Shown: one piece after another, positions 1 through 64,000 of the stretch
Numbering within the stretch: position 1 is the first letter of the stretch
How the letters are laid out: the number at the start of each line of letters is the position of its first letter
Source: Zasmidium citrigriseum
Lineage: Eukaryota > Ascomycota > Dothideomycetes > Mycosphaerellales > Mycosphaerellaceae
Reading direction: 5' to 3'
DNA length: 64,000 nucleotides
NCBI GenBank assembly: GCA_002786025.1
Contig: NHNW01000027.1
Span: 124,001-188,000 of the forward strand
Position numbers and translations under genes: made by a program
The notes under the pieces: model-generated
The model's input: only the letters and a program-made list of their open reading frames with translations
Told to the model about the DNA's origin: nothing
The model's database searches: none

Positions 1-182
1 CCAACGAGCATACTGGCTGTCGTGCATGGCTTGCCTCTGGATACAGACAGTGAGAGACAGAGCTATCAGGGAGATGCAAAGACGACAAAAGATGCCAGTG
101 GAGTACGGGAGATCGATGTTGATGGGTAGCATATACTGAGATCTGCTGTGTCTTTTAAGGCTTACCATGCATTTCATTCCAC

Positions 183-1622
183 TCATTTTCCGACTGCGAA
201 TTCAAAGCCCCATGCGGTAGTCTTGTCCGCATCCGTCTGGTATACTGGGAACGTGACGCTGTTTCCAGAGTACGTGTGCGCATAAGCACCTGAGCGAGCT
301 ATTAGCACTGTTCGCCATACCCTCATCCGCACTGTCGAAGACTTACCGCGATTCGAAGGACCATCCACTCTTCCAAAGTGACCCTTGTCATCGAAGCCCC
401 ATGTCTGAATGGTGAGAGATCCAGATGTCGGCAAGCCAACGGAGCTCAAATTGTTGATGGTGATGTACCAAGTCCCAGTGTTTGTGAGCACGCCGGTCAA
501 GGTTCGAACGGTGCTTGACCCGATAGTCGTGTAGACATCCAAAGTGCCGTCACCGCTGGTAGTCGTCCCCGCTCGGGTTCCCGTCATGTTCCTGTTGTAA
601 TACTTGTACACTTGATACTCTCCATTGCCGTAGTATCCAGTGCCTGTGCATGAATTGACGTCCGTCTTGCCCAACAGACTGGCCATGAAGTCGCGAAGTT
701 GGCATTTGCTGAGCCAATTACCCCTCAATCCGATGGCGTCGTATCTCTCAAGACGGCTGATCCACCATGCTGCGCCAGCAGAGTTCTGTTGATCGAATGT
801 GGCGTATTCGTTGATATTGATCGGTCGCGTTGGTGCGTTGTACTGCTTCAAGAGAGCGTTGAAGTTGGGAATGTCGTTCTTGAGGTCGCCAGGCTCGTCG
901 TGCCAGGCATATTGATCTGGGATGACATTGTCCTGTACAACTCGTGAAAGCCAGTTCTTGAACCACGTGTTGCTGGGTGAGGGCTGCCCTGCTGAAGCTG
1001 GTCCACTGATTTGGACCTGGTTGAGACTGCTGTCCTGACGAAGGCGCTTGTGCGTTCGAACGTAGAGGTCCAGGTACTGGGCCTGCGACCGTGCCCAGAA
1101 GCCAGAGCCATCGGGCTCGTTCCAAATATCCCAGACCAGCCCATTCAACATGTTGTTCTTCTTCAAGTCACTGATGAGTTGATTGAGGAAGTTGTCGTAG
1201 TCGGCCCAGTTGCCGTTGTCACCCGGCCAGACAGTGGATGAATTGGCATGATCCGTGCCCCAAATATCATGCGGCAAGATGATGACTGGAGCACCGTACT
1301 TCCTCGCCGTGATGTAGTTGTTCCTGGTGGAGTTGAATCTCGCATAGTACGCCTGTAGGCCATAAATCCAGCCGCCGGCGTCCAGTTGAGCGCCTCCAAC
1401 GCGAGCGTAGTTGAATCCCATGTCTTGATAGAAGGCATCGGGGATCTGGTTGACGTTTGTGTCCGGGATACCGTAAAGGATGCCGCTGGCTAGGTGCTTC
1501 GGCGAGCCTCGCTTGACAGACAGATCGACGACTGCGGTGTTGCTCGAACTCTGACGGGGCAAGACTGTGCCTCCGAGAGCGAGCCCGGCGTAGAGAGCCA
1601 ACGTCGTGGTGAGGAAACCCAT
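183..1622 (-). CDS. Secreted GH39-like glycoside hydrolase
   Basis: Predicted secreted (beta/alpha)8 glycosidase of clan GH-A, nearest in feel to GH39; the substrate cannot be read from sequence. Coding parts are 1622-347 and 289-183 on the minus strand. A 57-nt GTAAGT...CAG intron (290-346, branch GCTAAT) is a multiple of three and stop-free, so it also reads through in frame. The start is the ATG at 1622, giving MGFLTTTLALYAGLALGG, a good signal peptide; the frame continues upstream only to a TTG. About 460 aa. The likely acid/base Glu is in WNEPDG (about residue 169) and the likely nucleophile Glu in ININEYAT (about 272). A C-terminal beta-rich domain follows. The family call comes from motifs only. 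Confidence 0.85.
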   Translation of the reverse strand: MGFLTTTLALYAGLALGGTVLPRQSSSNTAVVDLSVKRGSPKHLASGILYGIPDTNVNQIPDAFYQDMGFNYARVGGAQLDAGGWIYGLQAYYARFNSTRNNYITARKYGAPVIILPHDIWGTDHANSSTVWPGDNGNWADYDNFLNQLISDLKKNNMLNGLVWDIWNEPDGSGFWARSQAQYLDLYVRTHKRLRQDSSLNQVQISGPASAGQPSPSNTWFKNWLSRVVQDNVIPDQYAWHDEPGDLKNDIPNFNALLKQYNAPTRPININEYATFDQQNSAGAAWWISRLERYDAIGLRGNWLSKCQLRDFMASLLGKTDVNSCTGTGYYGNGEYQVYKYYNRNMTGTRAGTTTSGDGTLDVYTTIGSSTVRTLTGVLTNTGTWYITINNLSSVGLPTSGSLTIQTWGFDDKGHFGRVDGPSNRGKSSTVRMRVWRTVLIARSGAYAHTYSGNSVTFPVYQTDADKTTAWGFEFAVGK

Positions 1623-1705
1623 GGTGCAATGAAGTGATTGTAGACCCAAGGAGCGATAGCGAATCCGATGGGATGAAATACTGAAGGATGCTTCCAGGAT
1701 TGTCG

Positions 1706-1712
1706 TTTTATA
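1706..1712 (-). promoter_or_regulatory. TATA box of the GH39-like gene
   Basis: TATAAAA on the minus strand, about 85 nt upstream of the ATG at 1622. Spacing fits a fungal core promoter. Seen by eye only. Confidence 0.45.
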
Positions 1713-2396
1713 TCCATCCCGACGAGGTAATCCTAGGGTGACTGGCTACAACGAAACTTCAGGAACCCCTCACTCCCCCACGAATAGCCCCAGACTTTCG
1801 TATTTTGTGGGGATCTTCAATGCGTTCGTTTCAAAATCGCGTGTCGTCCAGAACCTTTTGACCCTCTGGAAGCACCGGTGGGTTGTAATCGTCATTCAAA
1901 AATCTCGATGATCGGCTCTCATTCGTGGAAAGTAGGGGTATGCGTGGAGTTCGATGTTGGTCTACAGCTATAGCGCTGTATTTTGTCCGCCCGAATAGTC
2001 ATGTGGTTAAAAACCGAGCTCCGGTGGGAAGTCGTAGCAACCGCCAGAGTATGGACGATTCGACATTTCTAAGGGCCTCGGGTTGGTGTTCGGACTTGGC
2101 CGCCCTACAGTAGGACGTTCACCTCGCCGCCACGTTGAGGCTATCCGAGAGCGAGGGTGTCGCAGACTGGTCCAAGGCAAGTGGATGCACTGCGTAGTCG
2201 TAGGCGGTACCGGGCGAGGGTTGCGTGCTACCGATCGATGTCTGCGTGGTTATGGGGCAAGCTAGGTCTCATGGAGCCTTGCCTGGAGATACGGCGTGGC
2301 GAACCAGCCAATGATAAAGACCAAGACTGCTTCGAGGAAATTGACCGTACTCGAGGTAAGGGCCTGAGTGATCCTGGCCCAGCGCATTGAGAATCG

Positions 2397-2573
2397 CTAG
2401 TCCTCATGAAGCCGCTGGCGGAGAGATCGTTGATTGTCGTTGCCCTCAATCCAGAGCTTGCAGGGTGGCCTGAGGTGGGACATGATGAAGTGTTCGATGC
2501 CTTGATGAATGACATAGACAAGGAGTACAGCGAGTGATAGCTTCTTGGTCAGGTCCTTGTCGCAGTCTGCCAT
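2397..2573 (-). CDS. Possible small ORF (58 aa)
   Basis: ATG at 2573 opens a 58-codon frame (MADCDKDLTKKLSLAVLLVY...) ending in TAG at 2397-2399. The same frame continues past that TAG for about 40 codons with a hydrophobic run (LEAVLVFIIGWF) before a second TAG. The composition looks protein-like, so this could be a small membrane-protein gene or a nonsense-broken relic. No family is recognised and chance is not excluded. Confidence 0.2.
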   Translation of the reverse strand: MADCDKDLTKKLSLAVLLVYVIHQGIEHFIMSHLRPPCKLWIEGNDNQRSLRQRLHED

Positions 2574-3313
2574 GATCGAAAGAGTGTGGGGTTCTTAGGT
2601 AGCTCGAGCGAGTGTAGGTGAGAATGAGTGTAGGTGAGAATATCGTGTCCGCCTCAAAGACGAAGAGGAAAAGCAGAGGCTTGGAGAAGCCAGAGCAAGA
2701 TGTATGCAGTCAATCCGCCGTCGAGGTAAGCACAACGCGGTGCCCTGCACCTTCGCTCATCCTACAATCGCAGTTTCCGACTCTTCAGATACTCATAGTC
2801 CTCCAAATCCTCGTCAACCAACTTCCTCATCCCGCGAAAAAGTTAAAAAGGAAGAAGTGGCTCTCAGAATACTCAATCCCTCCATCAATCATCCAACTCC
2901 ATCTCCAAAAAGACGACAACAATGACGAAAGCAACTGATAGCAATTCACCGAACCCAAACCCCAACCCATGCTTCCCCAAAGATACCCAACAGGACGCAA
3001 CCAATGACATCCCAACAAATTCCCATTTTGACTAACAGATTTCGAAGATGGTTCGGGTTCGCCATACCAGATCAGGTACAAGCAACCTTGGAACCCCAGA
3101 TTTTCCCTGTCGCACGGGAAATTCAGCCTTGGGTAGCCGAGAATGGCGCGAGTGAAGAGAGGGACTTCACCTCTTTCTTTTCGCTTTCACAGGGGATGAT
3201 TCATGACTGAAGAGAGAGTGAGCTGTTGATCAGCTTTTCAATCGGCCCAGTACCAGACGACGGACGAGCGAGGCAGGCAGTCCCAGTTACTGCGTTGCAA
3301 TACGAACGCAAAG

Positions 3314-5107
3314 ATGCGCAGCGGTGACTACGGCACCGACTATGGCGGCGAAGAATGGAAAGGCCACGAATACGGCCTGGACGTCGAAAAGACACACTCC
3401 GTCACCGGATCCCAAGAAATCGACCTCTCAGGCGTCCACCAACTCGAGCGAGGCCTCAAGTCCCGACACATTCAATTCCTAGCCCTCGGCGGCGCAATCG
3501 GGACTGGCCTCTTCGTCGGATCCGGAGCCATCTTGAGCACAGTTGGCCCGGCGCCGCTCTTCATGGCGTATCTGTCCATGATGTTTGTGGTCTGGATCGT
3601 CATGAACGCCCTGGCGGAGATGGTGACCTATCTTCCGCTGAAGGGGATTTCGATTCCGTATTTTGTCAATCGATTCGTGGATTCGAGTTTGGCGTTTGCG
3701 GATGGATGGAATTATTGGTATGCGTATGCCATTCTTGTTGCGGCTGAGGCTACTGCTGGTGCGATCATTATCGAGTACTGGACGACGTCTGTTCCTGCCG
3801 CGGTCTGGATTGCGATTATACTCGTGGTGATCTTGCTGCTGAATATCATCGCGGTTGCGTTCTTCGGAGAGGCGGAGTTCTGGTTTGCTTCCATCAAGCT
3901 GATCACTATCCTCGGTCTCATCATCCTAGGCGTCGTTCTCTTCTTTGGCGGCGGACCGAACCATGATCGACTCGGCTTTCGGTACTGGAAATACCAAGAT
4001 GGATACGGCGCCTTCAAGGAGTATATGGCGCCAGGCAACACTGGAAAGTTCCTCGCCTACTGGACTGCCTTTGTGAGGGCCGGCTTTGCCTTCATCACTT
4101 CCCCGGAGTTGATTGCTCTTGCTGCTGGCGAGACTGTTGCTCCAAGGCGAAACATTCCGAAAGCAGCAAGACGTTTCGTCGTTCGTCTGGCCATCTTCTA
4201 CGGCTTGGGTTCTTTAGTCATCAGCATCATCGTCCCTTCAAATGATCCCAACCTTCTCGGTGCATCGAACGCCAGTGCTTCGCCATTCGTGATTGGAATC
4301 CAAAACGCCGGAATCGACGGTCTCAACCACGTCATCAACGCCGCCATCCTGACCTCAGCCTGGAGCGCCGGAAACGCCTTCTGCTACTCAGGATCCCGTG
4401 TCCTCTACTCCCTGGCCCTCTCCAACCAAGCACCCGCAATCTTCAAAAGCACCACCAAATTCGGTGTTCCATGGGCCGCAGTGCTTGCAACCTGGCTGAT
4501 CGGCTGTCTCGCTTTCTTGAACGTCTCAAACTCTGGAGCCACCGTCTTTACCTGGTTCAGCAACATCAGTACGATTAGCGGACTCATTGCCTGGATCGTG
4601 GCCCTGATCACTTACATCCGCTTCCGCAAGGCGATGATTTTCAACCACATGCTCGACGCTCTTCCTTTCAAGACACCCCTGCAGCCATACGCTTCTTATT
4701 TCATGGTTTTCTTGATCAGCATCCTTACCCTCACGAATGGATTCCAGGTTTTCTTTCCCTCTGAGTGGAATGTTTCGGACTTCCTCGCTGCCTATATCAC
4801 AGTAAGTCCATAGTACATCGACGTTGACTTCATACTTACAACGTTCCAGATCCCAATCTTCCTCGCCTTGTACATTGGCCACAAGGCATACTTCGCCACG
4901 GTCCACGTTGTCAAGGAGCGGTCGTGGAATGGCTCGTTCCAGCCATGGGACATGACCAAAGCATGGTTCGGCGCCTGGAAGTTCGCACACCATCTGAACG
5001 AGATCGATGTCCTCACGGGCAAGCGAGAGATGGACGAACTCGAGAACATGGACGAGCCGCCCATTCCAAAGAACTGGCTCCAAAAAGCGTGGTACTGGCT
5101 TGCATAA
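3314..5107 (+). CDS. Amino-acid permease (APC/YAT family)
   Basis: Plasma-membrane amino-acid/proton symporter of the yeast amino-acid transporter family. Exons 3314-4801 and 4850-5107; the 48-nt GTAAGT...CAG intron falls after ITA-type codons so that ...AAYIT joins IPIFLALYIGHKAYF. About 581 aa, normal for the family, with roughly 12 membrane segments. The first helix holds GGAIGTGLFVGSG, the substrate-backbone loop of APC transporters, and a SAWSAGN motif lies in a later helix. The cytosolic tail (ERSWNGS, NWLQKAWYWLA) resembles general or proline-type permeases. Substrate specificity cannot be assigned from these features. Confidence 0.92.
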
Positions 5108-5243
5108 ATTTCGTAGTGTTAGATATAGTTAGAGACGGTATCCAGCAGGTCTTGGACCAAGTTGCCACCCAAGTGTGAGCATCATGCAGAGACCGCGTCG
5201 ACTTGCTCTTTCTCTGCAACAAGATGACTTCTTGGCCTTTGAA

Positions 5244-5717
5244 TCATTTGCTGATTGCCTTCAAAGCCTTACAAACCTCCGGGAACGTCTCCTCAAATTC
5301 ATCATCAAACTCATCGTACCTCGGCACTCCATCATCCGGGATCTGGTGCCATGCCGGCTTGCTTTTCACGAAGATGTGAATCGTGACTCCCGGCATCTCA
5401 AAATCGCTTTTCACCACGCACCCAGCTGGGATGTGCGTCTTCTCCGGATAGCATTCGTATTCCAAGCTCATCGGCCCGCCGCACTTTCCACAGAAGCCTC
5501 GAGTGGCGATCTCAGATAGCTTGACATGGGTGATGGGACCAGCGAAGGTGAGAGTCGAGCGAGGCACACCCATCCAGGCGATGAAAGGCGCTCCGGAGCT
5601 ACGCTGACACTGGACGCAATAGCAGTAGTCGAGGTGGCTCCCAGGCTGAGTGCTGGTGAAGGTGCTGGCTCCACAGGCACAGCTGCCGGTGATTTCCTTG
5701 TGATCTTGAGAAGACAT
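5244..5717 (-). CDS. GFA-domain protein (CENP-V/GFA fold)
   Basis: Small cytosolic zinc protein of the glutathione-dependent formaldehyde-activating-enzyme-like family. It has 157 aa from the ATG at 5717 (MSSQDHKEITGSCACGAS); the frame is open to 5777 but adds a non-homologous N-terminus. Zinc ligands are visible as CxC (SCACG), CxxC (YCYCVQCQRSSGA) and CxxC (GFCGKCGGPM), the usual two-site pattern. The tail with HIFVKSKPAWHQIPDD is also typical. Most fungal members have no proven substrate, so formaldehyde metabolism should not be assumed. The single exon is convergent with the permease. Confidence 0.9.
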   Translation of the reverse strand: MSSQDHKEITGSCACGASTFTSTQPGSHLDYCYCVQCQRSSGAPFIAWMGVPRSTLTFAGPITHVKLSEIATRGFCGKCGGPMSLEYECYPEKTHIPAGCVVKSDFEMPGVTIHIFVKSKPAWHQIPDDGVPRYDEFDDEFEETFPEVCKALKAISK

Positions 5718-6233
5718 GGTGAATATATTGGTATCAGGTGAGGTCATCAAGGTGGTTGGTAACACGTGCAGTTTCAAGGTTATAAGTGAATGATTGGTTG
5801 GGGGCTAACTTTGCGGAGATTTGTTTCGTGGCGCTTCATGTGCCGTATCTGGAGGAAAACGTGGCGATCTTGATGTGGCGTCCAACGACCCTTGGCGCTG
5901 CAGGAACCGGCTCCGGAGCGTGTCGCTGACAACGCGTGGTGCTGCTGAGGTGAAGTTTGCGACGCTTCTGGCTGCTGAATGAAGAGACCGCCGTCACGCG
6001 CGCGCCTGAACGAGCTGCTGCTGGAGCTGGAGCGCTGTGCCGCAACAGCGACCGCCGTGACACAGCATACTTAACCCTGGTCTCGTCGGCTACACACTCA
6101 TTTGGCCTTGTTTGCGACTCAGGGGGGCAATAACTCGAAGGCGTATGGGCAGCCGGACTACCCACATCACGCCATCCACCAGCATCCATATCCATACCCT
6201 CGGCGTCTATTGACTCTACCCGGCCCGGTCACC
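5718..6233. other. Divergent promoter region
   Basis: About 515 bp between the GFA gene and the sulfatase. A TATAA-like site (minus strand, near 5778) lies about 60 nt upstream of the GFA ATG. The sulfatase reading frame is open upstream to 6102, but the signal-peptide Met at 6234 is preferred. No other gene seen. Confidence 0.4.
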
Positions 6234-8151
6234 ATGCTTTTCCGGCATCTCACAGCCTTACTGGCGCTGGCCGCCGTCCGGGTTGCCGCCGATGCCAAGC
6301 CCAATGTCGTCCTGATCATGACCGACGACCAAGACAAGCACCTCGACTCCATGTCCGTCATGCCCAACGTCAACAGTCTTATCGGCGAGCAAGGAGTGAC
6401 ATACGACAACCACTACTGCACAGTCGCCTGGTGTTGTCCCTCGAGGGTCAATCTGCTCACTGGACGAGCCGCTCACAACACCAATGTCACGACTCTCAAC
6501 CTGCCATATGGTGGCTGGCCGAAGTTCCTCAAGGAAGGTTTGAACGACAACTGGCTACCCACTTGGATCTCTGCTGCTGGTGCGAGGACGTATTATCTCG
6601 GCAAGCTCATGAATACGTACCAACACAACAATTGGCATAAGCCTTACCCGAAGGGCTGGACGAACAGTTCCTTCCTCGTCGATCCGAACACCTATGAGTA
6701 CTTTAATTCGACGTGGACGAATGGCGATGGCAAGTCGCCTTTGACCAACTACAAGGGCGAGCACACGACGAATATCACTGAGCGAAAGGCACTTGAGTTC
6801 ATTGATGATGCTGCCGATTCGGGAGAGCAGTTCTTCTTGATGATCGCGCCAGGTCAGTAGATTCCAATGCCATATGACTAGACACTGCTAACAGATGTAG
6901 TTGCTCCGCACGCCCAAATGCTAGGCTGGGGTGCTCCTCAAGCGCCTCCACCGCCGCCTGCTGAGTTCAAAGATTCCTTCTCAGACCGCATCGCACCGAG
7001 AACACCCAACTTCAATCCCAATGTGCCGAGGTGAGAATAATACGTGGTGATGTACATGGTGTAGATCTGACCGTTCCTAGTGGAGCATCTTGGGTGCTCA
7101 ACATGCTGAAGCAAACCGACGCAAAGGTAGCTAAGAACGACGAGTGGTACCGTGACCGACTGCGAAATCTGGCTGGTGTCGATGCAATGGTCTACAGCAT
7201 CATCTCAAAGCTATCTGCCAGAGACCTGCTCGACAACACAGTAAGTCCAAAACCCAACCTCCACATCACCACCCCTCTAACCCCCACCCCCAGTACATGA
7301 TCTACACAACCGACAACGGCTTCCACATCGGCAACCACCGCCTAAACCCAGGAAAACGCTGCGGCTTCGAAGAAGACATCAACATCCCCCTCCTAATCCG
7401 GGGCCCCAACATGCCGCGCAACCTCACAACAAACATAACAAACTCCCACACCGACATCGCCCCGACAATCCTCTCCATGATGAACATCGACCTCCGCGAC
7501 GACTTCGACGGCCAACCCATCGCCATAACCGAACCGGACCTGACCAACTCGACCAAATACGAACACGTCAACGTCGAGTTCTGGGACTCCCCCGGCACGC
7601 ACCCGTGGGGTAGCGAACACGTCAAAGATGGCGATGAAGATGGCACGCCGGATGTGTATTACAATAATACGTATAAATCCCTGCGGATCAATTCTTTCGG
7701 GCAGCAGTTTTATTATTCGGTTTGGTGCACGGGCGAGAAGGAGTTCTACGATATGAATGCGGATTATTATCAGATGAATAATATGCTCCGCGCGATGAAT
7801 GGACCGCCGGAGAATATTCAGTACTTCGATCGACCATACGACCAACTCATCAGCCGGCTGGATGCGCTGCTCATGGTGCTGAAGAGCTGTAAGCAGGATT
7901 CTTGTCGGGATCCTTACTCGGTGCTCTTTCCGAAGGAGGATGTGAGGAATCTGACGGCGATGATGGATAAGAAGTATGATAAGTACTTTGAGGAGGCGCC
8001 GAAGGTGCAGTTCGTCACCTGCTACACTGGACACATCGAGCAATTGGAGGGACCGGTAGAGATCAAGGCTTTTGGGTCCGCGCATAGACATGGGGTTTCT
8101 GGTTTTGGTCTTGCATTGGTGGTGTTTGGATGGTGTTTGTTTTGGCTTTGA
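6234..8151 (+). CDS. Secreted arylsulfatase
   Basis: Secreted type-I sulfatase cleaving sulfate esters with a formylglycine cofactor. Exons 6234-6852, 6901-7030, 7081-7240 and 7294-8151; all introns are GT-AG and 48-53 nt, and phases sum to 588 codons. Start MLFRHLTALLALAAVRVAA is a signal peptide. Metal ligands appear as MTDDQD, the formylglycine site is CCPSR followed by LLTGR, and YTTDNGFHIGNHR carries the second metal-binding set. Many N-x-S/T sites support secretion. The C-terminus ends in a hydrophobic run after a short spacer, which might be a GPI signal. It resembles fungal aryl- or N-acetylglucosamine-sulfatases; the substrate is unknown. Confidence 0.93.
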
Positions 8152-8219
8152 GATACACATAGAGCGCGGGTTCTCTGGGGCTGTACATAGAGCATGGCGA
8201 TACATAGCGTTGCATTGCA

Positions 8220-9220
8220 TTAGTTGAAGTCTTTTGTATCGAGCTCGTTGGTCTGGGCGTTAAAGAGGACGTTGGCCATGTCGTCGATTGTTTTGGGCTT
8301 TCGTCCGAGCAGTCTTTCGAGTGTCGGGTCGAGGTAGTCCATTTCGCCGTTGGCGAATGCCTTGCCCCATGTCGTCCAGGCAGAGAGGAAGGCTTCTTGT
8401 TCTGGAGGCAAGAAGCCTCTCTTCTTGTGATATTCGATCGCTTCCTTTGCGCCGACTTTTCGGAACGCAACCTTCGGTCTGTTCGTGTAAGTTGTATACT
8501 TGTCCACGACATCCTGAGCGGTCAACAACTCCGGTCCGGTAAGTGCAACTGATCGATTGACATAGTCTCTCTGTACATCAATTCAGTCAGCCCTCGATGT
8601 CAAACCCCTTGCGACAAGAACGATGAACTCACGCAATTCGCAACAACATACGCCGTCGCCTCTCCCAAATCATCCCTATCCGCCCACGAAAGCGGCCCAT
8701 CATTCGCCACAACCACCTCCTTAATATCCTGCCCAACTTGAATGAATCCCGCAAAGTTATTCCACAAATGCGCATATGGTGCCTCTCTCACAATCGTCCA
8801 GTTCAACCCACGAGCCTTCAGATACTTCACAGTATTGATATGAGCCCACATAACGCTAGCCTCACTCTTCTCTCCATCCCTCCCACCAAAGACGAGGGAT
8901 GTGTAGATGACATGTTTGATACCGGCTTTCTTCGCTGCATCGATGCAATTCTTGTGCAGTTCGTATCGCTCCTCGCCAACGCTGCGGAAGGAAGTCAGGT
9001 AGAGAACTTCGGCGCCGCGGTAGGATTGCAGGAGGCTTTCTGGCTTCGTCATATCGCCGTAGCGGATCTCAATGCCTGCGTCGCGGGCGGCTTGGTGTTT
9101 TGAGGACGAAGGGCTGCTGGAGGAGATTATGATTGAGGATGGGGGGATGAGGTTTTGCTTGAGAATGGTGTCGAGCATGGGCTTGCCGAGGCCGCCTGTG
9201 GTGCCGGTGAGGACGATCAT
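8220..9220 (-). CDS. NmrA-like NAD(P)-binding protein
   Basis: Atypical short-chain dehydrogenase of the NmrA/HSCARG type, which bind NAD(P) as redox sensors or act as quinone reductases. Exons 9220-8633 and 8570-8220; the intron 8571-8632 is GTGAGT...CAG. 312 aa. The N-terminal TGTTGGLGKPMLD is the dinucleotide-binding loop. YLTSFRSVGEERYELHKNCIDAAKKAG and the downstream WTIVREAPYAHLW region match the family layout, as does the C-terminal lid (ANVLFNAQTNELDTKDFN). It is convergent with the sulfatase. Substrate or regulatory partner is unknown. Confidence 0.88.
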
Positions 9221-9655
9221 GTTTGGGATATGGGTGATGGTATTGCGAAGTGCTGTGAATGGGCTTGAAGAGATGTCTTGCGTAGTGGAACATGCAAGAC
9301 CTTTTCAATCAGCGAGCGCAATGTCATCGTGCCTGGACATCTTAGCCTGAAGTCCTTCATTGTCCGAATCTGGCAACTTTGGAAATCCAACGACAAATCA
9401 ATGCCAGATGGGCCAAGAAGATCATGGAAAGATGAAAATAAGCATCTGGCTTCCAGCGGCAAGTGTCGAAAAAGTAATTCGACTGAAGTTTACCCTTTGG
9501 TCTGTAGCGTCGTCAAAGATGGCCCGGGAGACAGTCTTTGGTTTCTGGAGCGCCAGCGCAAGCTGCACGAAGGCCGAAGGAGTCCAATTGATCGCTGAGC
9601 GTCGCCGATTGACTCCATTTCTTCGAAATAGGCTCTCTTTACCACTCCCATCCCA
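9221..9655. other. Intergenic region
   Basis: 435 bp holding the NmrA-like gene promoter and the 3' end of the STAND gene. No further gene is supported. Confidence 0.4.
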
Positions 9656-12075
9656 TTACTTGTGACCCCCAAACAAGATCTCGAAATCTTGGCTCTCATC
9701 CGCCACGAAAGGCTTATATCCCACCTCTTTCGCCTCGACCAGCATCCTCAAATGCTGGACTTCCGGAGGCAGGACCAGATGAATGAATCCCAAATCTTTT
9801 GCGAAATTGTCGAAAAGCGCCGCATAAGATTCCATATTAGATGGCTTCACAAGCTCGACGACATCTCGCATACGCTCGACTCCGATTCCTGCATACATGG
9901 ATCGCTTCGCGCCGGCCAGGTAGATTCTACCTAGCGATAGTCCCACGTCAAAATTTGCACCTGCTTGTTTCAGGAGGATATTAGGCAGTTCTCGTTGTCG
10001 TAGAAAGTCTCTTGCTGTGCGATGGATGAAGGCGATCTTTTCAGATTGGACTTCCAGAAGATCGGCACATCGAGCATCGATGTATCTGCTCAGGCTCTCT
10101 ATTTGCATGCTTCTTTGGACCTCATCAATTTCATCGGGATCCGTTTCCCAGGGATTGGGGCAATTGTGAATAGTCGTAGCATCGCAGATGTGCGGGCACT
10201 TGGGGCCGAAGACGAGCCAGCCAGCACAAGTGGTGCCTTTAATACTGATCAAGTCCGCATTGTCCTTGATGTCCTGGTCGCGTGGCGGGACTACAACGGC
10301 GTAATCAGGGGCGGTGGTCTCTCTTTCGATGCAGCGAGGTGCCCATACTGGTAGCCCGGCTTCCGCGGATATTGCCGTGAGCATGATACGAGCGGATGTC
10401 AAGAGGTAGACGTCCTCAATCCGGTCGAACATCCGTTGGAAGTATCCATCCAGATCAGTCGGATATGAATCCAGTCTTCTCTCTAGTGTCTCGAGGTCGT
10501 CATCGTTCCCCAATCCTCGCAGTAACGAACGCACAACCAGTCGAACCCAAAGGAAGACCCCTTCAGCCCTTTGTGAAATGTTTTCGATGAGGTCCCGCCA
10601 CTGTGTCGGATGTCTGCTGTGCAGCGGATGAGCGTATAGATTGTTTGACATCTTGTCATGTATGTAAGCCTTGATGTCGCGTTGGGTGAGGTCTTGTACT
10701 GCTATCTGTCCATCAGTACGTTCATGATACGCTCGCGTGAAGACATTCCGTGGTCTGCTAGAGACGCAGAGCTTGATGGAAGGACTGTCAGCAAGGATGC
10801 TCAGTAATTCGATGAGATCGATGTGCTCCTCAGTATTCTCGTCCAGACCGTCGATGAAGAAGCACAACCGTACGCCCTGGTTCTTTTGTAGACTGACAGC
10901 CTTGATGGTCTCAAAGAGCTCGGCTTGAGTCCACCGCAGTCCATAGTGGCTCAGATGGTTACTCCGAAAGCGCTCTGGCATGGCTTGGATAGCCACCTCT
11001 GGACATTGGAATATGATGTGGACGAGGATGGTACGGAGTAGCCCAAGGCGTGACCTCTGCAATGAGCTCCCAGCGTTCCAAAAGTAGTGGTCGGCAATGA
11101 TTAAGTCATCGTTTCCGGCCCACTTGCGAAGTAGCTCTTCGGTGCGTGGATGTCTCATAAGGAACTTCATCAAGGTAGATTTGCCGGACCCTGGCTTTCC
11201 TGTAATCCAGAACATGCCTGTTTCCAATGTGAGCTACGTATTCAATCTGGCTGGCCTCATGGTCTCGTGGACATACCATCTTTCTCCACTGCCCATTTCT
11301 CGAAACTCAAGTTATTGTTCTCAAATATCCACTTGAATGTGTCTTCGTGTGCTTCCGAGATGTCGTCTTTCCTACTGTGCATTACGTCGAAACTCAATGT
11401 CTTGAGTACTCGTTGACATGCCGATATCAACTTGGCCTGCTGGGCCATCCCATCTAGGCTTGAGATGACGTTCTTCGCGGTAGTTCTTTCCTCGAATGTC
11501 TTGGCGTGGGTCTGTGTCTGTTTCACGATCAAAGCGGTGAGCTTTTCGTATGATGCAATACGTTCGGCACGTTCATCCTGCAATGTCTTCTCGATGTCCT
11601 TCAAAGACCGCAGGACTGTGGACGAAGATGCCTTGTGGTGCATGGACAAATTCAAGATCAGTTGCTGTTGCAAGTCTTTCATCCTACTCTCGACTTTCTT
11701 GAGATCCTTTTCTTTCCATAGGCCCTTGACATATCGACATGCAGCGGTACGCCTGCGCTTGGCCGGCCTTTCTCCATTGGCACCAGTATTTGAGTCGGCC
11801 AGGGACAGATTTGAAAGCATAGATGATAACTCCTGGGACGCATCTTGGGTGGATAGAGCGAGCTCATGAAGCTGCTTCTCTGCTGCGCTATCTGCATCGC
11901 TTTCGATCTCGCTGCAGAGTCGGAGGTTGGCCTGGAGGAGTGTCTCGAGGTGATCGAAGTCCGCAGTAGTGCCGGTGTCCACGAGCTCGCGTATCTTCGA
12001 ACATGTCGTAAAGCCGAAGTCCACCAGCTGCACCACGTTGACGGCCAGGCTCAGAGACGTCAATGGATCCAGCAT
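9656..12075 (-). CDS. STAND NTPase with NACHT domain (fungal NLR-like)
   Basis: Cytosolic signal-transducing ATPase of the STAND class, the group that includes fungal allorecognition and cell-death proteins. Exons 12075-11277 and 11217-9656; the intron 11218-11276 (GTATGT...CAG) joins AVEKD-G to MFWITGKPGSGKST. 786 aa. Residues 1-200 form a helical N-terminal domain beginning MLDPLTSLSLAVNVVQLVDFG, as in fungal STAND N-terminal domains. The P-loop GKPGSGKST is near residue 272 and Walker B is CFFIDGLDE. A winged-helix-like region and tail follow, with no ankyrin, WD or TPR repeats, so the sensor part is short or absent. Start chosen at 12075 because the upstream frame opens only with GTG. Confidence 0.88.
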
Positions 12076-12230
12076 CGTTGGGGCCAAAGTTTGTTGAATC
12101 ACTGGGATGCCTGATCAGTGTGTTGGACTCGAAGGAGTGCAATTGACTTTGTATCCTCAGGGAAGGAGATAGATGCGGCTGTGTGCATGCAGCATCGCCC
12201 GTCAATCCTCGGCGGCGATTGGCGTGCGCC

Positions 12231-12782
12231 TCACAAACAGGGCTGCGGTGCTGAGAGGTCATTTCTAACAAGAGGCAAAGCGGTAAACTTTTCGCTGCTT
12301 CTTGTGGGAGCAATCTTTACATCCATCCGTGTAGTGAAGGTCGATAACAGGCCCGAACGGCCTTTACTTGGAGCGTCTGATATCAAGGCGAGAGCGATAC
12401 ATGCGTGCGTCTTTGTGGAGGTGCCGAACACGATTGGGCTGTTGACGAGCTTTGTGGCTGTGGTGCATGGCGCCAGCGCGAAGGCGGCCTCGCCTGCATC
12501 GCCTCCCACACGCTTGGCATTCATTGCTGGCCTGCGATTTTCTTGTGTCTCCTTGTTGATGGAGCCTTTCGTGGCCGAAGAAGACATGGTGCTCATGCTC
12601 ACGTAGATGTGGGCGGCAAGTGCAGTCGTTGACGAGGTGAGGTCGAGAAAGCTCGGAGCGCTTTCCGGCTGGTGGGCATTGGCCATTGGCCAAGGGTGAC
12701 CGTGTATAGTTTCCATAGACTCCATTCGCGGATACGTGTACGATGGCTGGAATATCGTGTTGGTGTCATCGATGTTGTGCAT
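12231..12782 (-). CDS. Hypothetical protein, uncertain
   Basis: 183-codon open frame from the ATG at 12782 (MHNIDDTNTIFQPSYTYPR...), Ser/Thr/Ala-rich, with no recognised domain. The frame extends upstream to a GTG at 12863. An overlapping frame from 12856 to 12599 begins MRVCALATAVCLYWLVLPSS, which looks like a signal peptide, so the true gene might join parts of both frames by splicing. Either could be chance. The region 12783-13174 next to it holds nothing else I can support. Confidence 0.25.
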   Translation of the reverse strand: MHNIDDTNTIFQPSYTYPRMESMETIHGHPWPMANAHQPESAPSFLDLTSSTTALAAHIYVSMSTMSSSATKGSINKETQENRRPAMNAKRVGGDAGEAAFALAPCTTATKLVNSPIVFGTSTKTHACIALALISDAPSKGRSGLLSTFTTRMDVKIAPTRSSEKFTALPLVRNDLSAPQPCL

Positions 12783-13174
12783 TGTGTCGAGACGAAAGAT
12801 GAAGGAAGAACAAGCCAGTACAAGCACACAGCAGTCGCCAGCGCACAGACCCTCATTAGTCACCTATAGAACCAAGTGCTGATATAGTTTGAATCAATTT
12901 CATGACCTTGACGCCGTATGAATGGGAAGGGTACGAGTTTAAGACTTCTCGACAAGGCTGAAGCGTTCATTTGAGATAAGAGCAACACCACCATCGCAGA
13001 CGACATGTAAGCATGAATGGTAAGCGATAGCGGACTCATCATCATTCATGTTCTGTCACTGGTACATGTTCTGTTGTTACAAGGTCATCATCGTTCTGTA
13101 TTACCATCCCGTGGTTGCGTCCTGTTTCAAGCCGTCCACATGTCCGTTATCCCTCCACTACGACAAGCTCCTCT

Positions 13175-14963
13175 TCAAAACCTCCTCCCCGGCCCCTCAT
13201 TCCCCCAATCCCTCTGCATACTCGGCTCCGGCCTCCACTCAACAGTCTCAGCATTCCTCAGACTCCTCAATGCCCTCCTCTGGGCATCCGTCGCCGTCGG
13301 TACACCGCCATCTTCATCATCATAATCTCCGCCACCTCTATCCGGCGTCTGAACGTCATCCGTCGGCCGATCAATGACTTTGACTTCATGCAGTCTGCCT
13401 TCGTTGTCCCGATAACTCATTCTCGTAGCGGTTGTCTCACTCGGAGGTTCATGCTTGAGCTGTACGCCCTCAGAGCTCGAGCGTGCGAATTTCTCAGTTG
13501 GGGCATTGGGATCAGTCTCGTGGACTTCTGTCGCCGAGGCCGTGAACGAATCTCGCGGGTCATGCATGTGGAGCATTTCGTCTTTGTCAATCGGGTTTTC
13601 TGGGTCGATGACTTCGGGTTTGATGGGGGCTTTGCTCTCCGCAGAGCTGGTACTGAGAGGATTGCCGGTCATCGTCGCCCACAGGCGTTGAAGAAGACCC
13701 GCCATGGCCGGCATACAGGTGCAGATGACGGAGAAGTTGCATTCGACGGAAGACCAGATTACCGTCGAGTTGTAGTCCCAGGTGGGATTGGAGGAAAGGC
13801 CGACCTTGACCAGGTATTGGAGGCGGACGATGCTGCAGATGGTGACGACGAGGCCAACCATGAAGATCATGCAGACGCCCATCTTTCTGCGCCAAGAGAT
13901 GTTGAGTTTGAGGAAGTTGTGTAAGGGCAACACAAAGACGAAGACGTCATAGGCGATGTTGATGGCTCCCAGAGCGTAGATGTTGCCTGCCCGATTGATG
14001 CAGTGACCTTTGTGAAGCCTGTCCCAGTCATTCCAGGCATAGCTGACGGGTGTGCATTGAAAGATCAGGCTGAGCACGAAGGAGAACATGGTAGCGATGA
14101 GGATCCAGATGAACAACCAGCAGGTACGACGAAACCAGTGCGACACAGCTTCCTCCGTCCAGATTCGCAGGTAGAGCTGAAGGATGGAGACTTTGGTGAG
14201 CATTACGACCATGGTGTAGATGATCTCGAAGACGTAGAATTGCTGAGGAGTTCGTTAGTTCTTCATGCCACTCTGAAAAAAGGATAAGTGTGTGTCTCAC
14301 TCGTAAAAAGTCGGTGATGTCCTTCGCAGACAAGGTGTAGTTGTCTGCGCCTAGACCGTAGTTCGTCATAGTCTGCACGAGGATGTTGAGAGCCAGAAGC
14401 AGCGCCATGCAGACAAGGATTGTCCAGTCGTCAGTGCCATATCCGCTACCCTTCAGTCTCTGCGGTCGGGCGATGAAGCGTGCGCCGACAAAGATGACAG
14501 CGAACGCAAACAGGACCCAGGCGACTCGTCGAGTGAGGCCGGACTCATTGCGAGTTTCTGCACCACATGTGTCTTTGGAAAATCTCTCCGCAACTGTGCA
14601 AGACGTCAGTGCTGCCGATGAAAAGGAAGAATGGTGGTCGACATGCGCAACTGGTTCGGGATGGTACAGTTCGAATATAAGCAAGCTTGTACGTCACTCG
14701 TGAGGTTTGCGTTTGGACAGATACACTGGACATTGGTGACGGAGCACTCATAGTCTGGCAGTACTTGGGCAAAGCATAGTTGCTATAAAGCTGTCAGCAT
14801 GGCAACCTTGATACCCGCCGAAGATGGGGAATGAACTTACCGCACACCGAGGGATTGGAAGATCCGTCGAGTTGTCAATGGCAGATTGGCTGGTGTTGGT
14901 CAGGGTTGACTGGGCCGTAACTTCCAGTATTGAAAGACAGAGAGCGAGCATAGAGAACCGCAT
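13175..14963 (-). CDS. CFEM-domain Pth11-like seven-helix receptor
   Basis: Plasma-membrane receptor-like protein of the fungal Pth11 class, linked in other fungi to surface or host sensing. Exons 14963-14841, 14782-14647, 14593-14301 and 14242-13175, total 539 aa. Signal peptide MRFSMLALCLSILEVTAQ. The CFEM domain has all eight cysteines (RCAQLC, YEC, QCIC, AC, SNC, DTC) only if intron 2 (14594-14646) uses a GC donor (C|GCATGT) with an AG acceptor; no GT donor keeps the frame and the seventh Cys. A rhodopsin-like membrane domain follows (WVLFAFAVIFVGARF to FSVICTCMPAMAGLLQRLW), then a long acidic, Ser/Thr-rich cytosolic tail. Confidence 0.9.
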
Positions 14964-16500
14964 CTTGAGCTCGTATGGTAAAGACCAAACCTCTCTTCCG
15001 ACCAGCGCTCGAAGGAGCAGACAGCAGCTCTTCTTTCATACCTGTGCTGGCCTTCCCCATCACGTCACTTGCAACGGCCATCGTGTCAATGCTCGGTGAG
15101 TTCGACCGGTGTATCACAGAAGTTCGCCTTTGGTCACGCTGGGGATTATGGGAATCCTTGTATAGACGCCAGGTGGTCGGCCGCTTCTGGTAGTTCTCTG
15201 CAACTGAGTCGTGAAGCGAGTATCACAGCCGTGCGTCTTGCATAGGCCGCTTGCAGTGCCTGTGGTCATGACTCGCTGCGTCGGCTGGACTAGCAGTAAT
15301 ACTCGATCGTCACACCTGCTGTTGAAGCCAGATGGATGTCCAGTACTATCTTTGGCGTATGCATTGTGATGGCGAACATCGAATGTTTCGTTCATGACTT
15401 CGGTAGCCGTCTCGAAGTCTCATTCCGAGCATATCAAGAAAGCTGTATCGATTCCGCTGTCCAGACCTCGAAAGATAGCTCTTCGCAGACGTTGCAAGTC
15501 GTGGCGGTTGCCAGATACACGCGAGCGCCGATAGAGTCGAAGAGAGGCGTGGTTGGACTTGACCAGTTCTGCCCATCAGGCATCATCCCAGACCCAGACC
15601 AACTTGATATTGCGCCACCAATGGCGATCTCGGGTGGAAGAAGGTGACCTGCATTAGCGCGAGCATTCCAAGGCAGGAGTAGTGAGTGAATCATGACAGG
15701 CTCTTGATCGAGATTCTTGAATCAGTAAGGACTTGTATGCTCTTCGCATAGCTCGTAAGTCAGGATCGTGGGCCTGCAACTGCTCCTCTTCAGCTAGCCC
15801 TTTGCTTGAACGATTCCATGGATGTTTCGCCTTCTCGCGAGCTGGTATGGTTCTCACGAGGAACTGAAGCCAAACGGCAGGACGGTGGCTCGAGGAGGCA
15901 TAGCAAAGGCTGATATAGCGAGACGTGCATCAACTGGTTTGTGTCTCGCAGTGGCCATGCAGAAGTGAGCGATATTCTGATGATGATAGAGGAGAAGAAG
16001 GAGAAGGAGAGATGATGAAGTGGCGCCTCATTCTGAGTCGCGCCTGCCAACCAGAAAGCGGCCCGTGCGTCTTGGACTTCATCTACCTTATCACTTACCT
16101 CTGTACTCGCCGGACACCGAGACACAATTGATACAACATGGGAGCGCGTGACGTTACAATGACCTCCTCTCATTGGAGTCTATGAATACTATACACTATC
16201 CACTCTCAGTCTCGACTTATCCACAACCCACCTCAAAAAGCATTAGAAAAACGAACGCCCCTTCTCCATCGCCATGCACCATGCAACCCGGGTATCCTTC
16301 TCTCTTCCTCCATGCTGTACAAAAAGCAAACGCAATCTCAAATCAAGCAAACGACGCAGGTATTCCTCTGCACATTAATACGAATCTCGTGGTGCCAGCA
16401 ATGCAATTCTCATCGGAGCCAAAACGCCTTCGCTTTCTTCTTCGCTAAAATGCAGGACTTGATCAATGAAGCCAAAATCATATCTTTCGCACACCACATC
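14964..16500. other. Intergenic region without a clear gene
   Basis: About 1.5 kb between the receptor 5' end and the ERF2 stop. The longest ATG frame is 15434-15694 minus (86 codons, MIHSLLLPWNARANAG...), with protein-like composition but no partner exon or family that I recognise; it may be a decayed exon. The part next to ERF2 is likely its 3' UTR. Confidence 0.35.
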
Positions 16501-18762
16501 CTATCGTGGGGTGCTGTTCATAGTGCCTGGAGTGCCCGTGGGTTTTGCGGGTAGTTTCTTGGTAGTTTCGTTGTCCTTGTTGTTCTGGTGTTTGGCCCTG
16601 GCCAGGTCTTTTTCCAGCTTCGCGCCGGTTTTGTCTTGTTCCAGCTTGACGCCGGTCAGGTCGTTGCCTTGTTGGTGATTCTTGTTGTGAGGAGGGAGCT
16701 GCTCCATCTCAACACCGTTGCTGCTCTCCTTCGTGCCGTCGCCGGACTTGGGGACGGAGAACCGCTTCTTCATGCCTTCGACTCGGCTGTCGCGTCTAGC
16801 GGCTTCGAGCTTGGCTTTGTCGACACGTTCCTTGCGGCGCATGGTATGACCCAGTCGGACGTCGCCTTGAGCGTAAGGATGCTTGAAGGACATGTATGAT
16901 GGTGAGCGTGGCCGGCAGAGCACGGCTACCCAGTTCCAGAAGAAGGATGTCTGGGAGAATGGTCGGTGGCGGTCTTTGGGAAGGAACTTGTGTGAGTTCA
17001 AGTATTCTCTGGTCGTCTCGCCTCTGGCGATGAGGAACAGGTGGTAGACGAAGAGCGAGCCAGGGTACGGCAAGGCGAGGACAGAGTAGATGAACATGGC
17101 AAATGCCACTCGTTCTTGGGTTCGACCGGAGAGGGCACTGCCAAAGGAGATGTCGTTGCGGGTCGCGTATTTGCCAACGTGAGTCAAACTGAAGGCGAGT
17201 AGCATGACGGCCATCAGGGATGCGAAGCCGACGTAGGCAAAGAAGTAGCGGTAGTTGCGACGGCCGACGCAGTTGTTCAGCCAGACGCAGTGGTGATCTT
17301 GAGTCTCGATACAGGCATCGCAGACACGGCAGTGATGAGCTCGTGGCGGTCTCCAGATGCTGCAAGATTTGCAGTACTTAGTAGGTACTTCCATCGCAGT
17401 CGTTCGACCCCGAGCAGAGCCATTCTCGGCGTTTGACAGCGGAGAAGGCTGCTTTCTTGGTGAGGGGAATGTCTTGACCATGATCCATTCAGTGGTAGGT
17501 GGTCCGACGGTCAGAGGATCTTGTTCTTCGTCTGGGTTTGGAGGGTGAGGATGAAGGTTTCGTGGGAGGATGCCAGGATCAGAGAAGGCAGCATGCAGGA
17601 ATGCCGAGATGGTGAGGTAGAAGATGTATGCGAAGATGACGGGCATGGCGGGTGAGATGTTGTGCCAAAGCCATGACGCGCTGAAGCCGAAGAAGAGGGC
17701 AGCGGGCAGGACTGTCAAGATGAAGGTTGCGATGTTGAGTGGCTGCGCTTTGGTGTTGAGGCATCGACCGGAGAGGAAGAAGAGCATGTTGCCGGCGAAG
17801 TATTCGTAGTTCTTCCCCTGAGATGAACCATTGCCGTGCTGCACCGACGTGGATGGCTTCTCTTGTGCGGGGACTACTGGTGTGGATGGGTTTGAGTAGA
17901 GCTTCTCGTGCGCGCCTGAAGGCTTGCGGTCGTGGATGTCGCGTCTACTGGAGTGTCTCGAGCCCAGTCCGATGGAAGCGCGGAATGATCGCGGCGACTT
18001 GGGTGGTGGGGTGCCATTGATAGGTCCCAGCTTGCTCTGATCTTGTTGTTGAAGTTTAGTGTTCAAAGGCGTGACGCTGTTCTTGCTGACAACGCTCTCT
18101 GGGCCTGGCAGATCTCCACCAGAGCTCGTGCCTCCAACGGACAGGCCTCTGCTGGTGGGTGGTGGACCTGCTGCATCTCGACCAGTCTGTGGTCTCTCTC
18201 GTGCTGTGTTGACCGAAGCATTGCTGTATCGATGACTGCGACTGTCTGTTTCTGGCTCTTCATCCAGGCTTCCCTGTGGCTGATGGTTGAAGCTCTGCTG
18301 GCCTCTGCTTGATGGCGGTAGTACCGTCTGACCTCTTTGGGCTTGCAACTTCTGCGGACTCATAGGCCGGAAGAAGCCCTGGGCCGTGAGACTGGGGACA
18401 TGGGTGGGGTTGATGGCGGAGTTGGGCCGGCTGCTGTTGCTGTCGCCCTCTCTGCGGGCATACGGCGCGAAGCCTCGACGCGAAGGTGGCGCGTTGTAGG
18501 AGGCGCGACTGGAGGCTCGGGCGTATGAGTGCTCGTTGGTCGCATTGCTCTGGGGCCGTGATGGCGGCAGGCCCGGCTCGCCGACGGGGCCGGTGGTGGA
18601 GGGGATGTTGCTGAAGCGGTTCGTGGTGGTGGTGTCGAACTCAGACGTCGCGTTGCTTGACGCGGTCGTCGGACGGCCATCGCGGGTCTCTGGGTATGGG
18701 TCTTGGCCCAGGAAGGTTGGGAAGGCGGAAGAGCGCTCGTCGGGGTCGGCGTAGTTGGCCAT
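16501..18762 (-). CDS. erf2: Palmitoyltransferase ERF2 (DHHC family)
   Basis: Endomembrane protein S-acyltransferase; yeast Erf2 palmitoylates Ras. 753 aa from the ATG at 18762. The frame is open further upstream to a TTG at 18945 with coding-like sequence, so a short upstream exon is possible. A long disordered N-terminus (about 300 residues, Ser/Pro/Gln-rich) leads to two membrane helices, then the Cys-rich catalytic domain CKSCSIWRPPRAHHC...CVWLNNCVGRRNYRYF with DHHC, two more helices and a charged tail with imperfect KLEQDKTGAK repeats. The N-terminus is longer than in yeast. It is divergent from the mitochondrial gene at 19133. Confidence 0.9.
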   Translation of the reverse strand: MANYADPDERSSAFPTFLGQDPYPETRDGRPTTASSNATSEFDTTTTNRFSNIPSTTGPVGEPGLPPSRPQSNATNEHSYARASSRASYNAPPSRRGFAPYARREGDSNSSRPNSAINPTHVPSLTAQGFFRPMSPQKLQAQRGQTVLPPSSRGQQSFNHQPQGSLDEEPETDSRSHRYSNASVNTARERPQTGRDAAGPPPTSRGLSVGGTSSGGDLPGPESVVSKNSVTPLNTKLQQQDQSKLGPINGTPPPKSPRSFRASIGLGSRHSSRRDIHDRKPSGAHEKLYSNPSTPVVPAQEKPSTSVQHGNGSSQGKNYEYFAGNMLFFLSGRCLNTKAQPLNIATFILTVLPAALFFGFSASWLWHNISPAMPVIFAYIFYLTISAFLHAAFSDPGILPRNLHPHPPNPDEEQDPLTVGPPTTEWIMVKTFPSPRKQPSPLSNAENGSARGRTTAMEVPTKYCKSCSIWRPPRAHHCRVCDACIETQDHHCVWLNNCVGRRNYRYFFAYVGFASLMAVMLLAFSLTHVGKYATRNDISFGSALSGRTQERVAFAMFIYSVLALPYPGSLFVYHLFLIARGETTREYLNSHKFLPKDRHRPFSQTSFFWNWVAVLCRPRSPSYMSFKHPYAQGDVRLGHTMRRKERVDKAKLEAARRDSRVEGMKKRFSVPKSGDGTKESSNGVEMEQLPPHNKNHQQGNDLTGVKLEQDKTGAKLEKDLARAKHQNNKDNETTKKLPAKPTGTPGTMNSTPR

Positions 18763-19132
18763 TGCTCCTGCTGCTGATGGATCTGATGGTCTTGCTGCTG
18801 CTAAGGCGCTCTGCTTGGATGTGCTCTGCGCGTCTGGTGGAGGCGGCGGGCGGTCAGGGTCGGTCGAAGATTCATAGTCTTGCGCGTCTCCTGAGAGCGT
18901 GAATTGGTTTGATGGGGGCTGCTTCAATTGGGAGTCAATTGGCAAAAGTCAGATAGATTGAAGTGGTGTCGGAGGCCGTTGATCGTCGCTTCCCTGGAAC
19001 ACCAGCTCTGGACCGCGCGGCGGACCATGCACGCCGGCCGCTCCCGCTCTCCCGCTGCCGACACTGAGCTTCTTGACGACATCGCATCTGCTCTCACCAC
19101 AACACTGCAACCTTCCCATTGCACCGCACAAA

Positions 19133-19755
19133 ATGTCCATGATCGCACGAAGAACCGCTCTGCAGGCCACGCGCCTCTCCTCCCGCCCCGTATTCCGCCG
19201 TACCTACGCTCAGGCTGGCGCTGGCCCTGTCGCCGAGACCCCCGATATTGTGCGTATCCGGCATTGAAAGAGACGAAAGTATGGACAGCAGCTGATGTTC
19301 GAATATTACAGGCCAAGAAGGATGTTCTCCAGAAGGGTGCCAAACGTGACCCAGAGCTTTACGTATGAGAGACTCACCTACCCTGGGCTTCAAAGCCATT
19401 GGGCTAAGAGCGATATTTTAGATCCTCCTCACCATCATGACCGGTGCATTCGCCCTCGCCGGATGGCACTTCAGCCGCAACCCTACCTCGTCCTCCTCCG
19501 AGAATCCCGTCGCAAAGGCTAAGGACAGCGAGCCCTGGAAGACCGGCGGCGAGGCCCGCTACCAATACCACCCCGGAGGTGACCCAAGCAGGGGCCGCAA
19601 GGACGCACCCTCTGCCTTGAACGAGGTCATCATCCCTAACGTCAACCTGCCAAAGGTATGTAAACAAGAATACAGAGGAGGGGATTGGACTGGGGCTAAT
19701 GGGAACACAGGAGCTTCACGAGAAGTACAACAAGTGGGGAAAGGAGGGCTACTAG
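19133..19755 (+). CDS. Small mitochondrial single-span protein
   Basis: Four-exon gene: 19133-19249, 19312-19362, 19422-19655 and 19711-19755, all introns GT-AG and in phase 0, giving 148 aa. The N-terminus (MSMIARRTALQATRLSSRPV) is Arg-rich and acid-poor like a mitochondrial presequence. ILLTIMTGAFALAGWHF is a single membrane span, and the tail YHPGGDPSRG...SALNEVIIPNVNLPK ends in KWGKEGY. I believe this is a conserved fungal inner-membrane protein, possibly a respiratory-complex accessory subunit, but cannot name it. It marks the left border of the paralog array. Confidence 0.75.
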
Positions 19756-20001
19756 ATGCCGACAAGCATGGCAGGAGGCAGCGTTTGAGGATAACATGCC
19801 ACGACGTTGGCGTCTGTGCAATAGAGAACGGCCTGGTTATGGTCAAGTATACAGCAATCTCTTTTGTTCCCACGTGATCCTAACAACTCAGTCACTGCAC
19901 TGGTGGCGTGACCGCTGCGTTCGACACTGACACACAGTGTTCCAAGCATTCGTGGACTAATGGCCTAGACGAACGGTATCGCAGCTGCTGCAACCCCTTC
20001 A

Positions 20002-20628
20002 CTATGTCATGCCGGCTTCTCGCTCAATTTCCTCGGCGGTCTCCGCAGCGTCCTGTTGAATGGACTGCGGAATGCTCCACCAGCCCTGGTCCTTCGCCTC
20101 CTCGACTTTCAAGATGAGGTCGTTGACTCGTCGTCGAATCTGCAGCGGGATGTTCTGCCATGCCAGACCGGGCATCTTCTTTCCGTGTTTCATCCCCTCC
20201 AGCCTCCGCAGATAGGCATTCATCAGGCACACCACCGCTGATGCGCACTCGAACGGGTTGTTGACTCCGGCCAGCATATCGTCCGACGAGCGCATGAACT
20301 CGGCGGATGGCTCCTCTGACAGCCATTCCAGGAATTGGGCGTTGTGTGGTTTGATGGAGAGCGCCACGGTCTGTGCGTGCATTGCGCAGAGGTGCTCGAG
20401 ACCTTCTTCACACAAGTCGCAGATTTGGGCGAGGCCCCACTTGTTGGTCTTACGCGAGGCCAACTTGCGCTTGACCCAGTCGCGCAACTTCCGAGACCAC
20501 TTGGCTTTGAACATGTCTGGGGTTTCGATCTGCGTACACGAATCAGCGACCTTCGATCGATTGAAAGCCATATCAACACTCACAGGGCCATACACTGGCT
20601 TGTTCTCGCTTCTCTCGGTCGGGGCCAT
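20002..20628 (-). CDS. Array family member A
   Basis: Exons 20628-20584 (MAPTERSENKPVYGP) and 20529-20002; 190 aa. The 54-nt intron GTGAGT...CAG (branch GCTGAT) is stop-free and a multiple of three, so retained-intron mRNA would stay in frame. Exon 2 opens IETPDMFKAKWSRKL, then ICDLCEEGLEHLC with a CxxC pair, MHAQTVALSI, NPFECASAV, LRRLEGMKHGKK, WQNIPLQIRRRVND and KVEEAKDQGWW. The expected DFP is absent from the middle. This is the leftmost, 3'-most copy, next to the mitochondrial gene. Function unknown. Confidence 0.85.
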   Translation of the reverse strand: MAPTERSENKPVYGPVSVDMAFNRSKVADSCTQIETPDMFKAKWSRKLRDWVKRKLASRKTNKWGLAQICDLCEEGLEHLCAMHAQTVALSIKPHNAQFLEWLSEEPSAEFMRSSDDMLAGVNNPFECASAVVCLMNAYLRRLEGMKHGKKMPGLAWQNIPLQIRRRVNDLILKVEEAKDQGWWSIPQSIQQDAAETAEEIEREAGMT

Positions 20629-20966
20629 GGTGCTGAGCGATGTTGTGGTGTGCTCGAGGAGAAGTGGTTCGGAAGAGAAGAGGATCGAAAGTTCACATGC
20701 GAATTCAAGGGTCCAGCGCTGCAAGCGCCGTCTCATCGGAACATTCACTCGGGTCATTCACTCGTCCTGACAGCTACTGACCGCAATGCTCGCAGGATTT
20801 CGAGACGCTATCCTCTCACGACCACGAAGCAAGCTCAGCACATCGGTGCCGTGACAAGTGAAGACAGTGCACACTGCTCACTTTGGAACAAGCAGTACCC
20901 AATAGTTCCCTCCCATCGCCCTCCACAACATCCATCGCCGCATCGGTATCCAAGACCGCCTCACCC

Positions 20967-21528
20967 TCAAACCCCCAAATCCTCCGGCGGCGGATCCCAC
21001 CACCCCTCCTCCCTCGCCTCCTCAACCCTCAAAAGAACCTCATTAACCCCCATCCGCATCTCCAGCGGCAACTGCTGCCACCTAAGCCCATACCCCTCCA
21101 ACAATCCGCCCAACTTCACCTTCTCCAACTTCCTCAAATAATCATCCACCAGCGCCATCACGCCCGTCGCGCTGACCATCGGATTGATCATCACACTCTC
21201 GACATCCTCTTTCGAGTACAGTCCTCCTGAAGGGGGCCGCTGCGGCGGTGCATCGGGGAAGTCGCTGCGGGAGACGCCGAGTTCGAGCATTTGGATGCGG
21301 AAGTTTTCGAGGAGGGCGAAGCCAGTGGTGATGAGGTGGTAGATCCAGAGGGGGTGCGTTTTGTTGGCGTTGAGGTAGGTTTCCCAGGTGAAGGTTGTGG
21401 TTTTGGAGAGCCATTTTGTGGCGAAGATTTGGGGGGTCATTAGCTGAGTGCGAGGGTTAGTGAAAGAGTCATGAGGAGAGGTGCATACGTACTGGGCCGT
21501 ATACTGGCTTCGTTGAGTTCAAAGCCAT
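20967..21528 (-). CDS. Array family member B
   Basis: Exons 21528-21493 (MALNSTKPVYGP) and 21443-20967; 170 aa. The intron 21444-21492 is GTACGT...CAG with branch CTAAC. Exon 2 opens LMTPQIFATKWLSK, continues WIYHLITTGFALLENFRIQMLELGV and SDFPDAP, then INPMVSATG in place of NPF, LRKLEKVKLGG, WQQLPLEMRMGVNEVLL and RVEEAREEGWW, and stops shortly after. The CxxC pair seen in some relatives is missing. Gap to A is 338 bp and contains a duplicated intergenic block. Confidence 0.85.
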
Positions 21529-21839
21529 GATGGTTGTATTGTGGTGATGGTGTTGGTGGGGAGAAGAGTAGGAATGGAGATCGAGGCGGCCAAGATGTGA
21601 CTTGTCAATTTCGCGGCGAGCGCGCCAACTACTGCTGCAGACGCCCGTCTCCAAGGTGATTTTGGTACCTAATCAGAGCCACCCGTCCCCTCTTTTGTGC
21701 GCTGACAGCGATGCTTGCAGGCACTCTACAATGAACCCACTCGTGTCCAACGAGACGGATGTTGACAGCAATCCCGACGCCCGCAGCCTCGCACAAGTAT
21801 TAAAACAACTATCCCGAGACTTCGGCTCCAGACACCGCC

Positions 21840-22434
21840 TCACGAATACATCCACCTATCTCTCGCCCTCGCCTTTCTCAACGCCCCCCGTCGATGATCC
21901 TCCGGCACACTCCACCACCCCTCCCTCTTCGCCCTCTCAGTCTTCTCAAACACCTCCTCAACCTCCCTTCGACTCCCCACAGGCAAGTCCTCCCAAACCA
22001 TCCCACCCACAAGCTCGCCCATCTTCATCGCCTCCAGCCGACACAGAAATGGATCCACCACAAACAACAGCGTCATGGCCGAATGGAAGGGGTTCACCTC
22101 CGCAACCGGAAGTACTCCTGGGCGGACGTGCTGCGGACACGTTGTCTCGGGCGGGAAGGAGAGAAGGTCGAGGGAGAGTTGGCAGGCTTGGGTGTGGAAG
22201 TTTGAGAGGTACTCGTAGGCAGCGATGCTGATGATGGTCATTTGGAGGGGTGTGGTGGACTTGTTCTGGACGTAGTAGTTGAGGAAGTGTTTGAATTTGG
22301 CGCACCATGTCCGACCGAAGATGGGTTTGGACATGAGCTGCTTTCAGGTTAGCGATGGCTTGTTGGATGGGAGTGGATGTCGTTTCGAGCGGGCCGTGGG
22401 CTGGCTTGATCTGGTTTCCTTGAACTGAAGCCAT
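21840..22434 (-). pseudogene. Array family member C, splice donor lost
   Basis: The exon-1 coding sequence is present (22434-22390, MASVQGNQIKPAHGP) and the exon-2 frame is intact from LMSKPIFGRTWCAKFKHF to the stop at 21840, with NPFHSAMTL, LCRLEAMKMGE, WEDLPVGSRREVEEVF and KREGWW. However, after GGCCCG, where every other copy has a GT donor, this copy reads CTCGAAACG, and there is no GT at all before the acceptor CTAACCTGAAAGCAG. Reading through shifts the frame. It may be dead, or translated from the internal ATG at 22334 (164 aa, lacking the N-terminal module). Confidence 0.7.
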
Positions 22435-22668
22435 GGCAATTTCCTATACTGTTCGCTGGTGTTGTTGGACAAGAAGCTTGTTTGGAACGGAAGTGAGCCC
22501 AGAGCCGGATGTGATTGCGGTGTCTGTCCTTCAAACACTGTTGCAAACGAGCCTTGGATGGAAGCACCTCCCCGATGCACTCATCTGTGTCCTTGGCCGC
22601 TGACAGCGATTCTCGCAGGCACTCGGCACGCTATTCTCCCACAACCATGAAGCGAAGCTCACTCCTTG

Positions 22669-23297
22669 CTACTGAAATTCCAACCACGGTCCGAGCGCCT
22701 CTCTCCTCTGCATCAACTCCCTCATCGCCTCGCGATCGTCCTCCTGGATGAACCACCAACCATCTTCCTTCGCCTCCTGGACCTTCAAAAGCAGCTCGTT
22801 AAGTCTTTGACGAGTGTCGAGGGGCATCTTCGACCAAGGCATTCCGTCCATCGTCTGACCTAGCTTCATTGCTTGGAAGCGCTGAAGGAACCCATCTACT
22901 AGCCGGAGCAAAGACTTTCCATGGACGAAAGGGTTGACCCTCGCAATGAGGGTTTCCACCCTCTCGCTTGGATCTTTGGGGACGGGTTTGTCGCTGAAGG
23001 CGTCGGGAAAGTCGGAGGGTATGATCCGCAGCTCTACGGCTTGTGCGTAGAAGTGGAAGAGGTGTTCATATGCCTGCTCGCACATGTCGCACAGCCAGGT
23101 CGCGGTCTTTGGTTGTGGCTCGAGCTCGTGTGTTGCGTAGAAGTCGCGGAGGTGGCGGCGGAACTTGACGAGCCATTTGTCTTTGAAGATGGTGGGTGAC
23201 TGCGCCTGCAAGGAGTCAGCGGGTGTGATGAAGGCGAGAGGTGCGCAAAACATACTGGGCCATAGGTTCTCTTGCCAATTTCTGAATCTTTGGTCAT
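22669..23297 (-). CDS. Array family member D
   Basis: Exons 23297-23256 (MTKDSEIGKRTYGP) and 23205-22669; 192 aa. The 50-nt intron is GTATGT...CAG. Exon 2 opens AQSPTIFKDKWLVKFRRHL, then WLCDMCEQAYEHLFHFYAQA with a CxxC pair, SDFPDAF, VNPFVHGKSL, LQRFQAMKLGQTM, WSKMPLDTRQRLNELLL and VQEAKEDGWW. It is close to the apparent family consensus and a useful reference copy. Confidence 0.88.
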
Positions 23298-23519
23298 GAT
23301 GGTAGCAGGCGATGGTGTTGGTGGGTGGATGTGTGCCGTCAGAAGACGGATGAAGTGAGGGACACGAGCTCAAAGCAGCGGCGAGATTTGCCACGGCAAG
23401 CGCGATTGTAAGTGAAACTGCAAACAACCAGCCGGAGCTAGTGACGCCCTCTTCTATGCACTGACGCAAACGTTCTTAGGCCTCTTACACGCAGTATCCT
23501 GCCATCGTGGGATCTTTCC

Positions 23520-24087
23520 TCAGAACAGCTTGTCAAGCGCCCCAAACCCTGGAACCTGGACCTTTCCCACCGAATCTCGCAACTCATCAGTAAGAACGAC
23601 CCACCAGCCATCCTCTTTCGCCTCCTCAATCCTCACAAGCAACTCGTTGACCCTCTTGCGCACCTCCAGAGGGAAAGCTTGCCACTGCGCGACAGGGTCC
23701 TTGCCATGCTTGATCTTCTTAAACATGTCCAGAAACATGACCACCAGGTTCTGGGTCAAGGTCGTGGGCTCGAAAGGGTTTTGCGCGTCTCCAGGGGGAA
23801 AGTCGGAGGCTGTAAGTTGGAGCTCGGCAGCTTGCTCGTAGAAGTTCAGAACGAGCGAAAAGCCCAGCTCACAGACGTGGACGAGCTTTGAGGGAGTTTC
23901 GGCGGGACTCATGGCTGGATCAGCGGCGTTGTCGCGGAGGAAGTCTTCGTACTTTTGTAGCCATTTCGCTGCGAAGATGGAGGGTGACTCGGCCTGGGTG
24001 GGATGTCAGCGTCTGCTATCAAACCAAGTGGGAAGTAGCACTTACAGGACCGTAGTGCTTGCGGTCTCGGTCTTTCCTCTTCGTCAT
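23520..24087 (-). CDS. Array family member E
   Basis: Exons 24087-24046 (MTKRKDRDRKHYGP, strongly basic) and 23993-23520; 171 aa. The 52-nt intron is GTAAGT...CAG. Exon 2 opens AESPSIFAAKWLQKYEDFL, then VCELGFSLVLNFYEQAAELQL, SDFPPGDAQNPF, WQAFPLEVRKRVNELLV and IEEAKEDGWW. The segment between NPF and the Trp motif is short (MFLDMFKKIKHGKD). Confidence 0.87.
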
Positions 24088-24342
24088 GATGGAGGTTGTG
24101 TTGGCGGGCGGGTAGATGGTTGTGTGTTGTCAGGAGAGGATGAAGTGAGGAAGATAAAGCTCAAAGCAGCGACGACATTTCCAAGTTGCCACGGCAGGCG
24201 CGACCGTAAGTTCGATTTCAAACTACAATCATCTATGGAACTGGCCAAGACCAATCACTTCCTGTCTCACTGATGACAACACTTTAGGTTTCCCATCCAA
24301 CGAGCATTTCATCAACCTCGTGCTTGCGATTGTTTTATCTCG

Positions 24343-24907
24343 TCACCCGCTCCGCGCCTTCTCCTGACGAAGCCTCTCCTCCTCTACCGCCAGCATCGCA
24401 GCGTCCGCCACAACCCACCAGCCTGCCTCCTTGGCCCCCTCGATACGCTCCAGTAGGTCATTCACTCTCTTCCTGTCCTTCAAGGGAATCGATTGCCACG
24501 GCCTCCCCGAGTTTCGCTGTCCATACTTGATCGCCTTGAGGCGCCCCAAAAGATCATCCACCATGCACAGCGCGGACTCGGCTTGGGTGAAGGGATTGAA
24601 TCGTGCGTCGAAGGGGAAGTTGTCGTTGGTGAGATGAAGTTCAGCAGCCTGGGCATAGAAATGAAAGAGGAACTCGAAGTCTTGCTCGCAGATGTCGCAT
24701 ATGTGGTTGACAACTACCTCGCTTGACATGGAGTTCAGGCGTTTCTGGATCTCGTCAGTGTTCGCTGAGAATTTGAAGATCCATTTCACGGCGAAGACGA
24801 TGGGCGTTTGAACCTGTTCAAGGCATCAGCATCTGGTGTGACGATCAGGCATGGGAAGCACCTACCGGACCAAAGGCCTTTGGTGACTGCTCCTGGTCTG
24901 CTGCCAT
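24343..24907 (-). CDS. Array family member F
   Basis: Exons 24907-24866 (MAADQEQSPKAFGP) and 24813-24343; 170 aa. The 52-nt intron is GTAGGT...CAG. Exon 2 opens VQTPIVFAVKWIFKF, then ICDICEQDFEFLFHFYAQA with CxxC, DNFPFDARFNPF, LGRLKAIKYGQ, WQSIPLKDRKRVNDLLE and GAKEAGWW. Exon 1 is acidic/polar rather than Lys-rich. A TATA box is visible upstream. Confidence 0.87.
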
Positions 24908-24997
24908 GGTGCCTCGGAACGAAATGGACTGCACGCTGTGATGTGTGATTTGAAAAGAACAATGAAGCTAGAGAATCAAGCTTGGAGGTCGGGAGTC

Positions 24998-25005
24998 TTT
25001 TTATA
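24998..25005 (-). promoter_or_regulatory. TATA box of array member F
   Basis: TATAAAAA on the minus strand, about 90 nt upstream of the ATG at 24907, the same spacing as in the GH39-like gene and member P. Confidence 0.45.
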
Positions 25006-25206
25006 AGCCAGACTCGAGTGAATGTTCGCTGTTCAGCAGCTGATCAATTTCATTCACTCGCCTCCTGGAGCCGTGGCCGTCAGTCTAGACAATTCACGAC
25101 CCTTCGGAGGTTCCAACCACCTACTGCTGGCTCAACCTGCTGGCAGCGACTTTTCTAGGCCTTTCCCGCGCAGTAAAGTCAATGATCTGCCATCCAGCCT
25201 TATGCA

Positions 25207-25791
25207 TCAACTGCGGTCCTTTGGCCAAATGCCACGCTCATCCAAGTGCCGAATCTGCTTTCTCACATCCTGGCGCCCCTTTTCAGTGACCACCCACCAG
25301 CCGGCCTCAACTGCCTCCTCCACATGCACGAGTAGATTGTTGATCTTCTTTCGGACCTCCAGAGGAAAGCGATTCCAAGACGTCCGTCGGCCGGATTCAT
25401 TCTCCACTCCATACTTGATACCCTTGAACCACTCCAGGAACATGTCCACCATCACTTGAGCGTCGCTAGCCTTTGCAAATGGATTCTCCTCCTCGTCGTC
25501 TGCGAAATCTGAGGCGCTGACTTTGATCTCAGTGGCTTGCAGGTGGAAGTGGAAGGCGTGCGCAAAAAGGTTCTCGTATTTCTGTGCATACCAGAAGGGC
25601 GTCAGAGCGAATGTTGGAGAAGGCTCGTCGATCTCTAGCTTGCGGAATTTCGACAACCACTTGGCTGCGAATATTGGTGGCGATTGAATCTAGGCAATGA
25701 AGGTGAGCGTCGAGTGTCAGGGGCACTGATGATGAGTACATGTACTCACTGGACCATAGGGCTTGCTTTTTCTGGTTTTTTTCTTCGCCAT
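25207..25791 (-). CDS. Array family member G
   Basis: Exons 25791-25750 (MAKKKTRKSKPYGP, Lys/Arg-rich) and 25689-25207; 174 aa. The 60-nt intron is GTGAGT...TAG, the longest in the array. Exon 2 opens IQSPPIFAAKWLSKFRKLE, then AHAFHFHLQATEIKV, SDFADDEEENPFAKAS, WFKGIKYGVEN, WNRFPLEVRKKINNLLV and VEEAVEAGWW. With I and J it forms a related trio with basic exon 1 and VEEAV/VEKAT-type ends. Confidence 0.87.
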
Positions 25792-26029
25792 GAAGATAAC
25801 GCCGAAAGCTTTGGCTCTGTGGACTATTCGGACAGGTGTGAAAGTGAGAAGTTGAAAAGACCAGAGGGAGAAACAAGAGTTGAAGTATCGAGGAAGATCA
25901 CAAACATCTGCCCAAGCCCAAGCCTTCTGGTGGATTCCGAGACATTCACTTGATCTCTCATCACTGGCAGCAACAATCGCAGGTCTCTAGAAAGCGCCTG
26001 TCTAACAAGCATCTCGGCGACCGGCATCA

Positions 26030-26085
26030 CTTGTCTGTCTTCTTCTCTTCGGCACAAATCCTCGCCTCCTCGATCGCATTCCTCG
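26030..26085 (-). pseudogene. Short relic of an array-family 3' end
   Basis: Between members G and H the minus strand reads NAIEEARICAEEKKTDK then a stop. This resembles the VN-x-L-x-x-VEEA segment near the end of intact copies. It has no upstream exon. It is short, so homology is a judgement from pattern and local context. Confidence 0.35.
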
Positions 26086-26144
26086 GACACTGACGGCGAC
26101 AATCGCGGTCTTCTGAAGCCCGGCGACCTAACGAGCGACCTGCT

Positions 26145-26716
26145 TCACTTGCCACGGTAGCCATACTTCTTCTTGTCGCGGACCCGCCTCTTCTCCATCT
26201 CCTGGTCCATATACTCCGTCACAACCCACAAGCCCTTCTCCTTCGCCTCCTCCACCTTCACCAAGAGGTCGTTGACCCTGCCTCTTAATCCGAGTTGAAG
26301 GGACTGCCACCTGACTAAGGGATTTCCCACATACTTGCTTTCCTTGAAACACCGCAAGATATTTTCTGCCATAGCCACCACCTCGACTTCTCTAAAGAAT
26401 GGGTTGGCGTATTCACTGGGAGGGAAATCGGAAGTAGTGAGACCGAGCTCGACGGCTTGCGCGTGGAAATGCTTGACGTCCTCGAAAACTCGCTCGGCTA
26501 CGCGGCATAGACCATCGAGCTGCTCGGCGAATGTTGGGAAATGTAGCTTGAGATTGTTGTTGGCGTCGATTTGTGCATCGAATTTGGAAATCCATTTGTG
26601 GGCGAAGATGTATGGCGTTTCAGCCTGTCGAAGATTAGCATGTGACGTTGCGATGAAAGATGATCAACACTTACTGGACCAAAGGTTTTGAGCGATCCCT
26701 CCCTATCTTGCGCCAT
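26145..26716 (-). CDS. Array family member H
   Basis: Exons 26716-26675 (MAQDREGSLKTFGP) and 26624-26145; 173 aa. The 50-nt intron is GTAAGT...CAG with branch GCTAAT. Exon 2 opens AETPYIFAHKWISKFDAQ, then FEDVKHFHAQAVELGL, SDFPPSEYANPF, CFKESKYVGN, WQSLQLGLRGRVNDLL and VEEAKEKGLW, so GWW is changed to GLW. The tail is very basic (EKRRVRDKKKYGYRGK). Confidence 0.85.
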
Positions 26717-27410
26717 GGCGACGGTGGCGATGAATGTGTATGAGGCTTTTGGTTGAGTTTGTTGGTTAGGTGCGCGGTGATCGAAGTTGAAAGTTTGAAG
26801 AGCGTAGAAGCAGAAAGAATGGTCGGCAAAGGGGCTGACTGTAAGTGCCGCCACCACATACACTGATTCACTTGAGGGTAGCCACGGGGACTCACTTGAT
26901 CTCTGCTCAGCTCCAGAATTCGCAATGTTTCTCGCTGCACAATTTCCTTCAAAATCATAAAGAACGGCTGACTCTTTCTCTCCAAATATCCCGCTCGTAC
27001 TCCCTGGCAATCGATCTTTCACTCAACATGCTGCACCTTTACGCCCATCTAATATAGTCTGAGGCACAGATTCTGGACGCACTTGACCAAACGACCCCTA
27101 CAAGCGGTCCCGCACAGTGCTTCATCTGTCTTCTTCACGAGGCCATCAAATAGGGGGTTGCGATGTGGCATCAAGTAATGGCAACACAGTGAAGCCAAAA
27201 AGGTGAAGCTTGAAACTTGAAACAGCACTTTGTATGACCACTTCGTATGAACTAGCCAGGACTATTCACTTGCTTCTGAGAGATCGACCGTCCGTCACAG
27301 TGGTCAAGACACGGAGGTCCCAGAAGCTTCCAGGCAAACGACCGTGTCAAACGCCCCTGCCGCATGCCTCTTTCCGTCCGCTGCACAATACCGCGAGTCT
27401 TCGTCTCTGA
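26717..27410. other. Longest gap inside the array
   Basis: 694 bp between members H and I. It contains two ATTCACTTG elements (26866-26874 and 27264-27272) and, at about 27331-27398, a block that is repeated at about 28221-28287 downstream of member J. No coding frame is supported; the extra length could hold a fully decayed copy. Confidence 0.4.
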
Positions 27411-27971
27411 TTACTTGTCTTCCTCGTCTTGCTGAACTTGTTTCAAGAAGTCCTGGCGTGACTCTTCCGTAACCTCCCACCAGCCGTCTTTCGTAGCCTT
27501 CTCGACTCGCTCAACCAGATTGTTGACCCGATTCCGCACCACCAGCGGGAAGACACTCCACGAACCCTTCTCGACCTTTCCATCATGCGTACCGCCGTGC
27601 TTGACATCCTTCATCCACTGCAGCAACATATCCACCAGTAGCTGCCACTCGCTTGCGTGGGCGAATGGATTTGCCTCATTGTCTGGGAAGTCCGAGGCCG
27701 TAAGTTGGAGCTCAGTTGCTTGTATTTGGAAGTGGAAGAGGTGTGTGAATAAGTGCTCGCATCGCTGAATGTACCACGAGGGAGTGTTTGCGAATATTGG
27801 CGAATGACTTCCAAGGCCTTCCAGTGTGCGGAACTTCTCTAGCCACTTTGCCGCGAAGATCGATGGCGACTCTGTCTGATCGGGGGAGTCAGAGCCTGGT
27901 GTTAGATAGCACAGGGCGTGGGCACTTACTGGGCCGGACGTCTTGCCCTTCTTCCCTTTCTTCTTCGCCAT
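27411..27971 (-). CDS. Array family member I
   Basis: Exons 27971-27930 (MAKKKGKKGKTSGP) and 27875-27411; 168 aa. The 54-nt intron GTAAGT...CAG is stop-free and a multiple of three, like that of A. Exon 2 opens TESPSIFAAKWLEKFRTLE, then FTHLFHFQIQATELQL, SDFPDNEANPF, WMKDVKHGG, WSVFPLVVRNRVNNLVE and VEKATKDGWW. Exon 1 differs from J mainly in lacking the extended basic stretch. Confidence 0.88.
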   Translation of the reverse strand: MAKKKGKKGKTSGPVSAHALCYLTPGSDSPDQTESPSIFAAKWLEKFRTLEGLGSHSPIFANTPSWYIQRCEHLFTHLFHFQIQATELQLTASDFPDNEANPFAHASEWQLLVDMLLQWMKDVKHGGTHDGKVEKGSWSVFPLVVRNRVNNLVERVEKATKDGWWEVTEESRQDFLKQVQQDEEDK

Positions 27972-28388
27972 GGTGACGGCGGCTGCAGATCTGTGTGAGG
28001 GTGCGTGGCTGCTTGCGTTGTTGTTCAGAGCGGATTCGAGCCGTGTGCTGTTTTGCAAAAGGCGACGCGGCTTCCAACATGCAGCTAGGGTGGCCAAAGA
28101 GTGAGGTGGAAACGTGAAGCTTTCAGAAATTGACATATGACAGTGTCACTTTACAGCAGCTGATCGGCTAGACCCATTTGTACCATAATCTCTGCTCTGT
28201 CCTGCATACACTCTCAACGTCTGCGAGCAAACGAGTCTTGCAAACGCCCCCGCAACATGTCCCTTTCCGTCTGCTGCAAGAATCCGTTCACTGGGAGCTA
28301 GCCACGCCCTCTACTTCATGTTCTACCCACTGATAATAGCTGCTCGAGGCATCTCTCGCACACTCATCCAAGGACTCGTAGCCTGTCG

Positions 28389-28960
28389 TCACTCTCCCTG
28401 CTCGTCGTCCTCGTAAACCTTCTTCAAGAACCCCTGGCGCGCCTCATCTGTGACAACCCACCAGCCTGCCTTAACTGCCTCCTCCACATGCATAAGCAAG
28501 TCATTGATCCTCCTTCGGACCGCCAGCGGAATTGCACTCCATGGCAGTCCCCCAAAAGGCTTCTTTCCATGCTTGACGTCCCTAAACAACTGCATACACA
28601 TGTCCACCAGTAGCTGTTCCTGGCTAGCAAGAACAAAAGGATTCGTGCCGTTGAAGTCTGAGGCTATGAGTCGGAGCTCAGTGGCTTGTACGTGAAAGTA
28701 GTAGAGGTGTGCGAACTTTCGCTCCTGTATTTCAGTGTAGTAGGAGGGTGTGCGATCGACTTCGGCGGGAAGATGTACGCGGGCCAGATCGCGAAACTTG
28801 TTCAGCCACTTGGCTGCAAAGATCGACGGTGATTGTGCCTGCGAAGGAGAATCAACGTCTGATATCACGTCTACGGGAAGGTGCTTACCGGGCCATAAGG
28901 CTTCCCCTTACTGCTCTCCCTCTTGCTTCTCTTGCCTTTTTTACCTTTCTTCATCGCCAT
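28389..28960 (-). CDS. Array family member J
   Basis: Exons 28960-28889 and 28838-28389; 173 aa. Exon 1 is the longest of the array, 24 codons, with MAMKKGKKGKRSKRESS followed by GKPYGP. The 50-nt intron is GTAAGC...CAG. Exon 2 opens AQSPSIFAAKWLNKFRDLA, then FAHLYYFHVQATELRL, SDFNGTNPF, LFRDVKHGKK, WSAIPLAVRRRINDLLM and VEEAVKAGWW. The DFP motif is reduced to DF. The basic N-terminus could be a nuclear or nucleolar signal; this is inference. Confidence 0.88.
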
Positions 28961-29145
28961 GATGATCGCACCAAGTTGCTGCGAAAGGTGTGAGATTAGA
29001 AGTATGAAGGGCCCGGAAGCAGATATGAAAGTCCAAATGATAAAGGGCATGAGGACAAACATCCACCGTGTGCCGCATTCTTCTGGTCTGTTCTAAATCA
29101 TTCACATGTCCCACCTCCGCTGAGTGACACTGTCGCAGCGCCCCC

Positions 29146-29824
29146 TTACACACTGTTCTTCAATGTCAGGAAGAACGGAGGACACTTGCCCTCCACGATA
29201 TTCCGCTCAATATTGCCTTCCCTTCTGTCAAACAACGCAGTCGCCTTCTTCCTCGACTCATCCAGCACGTCCCAAGCCGCCATCTTCCTCGCCTCATCCA
29301 GTCCCGCAAGGAGCTCATTCATAGCCCTCCGATCCGCCAGAGGAAGTTGCTGCCACTTCAGCCCCAACATCGGCTTGCCCTGCTTCATCCTCACAAGCCT
29401 CTCTAGCACGACTTCCACGTACAGTGCCATGATTGCCGCGCACGCAAATGGATTCGTGCTCAAGCTCACGATGTCATCTGGAGCTTGCGGCTTGCCTAGA
29501 TCTTTACCTTTGTCGGCGTGTGCGGTGGTGTATTCGGGGTAGTCGGTCGGGGAAAGGGAGAGCTCGCTGCTCTGCTGTTCGAAGTGGAGGATGTGCTCGT
29601 AGCCGCGTGAGGCGAGCTTGCAGTACCAGACCGGGTTTGTTCTATCCGGCGGACTGATGTAGTTGTGGAAGAGCACGTTGCGGAACTTGGTGATCCATTT
29701 CGAGGCGAGGATTTCTGGAGTCATGGGCTAGGGCGGATGAATTAGCGATGATACAACTCTTCGGCATGGAAAGACTTACTGGGCCGTAGGTGCGCAAGAC
29801 ATTCTGGGCCTTGTTTCTTGCCAT
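29146..29824 (-). CDS. Array family member K
   Basis: Exons 29824-29780 (MARNKAQNVLRTYGP) and 29727-29146; 208 aa. The 52-nt intron is GTAAGT...TAG with branch GCTAAT. Exon 2 opens PMTPEILASKWITKFRNVL, then VWYCKLASRGYEHILHFEQQSS, DYPEYTT, TNPFACAAIM, LERLVRMKQGKPM, WQQLPLADRRAMNELL and DEARKMAAW, so GWW is lost. A longer C-terminal tail (ERNIVEGKCPPFFLTLKNSV) distinguishes K and L from the rest. Confidence 0.85.
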
Positions 29825-29959
29825 TGTATCTGTCATTTGGGAGTTCAAGTGAGAGAGTCGAGGTGATGACTTGTTTGGTTGCGGACTGCAGGAGTGCAAA
29901 CGGAATCCATGCAGGGCGCCGAAATGACTTCACGCTAGTGAAAAGCCAAACCACCCGGT

Positions 29960-30068
29960 GTTTGCATGTGAAATCGAGTTTGATATGCGCAATGCTGAAC
30001 TCTCTCGTTTCAAGAAGGATGCATAGTTTTCGGTACCACTTCTTGGCCCAGTCAAACGGGCTCTCGAG
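29960..30068 (-). pseudogene. Truncated relic of an exon 2
   Basis: On the minus strand, after an acceptor-like ATGCAG, the frame reads LESPFDWAKKWYRKLCILL, closely matching the start of exon 2 in member L (PETPSHWAEKWYSKTRNLFF). Homology fades within about 35 codons and none of the NPF, RLE or GWW motifs follow. No exon 1 is present. It is a partial duplicate or the remains of a deleted copy between K and L. Confidence 0.65.
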
Positions 30069-30136
30069 CTGCATTCTTCCGTAGCTAATCACAGCCATTC
30101 ACTCGCCTCCTCAGCTCCCTCGTCCGTCTTACACGG

Positions 30137-30824
30137 CTAAACGCACTCGAAGCCCGGGGGAAATTCACCGCATGAGAACGACCTCCGCAAGTCCAGAAGC
30201 TGGTTCTCAATCTGCACCACGATGCCTTCGAAGACATCCCGCGCCCTTGCACGAGACGCATCCGAAATGTCGGATCGGTTGCGCTCGTTGCTTCTCTCGA
30301 TCTCTTCAAGGACATAGCCAATGTGCTGCCGATGTCGTAGAGGTACACTCTGCCAGGCCACACCAAACAGAACCTTGCCATGCTTCATTTCCTCGAGTCT
30401 CTGTATAGCGCCGTCGACGTGGGAGATGACCAAATTCATGCATGCGAATGGATTGGTGCAGAAGTAGGTAAGCTCCTCGGGCGACTGGACTCGGGGGTCT
30501 ATCATGGTGATCTTGTGCGTATATTCGGGGAAGTCGGTGCTCTTGAGGGCGAGCTGCATGCTCTGGAGATTGAAGTTGACGATGTGGTCGAAGCCGTCTT
30601 CGGCGAAGTGGAAGACCCAGATGGGACTCCACATTGAGTCTGTCTCTCCACGCTTTCGCATGAGGTGGTGGAAAAACAGGTTGCGCGTTTTGGAGTACCA
30701 CTTCTCAGCCCAGTGGGATGGCGTCTCGGGCTGGGAGGTCGAGTCAGCGTGTATTGTCATATGCAGCTTGAATGATACTAACTGGGCCATATTTTGGCGG
30801 CCCGAGGTCTGCTTCAGTCGCCAT
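30137..30824 (-). CDS. Array family member L
   Basis: Exons 30824-30783 (MATEADLGPPKYGP) and 30730-30137; 211 aa, the longest copy. The 52-nt intron is GTTAGT...CAG. Exon 2 opens PETPSHWAEKWYSKTRNLFF, then WVFHFAEDGFDHIVNFNLQ, DFPEYTHK, TNPFACMNLV, IQRLEEMKHGKVL, WQSVPLRHRQHIGYVLE and EIERSNERNRSD, so the GWW motif is missing. The extended tail ends SFSCGEFPPGFECV, similar in layout to K. Confidence 0.85.
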
Positions 30825-31232
30825 GTTGGGTGGGATGCTCGAGGCGAAGAGGAAGGGAAGTTGGGAAAGCGCAGGTTGATGGCAGCTTGCACGCTCTTCC
30901 CGTGGCAGGCACGGCGGCGCACTTACCTCAAGGTTGTTGGAAAGGACATTTTACTTCACTCCTTTGAACATACATCAACAGCAAAGTGGTACTTCATCTG
31001 AGGAAAGCTTACGGCGGAGCGCTCGCTGTTGTTCAGTTACTTTCCGGTTTCCAGGCTCTTCCATTTCCGCCCCGGCGTCATCGTCAAGGAGTATCCCGTC
31101 GCCTCGATATGAGTCTGGACCTCACCAAAGATGTCCTTCCTGGTGTATATCCAAGCTCTTGCGCTTCTCGAGACCCTTGAAGATCATCATGCTCACCACC
31201 GCCTCGCTTCTACCCTGTCCTCTGTTCCTCCC

Positions 31233-31787
31233 TCAGACAGCCCACCAGCCCATTTCTCGTGCTGCCTCAACAGCCTCCAACATGTCGTTGATTTTCTGTC
31301 GGATGCGATACGGAAATTCTTGCCACAGGTTACCGTGCATCTTGACGCCCTTCTCCTTCACCTGCTGGAAGTGACGAAGCTTGGTGTCTATGACCTGCAG
31401 TAGCGCCGCGGCTCCGGAAAAGGGGTTGCAGTCGTGCGATCCTGCTAGAAATGCCATGGTCGTCTCCTGGAAGGATTCGTCCGGCGCAACAGACTTTGGT
31501 CGGGGAAAATCGCCATAGCCCAAACCGAGCTCGGTCGCTTGCGAATAGAAGTGAGAGAGATGGGTGATGCCGGACTGGTAGAAGTCGAAGATCAAGAACG
31601 GATCGCTTCCGGCGGCATTTTGAAGCAGCTGATATGTGAACAGGTCCTGTATCTTCGTGGCCCACTTGTTCCTGAAGATTTCCGGCGACATTACCTATTA
31701 AACGTCAACATTAGCGTCAAGCCGACACGATGTCCAGGAGGAACATACTGGTCCGAAGGCTGGCCGCGAGTCGGTGGTCTCTGACAT
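31233..31787 (-). CDS. Array family member M
   Basis: Exons 31787-31749 (MSETTDSRPAFGP) and 31694-31233; 166 aa, the shortest copy. The 54-nt intron is GTATGT...TAG. Exon 2 opens VMSPEIFRNKWATKIQDLF, then FYQSGITHLSHFYSQATELGL, GDFPRPKS, CNPFSGAAAL, LRHFQQVKEKGVKM, WQEFPYRIRQKINDML and AAREMGWWAV, then stops at once. The +1 frame beyond the stop stays open (SEGGTEDRVEARRW), suggesting the tail seen in N and O was lost by a small indel. Confidence 0.85.
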
Positions 31788-31870
31788 TTTGATAGTGACT
31801 GTGTCGAGAGTGGTACGTGCGGAGGAAAAAGAGAAAGTGCGAGACGTGCGACAAAGGGTCCGCTTGTTGG

Positions 31871-31920
31871 CGTTCACATGCAAACGCTGCTTGCGAAGTT
31901 TACCCGAACTGCCCGGAAAT
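31871..31920 (-). promoter_or_regulatory. Promoter block shared by members M, N and O
   Basis: A block of about 50 bp rich in CACATGC-AACGC-GCTAG and TTTACCCGA-type words lies 84-134 nt upstream of the ATG of M. Related blocks occur at 32807-32860 (upstream of N) and 33661-33710 (upstream of O) with nearly the same spacing. It is either a conserved promoter or duplicated flank. Confidence 0.5.
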
Positions 31921-32088
31921 TGAGGAACGCGAGAAGTATGAACGACTTTCTTACGCCTGTTGTCGCTAATCTTTGTCATCTCACGTAGCTGTCGAATTCT
32001 AGACTATTGCGACTGACATCGACCTCATGTGAGAGGCCACCTTGTCCGAGTTACGCAGCTTCTTGTCCTCTTCAAGGCTCAGGCGAAA

Positions 32089-32716
32089 TCACATCCAGAC
32101 GCCCATTGCCTCCATCTTTCGATACATCTTCGTGAGGAAGTCCTGCTGCTCCTTCGGCACATTCCACCATCCGAGCCGGCGCGCCTCCTCGACAGCTACA
32201 AGAAGATCATTGACCTTCTGCCGATTACGAAGCGGCAGCTGAGACCACGAAACTCCACGCATCTTGTCACCCTTTGTCTTCATAGCCTCGAGTCTGCGAA
32301 GCTTTGTGTCCACCATGCCCATCAAGCAGCCAGCGCTACCGAACGGATTCGTGTCGTCCATATTCTCCAGAGGATCTGCTGGGCAGTTCTCGAGAGTAAG
32401 ATTCTCGAGGTCGATGTCTGGACGCTTTGGCCGGGGAAAGTCGTAGGGAGTCAGACCGTGCTCGGCGGCTTGCATGAAGAAGTGGAAGAGGTGGACGAAG
32501 CCCGTGTCGCAGAAGTTGCAGAGCCAGATCGGGCTGCTCTTTTCCTGGCCGAAGTAGTCCTTGGAGAGGACACTCTGAATCTTGGTGTACCATTTGATTT
32601 TGAACATCTCTGGCGACATGAGCTGTCAAGAGTCAGCTTCGAGTGTCGAGTTGACATGGAGCATACGAGGGACATACTGGGCCGAAAACTGGTTTGGGAT
32701 CGTCTGTATCCGCCAT
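32089..32716 (-). CDS. Array family member N
   Basis: Exons 32716-32678 (MADTDDPKPVFGP) and 32622-32089; 190 aa. The 55-nt intron is GTATGT...CAG. Exon 2 opens LMSPEMFKIKWYTKIQSVL, then WLCNFCDTGFVHLFHFFMQAA with CxxC, YDFPRPKRPD, DTNPFGSAGCL, LRRLEAMKTKGDKM, WSQLPLRNRQKVNDLL and VEEARRLGWW. The tail ends MYRKMEAMGVWM. M, N and O share DFP(R/P)P, a longer acidic insert before NPF, and a promoter block. Confidence 0.88.
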
Positions 32717-32940
32717 GTTGGTGGTGATTGTGGCGGATGTTGTGTTGCGAGGAATCAAGAGCAAGAGAAAGAGAAGTGCGATCAAGGGTCTATTTGAAGC
32801 CTTCTCATTCACTTTCCAGCGGCGCTAGCGAGATTTACCCGAGAAGTGCTGGAAAGTACACTCTGCTTTCACCAGGCTTTCCGAGCACATGTCCTGTCTA
32901 TCGCAAGACGCAGCCTCCGTCCATACTTGCGCCGATAGAA

Positions 32941-33578
32941 TCATCGATACTGGGCCTCACTCTGTCGATACGACGCCAAGTACTCCTCCTCCTGCTCCTT
33001 CGAAATGCTCCACCAACCAGCCTCCCGTGCCTTCTCAGCAGCCTCAAAGACGTCGTTAAGTCTCTGGCGCGTGCGATATGGGATGCCCTGCCACGTCGCC
33101 TTGCCCGCGATCTTATCCCCCTTTTGCTTTAGAGCCTCGAGTCTCCGGAGGTTCGTGTTCAGGACGAGCAGCACATGATGTGCGCTCTGGAAGGGGTTGA
33201 CATCGTCGAGGACTGCTAGCAGCTCCTCGTCGCTGCCTGAAAAAGTAGCACCCTCGCGGAGTTGGTCGAATTGGGATTGTGGGGGTGGGAAGTCGAGGTG
33301 GGTCAATTGTAGTTCTACGGCCTGAGCGTGGAAGTGGGAGAGGTGTTCGATGCCGTCGTGGTAGAAGAAGGCCCTGTACGGGTCGCGGTCGCTTTCTTCT
33401 TTGTCGAAAAGCTTGCTTTTGAAGAGCTTCTGGAGTTTGGCGACCCATTTGTTCCTGAAGATTTGCGGCGACATGGCCTACAGATCATTGGTTAGCATAC
33501 AGCATCAGAAAATGCAGTAGTGTAACGCACCGGCCCAAAGGAAGGCTTGCTAACGGTATCGGTCGCCATGCTCATCAT
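32941..33578 (-). CDS. Array family member O
   Basis: Exons 33578-33531 (MMSMATDTVSKPSFGP) and 33477-32941; 194 aa. Three in-frame ATGs (33578, 33575, 33569) are available; the third gives an exon 1 like its sisters. The 53-nt intron is GTGCGT...TAG with branch GCTAAC. Exon 2 opens AMSPQIFRNKWVAKLQKLF, then FFYHDGIEHLSHFHAQAVELQL, LDFPPPQS, DVNPFQSAHHV, LRRLEALKQKGDKI, WQGIPYRTRQRLNDVF and KAREAGWW. Confidence 0.88.
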
Positions 33579-33760
33579 GGTAGATAATCGGATGGCCTTT
33601 GAAGGAGATAGCCTGTGCAGGCGGGAAGTGCGACGAAGTGTCTATTTGTAAGTTTGGCAATCACATGCCAACGCCGCTAGTGAAGCTTAGCCGAAGCGGC
33701 TCATCCCGCTCATTCACTCGAATCAACGGGACGCTAGTAACTAAAACCCCGCCATCACAA

Positions 33761-34401
33761 CTACATGAAGTTCCGCGCATTAGGCCCCACGAATCGAAAA
33801 ATGCCAAACCCCCTCTCCTCATCCGACTTCAGCGCCTGTGCCATCACCTGCCGATCCTGATTCGTCACAATCCACCAGCCCTGCGCCCTCCCAGCCTCCG
33901 TGCTTGCCAAAAGCCTATCAACACACATCCGGGCACCAACCGAAAACTGATGCCAAGAAAATCCATAAATCCTCTCATCCCTCTCTCGGAGCAGCGCAAG
34001 TCTCCTGAGCAACGTATCGACTGCAAGCCGCGTCTTGCACATCATAGCGAAAGGATTGACAATGTGAGGATCAACGCTCTCGGGGCATGTAATTCAAAAA
34101 GAAGGGTCTCTTGGAGGTGTTGGCGGGAGCGGCCAGCCGAAGTGTTGGGGTTGGAGGTGGAGTTCGTAGGCTTCGATTTGGAAGGCGATGATGTGTCTGT
34201 AGCCGTGGAGACAGAAGAGGATCCACCAGATTGGGGACTGGGGGTCATTTGGGAAGTAGTATCTTTCGAAGAAGAGGGCGCGGAATTTGCGGAGCCATTT
34301 GTTTGAGAACATGGCTGGGGTCATTGGCTGTTGGGTGTGGTCAGGATCTCGGTCGAGACTTGGGGGGAAGAAAGGATACTTACGGGGCCGAATCGTGGCA
34401 T
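33761..34401 (-). pseudogene. Array family member P, in-frame TGA
   Basis: Exons 34401-34384 (MPRFGP, only six codons) and 34327-33761. The 56-nt intron is GTAAGT...CAG. Exon 2 opens PMTPAMFSNKWLRKFRALFF and has YRHIIAFQIEAYELHL. A single TGA at 34094-34096 interrupts an otherwise continuous frame, which resumes ITCPESVDPHIVNPFAMM, then LRRLALLRERDERI, WHQFSVGARMCVDRLL and GRAQGWW to the TAG at 33761. A CGA-to-TGA transition would explain it. The intact 3' half suggests the mutation is recent, or that the stop is read through. Confidence 0.8.
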
Positions 34402-34490
34402 GGTTTGTTCTTGTGGTCGGGAATGAAATAATCTTCTTCGTTCCAAGATGTCAAAGAGGAGAAAATGGAAAGTATGGAAAGACGGCAGCC

Positions 34491-34496
34491 TTTATA
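34491..34496 (-). promoter_or_regulatory. TATA box of array member P
   Basis: TATAAA on the minus strand, about 90 nt upstream of the ATG at 34401. It remains although the coding sequence is interrupted. Confidence 0.4.
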
Positions 34497-34654
34497 TCTA
34501 TCGTCCAGGCTCCAGTCGGGCGAGACACTTTCACGGAGCTTCTCGAAGACAGCACCGTGCCTTACACAAAGGGCACATGAGTCCCGCACCACTGACAGCA
34601 CACAATCACCACGGACCCAAGCCAATACTCAAAAGCCCATCCGAACCCCAAAGT

Positions 34655-35288
34655 CTACCTCACAAAAGCACCCATCGCCTCGGCCTCCCGGAAAGAATCC
34701 AAGATATACTTCTCCTTCCCGTCGGTCTTAGGAAAAAGCCACCATCCCTCCTCTCTCGCCTCCTCAACCTTCCAAAACAACTCATTCATCTGTCGTCTCG
34801 AAACAAGAGGAAGATCCTGCCATCGCATCCCATACATCGCGTTCCCTTTCGTTTTCATCTCCTCCAGCCTCTGCAAGAGTTGATCCACCAACACCAACAC
34901 TTGCTTCGCGCCCGCGAATGGGTTCACCCTGGCGGCGGGTACATTTTCGGCGCAGTGTACATCAGGTTGATTGTCGAGCCCCGAAGGCTGCGGCTCCTCG
35001 GGGTAGCTGTTCGGCGTGAGGGAGTGCGCGGCGGCTTGGGTCTTAAATTGCAGGATGTGGTCATAGCCTTCGGAGCAGAGGGTACAGATCCAGGAGGTGT
35101 TGTTTTGGGTGAATTGGGGGGCGCCACGGCGCCAGAGTAGGCTGCGGAAGCGGGCGAGCCACTTGTCGGCGAAGAGAGAGGGGGTCATGAGCTGGTAGAG
35201 CGAGAAGAGTTAGCCAATTCAATGAGACATGGGGTTCAGGAGTACTTACCGGTCCGTAAAAGACCTCCTTCTGCTTGTTTTGCGTCAT
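34655..35288 (-). CDS. Array family member Q
   Basis: Exons 35288-35250 (MTQNKQKEVFYGP) and 35191-34655; 191 aa. The 58-nt intron is GTAAGT...CAG with branch GCTAAC. Exon 2 opens LMTPSLFADKWLARFRSLL, then WICTLCSEGYDHILQFKTQAA with CxxC, NSYPEEPQ, RVNPFAGAKQV, LQRLEEMKTKGNAM, WQDLPLVSRRQMNELF and VEEAREEGWW. This is the rightmost, 5'-most copy, 288 bp from the SDR gene. Confidence 0.88.
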
Positions 35289-35576
35289 GGTGATGGGTCG
35301 TCAGGTGGATGTGGTCTGTCGAAAGGTGAAAAGGCGGGTAGAAGAGCGAGGCTTGAAATATCTGACACGCTGCATTGCGGACGACGCTTCCAGTGACTTT
35401 TCCTGCCATTCACTTGTGTTCTCGCTCACTGGCCTAGTTGCATCAGTGCTCGAAATCTCTGCCAACACCTTGTTCAGGGAAGACATTCACTCGCCTAGCC
35501 CCTTTCCCCTGCCACACACATCGTCCAACATCCATCCACCACCCATCCCTCACTCCTCAACCACCTCCCCTCTCCC

Positions 35577-36379
35577 CTACCAAGGGTACTCCCCATCAGC
35601 ATGCAAGAACTTGCCACTCTCCCCGTCCCTTTCGCCCCTCAACAACCCCAAAATCGGCCTCACCGCCTCTCCAACCGGCTTCGCCCCCTTATCCTCCTTA
35701 TTAAACTCACTCAAGCCGCTAACCGTAAACCCGGGACAAAAAGCAAAAACCTTAACCCCTTCTTCCTCATACTGCACATGCATACACGCCGAGATCATAT
35801 TCAGAGCCGCCTTACTCGCGCGGTAGTGCACGGCGTGTTGCTTGTACATGGAAGAAGTAGGGTCGAGACGCCGGGTTATGGAGCCGGCGCCGGAGGAGAT
35901 GTTGACAATACGACGGGGACTGTTGGGGGAGGCGAGGAGTAAAGGCCCAAAAGCATCACCCATCATCTGCGTCCCCGTGGCGTTCGTCCGAAAACACAGA
36001 TCCATCAATTCATGCATCGACATATCCTCTCGAGGTGGCATGGCGATTCCCGCATTATTCACAAGATGCGAGATATACCCATGACCGGCTTTGACTTTCT
36101 CTGCGGCTTGCGTGACGGAGTCGTAGGAGCTTATGTCGAGAGGGAGGAGTTCGACTGTGCCCGGGAGGGCGAGGGCTTGGAGGTCTGAGACTGCTTTTTC
36201 GCCTTTTTGGGTGGAGCGGCTGCCGAGGAGGACGTGGTTGGATTTGGAGGCGAGGAGTTGGCGGACGACTTCGTAGCCGATGCCGCTGTTTGCTAGGGAT
36301 GTGTTGGTGAGATTGAGGTGATGTAGGAGGATGACGTACCGCCCGAGACGAGGATGATGGTTTTCTTTTCTGATGCCAT
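35577..36379 (-). CDS. Short-chain dehydrogenase/reductase
   Basis: Classical SDR, NAD(P)-dependent oxidoreductase of unknown substrate. Exons 36379-36340 and 36292-35577; the 47-nt intron GTACGT...CTAG splits the cofactor loop and joins ILVSG to ANSGIGYEVV. 251 aa. The cofactor motif is SGANSGIG, the structural motif NNAG, the catalytic Ser in NISSGAGS and the active pair in YRASK. The chain is complete for the family. It is the first non-array gene on the right, in the same orientation as the array. Confidence 0.9.
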
Positions 36380-36987
36380 TGTGCTTTAAAGGCAGTTGTC
36401 TCCGTATCGTTCGTTGAGTGAATGGTCGTTGTGCGCGCAAACGTGTCGTCTTATATATCTTTTCGACTGCTGATGTCAACGTAAAGTCAGTGACGGATCG
36501 TTAGCAACGTAGGGCTTCTCCTATGGAGCTCGAAGGAGCTCTGCCGTCTAACATCGTCGAAAGCTGCGCATACCAAACCTAATCTGGTCGAACGATCGCG
36601 CATTCTAGCCAATCGTTTGTCGCCGGCATGTGCACGAAGCCCTATATCGAAAGGGTCGAATAGGATTGACAGTCTTGGTCGAACTCTTGGACTGATATCG
36701 TGGAGCAAACGAAACCATCCGTCGGCTACGCAATTCTTCCGACACCGGCTTGTTGATGTCAAAAATGATCGTACTGAGTCTGTTGCGAGTGGCAATCCAA
36801 TGATGACATAACCGCCGCAATAAGTGTTGTACACAGGTATCTATAGCTTTAGTGAGCAAAGACGGTTTCTCATGCAGCGTACGCCTTCGTCCTCCAATGC
36901 CGCACCGACGTATCTTACAAGTTTTCATGAGAGGTGAGTTGCCTCGAATCCTTTCTCTTTCCCAATATTCACACAATCCTTCCATTT
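36380..36987. other. Intergenic region
   Basis: About 600 bp between the SDR promoter and the RIM2 stop. Several open frames exist but none has convincing composition or motifs. I see no gene. Confidence 0.4.
36451..36457 (-). promoter_or_regulatory. TATA box of the SDR gene
   Basis: TATATAA on the minus strand, about 72 nt upstream of the ATG at 36379. A GAGTGAATG word, the inverse of the array element, lies between it and the start. Confidence 0.45.
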
Positions 36988-38160
36988 TCATACACTAGAG
37001 CTCTCGCCCAAGCTCCACAGTACACCCTCGTACACGCCAAACATGATTGCCGCGCTAGGCACCACTCGCAGCATGTGAGGGACCAAACCGCCGTAGAGTG
37101 CAGGCATGCCCTCTTCCCGGAAAACGGTTGTGAAGCAGCTCCAGAGGCCAGTATACTTCACCCGTCCAGTGGCATCCACCGGCGCTTGTCGTAATCTCGT
37201 TCGCACGACTTCGTGAGGATATGTGATCAACGCCGCGACGAATTTGGCCCCTCCAGCTGCAGTGAGCTTGCCCGTCCATTCGACCGTCTTGTCCCACGCG
37301 GTTGGTTGTCGATGCGATGCTTCGAGAAGAGCTTGTCGTCGTGACAATGAGCTCTTTGCCTGCTCGTACAGCACCCATTGAAGAGTGCTCTCGCTCACGC
37401 CGAGGTATGATGCTGAAAGACCCCTGTACAGGCCTCTGGTACCCTCATGTCTGACAGTCTTGACAACACAATCCCACGCATTACGGTATTGTCGTCCTTG
37501 GCCACCCGGTCCAGCGTTCTGCTTGTCCAGTTGTAATCTCGTCTTGACCAGCCAGATCGGATTCGTCGCCGTGCCCGTGATTATACCCGCCGTCGCCGCC
37601 GCCAACAAATGCACACCTGCCACTTCCTGTCCGTTGAAGAACAGATTACTGTACACTCTCTTTCCATTGCCATACGCCCAAAAGTTAATTGCCCTCGCTG
37701 GCACCACACCGATTAGATTCGGACCCAATCCCTTGAACAACGCCCTCCAGCCCTCTACCTTCGGTATTTGAGCCAGGATTTGCCCCGTTTCACTGATGTG
37801 CAGCCAGCTCGCCCTCAGGAAGCTCATCTGATGCGGTGGTGGGATCCCTTTCGCTGCCCTGCTGGCCGCGAGTTGGCCTTGGTAGAATGTGCTCTGTAAC
37901 CTCGTCTTGAGCACATCCAGCGGCGATGTGAGGGTCGCGGCGGTCATTCCTCCTGCGCCGCCTGCGACCAGATGCGCCCATGGCTTTCGCTCTTTGATGC
38001 TGCCCGCCGTGCTGGCAGGCGTGTTTGCTACCGAGGCTCCATCTTGCTGTGTTGGTTTGGGATCGACCTGGCCGAGCTCACGGCTCTGGTCGAAAGGGAC
38101 GGACTGGATGGAGCTGTGCGGGTGCGAGGACGTCGCAGGCAGAGACGGTTGTGCCACCAT
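36988..38160 (-). CDS. rim2: Mitochondrial pyrimidine-nucleotide carrier
   Basis: Mitochondrial carrier (SLC25) family, closest in features to yeast Rim2 and human SLC25A33/36, which exchange pyrimidine nucleotides across the inner membrane. 390 aa, single exon, ATG at 38160. Three repeats each carry a Px(D/E)xx(K/R) signature: SPLDVLKTRLQ, NPIWLVKTRLQ and YPHEVVRTRLRQ. The IWLVKTR tryptophan of repeat 2 is typical of the nucleotide and NAD carrier branch. The N-terminal 60 residues are low-complexity. It is divergent from CIA30 across about 340 bp, so the two mitochondrial genes may share a promoter. Confidence 0.88.
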   Translation of the reverse strand: MVAQPSLPATSSHPHSSIQSVPFDQSRELGQVDPKPTQQDGASVANTPASTAGSIKERKPWAHLVAGGAGGMTAATLTSPLDVLKTRLQSTFYQGQLAASRAAKGIPPPHQMSFLRASWLHISETGQILAQIPKVEGWRALFKGLGPNLIGVVPARAINFWAYGNGKRVYSNLFFNGQEVAGVHLLAAATAGIITGTATNPIWLVKTRLQLDKQNAGPGGQGRQYRNAWDCVVKTVRHEGTRGLYRGLSASYLGVSESTLQWVLYEQAKSSLSRRQALLEASHRQPTAWDKTVEWTGKLTAAGGAKFVAALITYPHEVVRTRLRQAPVDATGRVKYTGLWSCFTTVFREEGMPALYGGLVPHMLRVVPSAAIMFGVYEGVLWSLGESSSV

Positions 38161-38501
38161 TCAAGACGATGGCACTCGATGTCCGGGTGAGTGAATATTC
38201 GGGGTTTCGCAGAGGATCAAGGTTGCAGCGAACGTCCAAAGCCAGAGAAGACTTTCTAGGTCTTAGGATGAGCGTTTCCGATATCCTTAGGTGAATTGGT
38301 TGATGGAGAGGTGGTTAGGCGATTAATGGATGTTCTTGAATTGCTTGACTCGACGAACGGACAATTGATGGACGACTTTCCCGACCAATCACAATCCCCG
38401 CTTTCTGCCGCAGTGGATGCGTCGCCAACGTCACCATCAGTCGATACCACTTGCTCCTCTTCCTCCCCACCTCCATCCTACAATCAATTGGACAATCGAC
38501 A

Positions 38502-39398
38502 ATGCTGGCGACACCGATCCGCCTGGCCAGAGGCCCTCCCGGCTTCCCCAGCTTCTGGCGCCGCTCCATGGACGAGTTCAAGCGACAGGCCACGGCAGCC
38601 ATCAAGATGGAGGGTCTCAAAGAGCCTACGAAGCCCTTCCCTTTAATCAAATTCGACGAGGAGAACAGCATGGCTAAGATCAAGGTCATGTCCGATAAAG
38701 ACATCGGTGGCTTCTCCAAAGCCAGCTTGACATATGTTCCGGGAGCTGCACACCACGAACGAAACCCAGAGAAGGAAGAGCAGCAGGAGAGTGGTATCAT
38801 TGAGAGCGATGCTGGCAGTGAACCTGCGCATGCACTGTTTCAAGGAAGCATATCGACAGAGCTTCCTCCCAACAAACCGGAGATACAGAGATCAGGATAT
38901 GCTGCATGGCGGACACGCGATCGAGGGATGAGTTTGTTTGGGAAGCTGCTGTGGGATATTGACCCTTACTCTTACCTGGCACTCCGGATCAAGTCTGATG
39001 GACGGAAGTATTTTGTCAACATACAGACCGAATCGATCGTGCCGACAGATCTTCATCAACATCTTCTGCCCACGTATACGCCGGGTCAGTGGGAGACCGT
39101 CATCATTCCGTTCTCGCAATTCGTGCGGACCAATTATGGATTCGTTGTGGAGCCGCAGAAGGAGATGATGAGGCAAAAAGTACGAAGTGTGGGCATCGGC
39201 TTGACTGATCGAGTACCCGGACCTTTCGAGTTGAGGATCGCCGATATCTACGCCACCAATCGACCGCCTGCAAGAGAGATGGGAAGAGAAGAGAGCGGTT
39301 TCGATCTGGAAGAAGAGAACCACGAGGGAGGCACAGGCATGATGGATGAGATCGAGCCCAAGCGAAAGAAGGGCGAACCGGAGAGGATCTTGATCTGA
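38502..39398 (+). CDS. cia30: Complex I assembly factor CIA30 (NDUFAF1)
   Basis: Mitochondrial intermediate-associated protein 30, needed for assembly of the membrane arm of NADH:ubiquinone oxidoreductase. 298 aa from the ATG at 38502 (MLATPIRLARGPPGFPSFWRR), an Arg-rich, acid-free N-terminus fitting mitochondrial import; the frame is open upstream only from a TTG. The CIA30 domain is recognisable by GYAAWRTRDR, LALRIKSDGRKYFVNIQTES, WETVIIPFSQFVRTNYG and VGIGLTDRVPGPFELRIADIYA-type blocks. The tail is acidic then basic. Confidence 0.92.
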   Translation: MLATPIRLARGPPGFPSFWRRSMDEFKRQATAAIKMEGLKEPTKPFPLIKFDEENSMAKIKVMSDKDIGGFSKASLTYVPGAAHHERNPEKEEQQESGIIESDAGSEPAHALFQGSISTELPPNKPEIQRSGYAAWRTRDRGMSLFGKLLWDIDPYSYLALRIKSDGRKYFVNIQTESIVPTDLHQHLLPTYTPGQWETVIIPFSQFVRTNYGFVVEPQKEMMRQKVRSVGIGLTDRVPGPFELRIADIYATNRPPAREMGREESGFDLEEENHEGGTGMMDEIEPKRKKGEPERILI

Positions 39399-40170
39399 GA
39401 TCATTCTTTCGAGCCAGTCTCCGCTAATCTCTGCTAAGGTCACCTTGAGGTCCGGCTTAGGAGAACGCGCTCCATCGATACCCTCGACCAAACCACGTAA
39501 GAACTTGGACAAACGGGAAGCATGCCGGGGTTCCCATGGACAGAGCTACGCTGGTATTTTAGGGCACGCCTGGTTCAGCATCCGATCAATCCGCCTGAAA
39601 TCTGCAGCAGGAGACCAACCTGTCGAACAGTTACAGCTTGCACGTTCCTGGAGCTATCCATCGTTTGGCCTGACATTACGGCCGAAGGTCCATGTCATGC
39701 TACTCTGGAGGATGCCAACATGCCAATCATCAGATGCCCCTGTCAGACCAAAGAGCATGCAAATACCGCTGAAAGATATCTGCATCCGATACGGCGACCA
39801 GCCATTCTGGTTTCCAAAAGAGAAACGACTTCGAGCTCGACATCGTGGAATCTGGTATCACAGTACGAATATGGCCAGCCGCCAAGGCAATCTCGAAATC
39901 TGCCGGAGACATGGGCCCCAGAGCTTTACTCCCCCGTCAGCTGGGAAATTCCTGGCTTCTTCCTCGTGGCATCCAAGGTCTGACACCCAGCAACACGGAC
40001 ATCCGTCACAGAATAGGAATTGCAGACGCCCTGACAGCGAGGGCATGGCATGGGTGTAGCTTCGATTAAGTATTGACCCTACCGACAACATTTCTCTCGA
40101 GGTCACCAGTAGAGCTTTGATTTTACACTCTCCGTGGTCGTAGCCAATCCAGATATCACGCCGACCAACC
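39399..40170. other. Intergenic region with coding-like fragments
   Basis: About 770 bp. Several frames are partly open on both strands, for example a plus-strand stretch around 39790-40068 (KRNDFELDIVESGITVRIWP...). None has a start, splice sites and a recognisable domain together. It could be a decayed gene; I cannot assign one. Confidence 0.3.
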
Positions 40171-40740
40171 ATGCATTACCTCCTTCCTTTCGCCATCGTC
40201 CTCGCTCCAGTAATCGCACGGTCGACAACCCATAACGCCCCATCGACTCCCGCGCACGACCACAAATGGTGCATCCCCTCCCCCGTAACAGGCGATGAGC
40301 AAGCAGACATCTTCTCCGACTTCCAAAAACTCGCCTGGTCCGGTAAACCCGCGCTCATCGAATACGGCTTCCACAAATACGTCGTCGAAGATTACATCCA
40401 ACACAATCCCTTTCTGCCGCAAGGCGCTGCGCCCGTCGTTGACCTCCTCAAAGGACTGACAGAGACGACGAAGTTGGAGGCTGTGAGGATGGCTTTTGAT
40501 GGTAAGTTCCCAACACATCTATCCATCGTCGAAGGCGCATGTGCTGATGAGGTATCTGGGATAGCTGGCCTCGGTTTCGTGCATAGTCGAGCAAGTCCCA
40601 AGCCAGGAAAAGAAGGACCTATGAATGTTTTGTCGGCGATCGTGGATATCTATCGGATGAATGGGAGTTGTATTGTGGAGCATTGGGATGTTATGCAGCC
40701 GGTGCCGGGGAATGCGACGAATGAGTTGGGGATGTTTTAG
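40171..40740 (+). CDS. Secreted SnoaL/NTF2-like protein
   Basis: Small secreted protein with a SnoaL-like (NTF2-fold) domain, a fold used by polyketide cyclases, dehydratases and many proteins of unknown role. Exons 40171-40501 and 40565-40740; the 63-nt intron GTAAGTTCC...ATAG is stop-free and in frame, but splicing joins AFD to AGLGFVHSRA, which matches the fold better. 168 aa when spliced. Signal peptide MHYLLPFAIVLAPVIA. Core motifs are YIQHNPFLPQG, the central VHSR strand and the final IVDIYRMNGSCIVEHWDVMQP. Catalytic activity is not implied. Confidence 0.82.
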   Translation: MHYLLPFAIVLAPVIARSTTHNAPSTPAHDHKWCIPSPVTGDEQADIFSDFQKLAWSGKPALIEYGFHKYVVEDYIQHNPFLPQGAAPVVDLLKGLTETTKLEAVRMAFDGKFPTHLSIVEGACADEVSGIAGLGFVHSRASPKPGKEGPMNVLSAIVDIYRMNGSCIVEHWDVMQPVPGNATNELGMF

Positions 40741-40869
40741 GAGACGGAAGAAAGGGAGAAGAGGAGGTTGGGTGTAATTGTTTGGTGTGGGGTGGATATA
40801 CAACGCTATATCTCTGCGATGGTAATGATGAGGCCGTCTAGTCGTCTCTGAGACTCTTGCTCCCGCTCT

Positions 40870-42064
40870 CTACATCTGCGACTTGATCCATTCACTACAC
40901 CCCATGGTTAGTAGACGCTAAAGCCAGGCTTCAAGAACAGAGATACTCACATCCCCCCAATCAAATTCCCCACAAACTGCTGTCCCTCCGGCACGGCAGG
41001 AATAATCCAGAAATAATGTCTTTCGACAACGTCAGCTCACCACCTTAGCCACCACTCACTCAAGACACCACTTACGGGAACCCCTTATAATAATCATGCT
41101 TCGTCGGCACACCCGCCTCCTTCAGCGCAATCTCCATAATCGTTGCATCGTCTCGAAGAGGATCGAATTCGCAACTGGCGAAATATGTCGGTGGGAAATT
41201 CTTGTGGTTTGCTTCGTCGAGGATTGTGAAGGCTGTTGGGTCGTTGGGGTCGGCGCCTGCGTGTCTGGAGTATCATTTACATCAGTATCGTCTCCACTCG
41301 AAACCTCTCTCAATCTTATGTGTTATGCACTTACTCGTAGAACGTCTCCATACTCTCCTTATCAATAATCGGAGTCCCCTTTTCATTCTGCTTGTATGAG
41401 TTGTACTTGTCCTTGTATTTCTGAGGTACCGTCTCCCAATGCGCGGCGACAGGGACAATGGCAACGATGCCCTTGAGGCTGTCTTTGAGGGAGGGGTCTT
41501 TGAGGACTTTGTTCGCGACGGAGAGGGCGAGGCCGCCACCTGCGGAACCGCCGATGGTGTACATCTTCTTGTTGTCGCCGCCGAAGGATGAGGCGTTGTC
41601 GTGGGCCTGGCAGACGAGTGTTAGGGAGGGTTTTCTTATAGGGGAGGGGAAAGGCATGCCCATTTGTACACTTTCATCGAATCCTCCAACTGCGTCGGCC
41701 ACTTAAACTCCGGCGTCAACCGATAATCCACATTCACAACCGCACTCTTCGTGTTCTCCGCCACAACGCCACAGATCAAATGATCCGAATTCAAATCCCC
41801 CGTCATCCAACCACCTCCATGCGTCCAAATAGCAATAGGAAAGGGACCTGTCTCGCCTTTGGGCGTGTAGATGCGGTATTTGATCCCGTCGACGTCGCCT
41901 TCTTTGACGTCGACGTTCTCGGTGAAGTTGGGCATCATGGGGAGTAGGGCTTGGACGAGTTGGTCGTACATGCCTTTGATCTGGTCGGCGGTGCCGTGGA
42001 GGATGGAGCGGCCGCCTGACATGGCTTCCCAGTCGAGCCAGGATTTGGCGTATTCTCCTGACAT
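40870..42064 (-). CDS. Alpha/beta-hydrolase, HSL-type esterase
   Basis: Cytosolic carboxylesterase/lipase of the hormone-sensitive-lipase-like group. Exons 42064-41660, 41606-41335, 41264-41076, 41019-40951 and 40894-40870; phases sum to 319 aa. The oxyanion motif is HGGGW (IWTHGGGWMTGD), the nucleophile elbow GGSAGGG, the acid in CEFDPLRDD and the His in GFPHYFW. Intron 1 (41607-41659) appears to start with GC (TGG|GCATGC), which keeps VYKW; a GTGTAC donor 12 nt upstream would also be in frame but drops those residues. The frame upstream of 42064 opens only with TTG. The substrate is unknown. Confidence 0.88.
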
Positions 42065-42873
42065 TTTGGAGGGTATGGGGGTTGGTATTGATGCTGAGTA
42101 TTGATATGCAGTGTAGTCCTTCCTGAATAGAAGCAAGATGGTTTAAGGAATAAGGAAATTGAAGCTCGACTTACGACCTGCCAACAGCTCGCGCCGCAAT
42201 ATATACATCTACCGAGGATCAGCATGAGGCCCGGCAAAGTGGAAGCTCTCCAATGTCTGGCATCGTGTGACGCAGGGCCTAGAGCTGGAGAGCTGACGAG
42301 CTGACGAGCCGCAGTCCGTCTTTCGCAGCCCCTCCAGCTAGAAGCTCCTCTTTCTGCATGGAGTAAGTTTCGTTTTTGCGGTCCGGCAAAGCTCATCCAT
42401 AACCGAGACACGTGCGTTTTGCTGACGAAGATATATCCGAAGGCTTCTGCGCCAGATACGTTGTTGCACTCGAGGAAAATCCTTCGCTGAGGCTGGTGTT
42501 GCGAGGGCAAGCCGCCCAGGAGAAGGACCGCAGAGTGAGAAGTCCAATCCGTCCTGTCTAGTGATCAATGCAATGCTCGTTAGTAATCAGTGCATGAAAA
42601 ACGAGATGCTCAGGCGAGCTGATGGTGGTAGCAATGTCCGACTGAGGCTGCAAAGGACAGCGCTCAATCTGACGTGATGTGTGATTGTTTCGATGCTTCG
42701 TATAGGTGGTCTGACGACAAGCGTTTGCGAGCTAGATCAGCGTGCGGAGAGGCGGGACGCCTTCGATCAGGCCACCAACGTTGCCTGAGTAGCGGCGTTA
42801 CAGCTGGAGATCTCGGTAGCCTCGTGACAAGCTGTCAGATTCGTACAGATGCGAAACGTGGAGCTGAGGTTCT
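42065..42873. other. Intergenic region
   Basis: About 810 bp upstream of the esterase, before the 3' end of the lipocalin-like gene. Open frames here lack motifs and splice structure. No gene supported. Confidence 0.35.
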
Positions 42874-43445
42874 TCATTCAATCTTCTCCCACTTCAGCAC
42901 GGCTTTCGTTTTCGTACCATCCTGCAAGACCGTCAGCTCGCAACATGTACAGACATGCCGCTTGAGAAAGAATGAAGTGCACATACATCAGCAAGCCGAT
43001 CCCCAGCCGGCTCCAAAACCATATACTTCCTCCCACCCTCCTCCATCAACGTAACCTTCCTCTCCTGCACACCACCCATCCAAGCCGGGTCACTCGCAAT
43101 CTCGACCTTGGTCTGCCAGAACAGCTCCCCCTTCTCATCCTTAAAAAGCTGCAAATACCCACAATACATCGACAGCCCTCTCGCAACGTAAGCAACCTCC
43201 TTGTCCGGCGCCGTCTGCCACGGTTTCTGAGATCGTAACTTGTGCATTCGCTCCGGACGGGCGAGGTGCGCAGAAAGCCATCCTTTCGGTGAGATCGAAA
43301 CTCGTCCGAGAGGGTTCTCGCCGTGTGGTTTTGCGATCAGGGTCTTTTGTTCTCCTGCGCTGTCGAACATCTCGTACGATACGCATTTCCAGACTCCGGC
43401 GATCGCGTCAGCGTATTCGCTCCAGATGTTGGCGTTGCTCTCCAT
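42874..43445 (-). CDS. Lipocalin-like domain protein
   Basis: Protein with a lipocalin-like (Lipocalin_5 type) beta-barrel, often found beside fungal secondary-metabolism or detoxification genes but without a defined reaction. Exons 43445-42987 and 42921-42874; the 65-nt intron is GTATGT...CAG and the last exon adds DGTKTKAVLKWEKIE. 168 aa. Features are IAGVWKCVSYEMFDSAG at the N-terminus, NPLGRVSISPKGWLSAHLARP, VARGLSMYCGYLQL and the C-terminal LKWE strand, all typical of the family. No signal peptide. Confidence 0.82.
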
Positions 43446-43845
43446 GTTGAGCGGTTCGGCGGACAGTCATGAGAGGGAGAAGAACAAAACTTGGGAAATG
43501 AGAGTCAAAGGTGTCGTCAGACGGAAGGTTTATCGGTCTTCGTTCACACTTTCCTCGTTCCTTGCAGCTGCGCTTCCAAAAATGGCCCCCGCCTTCGCCT
43601 TCTCGGATAAGAGGCTCCTCGGGAGGAGGCGCCAGCCTTGTTGGGGCACAGCTGGGAGAATTCCGCCATCGCGAGAAAGAACAATGAGATGGCGGTGCAT
43701 CCGTACGATGCTAATCGATTAGAGAGGTGAGGTCGAAGTTTTGGTGCAACTTCGGCGAGGGGAAAAGAAAAGGAGACAGGGCGTTCACTTGAGCACGATT
43801 GGACATTTTTACGAGACCGAGACGTTGTCTCTATTTTTAGACAGA

Positions 43846-45226
43846 CTATATCAAGATTGACGAGCCCGGCTCTCTCCTTTTCGCCAACACCATCCACAGA
43901 AATCCTAGATTGCATGCGCCGACCAGCATGATGAGGCCACCGAAGAGCTGAAGTCCGAGGTAGTTTGCATTTCCTTTCGAGCTCGACGCTGCCGCCAGAG
44001 CTGCTCCGATAGGCGACCCGATCAGGTTTGCGATGCTTGCCACGCCTTGGGCCATGCCCAGTCTTGTGCCATAGACCTTAGGATCTGGACAGACCGCTGG
44101 AAAGACGCTTGGTGGCAGTGGGATGAGAGCGCCGCTAAAGCATCCGTACAGCGCTGAGACGGCGATGAACGACCCCAGGGTGTTGGCTCCAATCCAAGCA
44201 ATGCAGACTGCTCCACTGCTGGCCGCACAGAAGAACGCCGATTTTCGCTGCAGAGTATCCAGCAATGAGTCGACTGATGATGCTGCTTGCTTGTGCGATC
44301 ATGGCCACGTACAGTGACATACTTCGTGAAACGCCGAGGATTTGCTCTCCGTATGATGGGATGAAGTAGAAAGGTATCATGTACCCGCAGAAGATGAGGA
44401 AGTTGGTGCTCGAGTAAATCCAGAATGGCGCATCGGTGAGTGCTCCGCGGTCGAACAGCTTTCGTGTACTGCCTCCAGTTGCTAGGTCGCCGATGTTCTT
44501 CGCTCCCCAGAGCAGCAGCGGGAAAGAGATGCAGTACGATCCCAGCATGACGAAGCCCATAGCTCGGACTGTCCAGCCGAAAGAGGTCTTCGAAATCAGC
44601 TGCTCAAAGATCAGAGTGTATATGACTCCTCCGACCGGCGCTCCGCAAGTCGTGACTCCCATGGCAATGGCTCGATTCTTCCTAAAAGATCTGCCAACCA
44701 AAGCGAGTCCCGGCAAGTACAGCAAGCCATTGCCCAACCCCTGCAGTACACCTTGCACGAGTATGAGCTGCCAGTATTTATTGCAGATGCTCATCAGCAT
44801 GACACTCAAAGTCTCCATGGCCGCGCCCAGAAGCAACATAGTTCTGAAATATCCGAGATCGAACAATGGGCCAGAAATAATGCCAACGAGGATGAGGAGG
44901 AAGACGGTGATGGTGCCGATCCATGAGATGGTAGAGGCTGATGTGTCGGGTAGAAGAGTGAGCTCGTAGTAGCTCTGGAATGATCCGAAGGCGAATGTGA
45001 ATCCCCAGAGGTTGGCAAAGACCAGGAAGGAGCCGACGACTTGAAGCCAGGCTCGTGTACCGCCATCTTCGAGAGGTGGCGGTGCTGATACTGGAGTGGT
45101 GGTTATTTCGGTGGCGTCTTTCTGTTCGGAGTCAAGACCGCTGGCACGTTCGCTGTTCATGTCTGTTGTCTCTTGCTGTTTGTATTCGAGGGCTTTCTCC
45201 GAGCCACTGTTAAATGACCCGGCCAT
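43846..45226 (-). pseudogene. MFS monocarboxylate-type transporter, frameshifted
   Basis: Major-facilitator transporter of the MCT type, about 12 helices. From the ATG at 45226 the frame runs through RAWLQVVGSFLVFANLWGFTFAFG and most helices to ISRLIAGYSAAKIG, then ends out of frame. The +1 frame carries the rest (SAFFCAASSGAVCIAWIG to FLWMVLAKRREPG) to the TAG at 43846. Removing one base from the A run at 44242-44245 (minus strand) would rejoin them. No intron fits without losing the conserved SRLIAGY loop. It is either a real recent pseudogene or a homopolymer error in the assembly. Confidence 0.75.
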
Positions 45227-46249
45227 TGTATCTCGTGACGGAGAGTCTCTGTATACTGACAACCGAATGACTGAGAATAAACGAAAAAAATTGCTCACGA
45301 GGCCTTCCCCCAAGTTCCGGTCATAGAGCAAATAGGACACATGAGTGAAGGAAGCAGTGATGGAGGCGAAAGGAAGAGACGCTGAAATGGACGACGTTAC
45401 CTAATGTCGGCACGAAAACCATCGAGCAACTGGCTAAGAGTGCGGAACGCTTTCGCCTTCGACACGGCGCCAGCCCGCATATAGTGCGTGCCACACAGAG
45501 CTCCCATCATGTCCAAGGCGTGCGCGTGCGAAATGCGGCAGGTTCGGCATCGCTTGGCCGAGGCGCCATGCGGTGAGGAGTCGTTGGCCGGATGTCGACT
45601 TCTTCGAGTCGAGAATGCGAACAGAGTGGCGATGAAGACTTGACTGATCCGAGCATTGAGGAAGCATTGTACGCTCTCCATTCGATGACATTTCGATGAA
45701 GTTTGCTGTTTACAAGGAGAGTTGCGAAGGTGAAGTCCAATCTTACTCATTCACTTCAAAGGCAAGAGCCCCACTTCTCGATCGTGATTGGCGGAAGCTT
45801 GACCGTCTCTCTTTTCTTCGCTACCACACTTCATCTGCTTTCTTCCTGTTGTGCAATACACCAACGTCTTTCATTTGATGAACGCCGAAAATAACAATGC
45901 ATTCATCTCGGGACGATCTCATGAATTGTCGGGCCTCTTAGTCGTCATTCGGATTGAAAGCGATCGCCTGAGTCAACCCCGGACAGCGTTGGTGAGGATG
46001 ATGCCCGTCGAGCGTTTGAGACCTCAATCGTCAACAAGAGAATTGGAGAATGATGCTGTCGCTTCTGCACTGTCATCTTCCAGCATTGTCATGCATGACT
46101 CCAGCTACCGCATACCACCCAAAGGGCCGAAAGCTTGCCACAAGGCTTGGAGAAACAGCATAAGAAGAGGTCAAAGTAAACTTCCCATCTCAACCTCCCA
46201 TGTCCGTCAGCAAAACCTAGAGCCTGCCTTTCCTCAAACCCTCAAAACA
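45227..46249. other. Divergent intergenic region
   Basis: About 1 kb between the MFS gene and the amidohydrolase. The amidohydrolase frame is open upstream to 45851, but that stretch has no domain and the signal-like Met at 46250 is a better start. An ATTCACTTC word occurs at 45749. No gene supported. Confidence 0.35.
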
Positions 46250-47305
46250 ATGGCCATCTCATCGTTCTTCCTCCTCTTCCTCCTTCCCTTCACAAACCCC
46301 CACCCGACGACTCCCAAAATGCACCTCCCGCACCACCTCATCGCCCTCGAAGAACACGCCCTCTTCCCCTCCCTCCCAGCCGAAGGCCCCTTCTACGATG
46401 CCTCCTTCGCCTCCTTCCCCGGCGTGCGCACCAAACTCCAAAACCTCTCCACGGGTCGTCTAAACGACATGGACCTCGGGCACATAACCCTCCAAATCCT
46501 CTCCACGATCCCCGGAATGGCACCCACCAACGCCCCCGGCTGCATCGCTGCCAACAATGAACTTGCAGCCGCGATCCGCGCAAACCCAACCCGCTTCGCA
46601 GGTTTCGCAGCGTTACCCATGGCTCATCCTGATTTGGCGGCCAAAGAACTCCACCGCGCGGTGAAAGAGCTAGGTTTCGTTGGTGCGATGATAGATAATC
46701 ATCTCCCTGATGGGACGTACTACGACTCCGAAATCTACGATCCTGTATTCGCAATGGCGGAGCAGCTAGATGTGCCGATATACATCCACCCCGCTCCACC
46801 CACAGAGTCCCAAATCCAGAGCACATCTCTCGGGTCTTACTCGCAACAAACCGCTGTCAAAATCTCCGCTGCAGCGTGGGGATGGCACGCAGATGTCGGG
46901 TTGCATTTAATCCGTCTCTACGCCTCCGGTCTCTTCGTTCGATTCCCAAATCTCAAGATCATTATTGGCCATGACGGGGAAGCGCTACCGATGATGATTG
47001 ATCGGGTCGATGATAACAGACTACGGGCAGATCAGAAGTTTAGTGAGGTTTGGGATAGGAATATCTGGGTGACTACAGCCGGGTTCTTCCATTTGAGGAC
47101 TTTTGAGATGTTGCTCAAAGTGACGAGGAAGGAGAGGGTGATGTATAGTGCGGACTATCCGTTGGTGAATATTACCGATGGGTGGAGGTTCATTGAAGAG
47201 GTGGCGAGGAGGGGGGTGTTGAATGAGAAGGAATTGGATATGTTTGCGTATGAAAATGCGGAGAGGTTGTTGAAGTTGAAACCGATGAGTGACGAGGAAA
47301 GGTGA
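46250..47305 (+). CDS. Amidohydrolase-2 family protein (decarboxylase-like)
   Basis: TIM-barrel metal enzyme of the amidohydrolase_2 group that includes ACMSD and 2,6- or 2,3-dihydroxybenzoate decarboxylases. 351 aa from the ATG at 46250 (MAISSFFLLFLLPF..., a possible signal sequence); an alternative start at MHLPHHLIALEEHALF would give a cytosolic form. Motifs: IALEEH at the N-terminus (metal-binding Glu/His strand), PIYIHPAPP with the metal His, KIIIGHDGEALP with the catalytic His, and MYSADYPL with the metal Asp. The usual decarboxylation of aromatic acids is an inference. It is convergent with the aspartyl-tRNA synthetase. Confidence 0.85.
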   Translation: MAISSFFLLFLLPFTNPHPTTPKMHLPHHLIALEEHALFPSLPAEGPFYDASFASFPGVRTKLQNLSTGRLNDMDLGHITLQILSTIPGMAPTNAPGCIAANNELAAAIRANPTRFAGFAALPMAHPDLAAKELHRAVKELGFVGAMIDNHLPDGTYYDSEIYDPVFAMAEQLDVPIYIHPAPPTESQIQSTSLGSYSQQTAVKISAAAWGWHADVGLHLIRLYASGLFVRFPNLKIIIGHDGEALPMMIDRVDDNRLRADQKFSEVWDRNIWVTTAGFFHLRTFEMLLKVTRKERVMYSADYPLVNITDGWRFIEEVARRGVLNEKELDMFAYENAERLLKLKPMSDEER

Positions 47306-47397
47306 ACGTACGTCCGAATGTGAGCAAAACGATCTTCATGCGCTGATCTGCTTTTTGGGGAGTATCTCGAGTTCTTTTCTAATGTATGCTCATCCGC

Positions 47398-49095
47398 TCA
47401 AGGCATCAATCGTCCGGGGTCGCGAGGGAAGAGGCTTGCTAACCGCACGTTGGGCAGGCCCAGCCACAGCATCACGATTCTCTCCAACCCGATACCGCCA
47501 CCAGCGTGAGGCGGGCATCCATACCGGAACGCATTGACGTAGTCTCTCAGACCATCGCTCTTGGGGTCGACCGGCGTAACGTGCTCCTTCATGCGCTTCT
47601 CCAAGTACGTCGCATCGTGGATACGCTGAGCGCCGGACATGATCTCCTGACCACGCATGAAGAAGTCGTATGAGTTCGAGTATCCGGCGTTGGGCTCGGC
47701 AGGGTTGTATTTCTCCTGCGTCTCGGTAGAGGGCATGGTGTAGAACGGTCGGATGGCGAGTGGGTAGTTGTCGAGGACGTAGAAGTCAGAGCCGTACTTC
47801 TCCAGGACAAGCGCACCGAGCTTCTTCTCCTGTGGCGTGCTCAGATCGTCGAAGTCGCCAATCTCCTCGCCGGCATCGCGCAGCATCTTGATTCCCTCGG
47901 TGAAGTGAAGTCGAGGGACCTTGCCAGCCTCAGGCAGCTTGAACTCCTCGACTTGGTAGACAGTGCGAACGTAGTCGGTCTCCTTCTTGAAACGGGTTCT
48001 GAGACCGTTGAAGATATGAAGCATCAGCTCCTCAAGCATAGTCACGACCTCATGGTAGTCCTCCTCGAAAGCCATTTCCATATCGAGACCGGTAAACTCG
48101 GTGAGATGGCGGGCGGTGTTGCTGTTTTCGGCACGGAAGATGGGGCCAATCTCCATGACTCGCTCGAAACGTGCGGCAATCATCATCTGCTTGTAGAGCT
48201 GGGGTGATTGTGCCAGGTAAGCCTTCTGATCGAAATACTTGACCTCGAAGACACTTGATCCACCTTCTGATGGCGCACCGAGCAGTCGTGGGGTGTTGAT
48301 GCCGATGAAGCCTCTCTCGAGCAGGAACTCTGTGAAAAGCTGCTGGACACCGAACTTGATGCGGAAGATGGCGTGGTTGAGGTTGGCCTTGAGATCGATG
48401 GTGCGGTTGTTGAGTCTTGTGTTGAGCGCAACAATCGGCTTGCCATCGTCTCTCACAGCGTTCTCCTCGCCCTCTGCTGGAATGCGTCCCTCAGCATCGG
48501 CCACTTGCAGCGGCAACTGCGATTCGGCTCGGCAGAGGGTGTACAACTTGGTGACATGAACCTCGAGATTCTGGATGGTGGTGCTCTTGACGGGCTCCCG
48601 TGGCTTGTTGAGCACACCATGCACCACAACCTCGCTCTCTGTGGGAATGCTGCCCGCAAACTTGACCATCTGCCGGCTGAGGGTGTCGCTGGCTGCCACA
48701 ACAGCCTGGATGGTATTCGACTGCTGGCCGAAGACGAGGAAAGACAGCTTGGCGCTCTGATTCCGTGCATTCTCCACTGTCGCCCTGAAGACCACCTCTG
48801 GGCCCTTCTCGAATGACTCGTTCTCGTACTTCTTCGCCAGGTCCGCGAGCTTCTCGTGCTTGGTGCCCGTCGACTTCCTCACCAGTGGCAATTGTCCGTA
48901 GTCGTCCTTGCTGACATCATTGGCCTCCTGCTCTTTCTTGCGCGCCTCTTCTTCTGCAGCGCGTTTGGCAGCCTTCTCGGCCTTTTCCTTCTCTTTGGCC
49001 AGCTTCTTCAGCTCGTTCTTGGACGGGCCCTTCTTCTCGCCCTCGCCCTCGGCCTTGGGCCGCTCAGGCAATTCCTGCGCTGCCTGGTCGGCCAT
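47398..49095 (-). CDS. dps1: Cytosolic aspartyl-tRNA synthetase
   Basis: Class IIb synthetase that charges tRNA-Asp. 565 aa, single exon, ATG at 49095. The N-terminal extension is Lys-rich helical (KNELKKLAKEKEKAEKAAKRA), as in yeast Dps1 and useful for tRNA binding. The OB-fold anticodon domain (VVFRATVENARNQSAKLSFLVF) is followed by motif 1 (FLLERGFIGINTPRLLG), motif 2 (ERVMEIGPIFRAENSNTARHLTEF) and motif 3 (GGGIGLERIVMLWLG). The complete set marks a functional housekeeping gene. Confidence 0.96.
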   Translation of the reverse strand: MADQAAQELPERPKAEGEGEKKGPSKNELKKLAKEKEKAEKAAKRAAEEEARKKEQEANDVSKDDYGQLPLVRKSTGTKHEKLADLAKKYENESFEKGPEVVFRATVENARNQSAKLSFLVFGQQSNTIQAVVAASDTLSRQMVKFAGSIPTESEVVVHGVLNKPREPVKSTTIQNLEVHVTKLYTLCRAESQLPLQVADAEGRIPAEGEENAVRDDGKPIVALNTRLNNRTIDLKANLNHAIFRIKFGVQQLFTEFLLERGFIGINTPRLLGAPSEGGSSVFEVKYFDQKAYLAQSPQLYKQMMIAARFERVMEIGPIFRAENSNTARHLTEFTGLDMEMAFEEDYHEVVTMLEELMLHIFNGLRTRFKKETDYVRTVYQVEEFKLPEAGKVPRLHFTEGIKMLRDAGEEIGDFDDLSTPQEKKLGALVLEKYGSDFYVLDNYPLAIRPFYTMPSTETQEKYNPAEPNAGYSNSYDFFMRGQEIMSGAQRIHDATYLEKRMKEHVTPVDPKSDGLRDYVNAFRYGCPPHAGGGIGLERIVMLWLGLPNVRLASLFPRDPGRLMP

Positions 49096-49554
49096 GTTGC
49101 GGTTGAGAGAATGTGGTGATGTTTGGAGTGTTGACGTGACCCTTCAAATTTCAGAGAAGGTGGGCTGGCGGGGCAGCGAGCAGCGAACATGAGTCAGGAA
49201 GGAGCCAGGGAGTCACTCAAGTTTCCACAAATCACGTGACAACCCATTACTTCTATTGCATTGAATGTGTTGCACAAATGGCTTGCACAAGTAAAGACAT
49301 CATATTGTAGATCACAGTCTACAGAATAACAATTCCTTGGATTGATCGTGATCTGCCTCTCGCATCTCCCACCAAGCCTCGCTTCGATACCGACGACATT
49401 GAAACGAGCTTTCCGCCAAATGCCGCCCGTAAAGGTGAGGTTAGGATAAAGTTGCTTATCAACAAGAACCCATCGTACTCCAAAAAAGCCTTTCCATGCG
49501 GAGGCGGTGACTGAGCAACTATAAGCTGATCCCAGATCCCCGCGTCATGCCTCT

Positions 49555-50219
49555 TCATTGGTTCTCAAGTTTGTATTCTTGGCTGCGTTCTAGAACCGTG
49601 TCGGGATTAGGTCTGGCATACAGTGCTGATAATAGCAGTCCATCCATGAAGCCATGCGATTGCCATGCGGTGATATCAGGGCAATCGTGATTTTCCATCG
49701 ACGTTCGCATGGTTTGCCAAGCGATCCTCGATACATATCTCGCCTCTCCGGCTGGTCTTGCTGTATAAGTCTTGCGGATCTGCTCGGCATTGTGCAGTGT
49801 CCAAGCCTTTGCCATGAACCATGACAGAAAGCTTCTTCCCGAGTCTTCAGACCACCAGATGTACGGCTGGCATCCATGTCGAAGTGGGCATGGCGCCCAG
49901 CTATCCTTAGATTGGTCGTCAGTGACGAAGAGTCCAGCGAGGCCCTCAACAGCTTAGCTTCATGTGTTCGCCTGGAAATAGCTGGTATTGTAGTTTGAGC
50001 AGAAGCAGAAGGGCAGGAATTCGAGAGGCATCGTACCCGAACTCTCTTCCGGCGAGGTCTGCTGACCGGTGTCCATCTTCCGCCCAATCCCAGAGGCACG
50101 GTGGGACATCGTCCGTTTCGCTATCGACCAAAGGTAGTCCTGAGCCTTGATTCGGGCTTGCTATTGCCAGAAGTAGGACGATCGCCTCGTGGTAGGCTTG
50201 CCATTCAGGCCTATGTTTT
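49555..50219 (-). pseudogene. Frameshifted coding relic, family unknown
   Basis: Two adjoining minus-strand frames look coding and continue each other. The 5' part (about 50219-49958) reads KHRPEWQAYHEAIVLLLAIA and later GYDASRIPALLLLLKLQYQL, preceded by an acceptor-like GATCAG. The 3' part (about 49952-49555) reads VEGLAGLFVTDDQSKDSWAP and ends RSQEYKLENQ. A one-base shift near 49950-49958 separates them. No 5' exon is seen before the next gene. It could be a decayed gene or the last exons of one with an assembly indel. I do not recognise the protein. Confidence 0.4.
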
Positions 50220-50420
50220 CTGATCTATCGTTTCAGATAGCCCGCGGTTGGCGTGGATAGGAAGTAGGTGTTGACATCACGATGTAAGGCTATTGATAGC
50301 TCTGGCAAACATATAAATGTCTTGAGAGATCAGCTTCCTCTCCATCATCTCATCCACCAGCAATTAGACACTTACCGAGCATTTCGAAGTCTTCAATCCG
50401 TTCAATCGAGACCCGCAAAG

Positions 50421-51138
50421 ATGCAGTTCAAGAACCTCGCAGCACTCCTGCTCGGCCTCGCCTTCACTGGCGTCGTTGCCGAGCCTTCTCCAGAGGTATG
50501 TATCTTCCACCTTCGACAGCTCGCCCATACTGACAACCCACAGGCCGCCGCCCTCGAAGTTCGCGCTGAACAAGCCGAGCAGGCGTCTCAGGGCGAGCAG
50601 ACAAACCAAGTCTCCCAGGCCGAGAACGCCGTTCAAGAGCACCAAGGCAAACAAGGCAAGTCCTGGTACCCATGGCCTCGCCCACGCCCTCAACCCAACA
50701 ACTGGTGCCCGCCGTGGCTTTCGTGGTGTCGCCGACCAGGGCCCGGTCCCAGCCCAGGCTACTGCCCATACGGCAGCGGTGTCGTTACCCAATGCGTCAA
50801 TTACAGTAAGTTTGCTTCCTCCTTCGAAGCCAAAGAAGCTCCAGACTAATGTTATCCGGTCAGATTGCCAGCCGCATTACGACAACTTCTGGGATCGAGT
50901 GGGCACTTGTACGGCAGGTTACCTTGCTGGATGTCAGTGTGATAAGTGCGGCGGTTGTAAGTACCAGGCCTTCGAGCTGGCTGTTCAGAAGCCGAGCTGA
51001 CTTTTCCCAGCGAACGGTGGAAGTGTCGGAAGCTGCTCGGCGTCCAATGGCTGCAATGGCGGCGGGAGTGGTTGGTGTCAAGGTGGCGAATATGCTGGCT
51101 GCCCGTGCAGACCAGACCCCTGGGTCTGGAAGGCATAA
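50421..51138 (+). CDS. Secreted cysteine-rich protein, unknown function
   Basis: Four exons: 50421-50495, 50544-50805, 50864-50956 and 51011-51138; all introns GT-AG (48-58 nt) and phases sum to 185 aa. Signal peptide MQFKNLAALLLGLAFTGVVA. A Gln/Glu-rich linker (QAEQASQGEQTNQ) resembles a propeptide, then a Trp/Pro/Arg-rich stretch (WYPWPRPRPQP) and a C-terminal Cys-rich domain with CQPHYDNFWDRVGTC, AGCQCDKC, GSCSASNGC and GCPCRPDPW. Such proteins can be effectors, surface-active or structural; nothing here decides. Short upstream introns and strong 5' consensus suggest an expressed gene. Confidence 0.78.
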
Positions 51139-51366
51139 GCTGGCGGTGATGTTGCGCAGCCTAGTTGCCTGAAAATTCGATCCTTCAAGCGTTGACGAGC
51201 CGGTCATTACCCAGAGAACAGATAGACTGTCACTACAGCCGGGGTTGGGATGCGAAGTGGCGGGCCAGGGAGGTTGCAATTGAGGCAGATAGCCCTTTGA
51301 GCTCGTCCTGTAATGTAACATCAATGACGATGGATTGGGAATGGAACCATCGGCGTCCACGTACCA

Positions 51367-52704
51367 CTACTCCTGTCTCCTTTCCACGACGGTATTCGGA
51401 TCCTCAAGCTCATGCCTCAGCTCAGGCCCCAATTCACCAACCTCATCCCCACGCAACTCATATCTCCCATCACTCGCCAGTTCATGCGGCTTGCCCTTGC
51501 CCGCAAGTTCATGGCGCTGGATCTCAGTCACAGCAAGCTCAGGTTTCATACCAAACGCAAGATCCGATGGATCTGTTGCTTGTATCGTAGCGGGGACTTT
51601 CTTGGCCGCCTTTCGTCGACGGAACCAGATGCCCAGGGCTATGGCAGCGAGGAGGACTGCGCCACCGACACCGACGCCGATGCCGACTTGGGAGGCTGTG
51701 GAGAGTTGCGAGGATGGCGCGGTCGGTGAGGTCGAGGGATCGGATGTGTTCGAAGGGGTGCTAGTAGGAGAGGATGGTTGTCCGGCCGAGGACTCGTTAG
51801 AAGAACTTCCAGCACAAGTGAACTCGCCCTTAATAATATTCGCGCTTCCAGACTGGCCGGCGAAACGCTCGCACGAGGCATCAATATTCTCCGTGCTGGT
51901 AACATTAAAAGCCCCTCGGATATCTCTGAGCGAAGGAAACGCCATGCTGGCGAGATTAGCAAAGCTCGGAATCCGGTGAAGTACATAAAAGGCATACCTC
52001 GTGAAGTTCCCACTGCAAATCACGGCGCCGCCAACGCTCTTCAATGCATCCAACTGCATCGTGGCGAGCTGTGTGGTGTTGAGGACAAGCAGACCCCCGC
52101 CGACCACTGTGAGCTGGGGCATCGAACAGATGGCCATATCGTCATTGTCCCAGAGCGTAAGAGACCCACCCGTGCTCTCGAGGTTGTTGAAAGACACAGT
52201 CTCCAATCGAGTGCCGTATATGCCCAACGAGCCATTGACATACTGCAGGGAGTCCATTGCATAGTCCGAAATACCAGCCAAACTAATGTTGTACGCCCAG
52301 ACCAAGCCGGTCAGATTCAGCAACCCCGTCATGTCGATATCCATGCCCTCAGAAATGGAATACAATGTATTTGCGGTTATAGTCAAATTCGCCTCCGGCT
52401 TTGCAATGAGGCCTCCTTGTAGGGCCTCAAGTCCTTCGAGGGAGATCGTGCCCGATATCCCGGTAGCAATTGCGATACTACCATCGAATGTAGTGCAATT
52501 GGCGATCTGGTCGGCTTCATCTTGGCTTCCGATTGTAGTCGTTGCTGCAACGCTGCATTTGGTATCTGTTGCTCGACGCTCTTTCTGATGCGAACTGATA
52601 GCGACAGCGGCCGTTGTAGCATCACTCTGTAGCCCTCGTTGTGTGCCTGTGCTCGATGCGAAGATCACGACAAGGCAACTCGCCCAGATAACAAGAATTC
52701 TCAT
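51367..52704 (-). CDS. Receptor-L-domain single-span membrane protein
   Basis: Cell-surface protein of 445 aa, single exon, ATG at 52704. It has a signal peptide (MRILVIWASCLVVIFASS), then ECM33-like receptor-L leucine-rich strands (FDGSIAIATGISGTISLEGLEA, LNLTGLVWAYNISLAG, LESTGGSLTLWDNDDM) with many N-glycosylation sites, a Ser/Thr/Pro-rich stalk, one membrane helix (VGIGVGVGGAVLLAAIALGIWF) and a charged cytosolic tail starting RRRKAAKK. Classic fungal ECM33 proteins end in a GPI anchor; the helix and tail here suggest a signalling or sensor form instead. Confidence 0.8.
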   Translation of the reverse strand: MRILVIWASCLVVIFASSTGTQRGLQSDATTAAVAISSHQKERRATDTKCSVAATTTIGSQDEADQIANCTTFDGSIAIATGISGTISLEGLEALQGGLIAKPEANLTITANTLYSISEGMDIDMTGLLNLTGLVWAYNISLAGISDYAMDSLQYVNGSLGIYGTRLETVSFNNLESTGGSLTLWDNDDMAICSMPQLTVVGGGLLVLNTTQLATMQLDALKSVGGAVICSGNFTRYAFYVLHRIPSFANLASMAFPSLRDIRGAFNVTSTENIDASCERFAGQSGSANIIKGEFTCAGSSSNESSAGQPSSPTSTPSNTSDPSTSPTAPSSQLSTASQVGIGVGVGGAVLLAAIALGIWFRRRKAAKKVPATIQATDPSDLAFGMKPELAVTEIQRHELAGKGKPHELASDGRYELRGDEVGELGPELRHELEDPNTVVERRQE

Positions 52705-53046
52705 GGCTTGCTCTTGCTAATGCGATACGCCCGTGATGTAGGTCCCGTATTTGTCGAGAAAGGCGTGTCGATCGCGAAAGAAGACAAGAAGCGCAAAGTC
52801 TTCCGTGACTTCGATATTGTGGATTCCGCTTGGTCGGCTGCAGGAAGTTCTTCGTCGTTGGTGTGGCAGTTGACGTTATGGAAAAGAACTCGGCATCGAA
52901 AGGCTGGCCGTCTCAGCTGAAACCACCCTCAGGCGCAGCTGCGCTCCTGCATTCATGTTGTGCGACCACGAAAAGGTGGCTGACCAAAGACAGTGTAACA
53001 TTTATATGTATCACAAAAGCTCCTACATGAACACTCCCAATTCTCA

Positions 53047-55266
53047 CTAACTCGCCAACCTCCACGCCTTCAACGGCAACGCCTGCAACTTCAACGCAGC
53101 CGGCTTGATAAATCCCCAAAACGTCACCACCCCAAATAGTACACAAAGTATATTCACAATGTAATACCCATCGGTCTGGATATTACAAGTTCCACCGCCG
53201 TCAATGCAGCGGTGCTTCTCGGCTTCCGCGACACAGCTGAAGGCTTGAGTGATGAGGTCGCCTTTGAGATCGGCGGGTGGTGTAGTGGGAGGTGTGCATG
53301 TCGCTTTGGTGAAGGCGTCGACGAAGCGGAGGATGAAGTAGCGGGGGAAGGTGCCGCCGAGGTTGGAGACGCTGTGAAGATGAAGTTAGTATCAGGTGAA
53401 TTGTCAGAGTTAGGAGGTAGAACCTACGTTGCCAATAGCGTCATGTACGTGCCACCAATCGCCGGATCTGAGATCTTCGCATGGAAGGCAGAGATGGCGA
53501 CGAACATGACGGTGCTCATGAAGGTACTGAAGACGTGCTCGATGATGATCAGTATCAGATAGCCAGTGGTCGTGCCGGTCGTGGGGAAGAACATGACGAC
53601 CAGTTGGGCGAAGACAGCTGCGACTAGCCTTCCAACAAATGCCCAACACCAGACCCGGACAGGCTGGTATTGCTCGCTCCATTTGCCGGCGTAGTATCCT
53701 AGACCCATCTCGAAGGGGAAGTCGATGAGGACAGTCAAAGCGAGATCCTCCTGGCTGAAGCCCTTGTCCAGGAGTTTGAGGTTGGTCACAGCGTCGTTGG
53801 CTTGGAAGCCAATCTTGGCAATCAGATGAATGACGATGAAGATTTGGATGTTGCGGAGCTTCAGAATGCCACCCATGATCTTGTAGACGTCCCAGATGCC
53901 CTCCTTCTCCTTCGTCCGGTCTTCTTTCTTTAGAAGTGCGAGTCCGAGGGTCACGGCCAGGTAGAACCAGCCCCAGAAGGTCAGATAGGAGTTCAGGGTC
54001 ATCAATCCAACGTCCAGAGGTTGTGACCGGAAGTACTTGTTAGCAAAGTCGGGCGAGTTGAGAGCGAGGAAGACGGTGAATGACAGGAACTGGCCTCCAG
54101 TCAATCCAACTGTCTGGGCGGTACTGGCGTAGGACAGATTGCTTTGGGAGAGCAGAGTCAATGCCCAGCCTGGTGAGAGTGTCAGCAATTTTGAATACTT
54201 CCAAACGTTTCATTGATTCCTTACCATCCACAGCAATATCCTGCGTCGCGCACATGAACACCAGCGCGAACCACCAGCCTGTAAAACCCCAGATACCAGC
54301 ACCATCGTTCTCTCCCGCCTGAACCATCATTTTCTCCGCGCGTGTGCCCAGCCATATCATACCAAAGCCGCTGATCGTCTGAATCGGCAGGATCCAGCTC
54401 TTTCTCCTTCCAACCTTCCCACTCCACACAGCATCCACAATCGGACTCCACAACAGCTTCAGACTGTATGGATACGACGCCAGAGAGTACACGCCAATCT
54501 GGCTGTAACTCAAATGGCTCTTCAGCAGGAACGGCACACTCCCTCCTGCCAATCCCATTGGTATTCCCTGCAGGAAGTATAATAGCACCAGTAGCAGGAA
54601 ATTCCTCCGATCTTGCACAGGTAGGTCAAAGAAGCCCTTCTGTTTCTGATCTTCCTCTTTATTCGGCGTCGCGGGCGGTACGTCGTCCAAGCTGAAATCA
54701 CTCCGCCCCATCAGCCTCTCTCTTGCGTCTACGGAGTCCTCATCGTGGATGTCGAGGGATGCATGGTGTTTCCGGCGCTGCTCGATGAAAGAGCCGTTCA
54801 TGGTCTCGCTGTCGGCGGTATGGCCGTTTGCGAGGGATGAGATTGATGACTGCGTGGAGAGAGAGCCGTTGGCGGCGTGCTTGCCGCGGATGCTGCCCCC
54901 TCGTGGGTTGGGCGAGCGGGACTTGGATTTCTTATGTGGCATCTGCGGGTTGGTCTCGTCGTAGTCGTCGGCGGAGGAGATATCGTCGTAATCGATGCTC
55001 GTGATTTCACCAGGCGCGGCGTCGATGTCGTCGGATGTCTTCGCTTTGCCCTTTCCGTTTCCTTTACTGGTTTCAGATGAATGAAACTCCTGAAGCTCGT
55101 GACCTCCGCTTTCGAGATCCTGACGTTGTGCGAGCTGCTCCTGGGCGCGGAGTTGATGGATTGGGGTGACGGGTGCAGCGTTCACACTTCCAGCGATACC
55201 CAGTAGACTCAGGCGGCGTTCATGTTGTTGACTGGAGTCGCCGCCCATTTGAGCATCGTCGCTCAT
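53047..55266 (-). CDS. ER acetyl-CoA transporter (SLC33/AT-1 family)
   Basis: Endomembrane acetyl-CoA transporter, homologous to human SLC33A1. Exons 55266-54225, 54169-53428 and 53371-53047, introns 55-56 nt, total 702 aa. An N-terminal disordered extension of about 210 residues is followed by a 10-12 helix MFS-like core: LLLVLLYFLQGIPMGLAGG, LASYPYSLKLLWSPIVDAVW, MCATQDIAVDGWALTLLS, ANDAVTNLKLLDKGFSQEDL and AIGGTYMTLLATVSNLGG are hallmark loops. The C-terminal segment has a Cys-containing luminal loop. The extension is longer than in animals. Confidence 0.9.
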
Positions 55267-55800
55267 GACCTCCGCGAGCCCCTCAGGACACGTACGGTGG
55301 ATCGTCCAACCTTAGCGCGTGGGAAGGTGCAGGCGGCCCGATGCAGGGACTGCCGTGTGCCGATTCGCCGCTAGCCGAAACTCTCCGAAGTGAACAACTC
55401 TCGCTCTCCCACTCTCAATCAACAAACTTGTTCCATTGGATCAGTGTATATTCGGCATTGACGATGGAAGTCGAATATATCGAGCTCATTGCGAAGAGCG
55501 AGTGTGGCCTTTGTTCGTCTCCCTCAATAAGATCCACGAAGCACGCCAGACCGACCCGAGCAAAGAAAGGCCATTCATCCAGTATACATGTGAAATTGGA
55601 AAAATGGACCCCATCCTTTGAACAGGCCTCAAGTACTCCTTCTGGAACGAGTACGAGTACCCAGGGATGGAGGTAACACAACATATTCCTCCGCCCAGAT
55701 GATCGACTTCAGCTGGAAGGCTGTGGGCTTACAGCCAAGCAACCACAGTGAATACATATGCTCTGCATGCCTCCCAGCTCTTGTAAATCTTCTGAAGCAC
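55267..55800. other. Divergent intergenic region
   Basis: About 530 bp with the promoters of the acetyl-CoA transporter and the small membrane protein. The frame of the latter is open upstream to 55618 but lacks features. No other gene supported. Confidence 0.35.
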
Positions 55801-56307
55801 ATGTCTACAATTTTCATTATGGCTCCTTCAGCAACTTCTTGTCCACCCCGCCGCATGTTCGACACCCACCTCCTCATCCTCCTCACTCTAATCCTCCCCT
55901 CCATCCGCATCTGCTACGCCTACCAACAAAACATCCTCTACCCCTGCCAATCACCACCATCCGCACCAAACAATCTACTCCAAGCCATCTTCCACAACCC
56001 AGCGAAGCCCCATTTCTACCTCGCGGTCCTCACCCTCCTCACCGCGCTCTACGCCCTCTCGACTCGCGACCGAACAACCCCCGCCACCCAAAACCTCGCC
56101 CTGACAAGCTCGTGCTTGGCAGTCTTCGTCATGGGAAAGATTCACGGCGATCATTGGCAGACGATTTGGCTGCAGTACCTGCCAACGGCGAGCCTCGGGG
56201 CGATGTTGCTTGACGAGTGGTGTCTTGGCGATGGGGGCCAGAGCAAGCAGTCTAGGGCTTTGGGGACGATGGGTTTGTGGCTTGTGGTGGGGCTGTTGTT
56301 GCGTTGA
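55801..56307 (+). CDS. Small multi-span membrane protein, hypothetical
   Basis: 168 aa from the ATG at 55801 (MSTIFIMAPSATSCPPRR); a second ATG at 55819 is in frame. Four hydrophobic segments: HLLILLTLILPSIRICYAY, FYLAVLTLLTALYAL, NLALTSSCLAVFVMG and GLWLVVGLLL at the C-terminus. The layout suggests a small ER or Golgi membrane protein similar in size to several fungal uncharacterised four-span proteins. No motif gives a function. It is convergent with the DHA1-type transporter, with stop codons about 50 bp apart. Confidence 0.55.
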   Translation: MSTIFIMAPSATSCPPRRMFDTHLLILLTLILPSIRICYAYQQNILYPCQSPPSAPNNLLQAIFHNPAKPHFYLAVLTLLTALYALSTRDRTTPATQNLALTSSCLAVFVMGKIHGDHWQTIWLQYLPTASLGAMLLDEWCLGDGGQSKQSRALGTMGLWLVVGLLLR

Positions 56308-56356
56308 TGATGGGTTTGGAAAAGGAGTGGTGAACAATGGGCCCATGAAGTCGGAT

Positions 56357-58064
56357 CTAATCTTCTCTATGGATTTCTGGGGAGTCGTTCTGATCCTGGC
56401 GTTTTGCTTTTTTCTCTGGGCGTCCCTCTGCTGCTTCAGGGATGAAGTATACGGCGACGTTGTATAGTAATGCGATAGCCACGAGCAAGAACCAGACCAG
56501 ATGTCCGTCAGCCCATTGCAGTTTGACGCCCCACGCGTATATGCTCGTAAATAGCGCGGGAGCAGCGGCTCGAACGGCGCTGTTAACCGTGAGGGAAAGG
56601 GCGTTGACGGTAGCGAGTACCGTCGGAGAGGGCGAGATGTCGTTGACGCAAAGCTGCACGCAAGCTTGACCATATCAGCAGAGGTCAGATGAAGTGTGAC
56701 AGGAGACACTCACCAAAAGCCATACTAACCCCACTCCCAAGCACAAGCGCAACAGGCCCAACAACCCAAAACGCAGTCCCCCACCCATGCCTCAAAAACT
56801 CATTCAGCACCGGATAACTCGCCATCATAAACGGCCACACAACCGCACAAATTCTAAGAACATTCCCCGTGCCAGCCGTACGCTGTAGCGGCGGGAAGAC
56901 AAGCAACATCCACAACGCCTGACTGCCACCCGCGATCGCCATGAAATAGGAGATCCAGCGAGGGTTGAAGTGGAACCCGCCCTTTTCGATCTTGGTGAAG
57001 AGGAAGACGGGCGAGACGGCGGTGTAGCCGAGGGCGAGCAGCATTGTGTGGCCGAAGAGGTAGAGGACGTAGGGCACGCCGGGGGCTTTGAGGACTTCCC
57101 AGGTTGACATGGGGGGTTCGAGGTCGGTGGCGCTGGGGTCTTTGCGTTTGAGGGTCTGCAAAAAGCGTCAGTGGCTGGGAAGTAGGAGTTTGCATGGAGA
57201 ATAGTACTTCTTCGAGGAAGAATAGACTGCTGAGCGTCCCTGTCATGCACACGGCGCCAGCAACGAAAGCCGGCAAGGCATAAGGGTAGTCAACGAAGAA
57301 CTGTCCATGGCCGAATGTATCCGGAAACTGATCTGCTGGGTTCGCGAGGCCGCCTCCTGTATCCATTCATTAGCAAAAGAACGTGGTTCTCCTAAATTCA
57401 ACTCACCAACAAGCGGCCCCAGAAAAATCCCCAAATTCCTCGTAAACATATACCAACTAAACGCCCGTCCCTGCGTCTTCCTATCCGTATTCTCACTCAA
57501 CATCGTCCGCACCGTAACCACACTCCCCGCAAAAACCCCCGCCAAACACCGAAACATGATCATCTGCCACAGACTCTGACTCAACCCAAACAGCGCCGTG
57601 GCGAAACTCACGCCCGCCAGACTGAAGACCAGAACCGGCTTCCTCCCGAGACGATCTGCCATCCGTCCGTAGAAGATCATGAGCACCATTTGGACTAGTG
57701 AGAAGAGCGATTCGATCAGTCCGGACCAGAAACCCACGTTGTCTTCGGGGACGCCGCCTTTGAGGGAGATCATTTCGTTGATGAATGGGAAGATTGCGAA
57801 GTAGGCGATGGGCTCGGCGAGGGAGGCGTAGCAGAGGAGGAGGATTTGGATGTAGGGCATTGGTCTTTCTTCTGGCTCTTGGGCGGCATCGTGGGGGATT
57901 GTGTCGTAGTCTTGGGATTGATGCTTGCCGTTTCCATTTGGTGTTGCGTTGCCATTGGAGTTGTCTCGAACGGGTCCGGATTCTGGCGCGCCGAGGAGAG
58001 GTGTTGCTTCGTCTGCTGCTTCGACTGAAGAGCCGTTTCTTGTGGGATCGGCTGAGGGTGTCAT
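56357..58064 (-). CDS. MFS transporter, DHA1/ZIFL-like
   Basis: Twelve-helix major-facilitator transporter resembling the ZIFL/YCR023C drug:H+ antiporter-1 branch; the substrate is unknown and could be a metal chelate, amine or drug. Exons 58064-57407, 57356-57208, 57155-56714 and 56664-56357; introns are 48-52 nt GT-AG and phases sum to 518 aa. The N-terminus carries TPLLGAPE, then YASLAEPIAYFAIFPF, the loop GRMADRLGRKPVLV (MFS motif A) and RCLAGVFAGSVVTVRTM. The second half has GYTAVSPVFLFTKIEKGG. It is divergent from NOP6. Confidence 0.88.
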
Positions 58065-58444
58065 GGTGACTTTTCTTCCAATGGCTCGATAATAATATAG
58101 ATGCAGTAGAATGCTTCAAAGATAAAGAACGAAGAAGAATAGACGCAGCACAAGTTGCTTACGGTGAGCAGATAGCAGATGACATGCTGCCGTCAGATCC
58201 CCAAACTCTCGTACAGAAGCAGCAGGAGGTGGTCTTGGTCAGACGTTGAAGAGACGAGGATCTGGAGGAGCGAGCGTGGACAAATCGCCTGCACCATCGT
58301 GGTCAATGCTCGGGATCTAGGGTCCTGCCTATCTGGGACGCCCCACTTGGTGATCTTGGCGCGCTAGTGGCATCGGCTACAGAATTTCTGGGATGGATTG
58401 CGAACCGACATCCACTTTCTCGCAATTTACACGGACCGATCACA

Positions 58445-59317
58445 ATGTCGCAAGACGAGCCGACGTCGCGGAAGGATAAGAAGGCGCTGAGGGATGCGGA
58501 GAGGCATAAGAAGGGGAAGAAAAGAAAGCACGCGGATACCGAAGACCACGACGTGCCTGCCGCGGATGTGGCAGAGGAAGTAGCTGTTGCGGAGCCCACG
58601 AAGAAGTCGAAGAAGCGGAAAGCCGACGAGAGTATAGAGGAGGGTGGTGATAATGTCGATGGCGCTACAACAGAGGGTGCGAAACCAAAGAAGCGCAAGA
58701 AGCCTCGCACAGAACAGACCGAAGGCGACGAGGGACAAGATGCCAGCAAGACCGTCAAATCGCGCTTCATCGTCTTCGTCGGCAATCTACCCCACAAGAC
58801 CACGGACGACTCCCTAAAAGCGCACTTCAAGAAGCTGCAACCCTTCACTCTGCGACACCGCACCGATCCCAAGACCAAGAAGAGCAAGGGCTTCGCATTT
58901 CTCGAGTTCGAAAACTACGACCGCATGAAGACATGCCTGAAGCTGTACCACCATAGCATGTTCGATCCGGAAAATGTGAAAGAGGACGGGGCAGACCTGC
59001 AAGGTGGAGCAGAGCAACAAGATGACGGCAACAAGAGGAAAAAGAAGAGTCAGGCGCGGAAGATCAATGTGGAGTTGACGGCCGGTGGAGGCGGAAAGAC
59101 GGATGCTAGGAAAGACAAGATCAAGGCGAAAAACGACAGGCTGGACGAACAGCGGAAACGGAGGGCTGAAGCTGAACGCAAGGAGAAGGAGAAGAAGGCG
59201 CGGAAAGAGGCGAAGGGCAAGTCGGGAAAGAAGGAGGACCCAGAGACGGCCGCAACTGCAGGCGCGGATGCTTCCCACGGTATACATCCCAGTCGGCTGG
59301 CAAGAATGAATGGTTGA
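58445..59317 (+). CDS. nop6: Nucleolar RRM protein NOP6
   Basis: Ribosome-biogenesis factor of the small subunit pathway (yeast Nop6 type). 290 aa, single exon. The start is the ATG at 58445 (MSQDEPTSRKDKKALRD); the frame upstream opens with GTG. Lys-rich N-terminus with several nuclear-signal-like clusters (KKGKKRKH, KKSKKRK, KPKKRKKPR), one RRM in the middle with RNP2 FIVFVGNLP and RNP1 KSKGFAFLEF, then a coiled basic tail (KRRAEAERKEKEKKARKEAKG) and the conserved HPSRLARMNG end. This layout is typical and strongly nucleolar. Confidence 0.92.
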   Translation: MSQDEPTSRKDKKALRDAERHKKGKKRKHADTEDHDVPAADVAEEVAVAEPTKKSKKRKADESIEEGGDNVDGATTEGAKPKKRKKPRTEQTEGDEGQDASKTVKSRFIVFVGNLPHKTTDDSLKAHFKKLQPFTLRHRTDPKTKKSKGFAFLEFENYDRMKTCLKLYHHSMFDPENVKEDGADLQGGAEQQDDGNKRKKKSQARKINVELTAGGGGKTDARKDKIKAKNDRLDEQRKRRAEAERKEKEKKARKEAKGKSGKKEDPETAATAGADASHGIHPSRLARMNG

Positions 59318-59428
59318 GCTGCAAGCGCCAGCCGCGCTTTGTTTACTCTGGTCTTGTACTCTACATCTTCTCCGCCTCTCTCCGCATCCACTACAAAGCA
59401 CGTATTCACGAGGCATTCTATAATCGTG

Positions 59429-60019
59429 ATGGCCTCTCAGGAAAAGCGCGACGACTCAGTGCTCTGTCCCGCCGACGAGCGCCAGCGTGAACACGAATCT
59501 ATCGGAGACAGTGTGACTGATCAATCCGACGATACGTCCGACTCGTCCTCCGATTCAGCAGAAGACGAGGTCACGACGCTGGGACGCTCTCCCGCCCGCG
59601 ACTAGTATACCGACGAGGCGAGCATATACAGTTACCCAGTCATCATCTTCAGATCCATTGGCACTCTCCACGTCAACATTCCGGCTACGCCATCCAACAG
59701 GCGGGCGAAGTGGCCAGACTTCGAGGACCTCCGCGAGATCAAGTTCCTGCACAATGCCTTCATCGTCGAGCTGTACCTGACCGCCGATCTCACTTTCAAG
59801 TTTCGGGCTGGAGAGTCTACTACGAGCTTCACCCCCGAGCAAATATTGTCGTACGTGCGCAATGCAAAGACGTGGCTCGCAGAGGCAGCATTGAAAGGGG
59901 TTGGGCCGTTCTTGGAGGTGATACTACAGCTACCGGCCGTCGCTCAGGGTGTTCCGGAGATGGAGGATACATGTAAGGACGGAGAAACGGGCGAGCTCGA
60001 GGAAATCGCAGTCGTCTGA
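59429..60019 (+). pseudogene. Gene interrupted by one in-frame amber codon
   Basis: From the ATG at 59429 (MASQEKRDDSVLCPADERQ) the frame runs 58 codons through a Ser/Asp-rich stretch to TAG at 59603-59605. The same frame then stays open for 137 codons (YTDEASIYSYPVIIFRSIG..., KWPDFEDLREIKFLHNAFIV, PEQILSYVRNAKTWLAE) to the TGA at 60017-60019 with clear coding character and no usable ATG near its start. No GT-AG pair removes the TAG in phase. It is a nonsense-mutated gene, a readthrough gene, or a sequencing error. Family not recognised. Confidence 0.55.
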
Positions 60020-60504
60020 GGCCATCGAAGGAAGACTGGAGGATTGGTCACTTGCCTGATGGGCGGGGCTCGCGTCTCTGCTGGGGTGGAGCGTTGTTTT
60101 GGGGTCGGCACTGGCCCGTTCATTTGCTCTGTGGTTATTGCTTTGGCTTCTTGGCTTGTGCTTTTGGCAATTCCTGTATTGGCATGTGCGTTCTTTCATC
60201 CACTTCCGTTTCTTCTCCCATAAGCTGCACCTGTGCTTACCTGTCGCAGTGAGTGTCTATTATAGATGCTCGTCACTAACCTCTCTCAACTTTCACAACT
60301 TTCACATGCTGGCGCCTGGTCCGTGCGCCTGCAACGCTATGAGTAATGCTCTCGCGACTTCCTTTTTTCGACACCGCCGCATCACCACAACCGACACCGA
60401 CATCGCGATCAACTACATCCAAGACATATTCCACTGCCCGAAACAACTGCGACCCGATCACATTATACTCAAACCCGCTGCATACACACACCACGTAGAG
60501 CAAC
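60020..60504. other. Intergenic region
   Basis: About 485 bp before the first F-box-like gene, including a CACAACTTTCACA duplication near 60291-60305. No gene supported. Confidence 0.35.
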
Positions 60505-62196
60505 ATGCCGGCAGGCAAGAAGACGCCGGCAGGTAAGAAGAAGCAGGCAGGAAAGAAAACATCGACAGGCAAGAAGAAGTCGACAGCCAAGGTAGACCCT
60601 TCTAGGTCTTTCAGCGCCGACACATCAGGAGGCGGCGGTATGGCCACGGGAGCGACCGCAGCGGCCACCAAGCAAGACATCTCAAGCGAAGTGGCCGTGA
60701 ATGACAAGCCGCTTGCAGAAGCCAGCACACCGACCCGGACCCAAGACAAACTGCCCATCGACACCGAGCTGTCAGCTTCAGTTGACGTTGAGGAAGATCT
60801 GAATGAGAAGCCAAGCTTGAGCAGTCTCGCGCAGGAGATGTTCGATTCGATCACGGCTGAGGTTGACTTGGAGGATCTGAGGAATTTGCGGCTTGTCGCC
60901 AAGGGCATGAATGTTAAGGCCCTGGACACTTTCGCTACGAGGCACTTCTCGGACTACTCCTTCCTTCTGAACGACAAAGACAGTGTGATTACTGCCGGAA
61001 AGGTGGCGGAGCATCCTGTTTTCGGGCCCAAGGTTCGGAAGATCACCATCGACGTCGACACATTGCACGTGCGTTACAATTACTGCAACCGCTGGCCGTC
61101 ACATGAGGACCGTGACTACTCGGCTGATTATGACGGGAGTGAAATTTTGTTCAATGATCGAGAGTCCCTGCTACGACGGCTGAGTCAGTTGCAACATTGG
61201 CGCACGCCAGAAGGATGTCACGAAGCAATCGATGCGATATTCAAAGCGCGAGACGTTCAATGTGCATTCATCCGCTCCGAGCTACGCGCGAGCCTTCTCG
61301 CAGCTGTCCTCAGTCCCCTCGCCAAACACAGCCACCTGGAAGCGATGATGATTCGAGCGGGACCTGCATCACGATATGAACAGCCTCGCAACAAGCGCAC
61401 TCGTCAAAGCTTTGAAAAGCTCAATCTCGAAGGTGATGTATGGCCAGTCACATTTAGCTTCTTTCAGCCATCACGCTACGAGGATGACGACGGACAATAT
61501 GCGAACGATCACGAAGCAGACCGTCATCGAGATTTCAGCCTAATCATGGGCATAGTTGCGTGCAGCGATCTAAGCATCAAGAGCCTCACTTTAGGCGAGT
61601 TTTGGAGACGAGGCCTCGATGTTGAGAGACTGTCTATGGACGCAAAGATCCTTTCGAATTGCAAACCGGTGTTCAGTGGCCTGAAGTATTTGGACTTACT
61701 CATTTCGCATGGACGATGCTTCGGAGAAAGTCCTGACCCGTTCCTCGACGCATTGGGAGCAGCACCAGATCTTAAAGCCCTGAGAATCCAGGCTGACCCC
61801 ACTGCTGCAACCCTATTATCTCGCGCGTTGAGCAGGGCTGCATTTCCGAGAGTCGAGCATCTCTCCCTAGCTATCGACGGCGGCTTTGACAGGGTCGAAG
61901 TCCGCTTCCCCAGTCTCCTCGCAGCGGTTCGAGGTCTAGTTGCAAGCTCACGCTCGCCCGGCAGACTCGACCTTGAGTACATGGATCTGACAGATTGTGG
62001 AGAATACATCAGCGAGACACTAATTGAAGGCTCATGGGACCCTGAAGAGTGCTTCGGGCTCTACGGGGAAGATTGGCTTGAAACCATGCGCCAAAATGGA
62101 TATGCGTGTGTCACCAACACGAACGACTTGGGTACGACTTTGCAGAAACTCTTTGGGGTGCCAGGAGTCTACTCAAACGTTGAGTGCACGCGCTGA
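60505..62196 (+). CDS. F-box/LRR-like protein with Lys repeats
   Basis: 563 aa, single exon, ATG at 60505. The N-terminus is a tandem Lys-rich repeat, AGKK-type units (MPAGKKTPAGKKKQAGKKTS), followed by a low-complexity linker. Residues about 105-150 (SLSSLAQEMFDSITAEVDL then DLRNLRLVAKGMN) look like a divergent F-box of fungal type. The rest alternates helix and strand with Leu-rich segments (LKYLDLLISHG, LKALRIQAD, VEHLSLAIDGG), as in LRR-bearing F-box proteins that recruit substrates to SCF ubiquitin ligases. It is paralogous to the next gene. Confidence 0.75.
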   Translation: MPAGKKTPAGKKKQAGKKTSTGKKKSTAKVDPSRSFSADTSGGGGMATGATAAATKQDISSEVAVNDKPLAEASTPTRTQDKLPIDTELSASVDVEEDLNEKPSLSSLAQEMFDSITAEVDLEDLRNLRLVAKGMNVKALDTFATRHFSDYSFLLNDKDSVITAGKVAEHPVFGPKVRKITIDVDTLHVRYNYCNRWPSHEDRDYSADYDGSEILFNDRESLLRRLSQLQHWRTPEGCHEAIDAIFKARDVQCAFIRSELRASLLAAVLSPLAKHSHLEAMMIRAGPASRYEQPRNKRTRQSFEKLNLEGDVWPVTFSFFQPSRYEDDDGQYANDHEADRHRDFSLIMGIVACSDLSIKSLTLGEFWRRGLDVERLSMDAKILSNCKPVFSGLKYLDLLISHGRCFGESPDPFLDALGAAPDLKALRIQADPTAATLLSRALSRAAFPRVEHLSLAIDGGFDRVEVRFPSLLAAVRGLVASSRSPGRLDLEYMDLTDCGEYISETLIEGSWDPEECFGLYGEDWLETMRQNGYACVTNTNDLGTTLQKLFGVPGVYSNVECTR

Positions 62197-62698
62197 GGTA
62201 CAGATGAATTGTTCCCCAGATTGTACCAGACAGAGAAAGGGGTATTAATGGGTTGGTGCCCGAGGAAAAGCGTCGAAGAAGAATGAAGTGATGAGGGTGA
62301 CTCAAAGAACTAGAAGACGAGTGCCAAAGTATAGGAGTCCTGTGAATAGTACCAAAAAAGATTTTTTCTACTGTCAAATCATTAGGAAAGGCAGGTTTAA
62401 GATCACATCCTCAGTCTGGCGAAGTCGACACCCGCGAGTTTCCTAGCATCGCTGCAATCATTGAAGCGCTAGAGACGGCGAGCAATTGTCACGGTGGCTT
62501 TTTTTCGTCAATGCCGACACCCGGATTTCTTCAGATCTCCCTCTTCACTGCTAGTTGCCCAGCCCGCTCGTCATTCACTTGCGCGATAGTCCGTGCTCTC
62601 ACGCTAAGCCCGCGTCACCTTCCACACTGCCTTCGCGCAAACAAAACACCGCACACTTCACCTTCTGACCCAAAAGTCCTTGCACCGGCACCTACAGC
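62197..62698. other. Intergenic region between the paralogs
   Basis: About 500 bp. An ATTCACTTG element, as in the array gaps, lies at 62573-62581, about 120 nt upstream of the next ATG. No gene supported. Confidence 0.35.
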
Positions 62699-64000
62699 AT
62701 GGACCGGCAAGACACCCTGTCAACAGCCGCTGCGATCCCCTCAAATCCACCCACCGCACCCAACGACATGTCGTCCAAACCCGCCGCCACCGCCGCGACC
62801 GATGCGCCCGGCCTCTGCGACCTCGTACAAGAGATTTTCGACATGATCACCACAGACCTCGAGCTCCCCGATCTGCGGAACCTACGCCTCGTGTCTTCTG
62901 AGATAAATGCCAAAGTCCTCGACACCTTTGCCAAAGCGCACTTCACCGAATACTCCCTGCTCCTCGACAATTTCGACAGCCTCGAGACCGCGTACAAAGT
63001 CGCCGCACACCCAATTCTCAGTCGATCGATTCGAAAACTCACAATCTTCATTGACCAGCTGGGCGTGCGGCAAGGCAGATACTTGCCTGACAAAATGGCC
63101 GACATGATGATCGGGAGCCTGCGTTCATCGGCGGTGCAGGTTCCTAAGAGTGGGGATCTTTTCTACCAGATCCTCGATCGAGCTCATCGGACGGTGATGC
63201 CCCAGCAGGGCCCGGAGGAGACATTCAATATGCTCACTTCCATCTTCAACGCCCTGGTGAGTCTCGGCAGTGTCGAGGAGGTCGAGGTAGCGGTGCATGT
63301 CAAGGAGCGCGAGCGCCAGACACGACTGGTGTTGAAGGCCGAGCAGTTTAGACCCCGTTTCGGTCGCTTCGGCTACCTTGTTCCACCAGTTACGGATGAG
63401 TGGCCATTGACTGTAGTGGCAAAGGCGATGTGGAGAAGCGGCTTCACCACCAAGGCTCTCAACATCAACATGAACTGGGACAAGCGCCTGTCTTACTGGG
63501 ACGAGGATACGAAGGACAGACGTTATGCGTATCGGTACTGGGGCGTGTCCGTTGAAGCGGTCTCGACGAACCCTAACTTGCTGGAAGTCTTCAAGAAAAT
63601 GTTTCAGACCCTCGAGGAAGCGAAGCTCAACATCTGCACAGACGCAACATCTGCTGAGCGCGCAGACGTGTTCGCTTCGACACTCGCAGCGGCACCGATG
63701 CTCAAGATTCTGACGCTTCAGGCGTCCAGAAAGGGCAAGCATGGCCTTGCATTCCGAATTCCCCACTTCACGGAGGCTCTGCTTCACACGACGATTGCAA
63801 ATCTGCAACGTCTTTCTTTGAAAGGCTTCGAAGTCCACCTCCCCAGCCTGCTTGCCTTCATCCAACGTCACGACAGACTCGAGCGTCTTGACCTGGACAC
63901 GGTGAAGCTTCTCGGTTGCGCAGGTATCATCAAGGGGAATATGATGTCGGCGACTCGCTTCGACAAGGTATCTACACGGGGAGATACCACTGACCAGTCA
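62699..64000 (+). CDS. F-box/LRR-like protein, partial at window end
   Basis: Open from the ATG at 62699 (MDRQDTLSTAAAIPSNPP) to the window edge with no stop, so at least 434 codons if there is no intron; AAG|GTATCT near 63968 could be a splice donor. The segment LCDLVQEIFDMITTDLELPD then LRNLRLVSSEINAKVLDTFA aligns well with the gene at 60505 (LAQEMFDSITAEVDLED, LRNLRLVAKGMNVKALDTFA), so the two are tandem duplicates. It lacks the Lys-repeat N-terminus. Leu-rich strands follow (LKILTLQASR, LQRLSLKGFEV, LERLDLDTVKL). Confidence 0.75.
   Translation, partial: MDRQDTLSTAAAIPSNPPTAPNDMSSKPAATAATDAPGLCDLVQEIFDMITTDLELPDLRNLRLVSSEINAKVLDTFAKAHFTEYSLLLDNFDSLETAYKVAAHPILSRSIRKLTIFIDQLGVRQGRYLPDKMADMMIGSLRSSAVQVPKSGDLFYQILDRAHRTVMPQQGPEETFNMLTSIFNALVSLGSVEEVEVAVHVKERERQTRLVLKAEQFRPRFGRFGYLVPPVTDEWPLTVVAKAMWRSGFTTKALNINMNWDKRLSYWDEDTKDRRYAYRYWGVSVEAVSTNPNLLEVFKKMFQTLEEAKLNICTDATSAERADVFASTLAAAPMLKILTLQASRKGKHGLAFRIPHFTEALLHTTIANLQRLSLKGFEVHLPSLLAFIQRHDRLERLDLDTVKLLGCAGIIKGNMMSATRFDKVSTRGDTTDQS

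What the first reader, a model, noticed from the sequence alone, without database searches (positions are those of the whole stretch)
20002..35288. Tandem array of 17 paralogs of an unrecognised two-exon gene family
Seen directly: seventeen consecutive minus-strand genes share exon layout, splice position and a set of short motifs (KW near the start, HF-x-x-QA, DFP, NPF, RLEAMK-x-GK, EEA-x-x-x-GWW). Sequence between motifs is strongly diverged. I know of no named fungal family with this combination. Such large single-strand arrays in fungi usually reflect selection for copy number or diversity, as in recognition, defence or adaptation; that part is inference.
Basis: partly seen in the sequence, partly recalled or inferred. 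Interest (0 to 1): 0.88.

Follow-up and report, generated by a model that had tools for sequence, protein, structure and literature searches.

The report
Seventeen-copy fungal orphan gene array
A mould related to Zasmidium carries, in one place in its genome, a row of seventeen related genes for small helical proteins that none of our searches could match to a known protein; most copies look intact and old, but what they do is not known.

Summary
Window 20002-35288 contains 17 minus-strand, head-to-tail copies of one two-exon gene. In the 15 clean models a 12-24 residue first exon ends in (Y/F/S)GP, followed by a phase-0 intron of 49-60 nt and a 149-197 residue second exon. C lacks a GT donor; P has an in-frame TGA.

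Seven own-genome searches found no intact copy elsewhere, only one decayed piece on contig C101. Pfam, NCBIfam, PADLOC, PDB sequences, Foldseek and a 5.8-billion-protein database gave no convincing relative. A control with a neighbouring gene reached 93% identity in Zasmidium cellare, so that database does hold this fungal family.

AlphaFold gives a confident all-helical domain (copy N: pLDDT 88.6, pTM 0.85) with no convincing fold match. The copies are old (22-54% identity), were duplicated in place, and are on average under purifying selection (dN/dS 0.18-0.65 in 13 pairs). No sign of a secretion signal or of RIP damage in the array; positive selection at single sites was not tested.

Best reading: an old, lineage-restricted family of intracellular helical binding proteins, kept by birth and death. 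A recognition or defence role is possible but unproven. The kind (ancient tandem orphan paralogs) is known from Neurospora; the family itself appears unnamed.

The parts
20002..20628 (-). copy A, two exons (20628-20584; 20529-20002), 190 aa
   Evidence: second exon was the query
20967..21528 (-). copy B (21528-21493; 21443-20967), 170 aa
21840..22434 (-). copy C, probably damaged: second exon open (22337-21840), but no GT donor after exon 1 and KW reads TW
   Evidence: hmm E 4.4e-53, C being in the profile
22669..23297 (-). copy D (23297-23256; 23205-22669), 192 aa
23520..24087 (-). copy E (24087-24046; 23993-23520), 171 aa, basic exon 1 (net charge +4)
24343..24907 (-). copy F (24907-24866; 24813-24343), 170 aa
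25207..25791 (-). copy G (25791-25750; 25689-25207), 174 aa, basic exon 1 (+6)
26145..26716 (-). copy H (26716-26675; 26624-26145), 173 aa
27411..27971 (-). copy I (27971-27930; 27875-27411), 168 aa, basic exon 1 (+6)
28389..28960 (-). copy J (28960-28889; 28838-28389), 173 aa, long basic exon 1 (+9)
29146..29836 (-). copy K (29836-29780; 29727-29146), 212 aa, lacks GWW
29745..30098 (-). possible relic of a second-exon start in the K-L spacer (weak)
   Evidence: hmmsearch E 0.57, residues 12-42 of the open frame match positions 2-32 of the profile
30137..30824 (-). copy L (30824-30783; 30730-30137), 211 aa, lacks GWW
31233..31787 (-). copy M (31787-31749; 31694-31233), 166 aa, ends just after GWW
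32089..32716 (-). copy N (32716-32678; 32622-32089), 190 aa, best match to the family profile; modelled by AlphaFold
32941..33578 (-). copy O (33578-33531; 33477-32941), 194 aa
33761..34401 (-). copy P, in-frame TGA in second exon; two halves match the profile separately
   Evidence: (E 3.7e-18 and 1.8e-16)
34655..35288 (-). copy Q (35288-35250; 35191-34655), 191 aa
20742..20764 (-). two CGAGTGAATG elements upstream of A
25015..25060 (.). inverted pair of CGAGTGAATG elements upstream of F
30096..30105 (-). CGAGTGAATG upstream of K
33711..33720 (-). CGAGTGAATG upstream of O
35484..35493 (-). CGAGTGAATG upstream of Q

Best explanation
The array is an old, lineage-restricted family of small intracellular proteins built from one all-helical domain, expanded in place by tandem duplication and kept by birth and death.

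Shown by computation: 17 copies, shared two-exon design, one locus, age, purifying selection on average in the pairs tested, no N-terminal hydrophobic signal, a confident helical model.

Inferred: each copy is transcribed from its own promoter, and the copies with CGAGTGAATG are partly co-regulated by one factor. The domain works as a non-enzymatic binding module for protein partners. Its short first exon, basic in E, G, I and J and neutral or acidic in several others, sets location or partner choice. Different copies have come to bind different partners or act at different times.
For: Gene models: (15 clean models). One locus: in 7 own-genome searches every listed match lay in the array except one decayed piece on C101; the tool scores only its best candidates. 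In-place duplication: neighbours are more alike than in shuffled order, 21 of 10,000 shuffles reached the observed mean (16 copies, P left out). Constraint: dN/dS 0.18-0.65 (NG86) in 13 chosen pairs of 120; a neutral frame with one substitution per site stayed open in 1 of 2000 trials for each of 3 copies, and with 0.3 in 22-26 of 2000. All-helical, pLDDT 84.6 (A) and 88.6 (N). Intracellular: no hydrophobic N-terminus in 15 models (hydropathy only). Element: 7 exact CGAGTGAATG in 5.4 kb of spacers against 0 in 47.5 kb of the rest of the window; 259 in the genome against 52 for the reversed pattern.
Against: Nothing here shows transcription, localisation or a binding partner. Copy K has one 19-residue stretch of mean hydropathy 1.81 (residues 113-131), over the usual 1.6 for a membrane segment (cut-off recalled); it lies in the conserved helix after NPF, and the other 14 models stay at or below 1.44, so I read it as a core helix. 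The element was chosen after a k-mer search on the same spacers; only 5 of 17 copies carry it exactly, 6 of 17 with one mismatch. The polar invariant residues (Q, N, K, R) could also form an active or ligand site. The dS values are near saturation; YN00 failed or gave no value in 12 of 13 pairs.
Confidence: 0.5

Rival explanations
1. A variable intracellular repertoire for self/non-self recognition or defence against viruses, mobile elements or competitors; copy number and divergence are the point of the array.
For: Large one-strand array, old and diverged copies, damaged copies C and P, no orthologs found among relatives' proteins. A NACHT-type gene lies about 8 kb to the left (9656-12114). 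One of 16 members matches the PADLOC defence model PtuA (AAA ATPase) at E 0.0042, which I take as chance because no other member does.
Against: No NACHT, HET or other recognition domain in the Pfam scan of 16 second exons. dN/dS below 1 in the pairs tested. The NACHT neighbour may be coincidence. No population data.
Confidence: 0.17
2. Secreted or delivered proteins acting on a host plant or on microbes (effector family).
For: Lineage-restricted, tandem and diverging, as many effector families are (recalled); one relative, Zasmidium syzygii, was isolated from banana leaves (PMC10917495, abstract read).
Against: No hydrophobic N-terminus, 0-5 cysteines per protein. GC as in the flanks, no RIP signature, conserved neighbours.
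Confidence: 0.08
3. A decaying array with little present function: copies persist because they are harmless, and divergence is only age.
For: C and P damaged, one relic on C101 and a weak one between K and L; no relatives, no known domain.
Against: 15 of 17 models are intact although dS is about 1 or more in the 13 pairs tested; under neutrality an open frame would nearly always be lost. Splice sites and exon-1 tail are kept.
Confidence: 0.1
4. An enzyme or small-ligand binding family of a known fold that our searches could not recognise, expanded for substrate range or dose.
For: Invariant polar residues Q, N, K and R besides W and P; weak fold-search rows include heme-, iron- and RNA-binding helical proteins; one member (A) matches NCBIfam DPS models at E 0.028 and 0.055.
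Confidence: 0.15

Closest known systems
Tandemly duplicated orphan genes of Neurospora crassa (PMC2684829, passages read)
   Same: Lineage-restricted genes, head-to-tail paralogs, judged ancient, in a fungus where RIP limits new duplicates; clusters of five or more paralogs are marked in a figure legend.
   Different: Here 17 copies stand in one run with a fixed two-exon design and a confident helical model. N. crassa orphans are enriched near chromosome ends; whether this array lies near one was not tested. No sequence relation was tested.
Fungal NLR/HET allorecognition genes (recalled, apart from the NACHT hit)
   Same: Multi-copy, fast-evolving, intracellular.
   Different: No NACHT, HET, WD40 or ankyrin domain in the Pfam scan of the copies.
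Tandem effector clusters of plant-associated fungi (recalled)
   Same: Tandem, lineage-restricted.
   Different: No hydrophobic N-terminus, few cysteines.

Membership tests
Ancient tandem orphan paralogs of RIP-active ascomycetes | Head-to-tail paralogs at one locus | tested here: met
   17 copies, one strand, 15.3 kb
Ancient tandem orphan paralogs of RIP-active ascomycetes | No homolog outside the lineage | tested here: met
   No homolog in the 5.8-billion-protein database though relatives' proteins are there; a word-based search of predicted proteins can miss very diverged or unannotated orthologs
Ancient tandem orphan paralogs of RIP-active ascomycetes | Old divergence between copies | tested here: met
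   22-54% aa identity over 120 pairs of second exons, at most 65% nt identity
Ancient tandem orphan paralogs of RIP-active ascomycetes | RIP active in the genome | tested here: inconclusive
   A broken DUF3435 region on C70 has 17 TAG and 7 TAA and no TGA, as RIP would give; the window itself shows no RIP signature; not tested genome-wide
Secreted effector family | N-terminal secretion signal | tested here: not met
   Charged first exons and no hydrophobic N-terminal stretch in 15 models; hydropathy only, no signal-peptide predictor at hand
Fungal NLR/HET allorecognition | NACHT, NB-ARC or HET domain | tested here: not met
   None among the Pfam matches at E <= 0.1 of 16 of 16 second exons
Fungal NLR/HET allorecognition | HeLo-type helical cell-death domain | tested here: inconclusive
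   Searches list the 50 best entries only; they exclude nothing
Starship or other mobile-element cargo | DUF3435 captain at the element's edge | tested here: not met
   4 DUF3435 matches in the genome, 3 on C70 and 1 below cut-off on C116, none on C69
Starship or other mobile-element cargo | Empty site in related strains | not testable with these tools
   No related fungal genomes at hand

The most novel reading that the evidence does not exclude
A previously undescribed intracellular protein family with a fold not yet in the PDB, maintained as a diversified one-locus repertoire of recognition modules. A short, separately encoded (Y/F)GP tail would serve as the constant handle and the helical domain as the variable part, in a fungal lineage that otherwise cannot keep recent duplicates.
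Probability: 0.15. Interest if true: 0.8.

Novelty: new variant of a known kind. Interest (0 to 1): 0.5.

Why it matters
If the family is real and expressed, it is a large unnamed set of intracellular proteins in a fungal family with many plant-associated members, and an unusually old tandem array in fungi thought to suppress duplication. It makes two questions testable: how a fungus with signs of RIP keeps 17 paralogs (here, no pair of second exons above 65% nucleotide identity), and what a lineage-specific helical family does that is worth keeping in so many forms. The genome-wide enriched element CGAGTGAATG gives a handle on regulation.

Tried and rejected
Known-family searches gave only single-member matches: Pfam best 0.0044 to OSTMP1 (16.8 bits, cut-off 25.8), PADLOC 0.0042 to PtuA, NCBIfam best 0.028. 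I treat these as chance. PDB sequence search: one match at E 0.23 over 30 positions, chance.

Viral or prokaryotic origin: one scan of viral contigs (1 stretch matched a pattern, none a relative) and one of bacterial and archaeal contigs (61 stretches, none a relative), both with six peptide patterns of copy N only, so they would miss distant relatives. GC equals that of the flanks (0.538 against 0.534 and 0.540).

RIP as direct cause of divergence inside the array: composite index -0.81 against -0.77 outside, so no RIP damage. Starship cargo: no captain on C69. Literature: 6 searches listed no paper that I recognised as describing this family; they cannot search by sequence, and I opened only three papers (abstract of PMC10917495; passages of PMC3510045 and PMC2684829).

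Not possible: counting copies in related fungi, HHpred, RNA data, a signal-peptide predictor, mapping the invariant residues on the model.
Full report
WHAT IS THERE. The region 20002-35288 holds seventeen consecutive genes on the minus strand. In the 15 clean models each has a short first exon of 36-72 nt, a phase-0 intron of 49-60 nt and a second exon of 149-197 codons. The first exon ends in GP in all 15: YGP in nine, FGP in five, SGP in I. Fifteen copies give complete models with GT-AG introns and one stop. Copy C has an open second exon but no GT after its GGCCC, and reads TW for KW. Copy P begins MPRFGP before GTAA (read directly) and has an in-frame TGA; its two halves match the family profile separately at E 1.8e-16 and 3.7e-18 although P was not in the profile. 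The stated coordinates are right.

MOTIFS. Over the 16 second exons of alignment A1 the invariant residues are W11, Q53, N91, P92, K114, W124 and R132.

ONE LOCUS. The window is part of contig C69 of an unnamed 44.4-Mb, 148-contig genome. Seven copies were used as queries against it (A, N, G, K, Q, D, O). Every listed match lay in the array, except a short piece on C101, found with N, Q and D (best E 1.1e-9). That piece seems to keep part of exon 1 and one stretch of exon 2 and is otherwise decayed. The tool scores only its best candidates, so very distant copies could be missed. A further possible relic lies between K and L (29745-30098, E 0.57), too weak to count on.

WHOSE GENOME. The neighbouring mitochondrial carrier (36988-38160) is 93% identical to a Zasmidium cellare protein, then 78-85% to proteins of Lecanosticta, Fulvia, Dothistroma, Cercospora and Pseudocercospora. 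So the source is a Mycosphaerellaceae fungus near Zasmidium.

NO RELATIVES FOUND. The alignment of 16 copies had 5008 candidates in the 5.8-billion-protein database and none at E <= 0.001. Copy N alone had 28 candidates and none at E <= 10. One search is the control: the same database holds this fungal family in depth. It is a well-conserved gene, so it shows that the fungi are there, not that a fast-evolving family would be found. The search needs shared five-residue words and predicted proteins. Pfam, NCBIfam and PADLOC gave single-member matches no better than E 0.0042, the PDB sequences one at E 0.23, viral contigs and bacterial and archaeal contigs no relative.

AGE AND SELECTION. Pairwise identity is 22-54%, mean 32%, over 120 pairs; nucleotide identity of second exons is at most 65%. 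Neighbours resemble each other more than in shuffled order (21 of 10,000 shuffles, P left out), and the tree groups G/I/J with E, M/O with N, and K with L: duplication in place. In 13 chosen pairs dS is 0.97-2.9 and dN 0.34-0.69 (NG86; ratio 0.18-0.65); YN00 gave a value for one pair only. A neutral simulation kept the frame open in 1 of 2000 trials at one substitution per site, and in 22-26 of 2000 at 0.3, for three copies. So most copies have probably been under constraint for most of their history. This does not exclude positive selection at single sites. A puzzle remains: an array this old should be shared with Z. cellare, yet no protein of it was found there. Loss, missing gene calls, fast divergence or limits of the search are open.

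RIP. The array shows no RIP signature (composite index -0.81 against -0.77 in the rest of the window). A broken DUF3435 region on C70 carries 24 stops, all TAG or TAA, the mark RIP would leave. RIP is documented in the related C. fulvum and D. septosporum (PMC3510045, passages read). My inference: young duplicates above the RIP threshold are destroyed, so only old, diverged copies remain. This alone could explain why the sequence between motifs is strongly diverged, without selection for diversity.

PROMOTERS. CGAGTGAATG occurs exactly 7 times in the 5.4 kb upstream of the 17 genes (for Q, 450 bases were taken) and not at all in 47.5 kb of the rest of the window. The motif was picked from the same spacers, so this contrast is partly circular. 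Independently, it occurs 259 times in the genome, these 7 included, against 52 for the reversed pattern. It lies upstream of A (two), F (an inverted pair), K, O and Q; with one mismatch also of G; eleven copies lack it at that level. Around 24 sites in 20 stretches from elsewhere in the genome no wider sequence is shared, which fits a binding site rather than a repeat. TCACATG lies near 7 of these 24 sites where 0.6 were expected, and TCGCAAA near 8 where 1.1 were expected; these are the top two of many words, so they are leads only. The stretches upstream of D and E are 76% identical over 102 bases, their second exons 53%.

LIKELY WORKING. No copy of the 15 has a hydrophobic N-terminus, so I take the proteins as intracellular. 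One 19-residue stretch in K reaches a mean hydropathy of 1.81; it falls in the helix after NPF that all copies share, and the other 14 models stay at or below 1.44. First exons of E, G, I and J carry net charge +4 to +9; the other eleven lie between -2 and +2. I infer that the tail sets place or partner. The domain is all-helical and has no invariant histidine, cysteine or acidic residue, so a binding role is the best guess (0.5); recognition or defence is a rival at 0.17.

AGAINST KNOWN KINDS. The nearest described situation is the set of tandem orphan paralogs in Neurospora crassa: 82 tandem pairs, judged ancient, 73 of them head to tail (PMC2684829, passages read). The present array is a large variant of that kind with a fixed gene design. 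It fails the tests made for secreted effectors (signal), NLR/HET genes (domains) and Starship cargo (captain).

VERDICT. Interest 0.5.

Noticed in passing
genome of the window (G000), e.g. window 20742, 25015, 35484: The 10-mer CGAGTGAATG is five times commoner in the genome than its reversed pattern (259 against 52); it looks like a general regulatory element. An inverted pair 36 bases apart occurs both upstream of F and on C61 at 984420.
   Followed up: partly
L013:2902-4096 (contig C101): Several degenerate repeats of a line like PAELRIRIYEYALDPL stand close to the decayed family copy; one of the open frames, 3374-4096, has no Pfam match. From memory the line resembles fungal F-box-like or 2EXR proteins.
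   Followed up: partly
9656-12114, minus strand: A NACHT-type gene (NPHP3_N, NACHT, DUF7791) with an unassigned upstream part (11257-12114, no Pfam family), about 8 kb left of the array.
   Followed up: partly
G000:C70:484061-485419: A DUF3435 (Starship captain type) region with 17 TAG and 7 TAA stops and no TGA, as repeat-induced point mutation would leave.
   Followed up: no
23320-23413 and 24111-24211: The stretches upstream of D and E are 76% identical over 102 bases while their second exons are 53% identical: recent conversion or promoter constraint.
   Followed up: partly
60499-62193, plus strand: A 565-aa open frame with lysine-rich tandem repeats at its start (18-base unit) and no Pfam family.
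   Followed up: no
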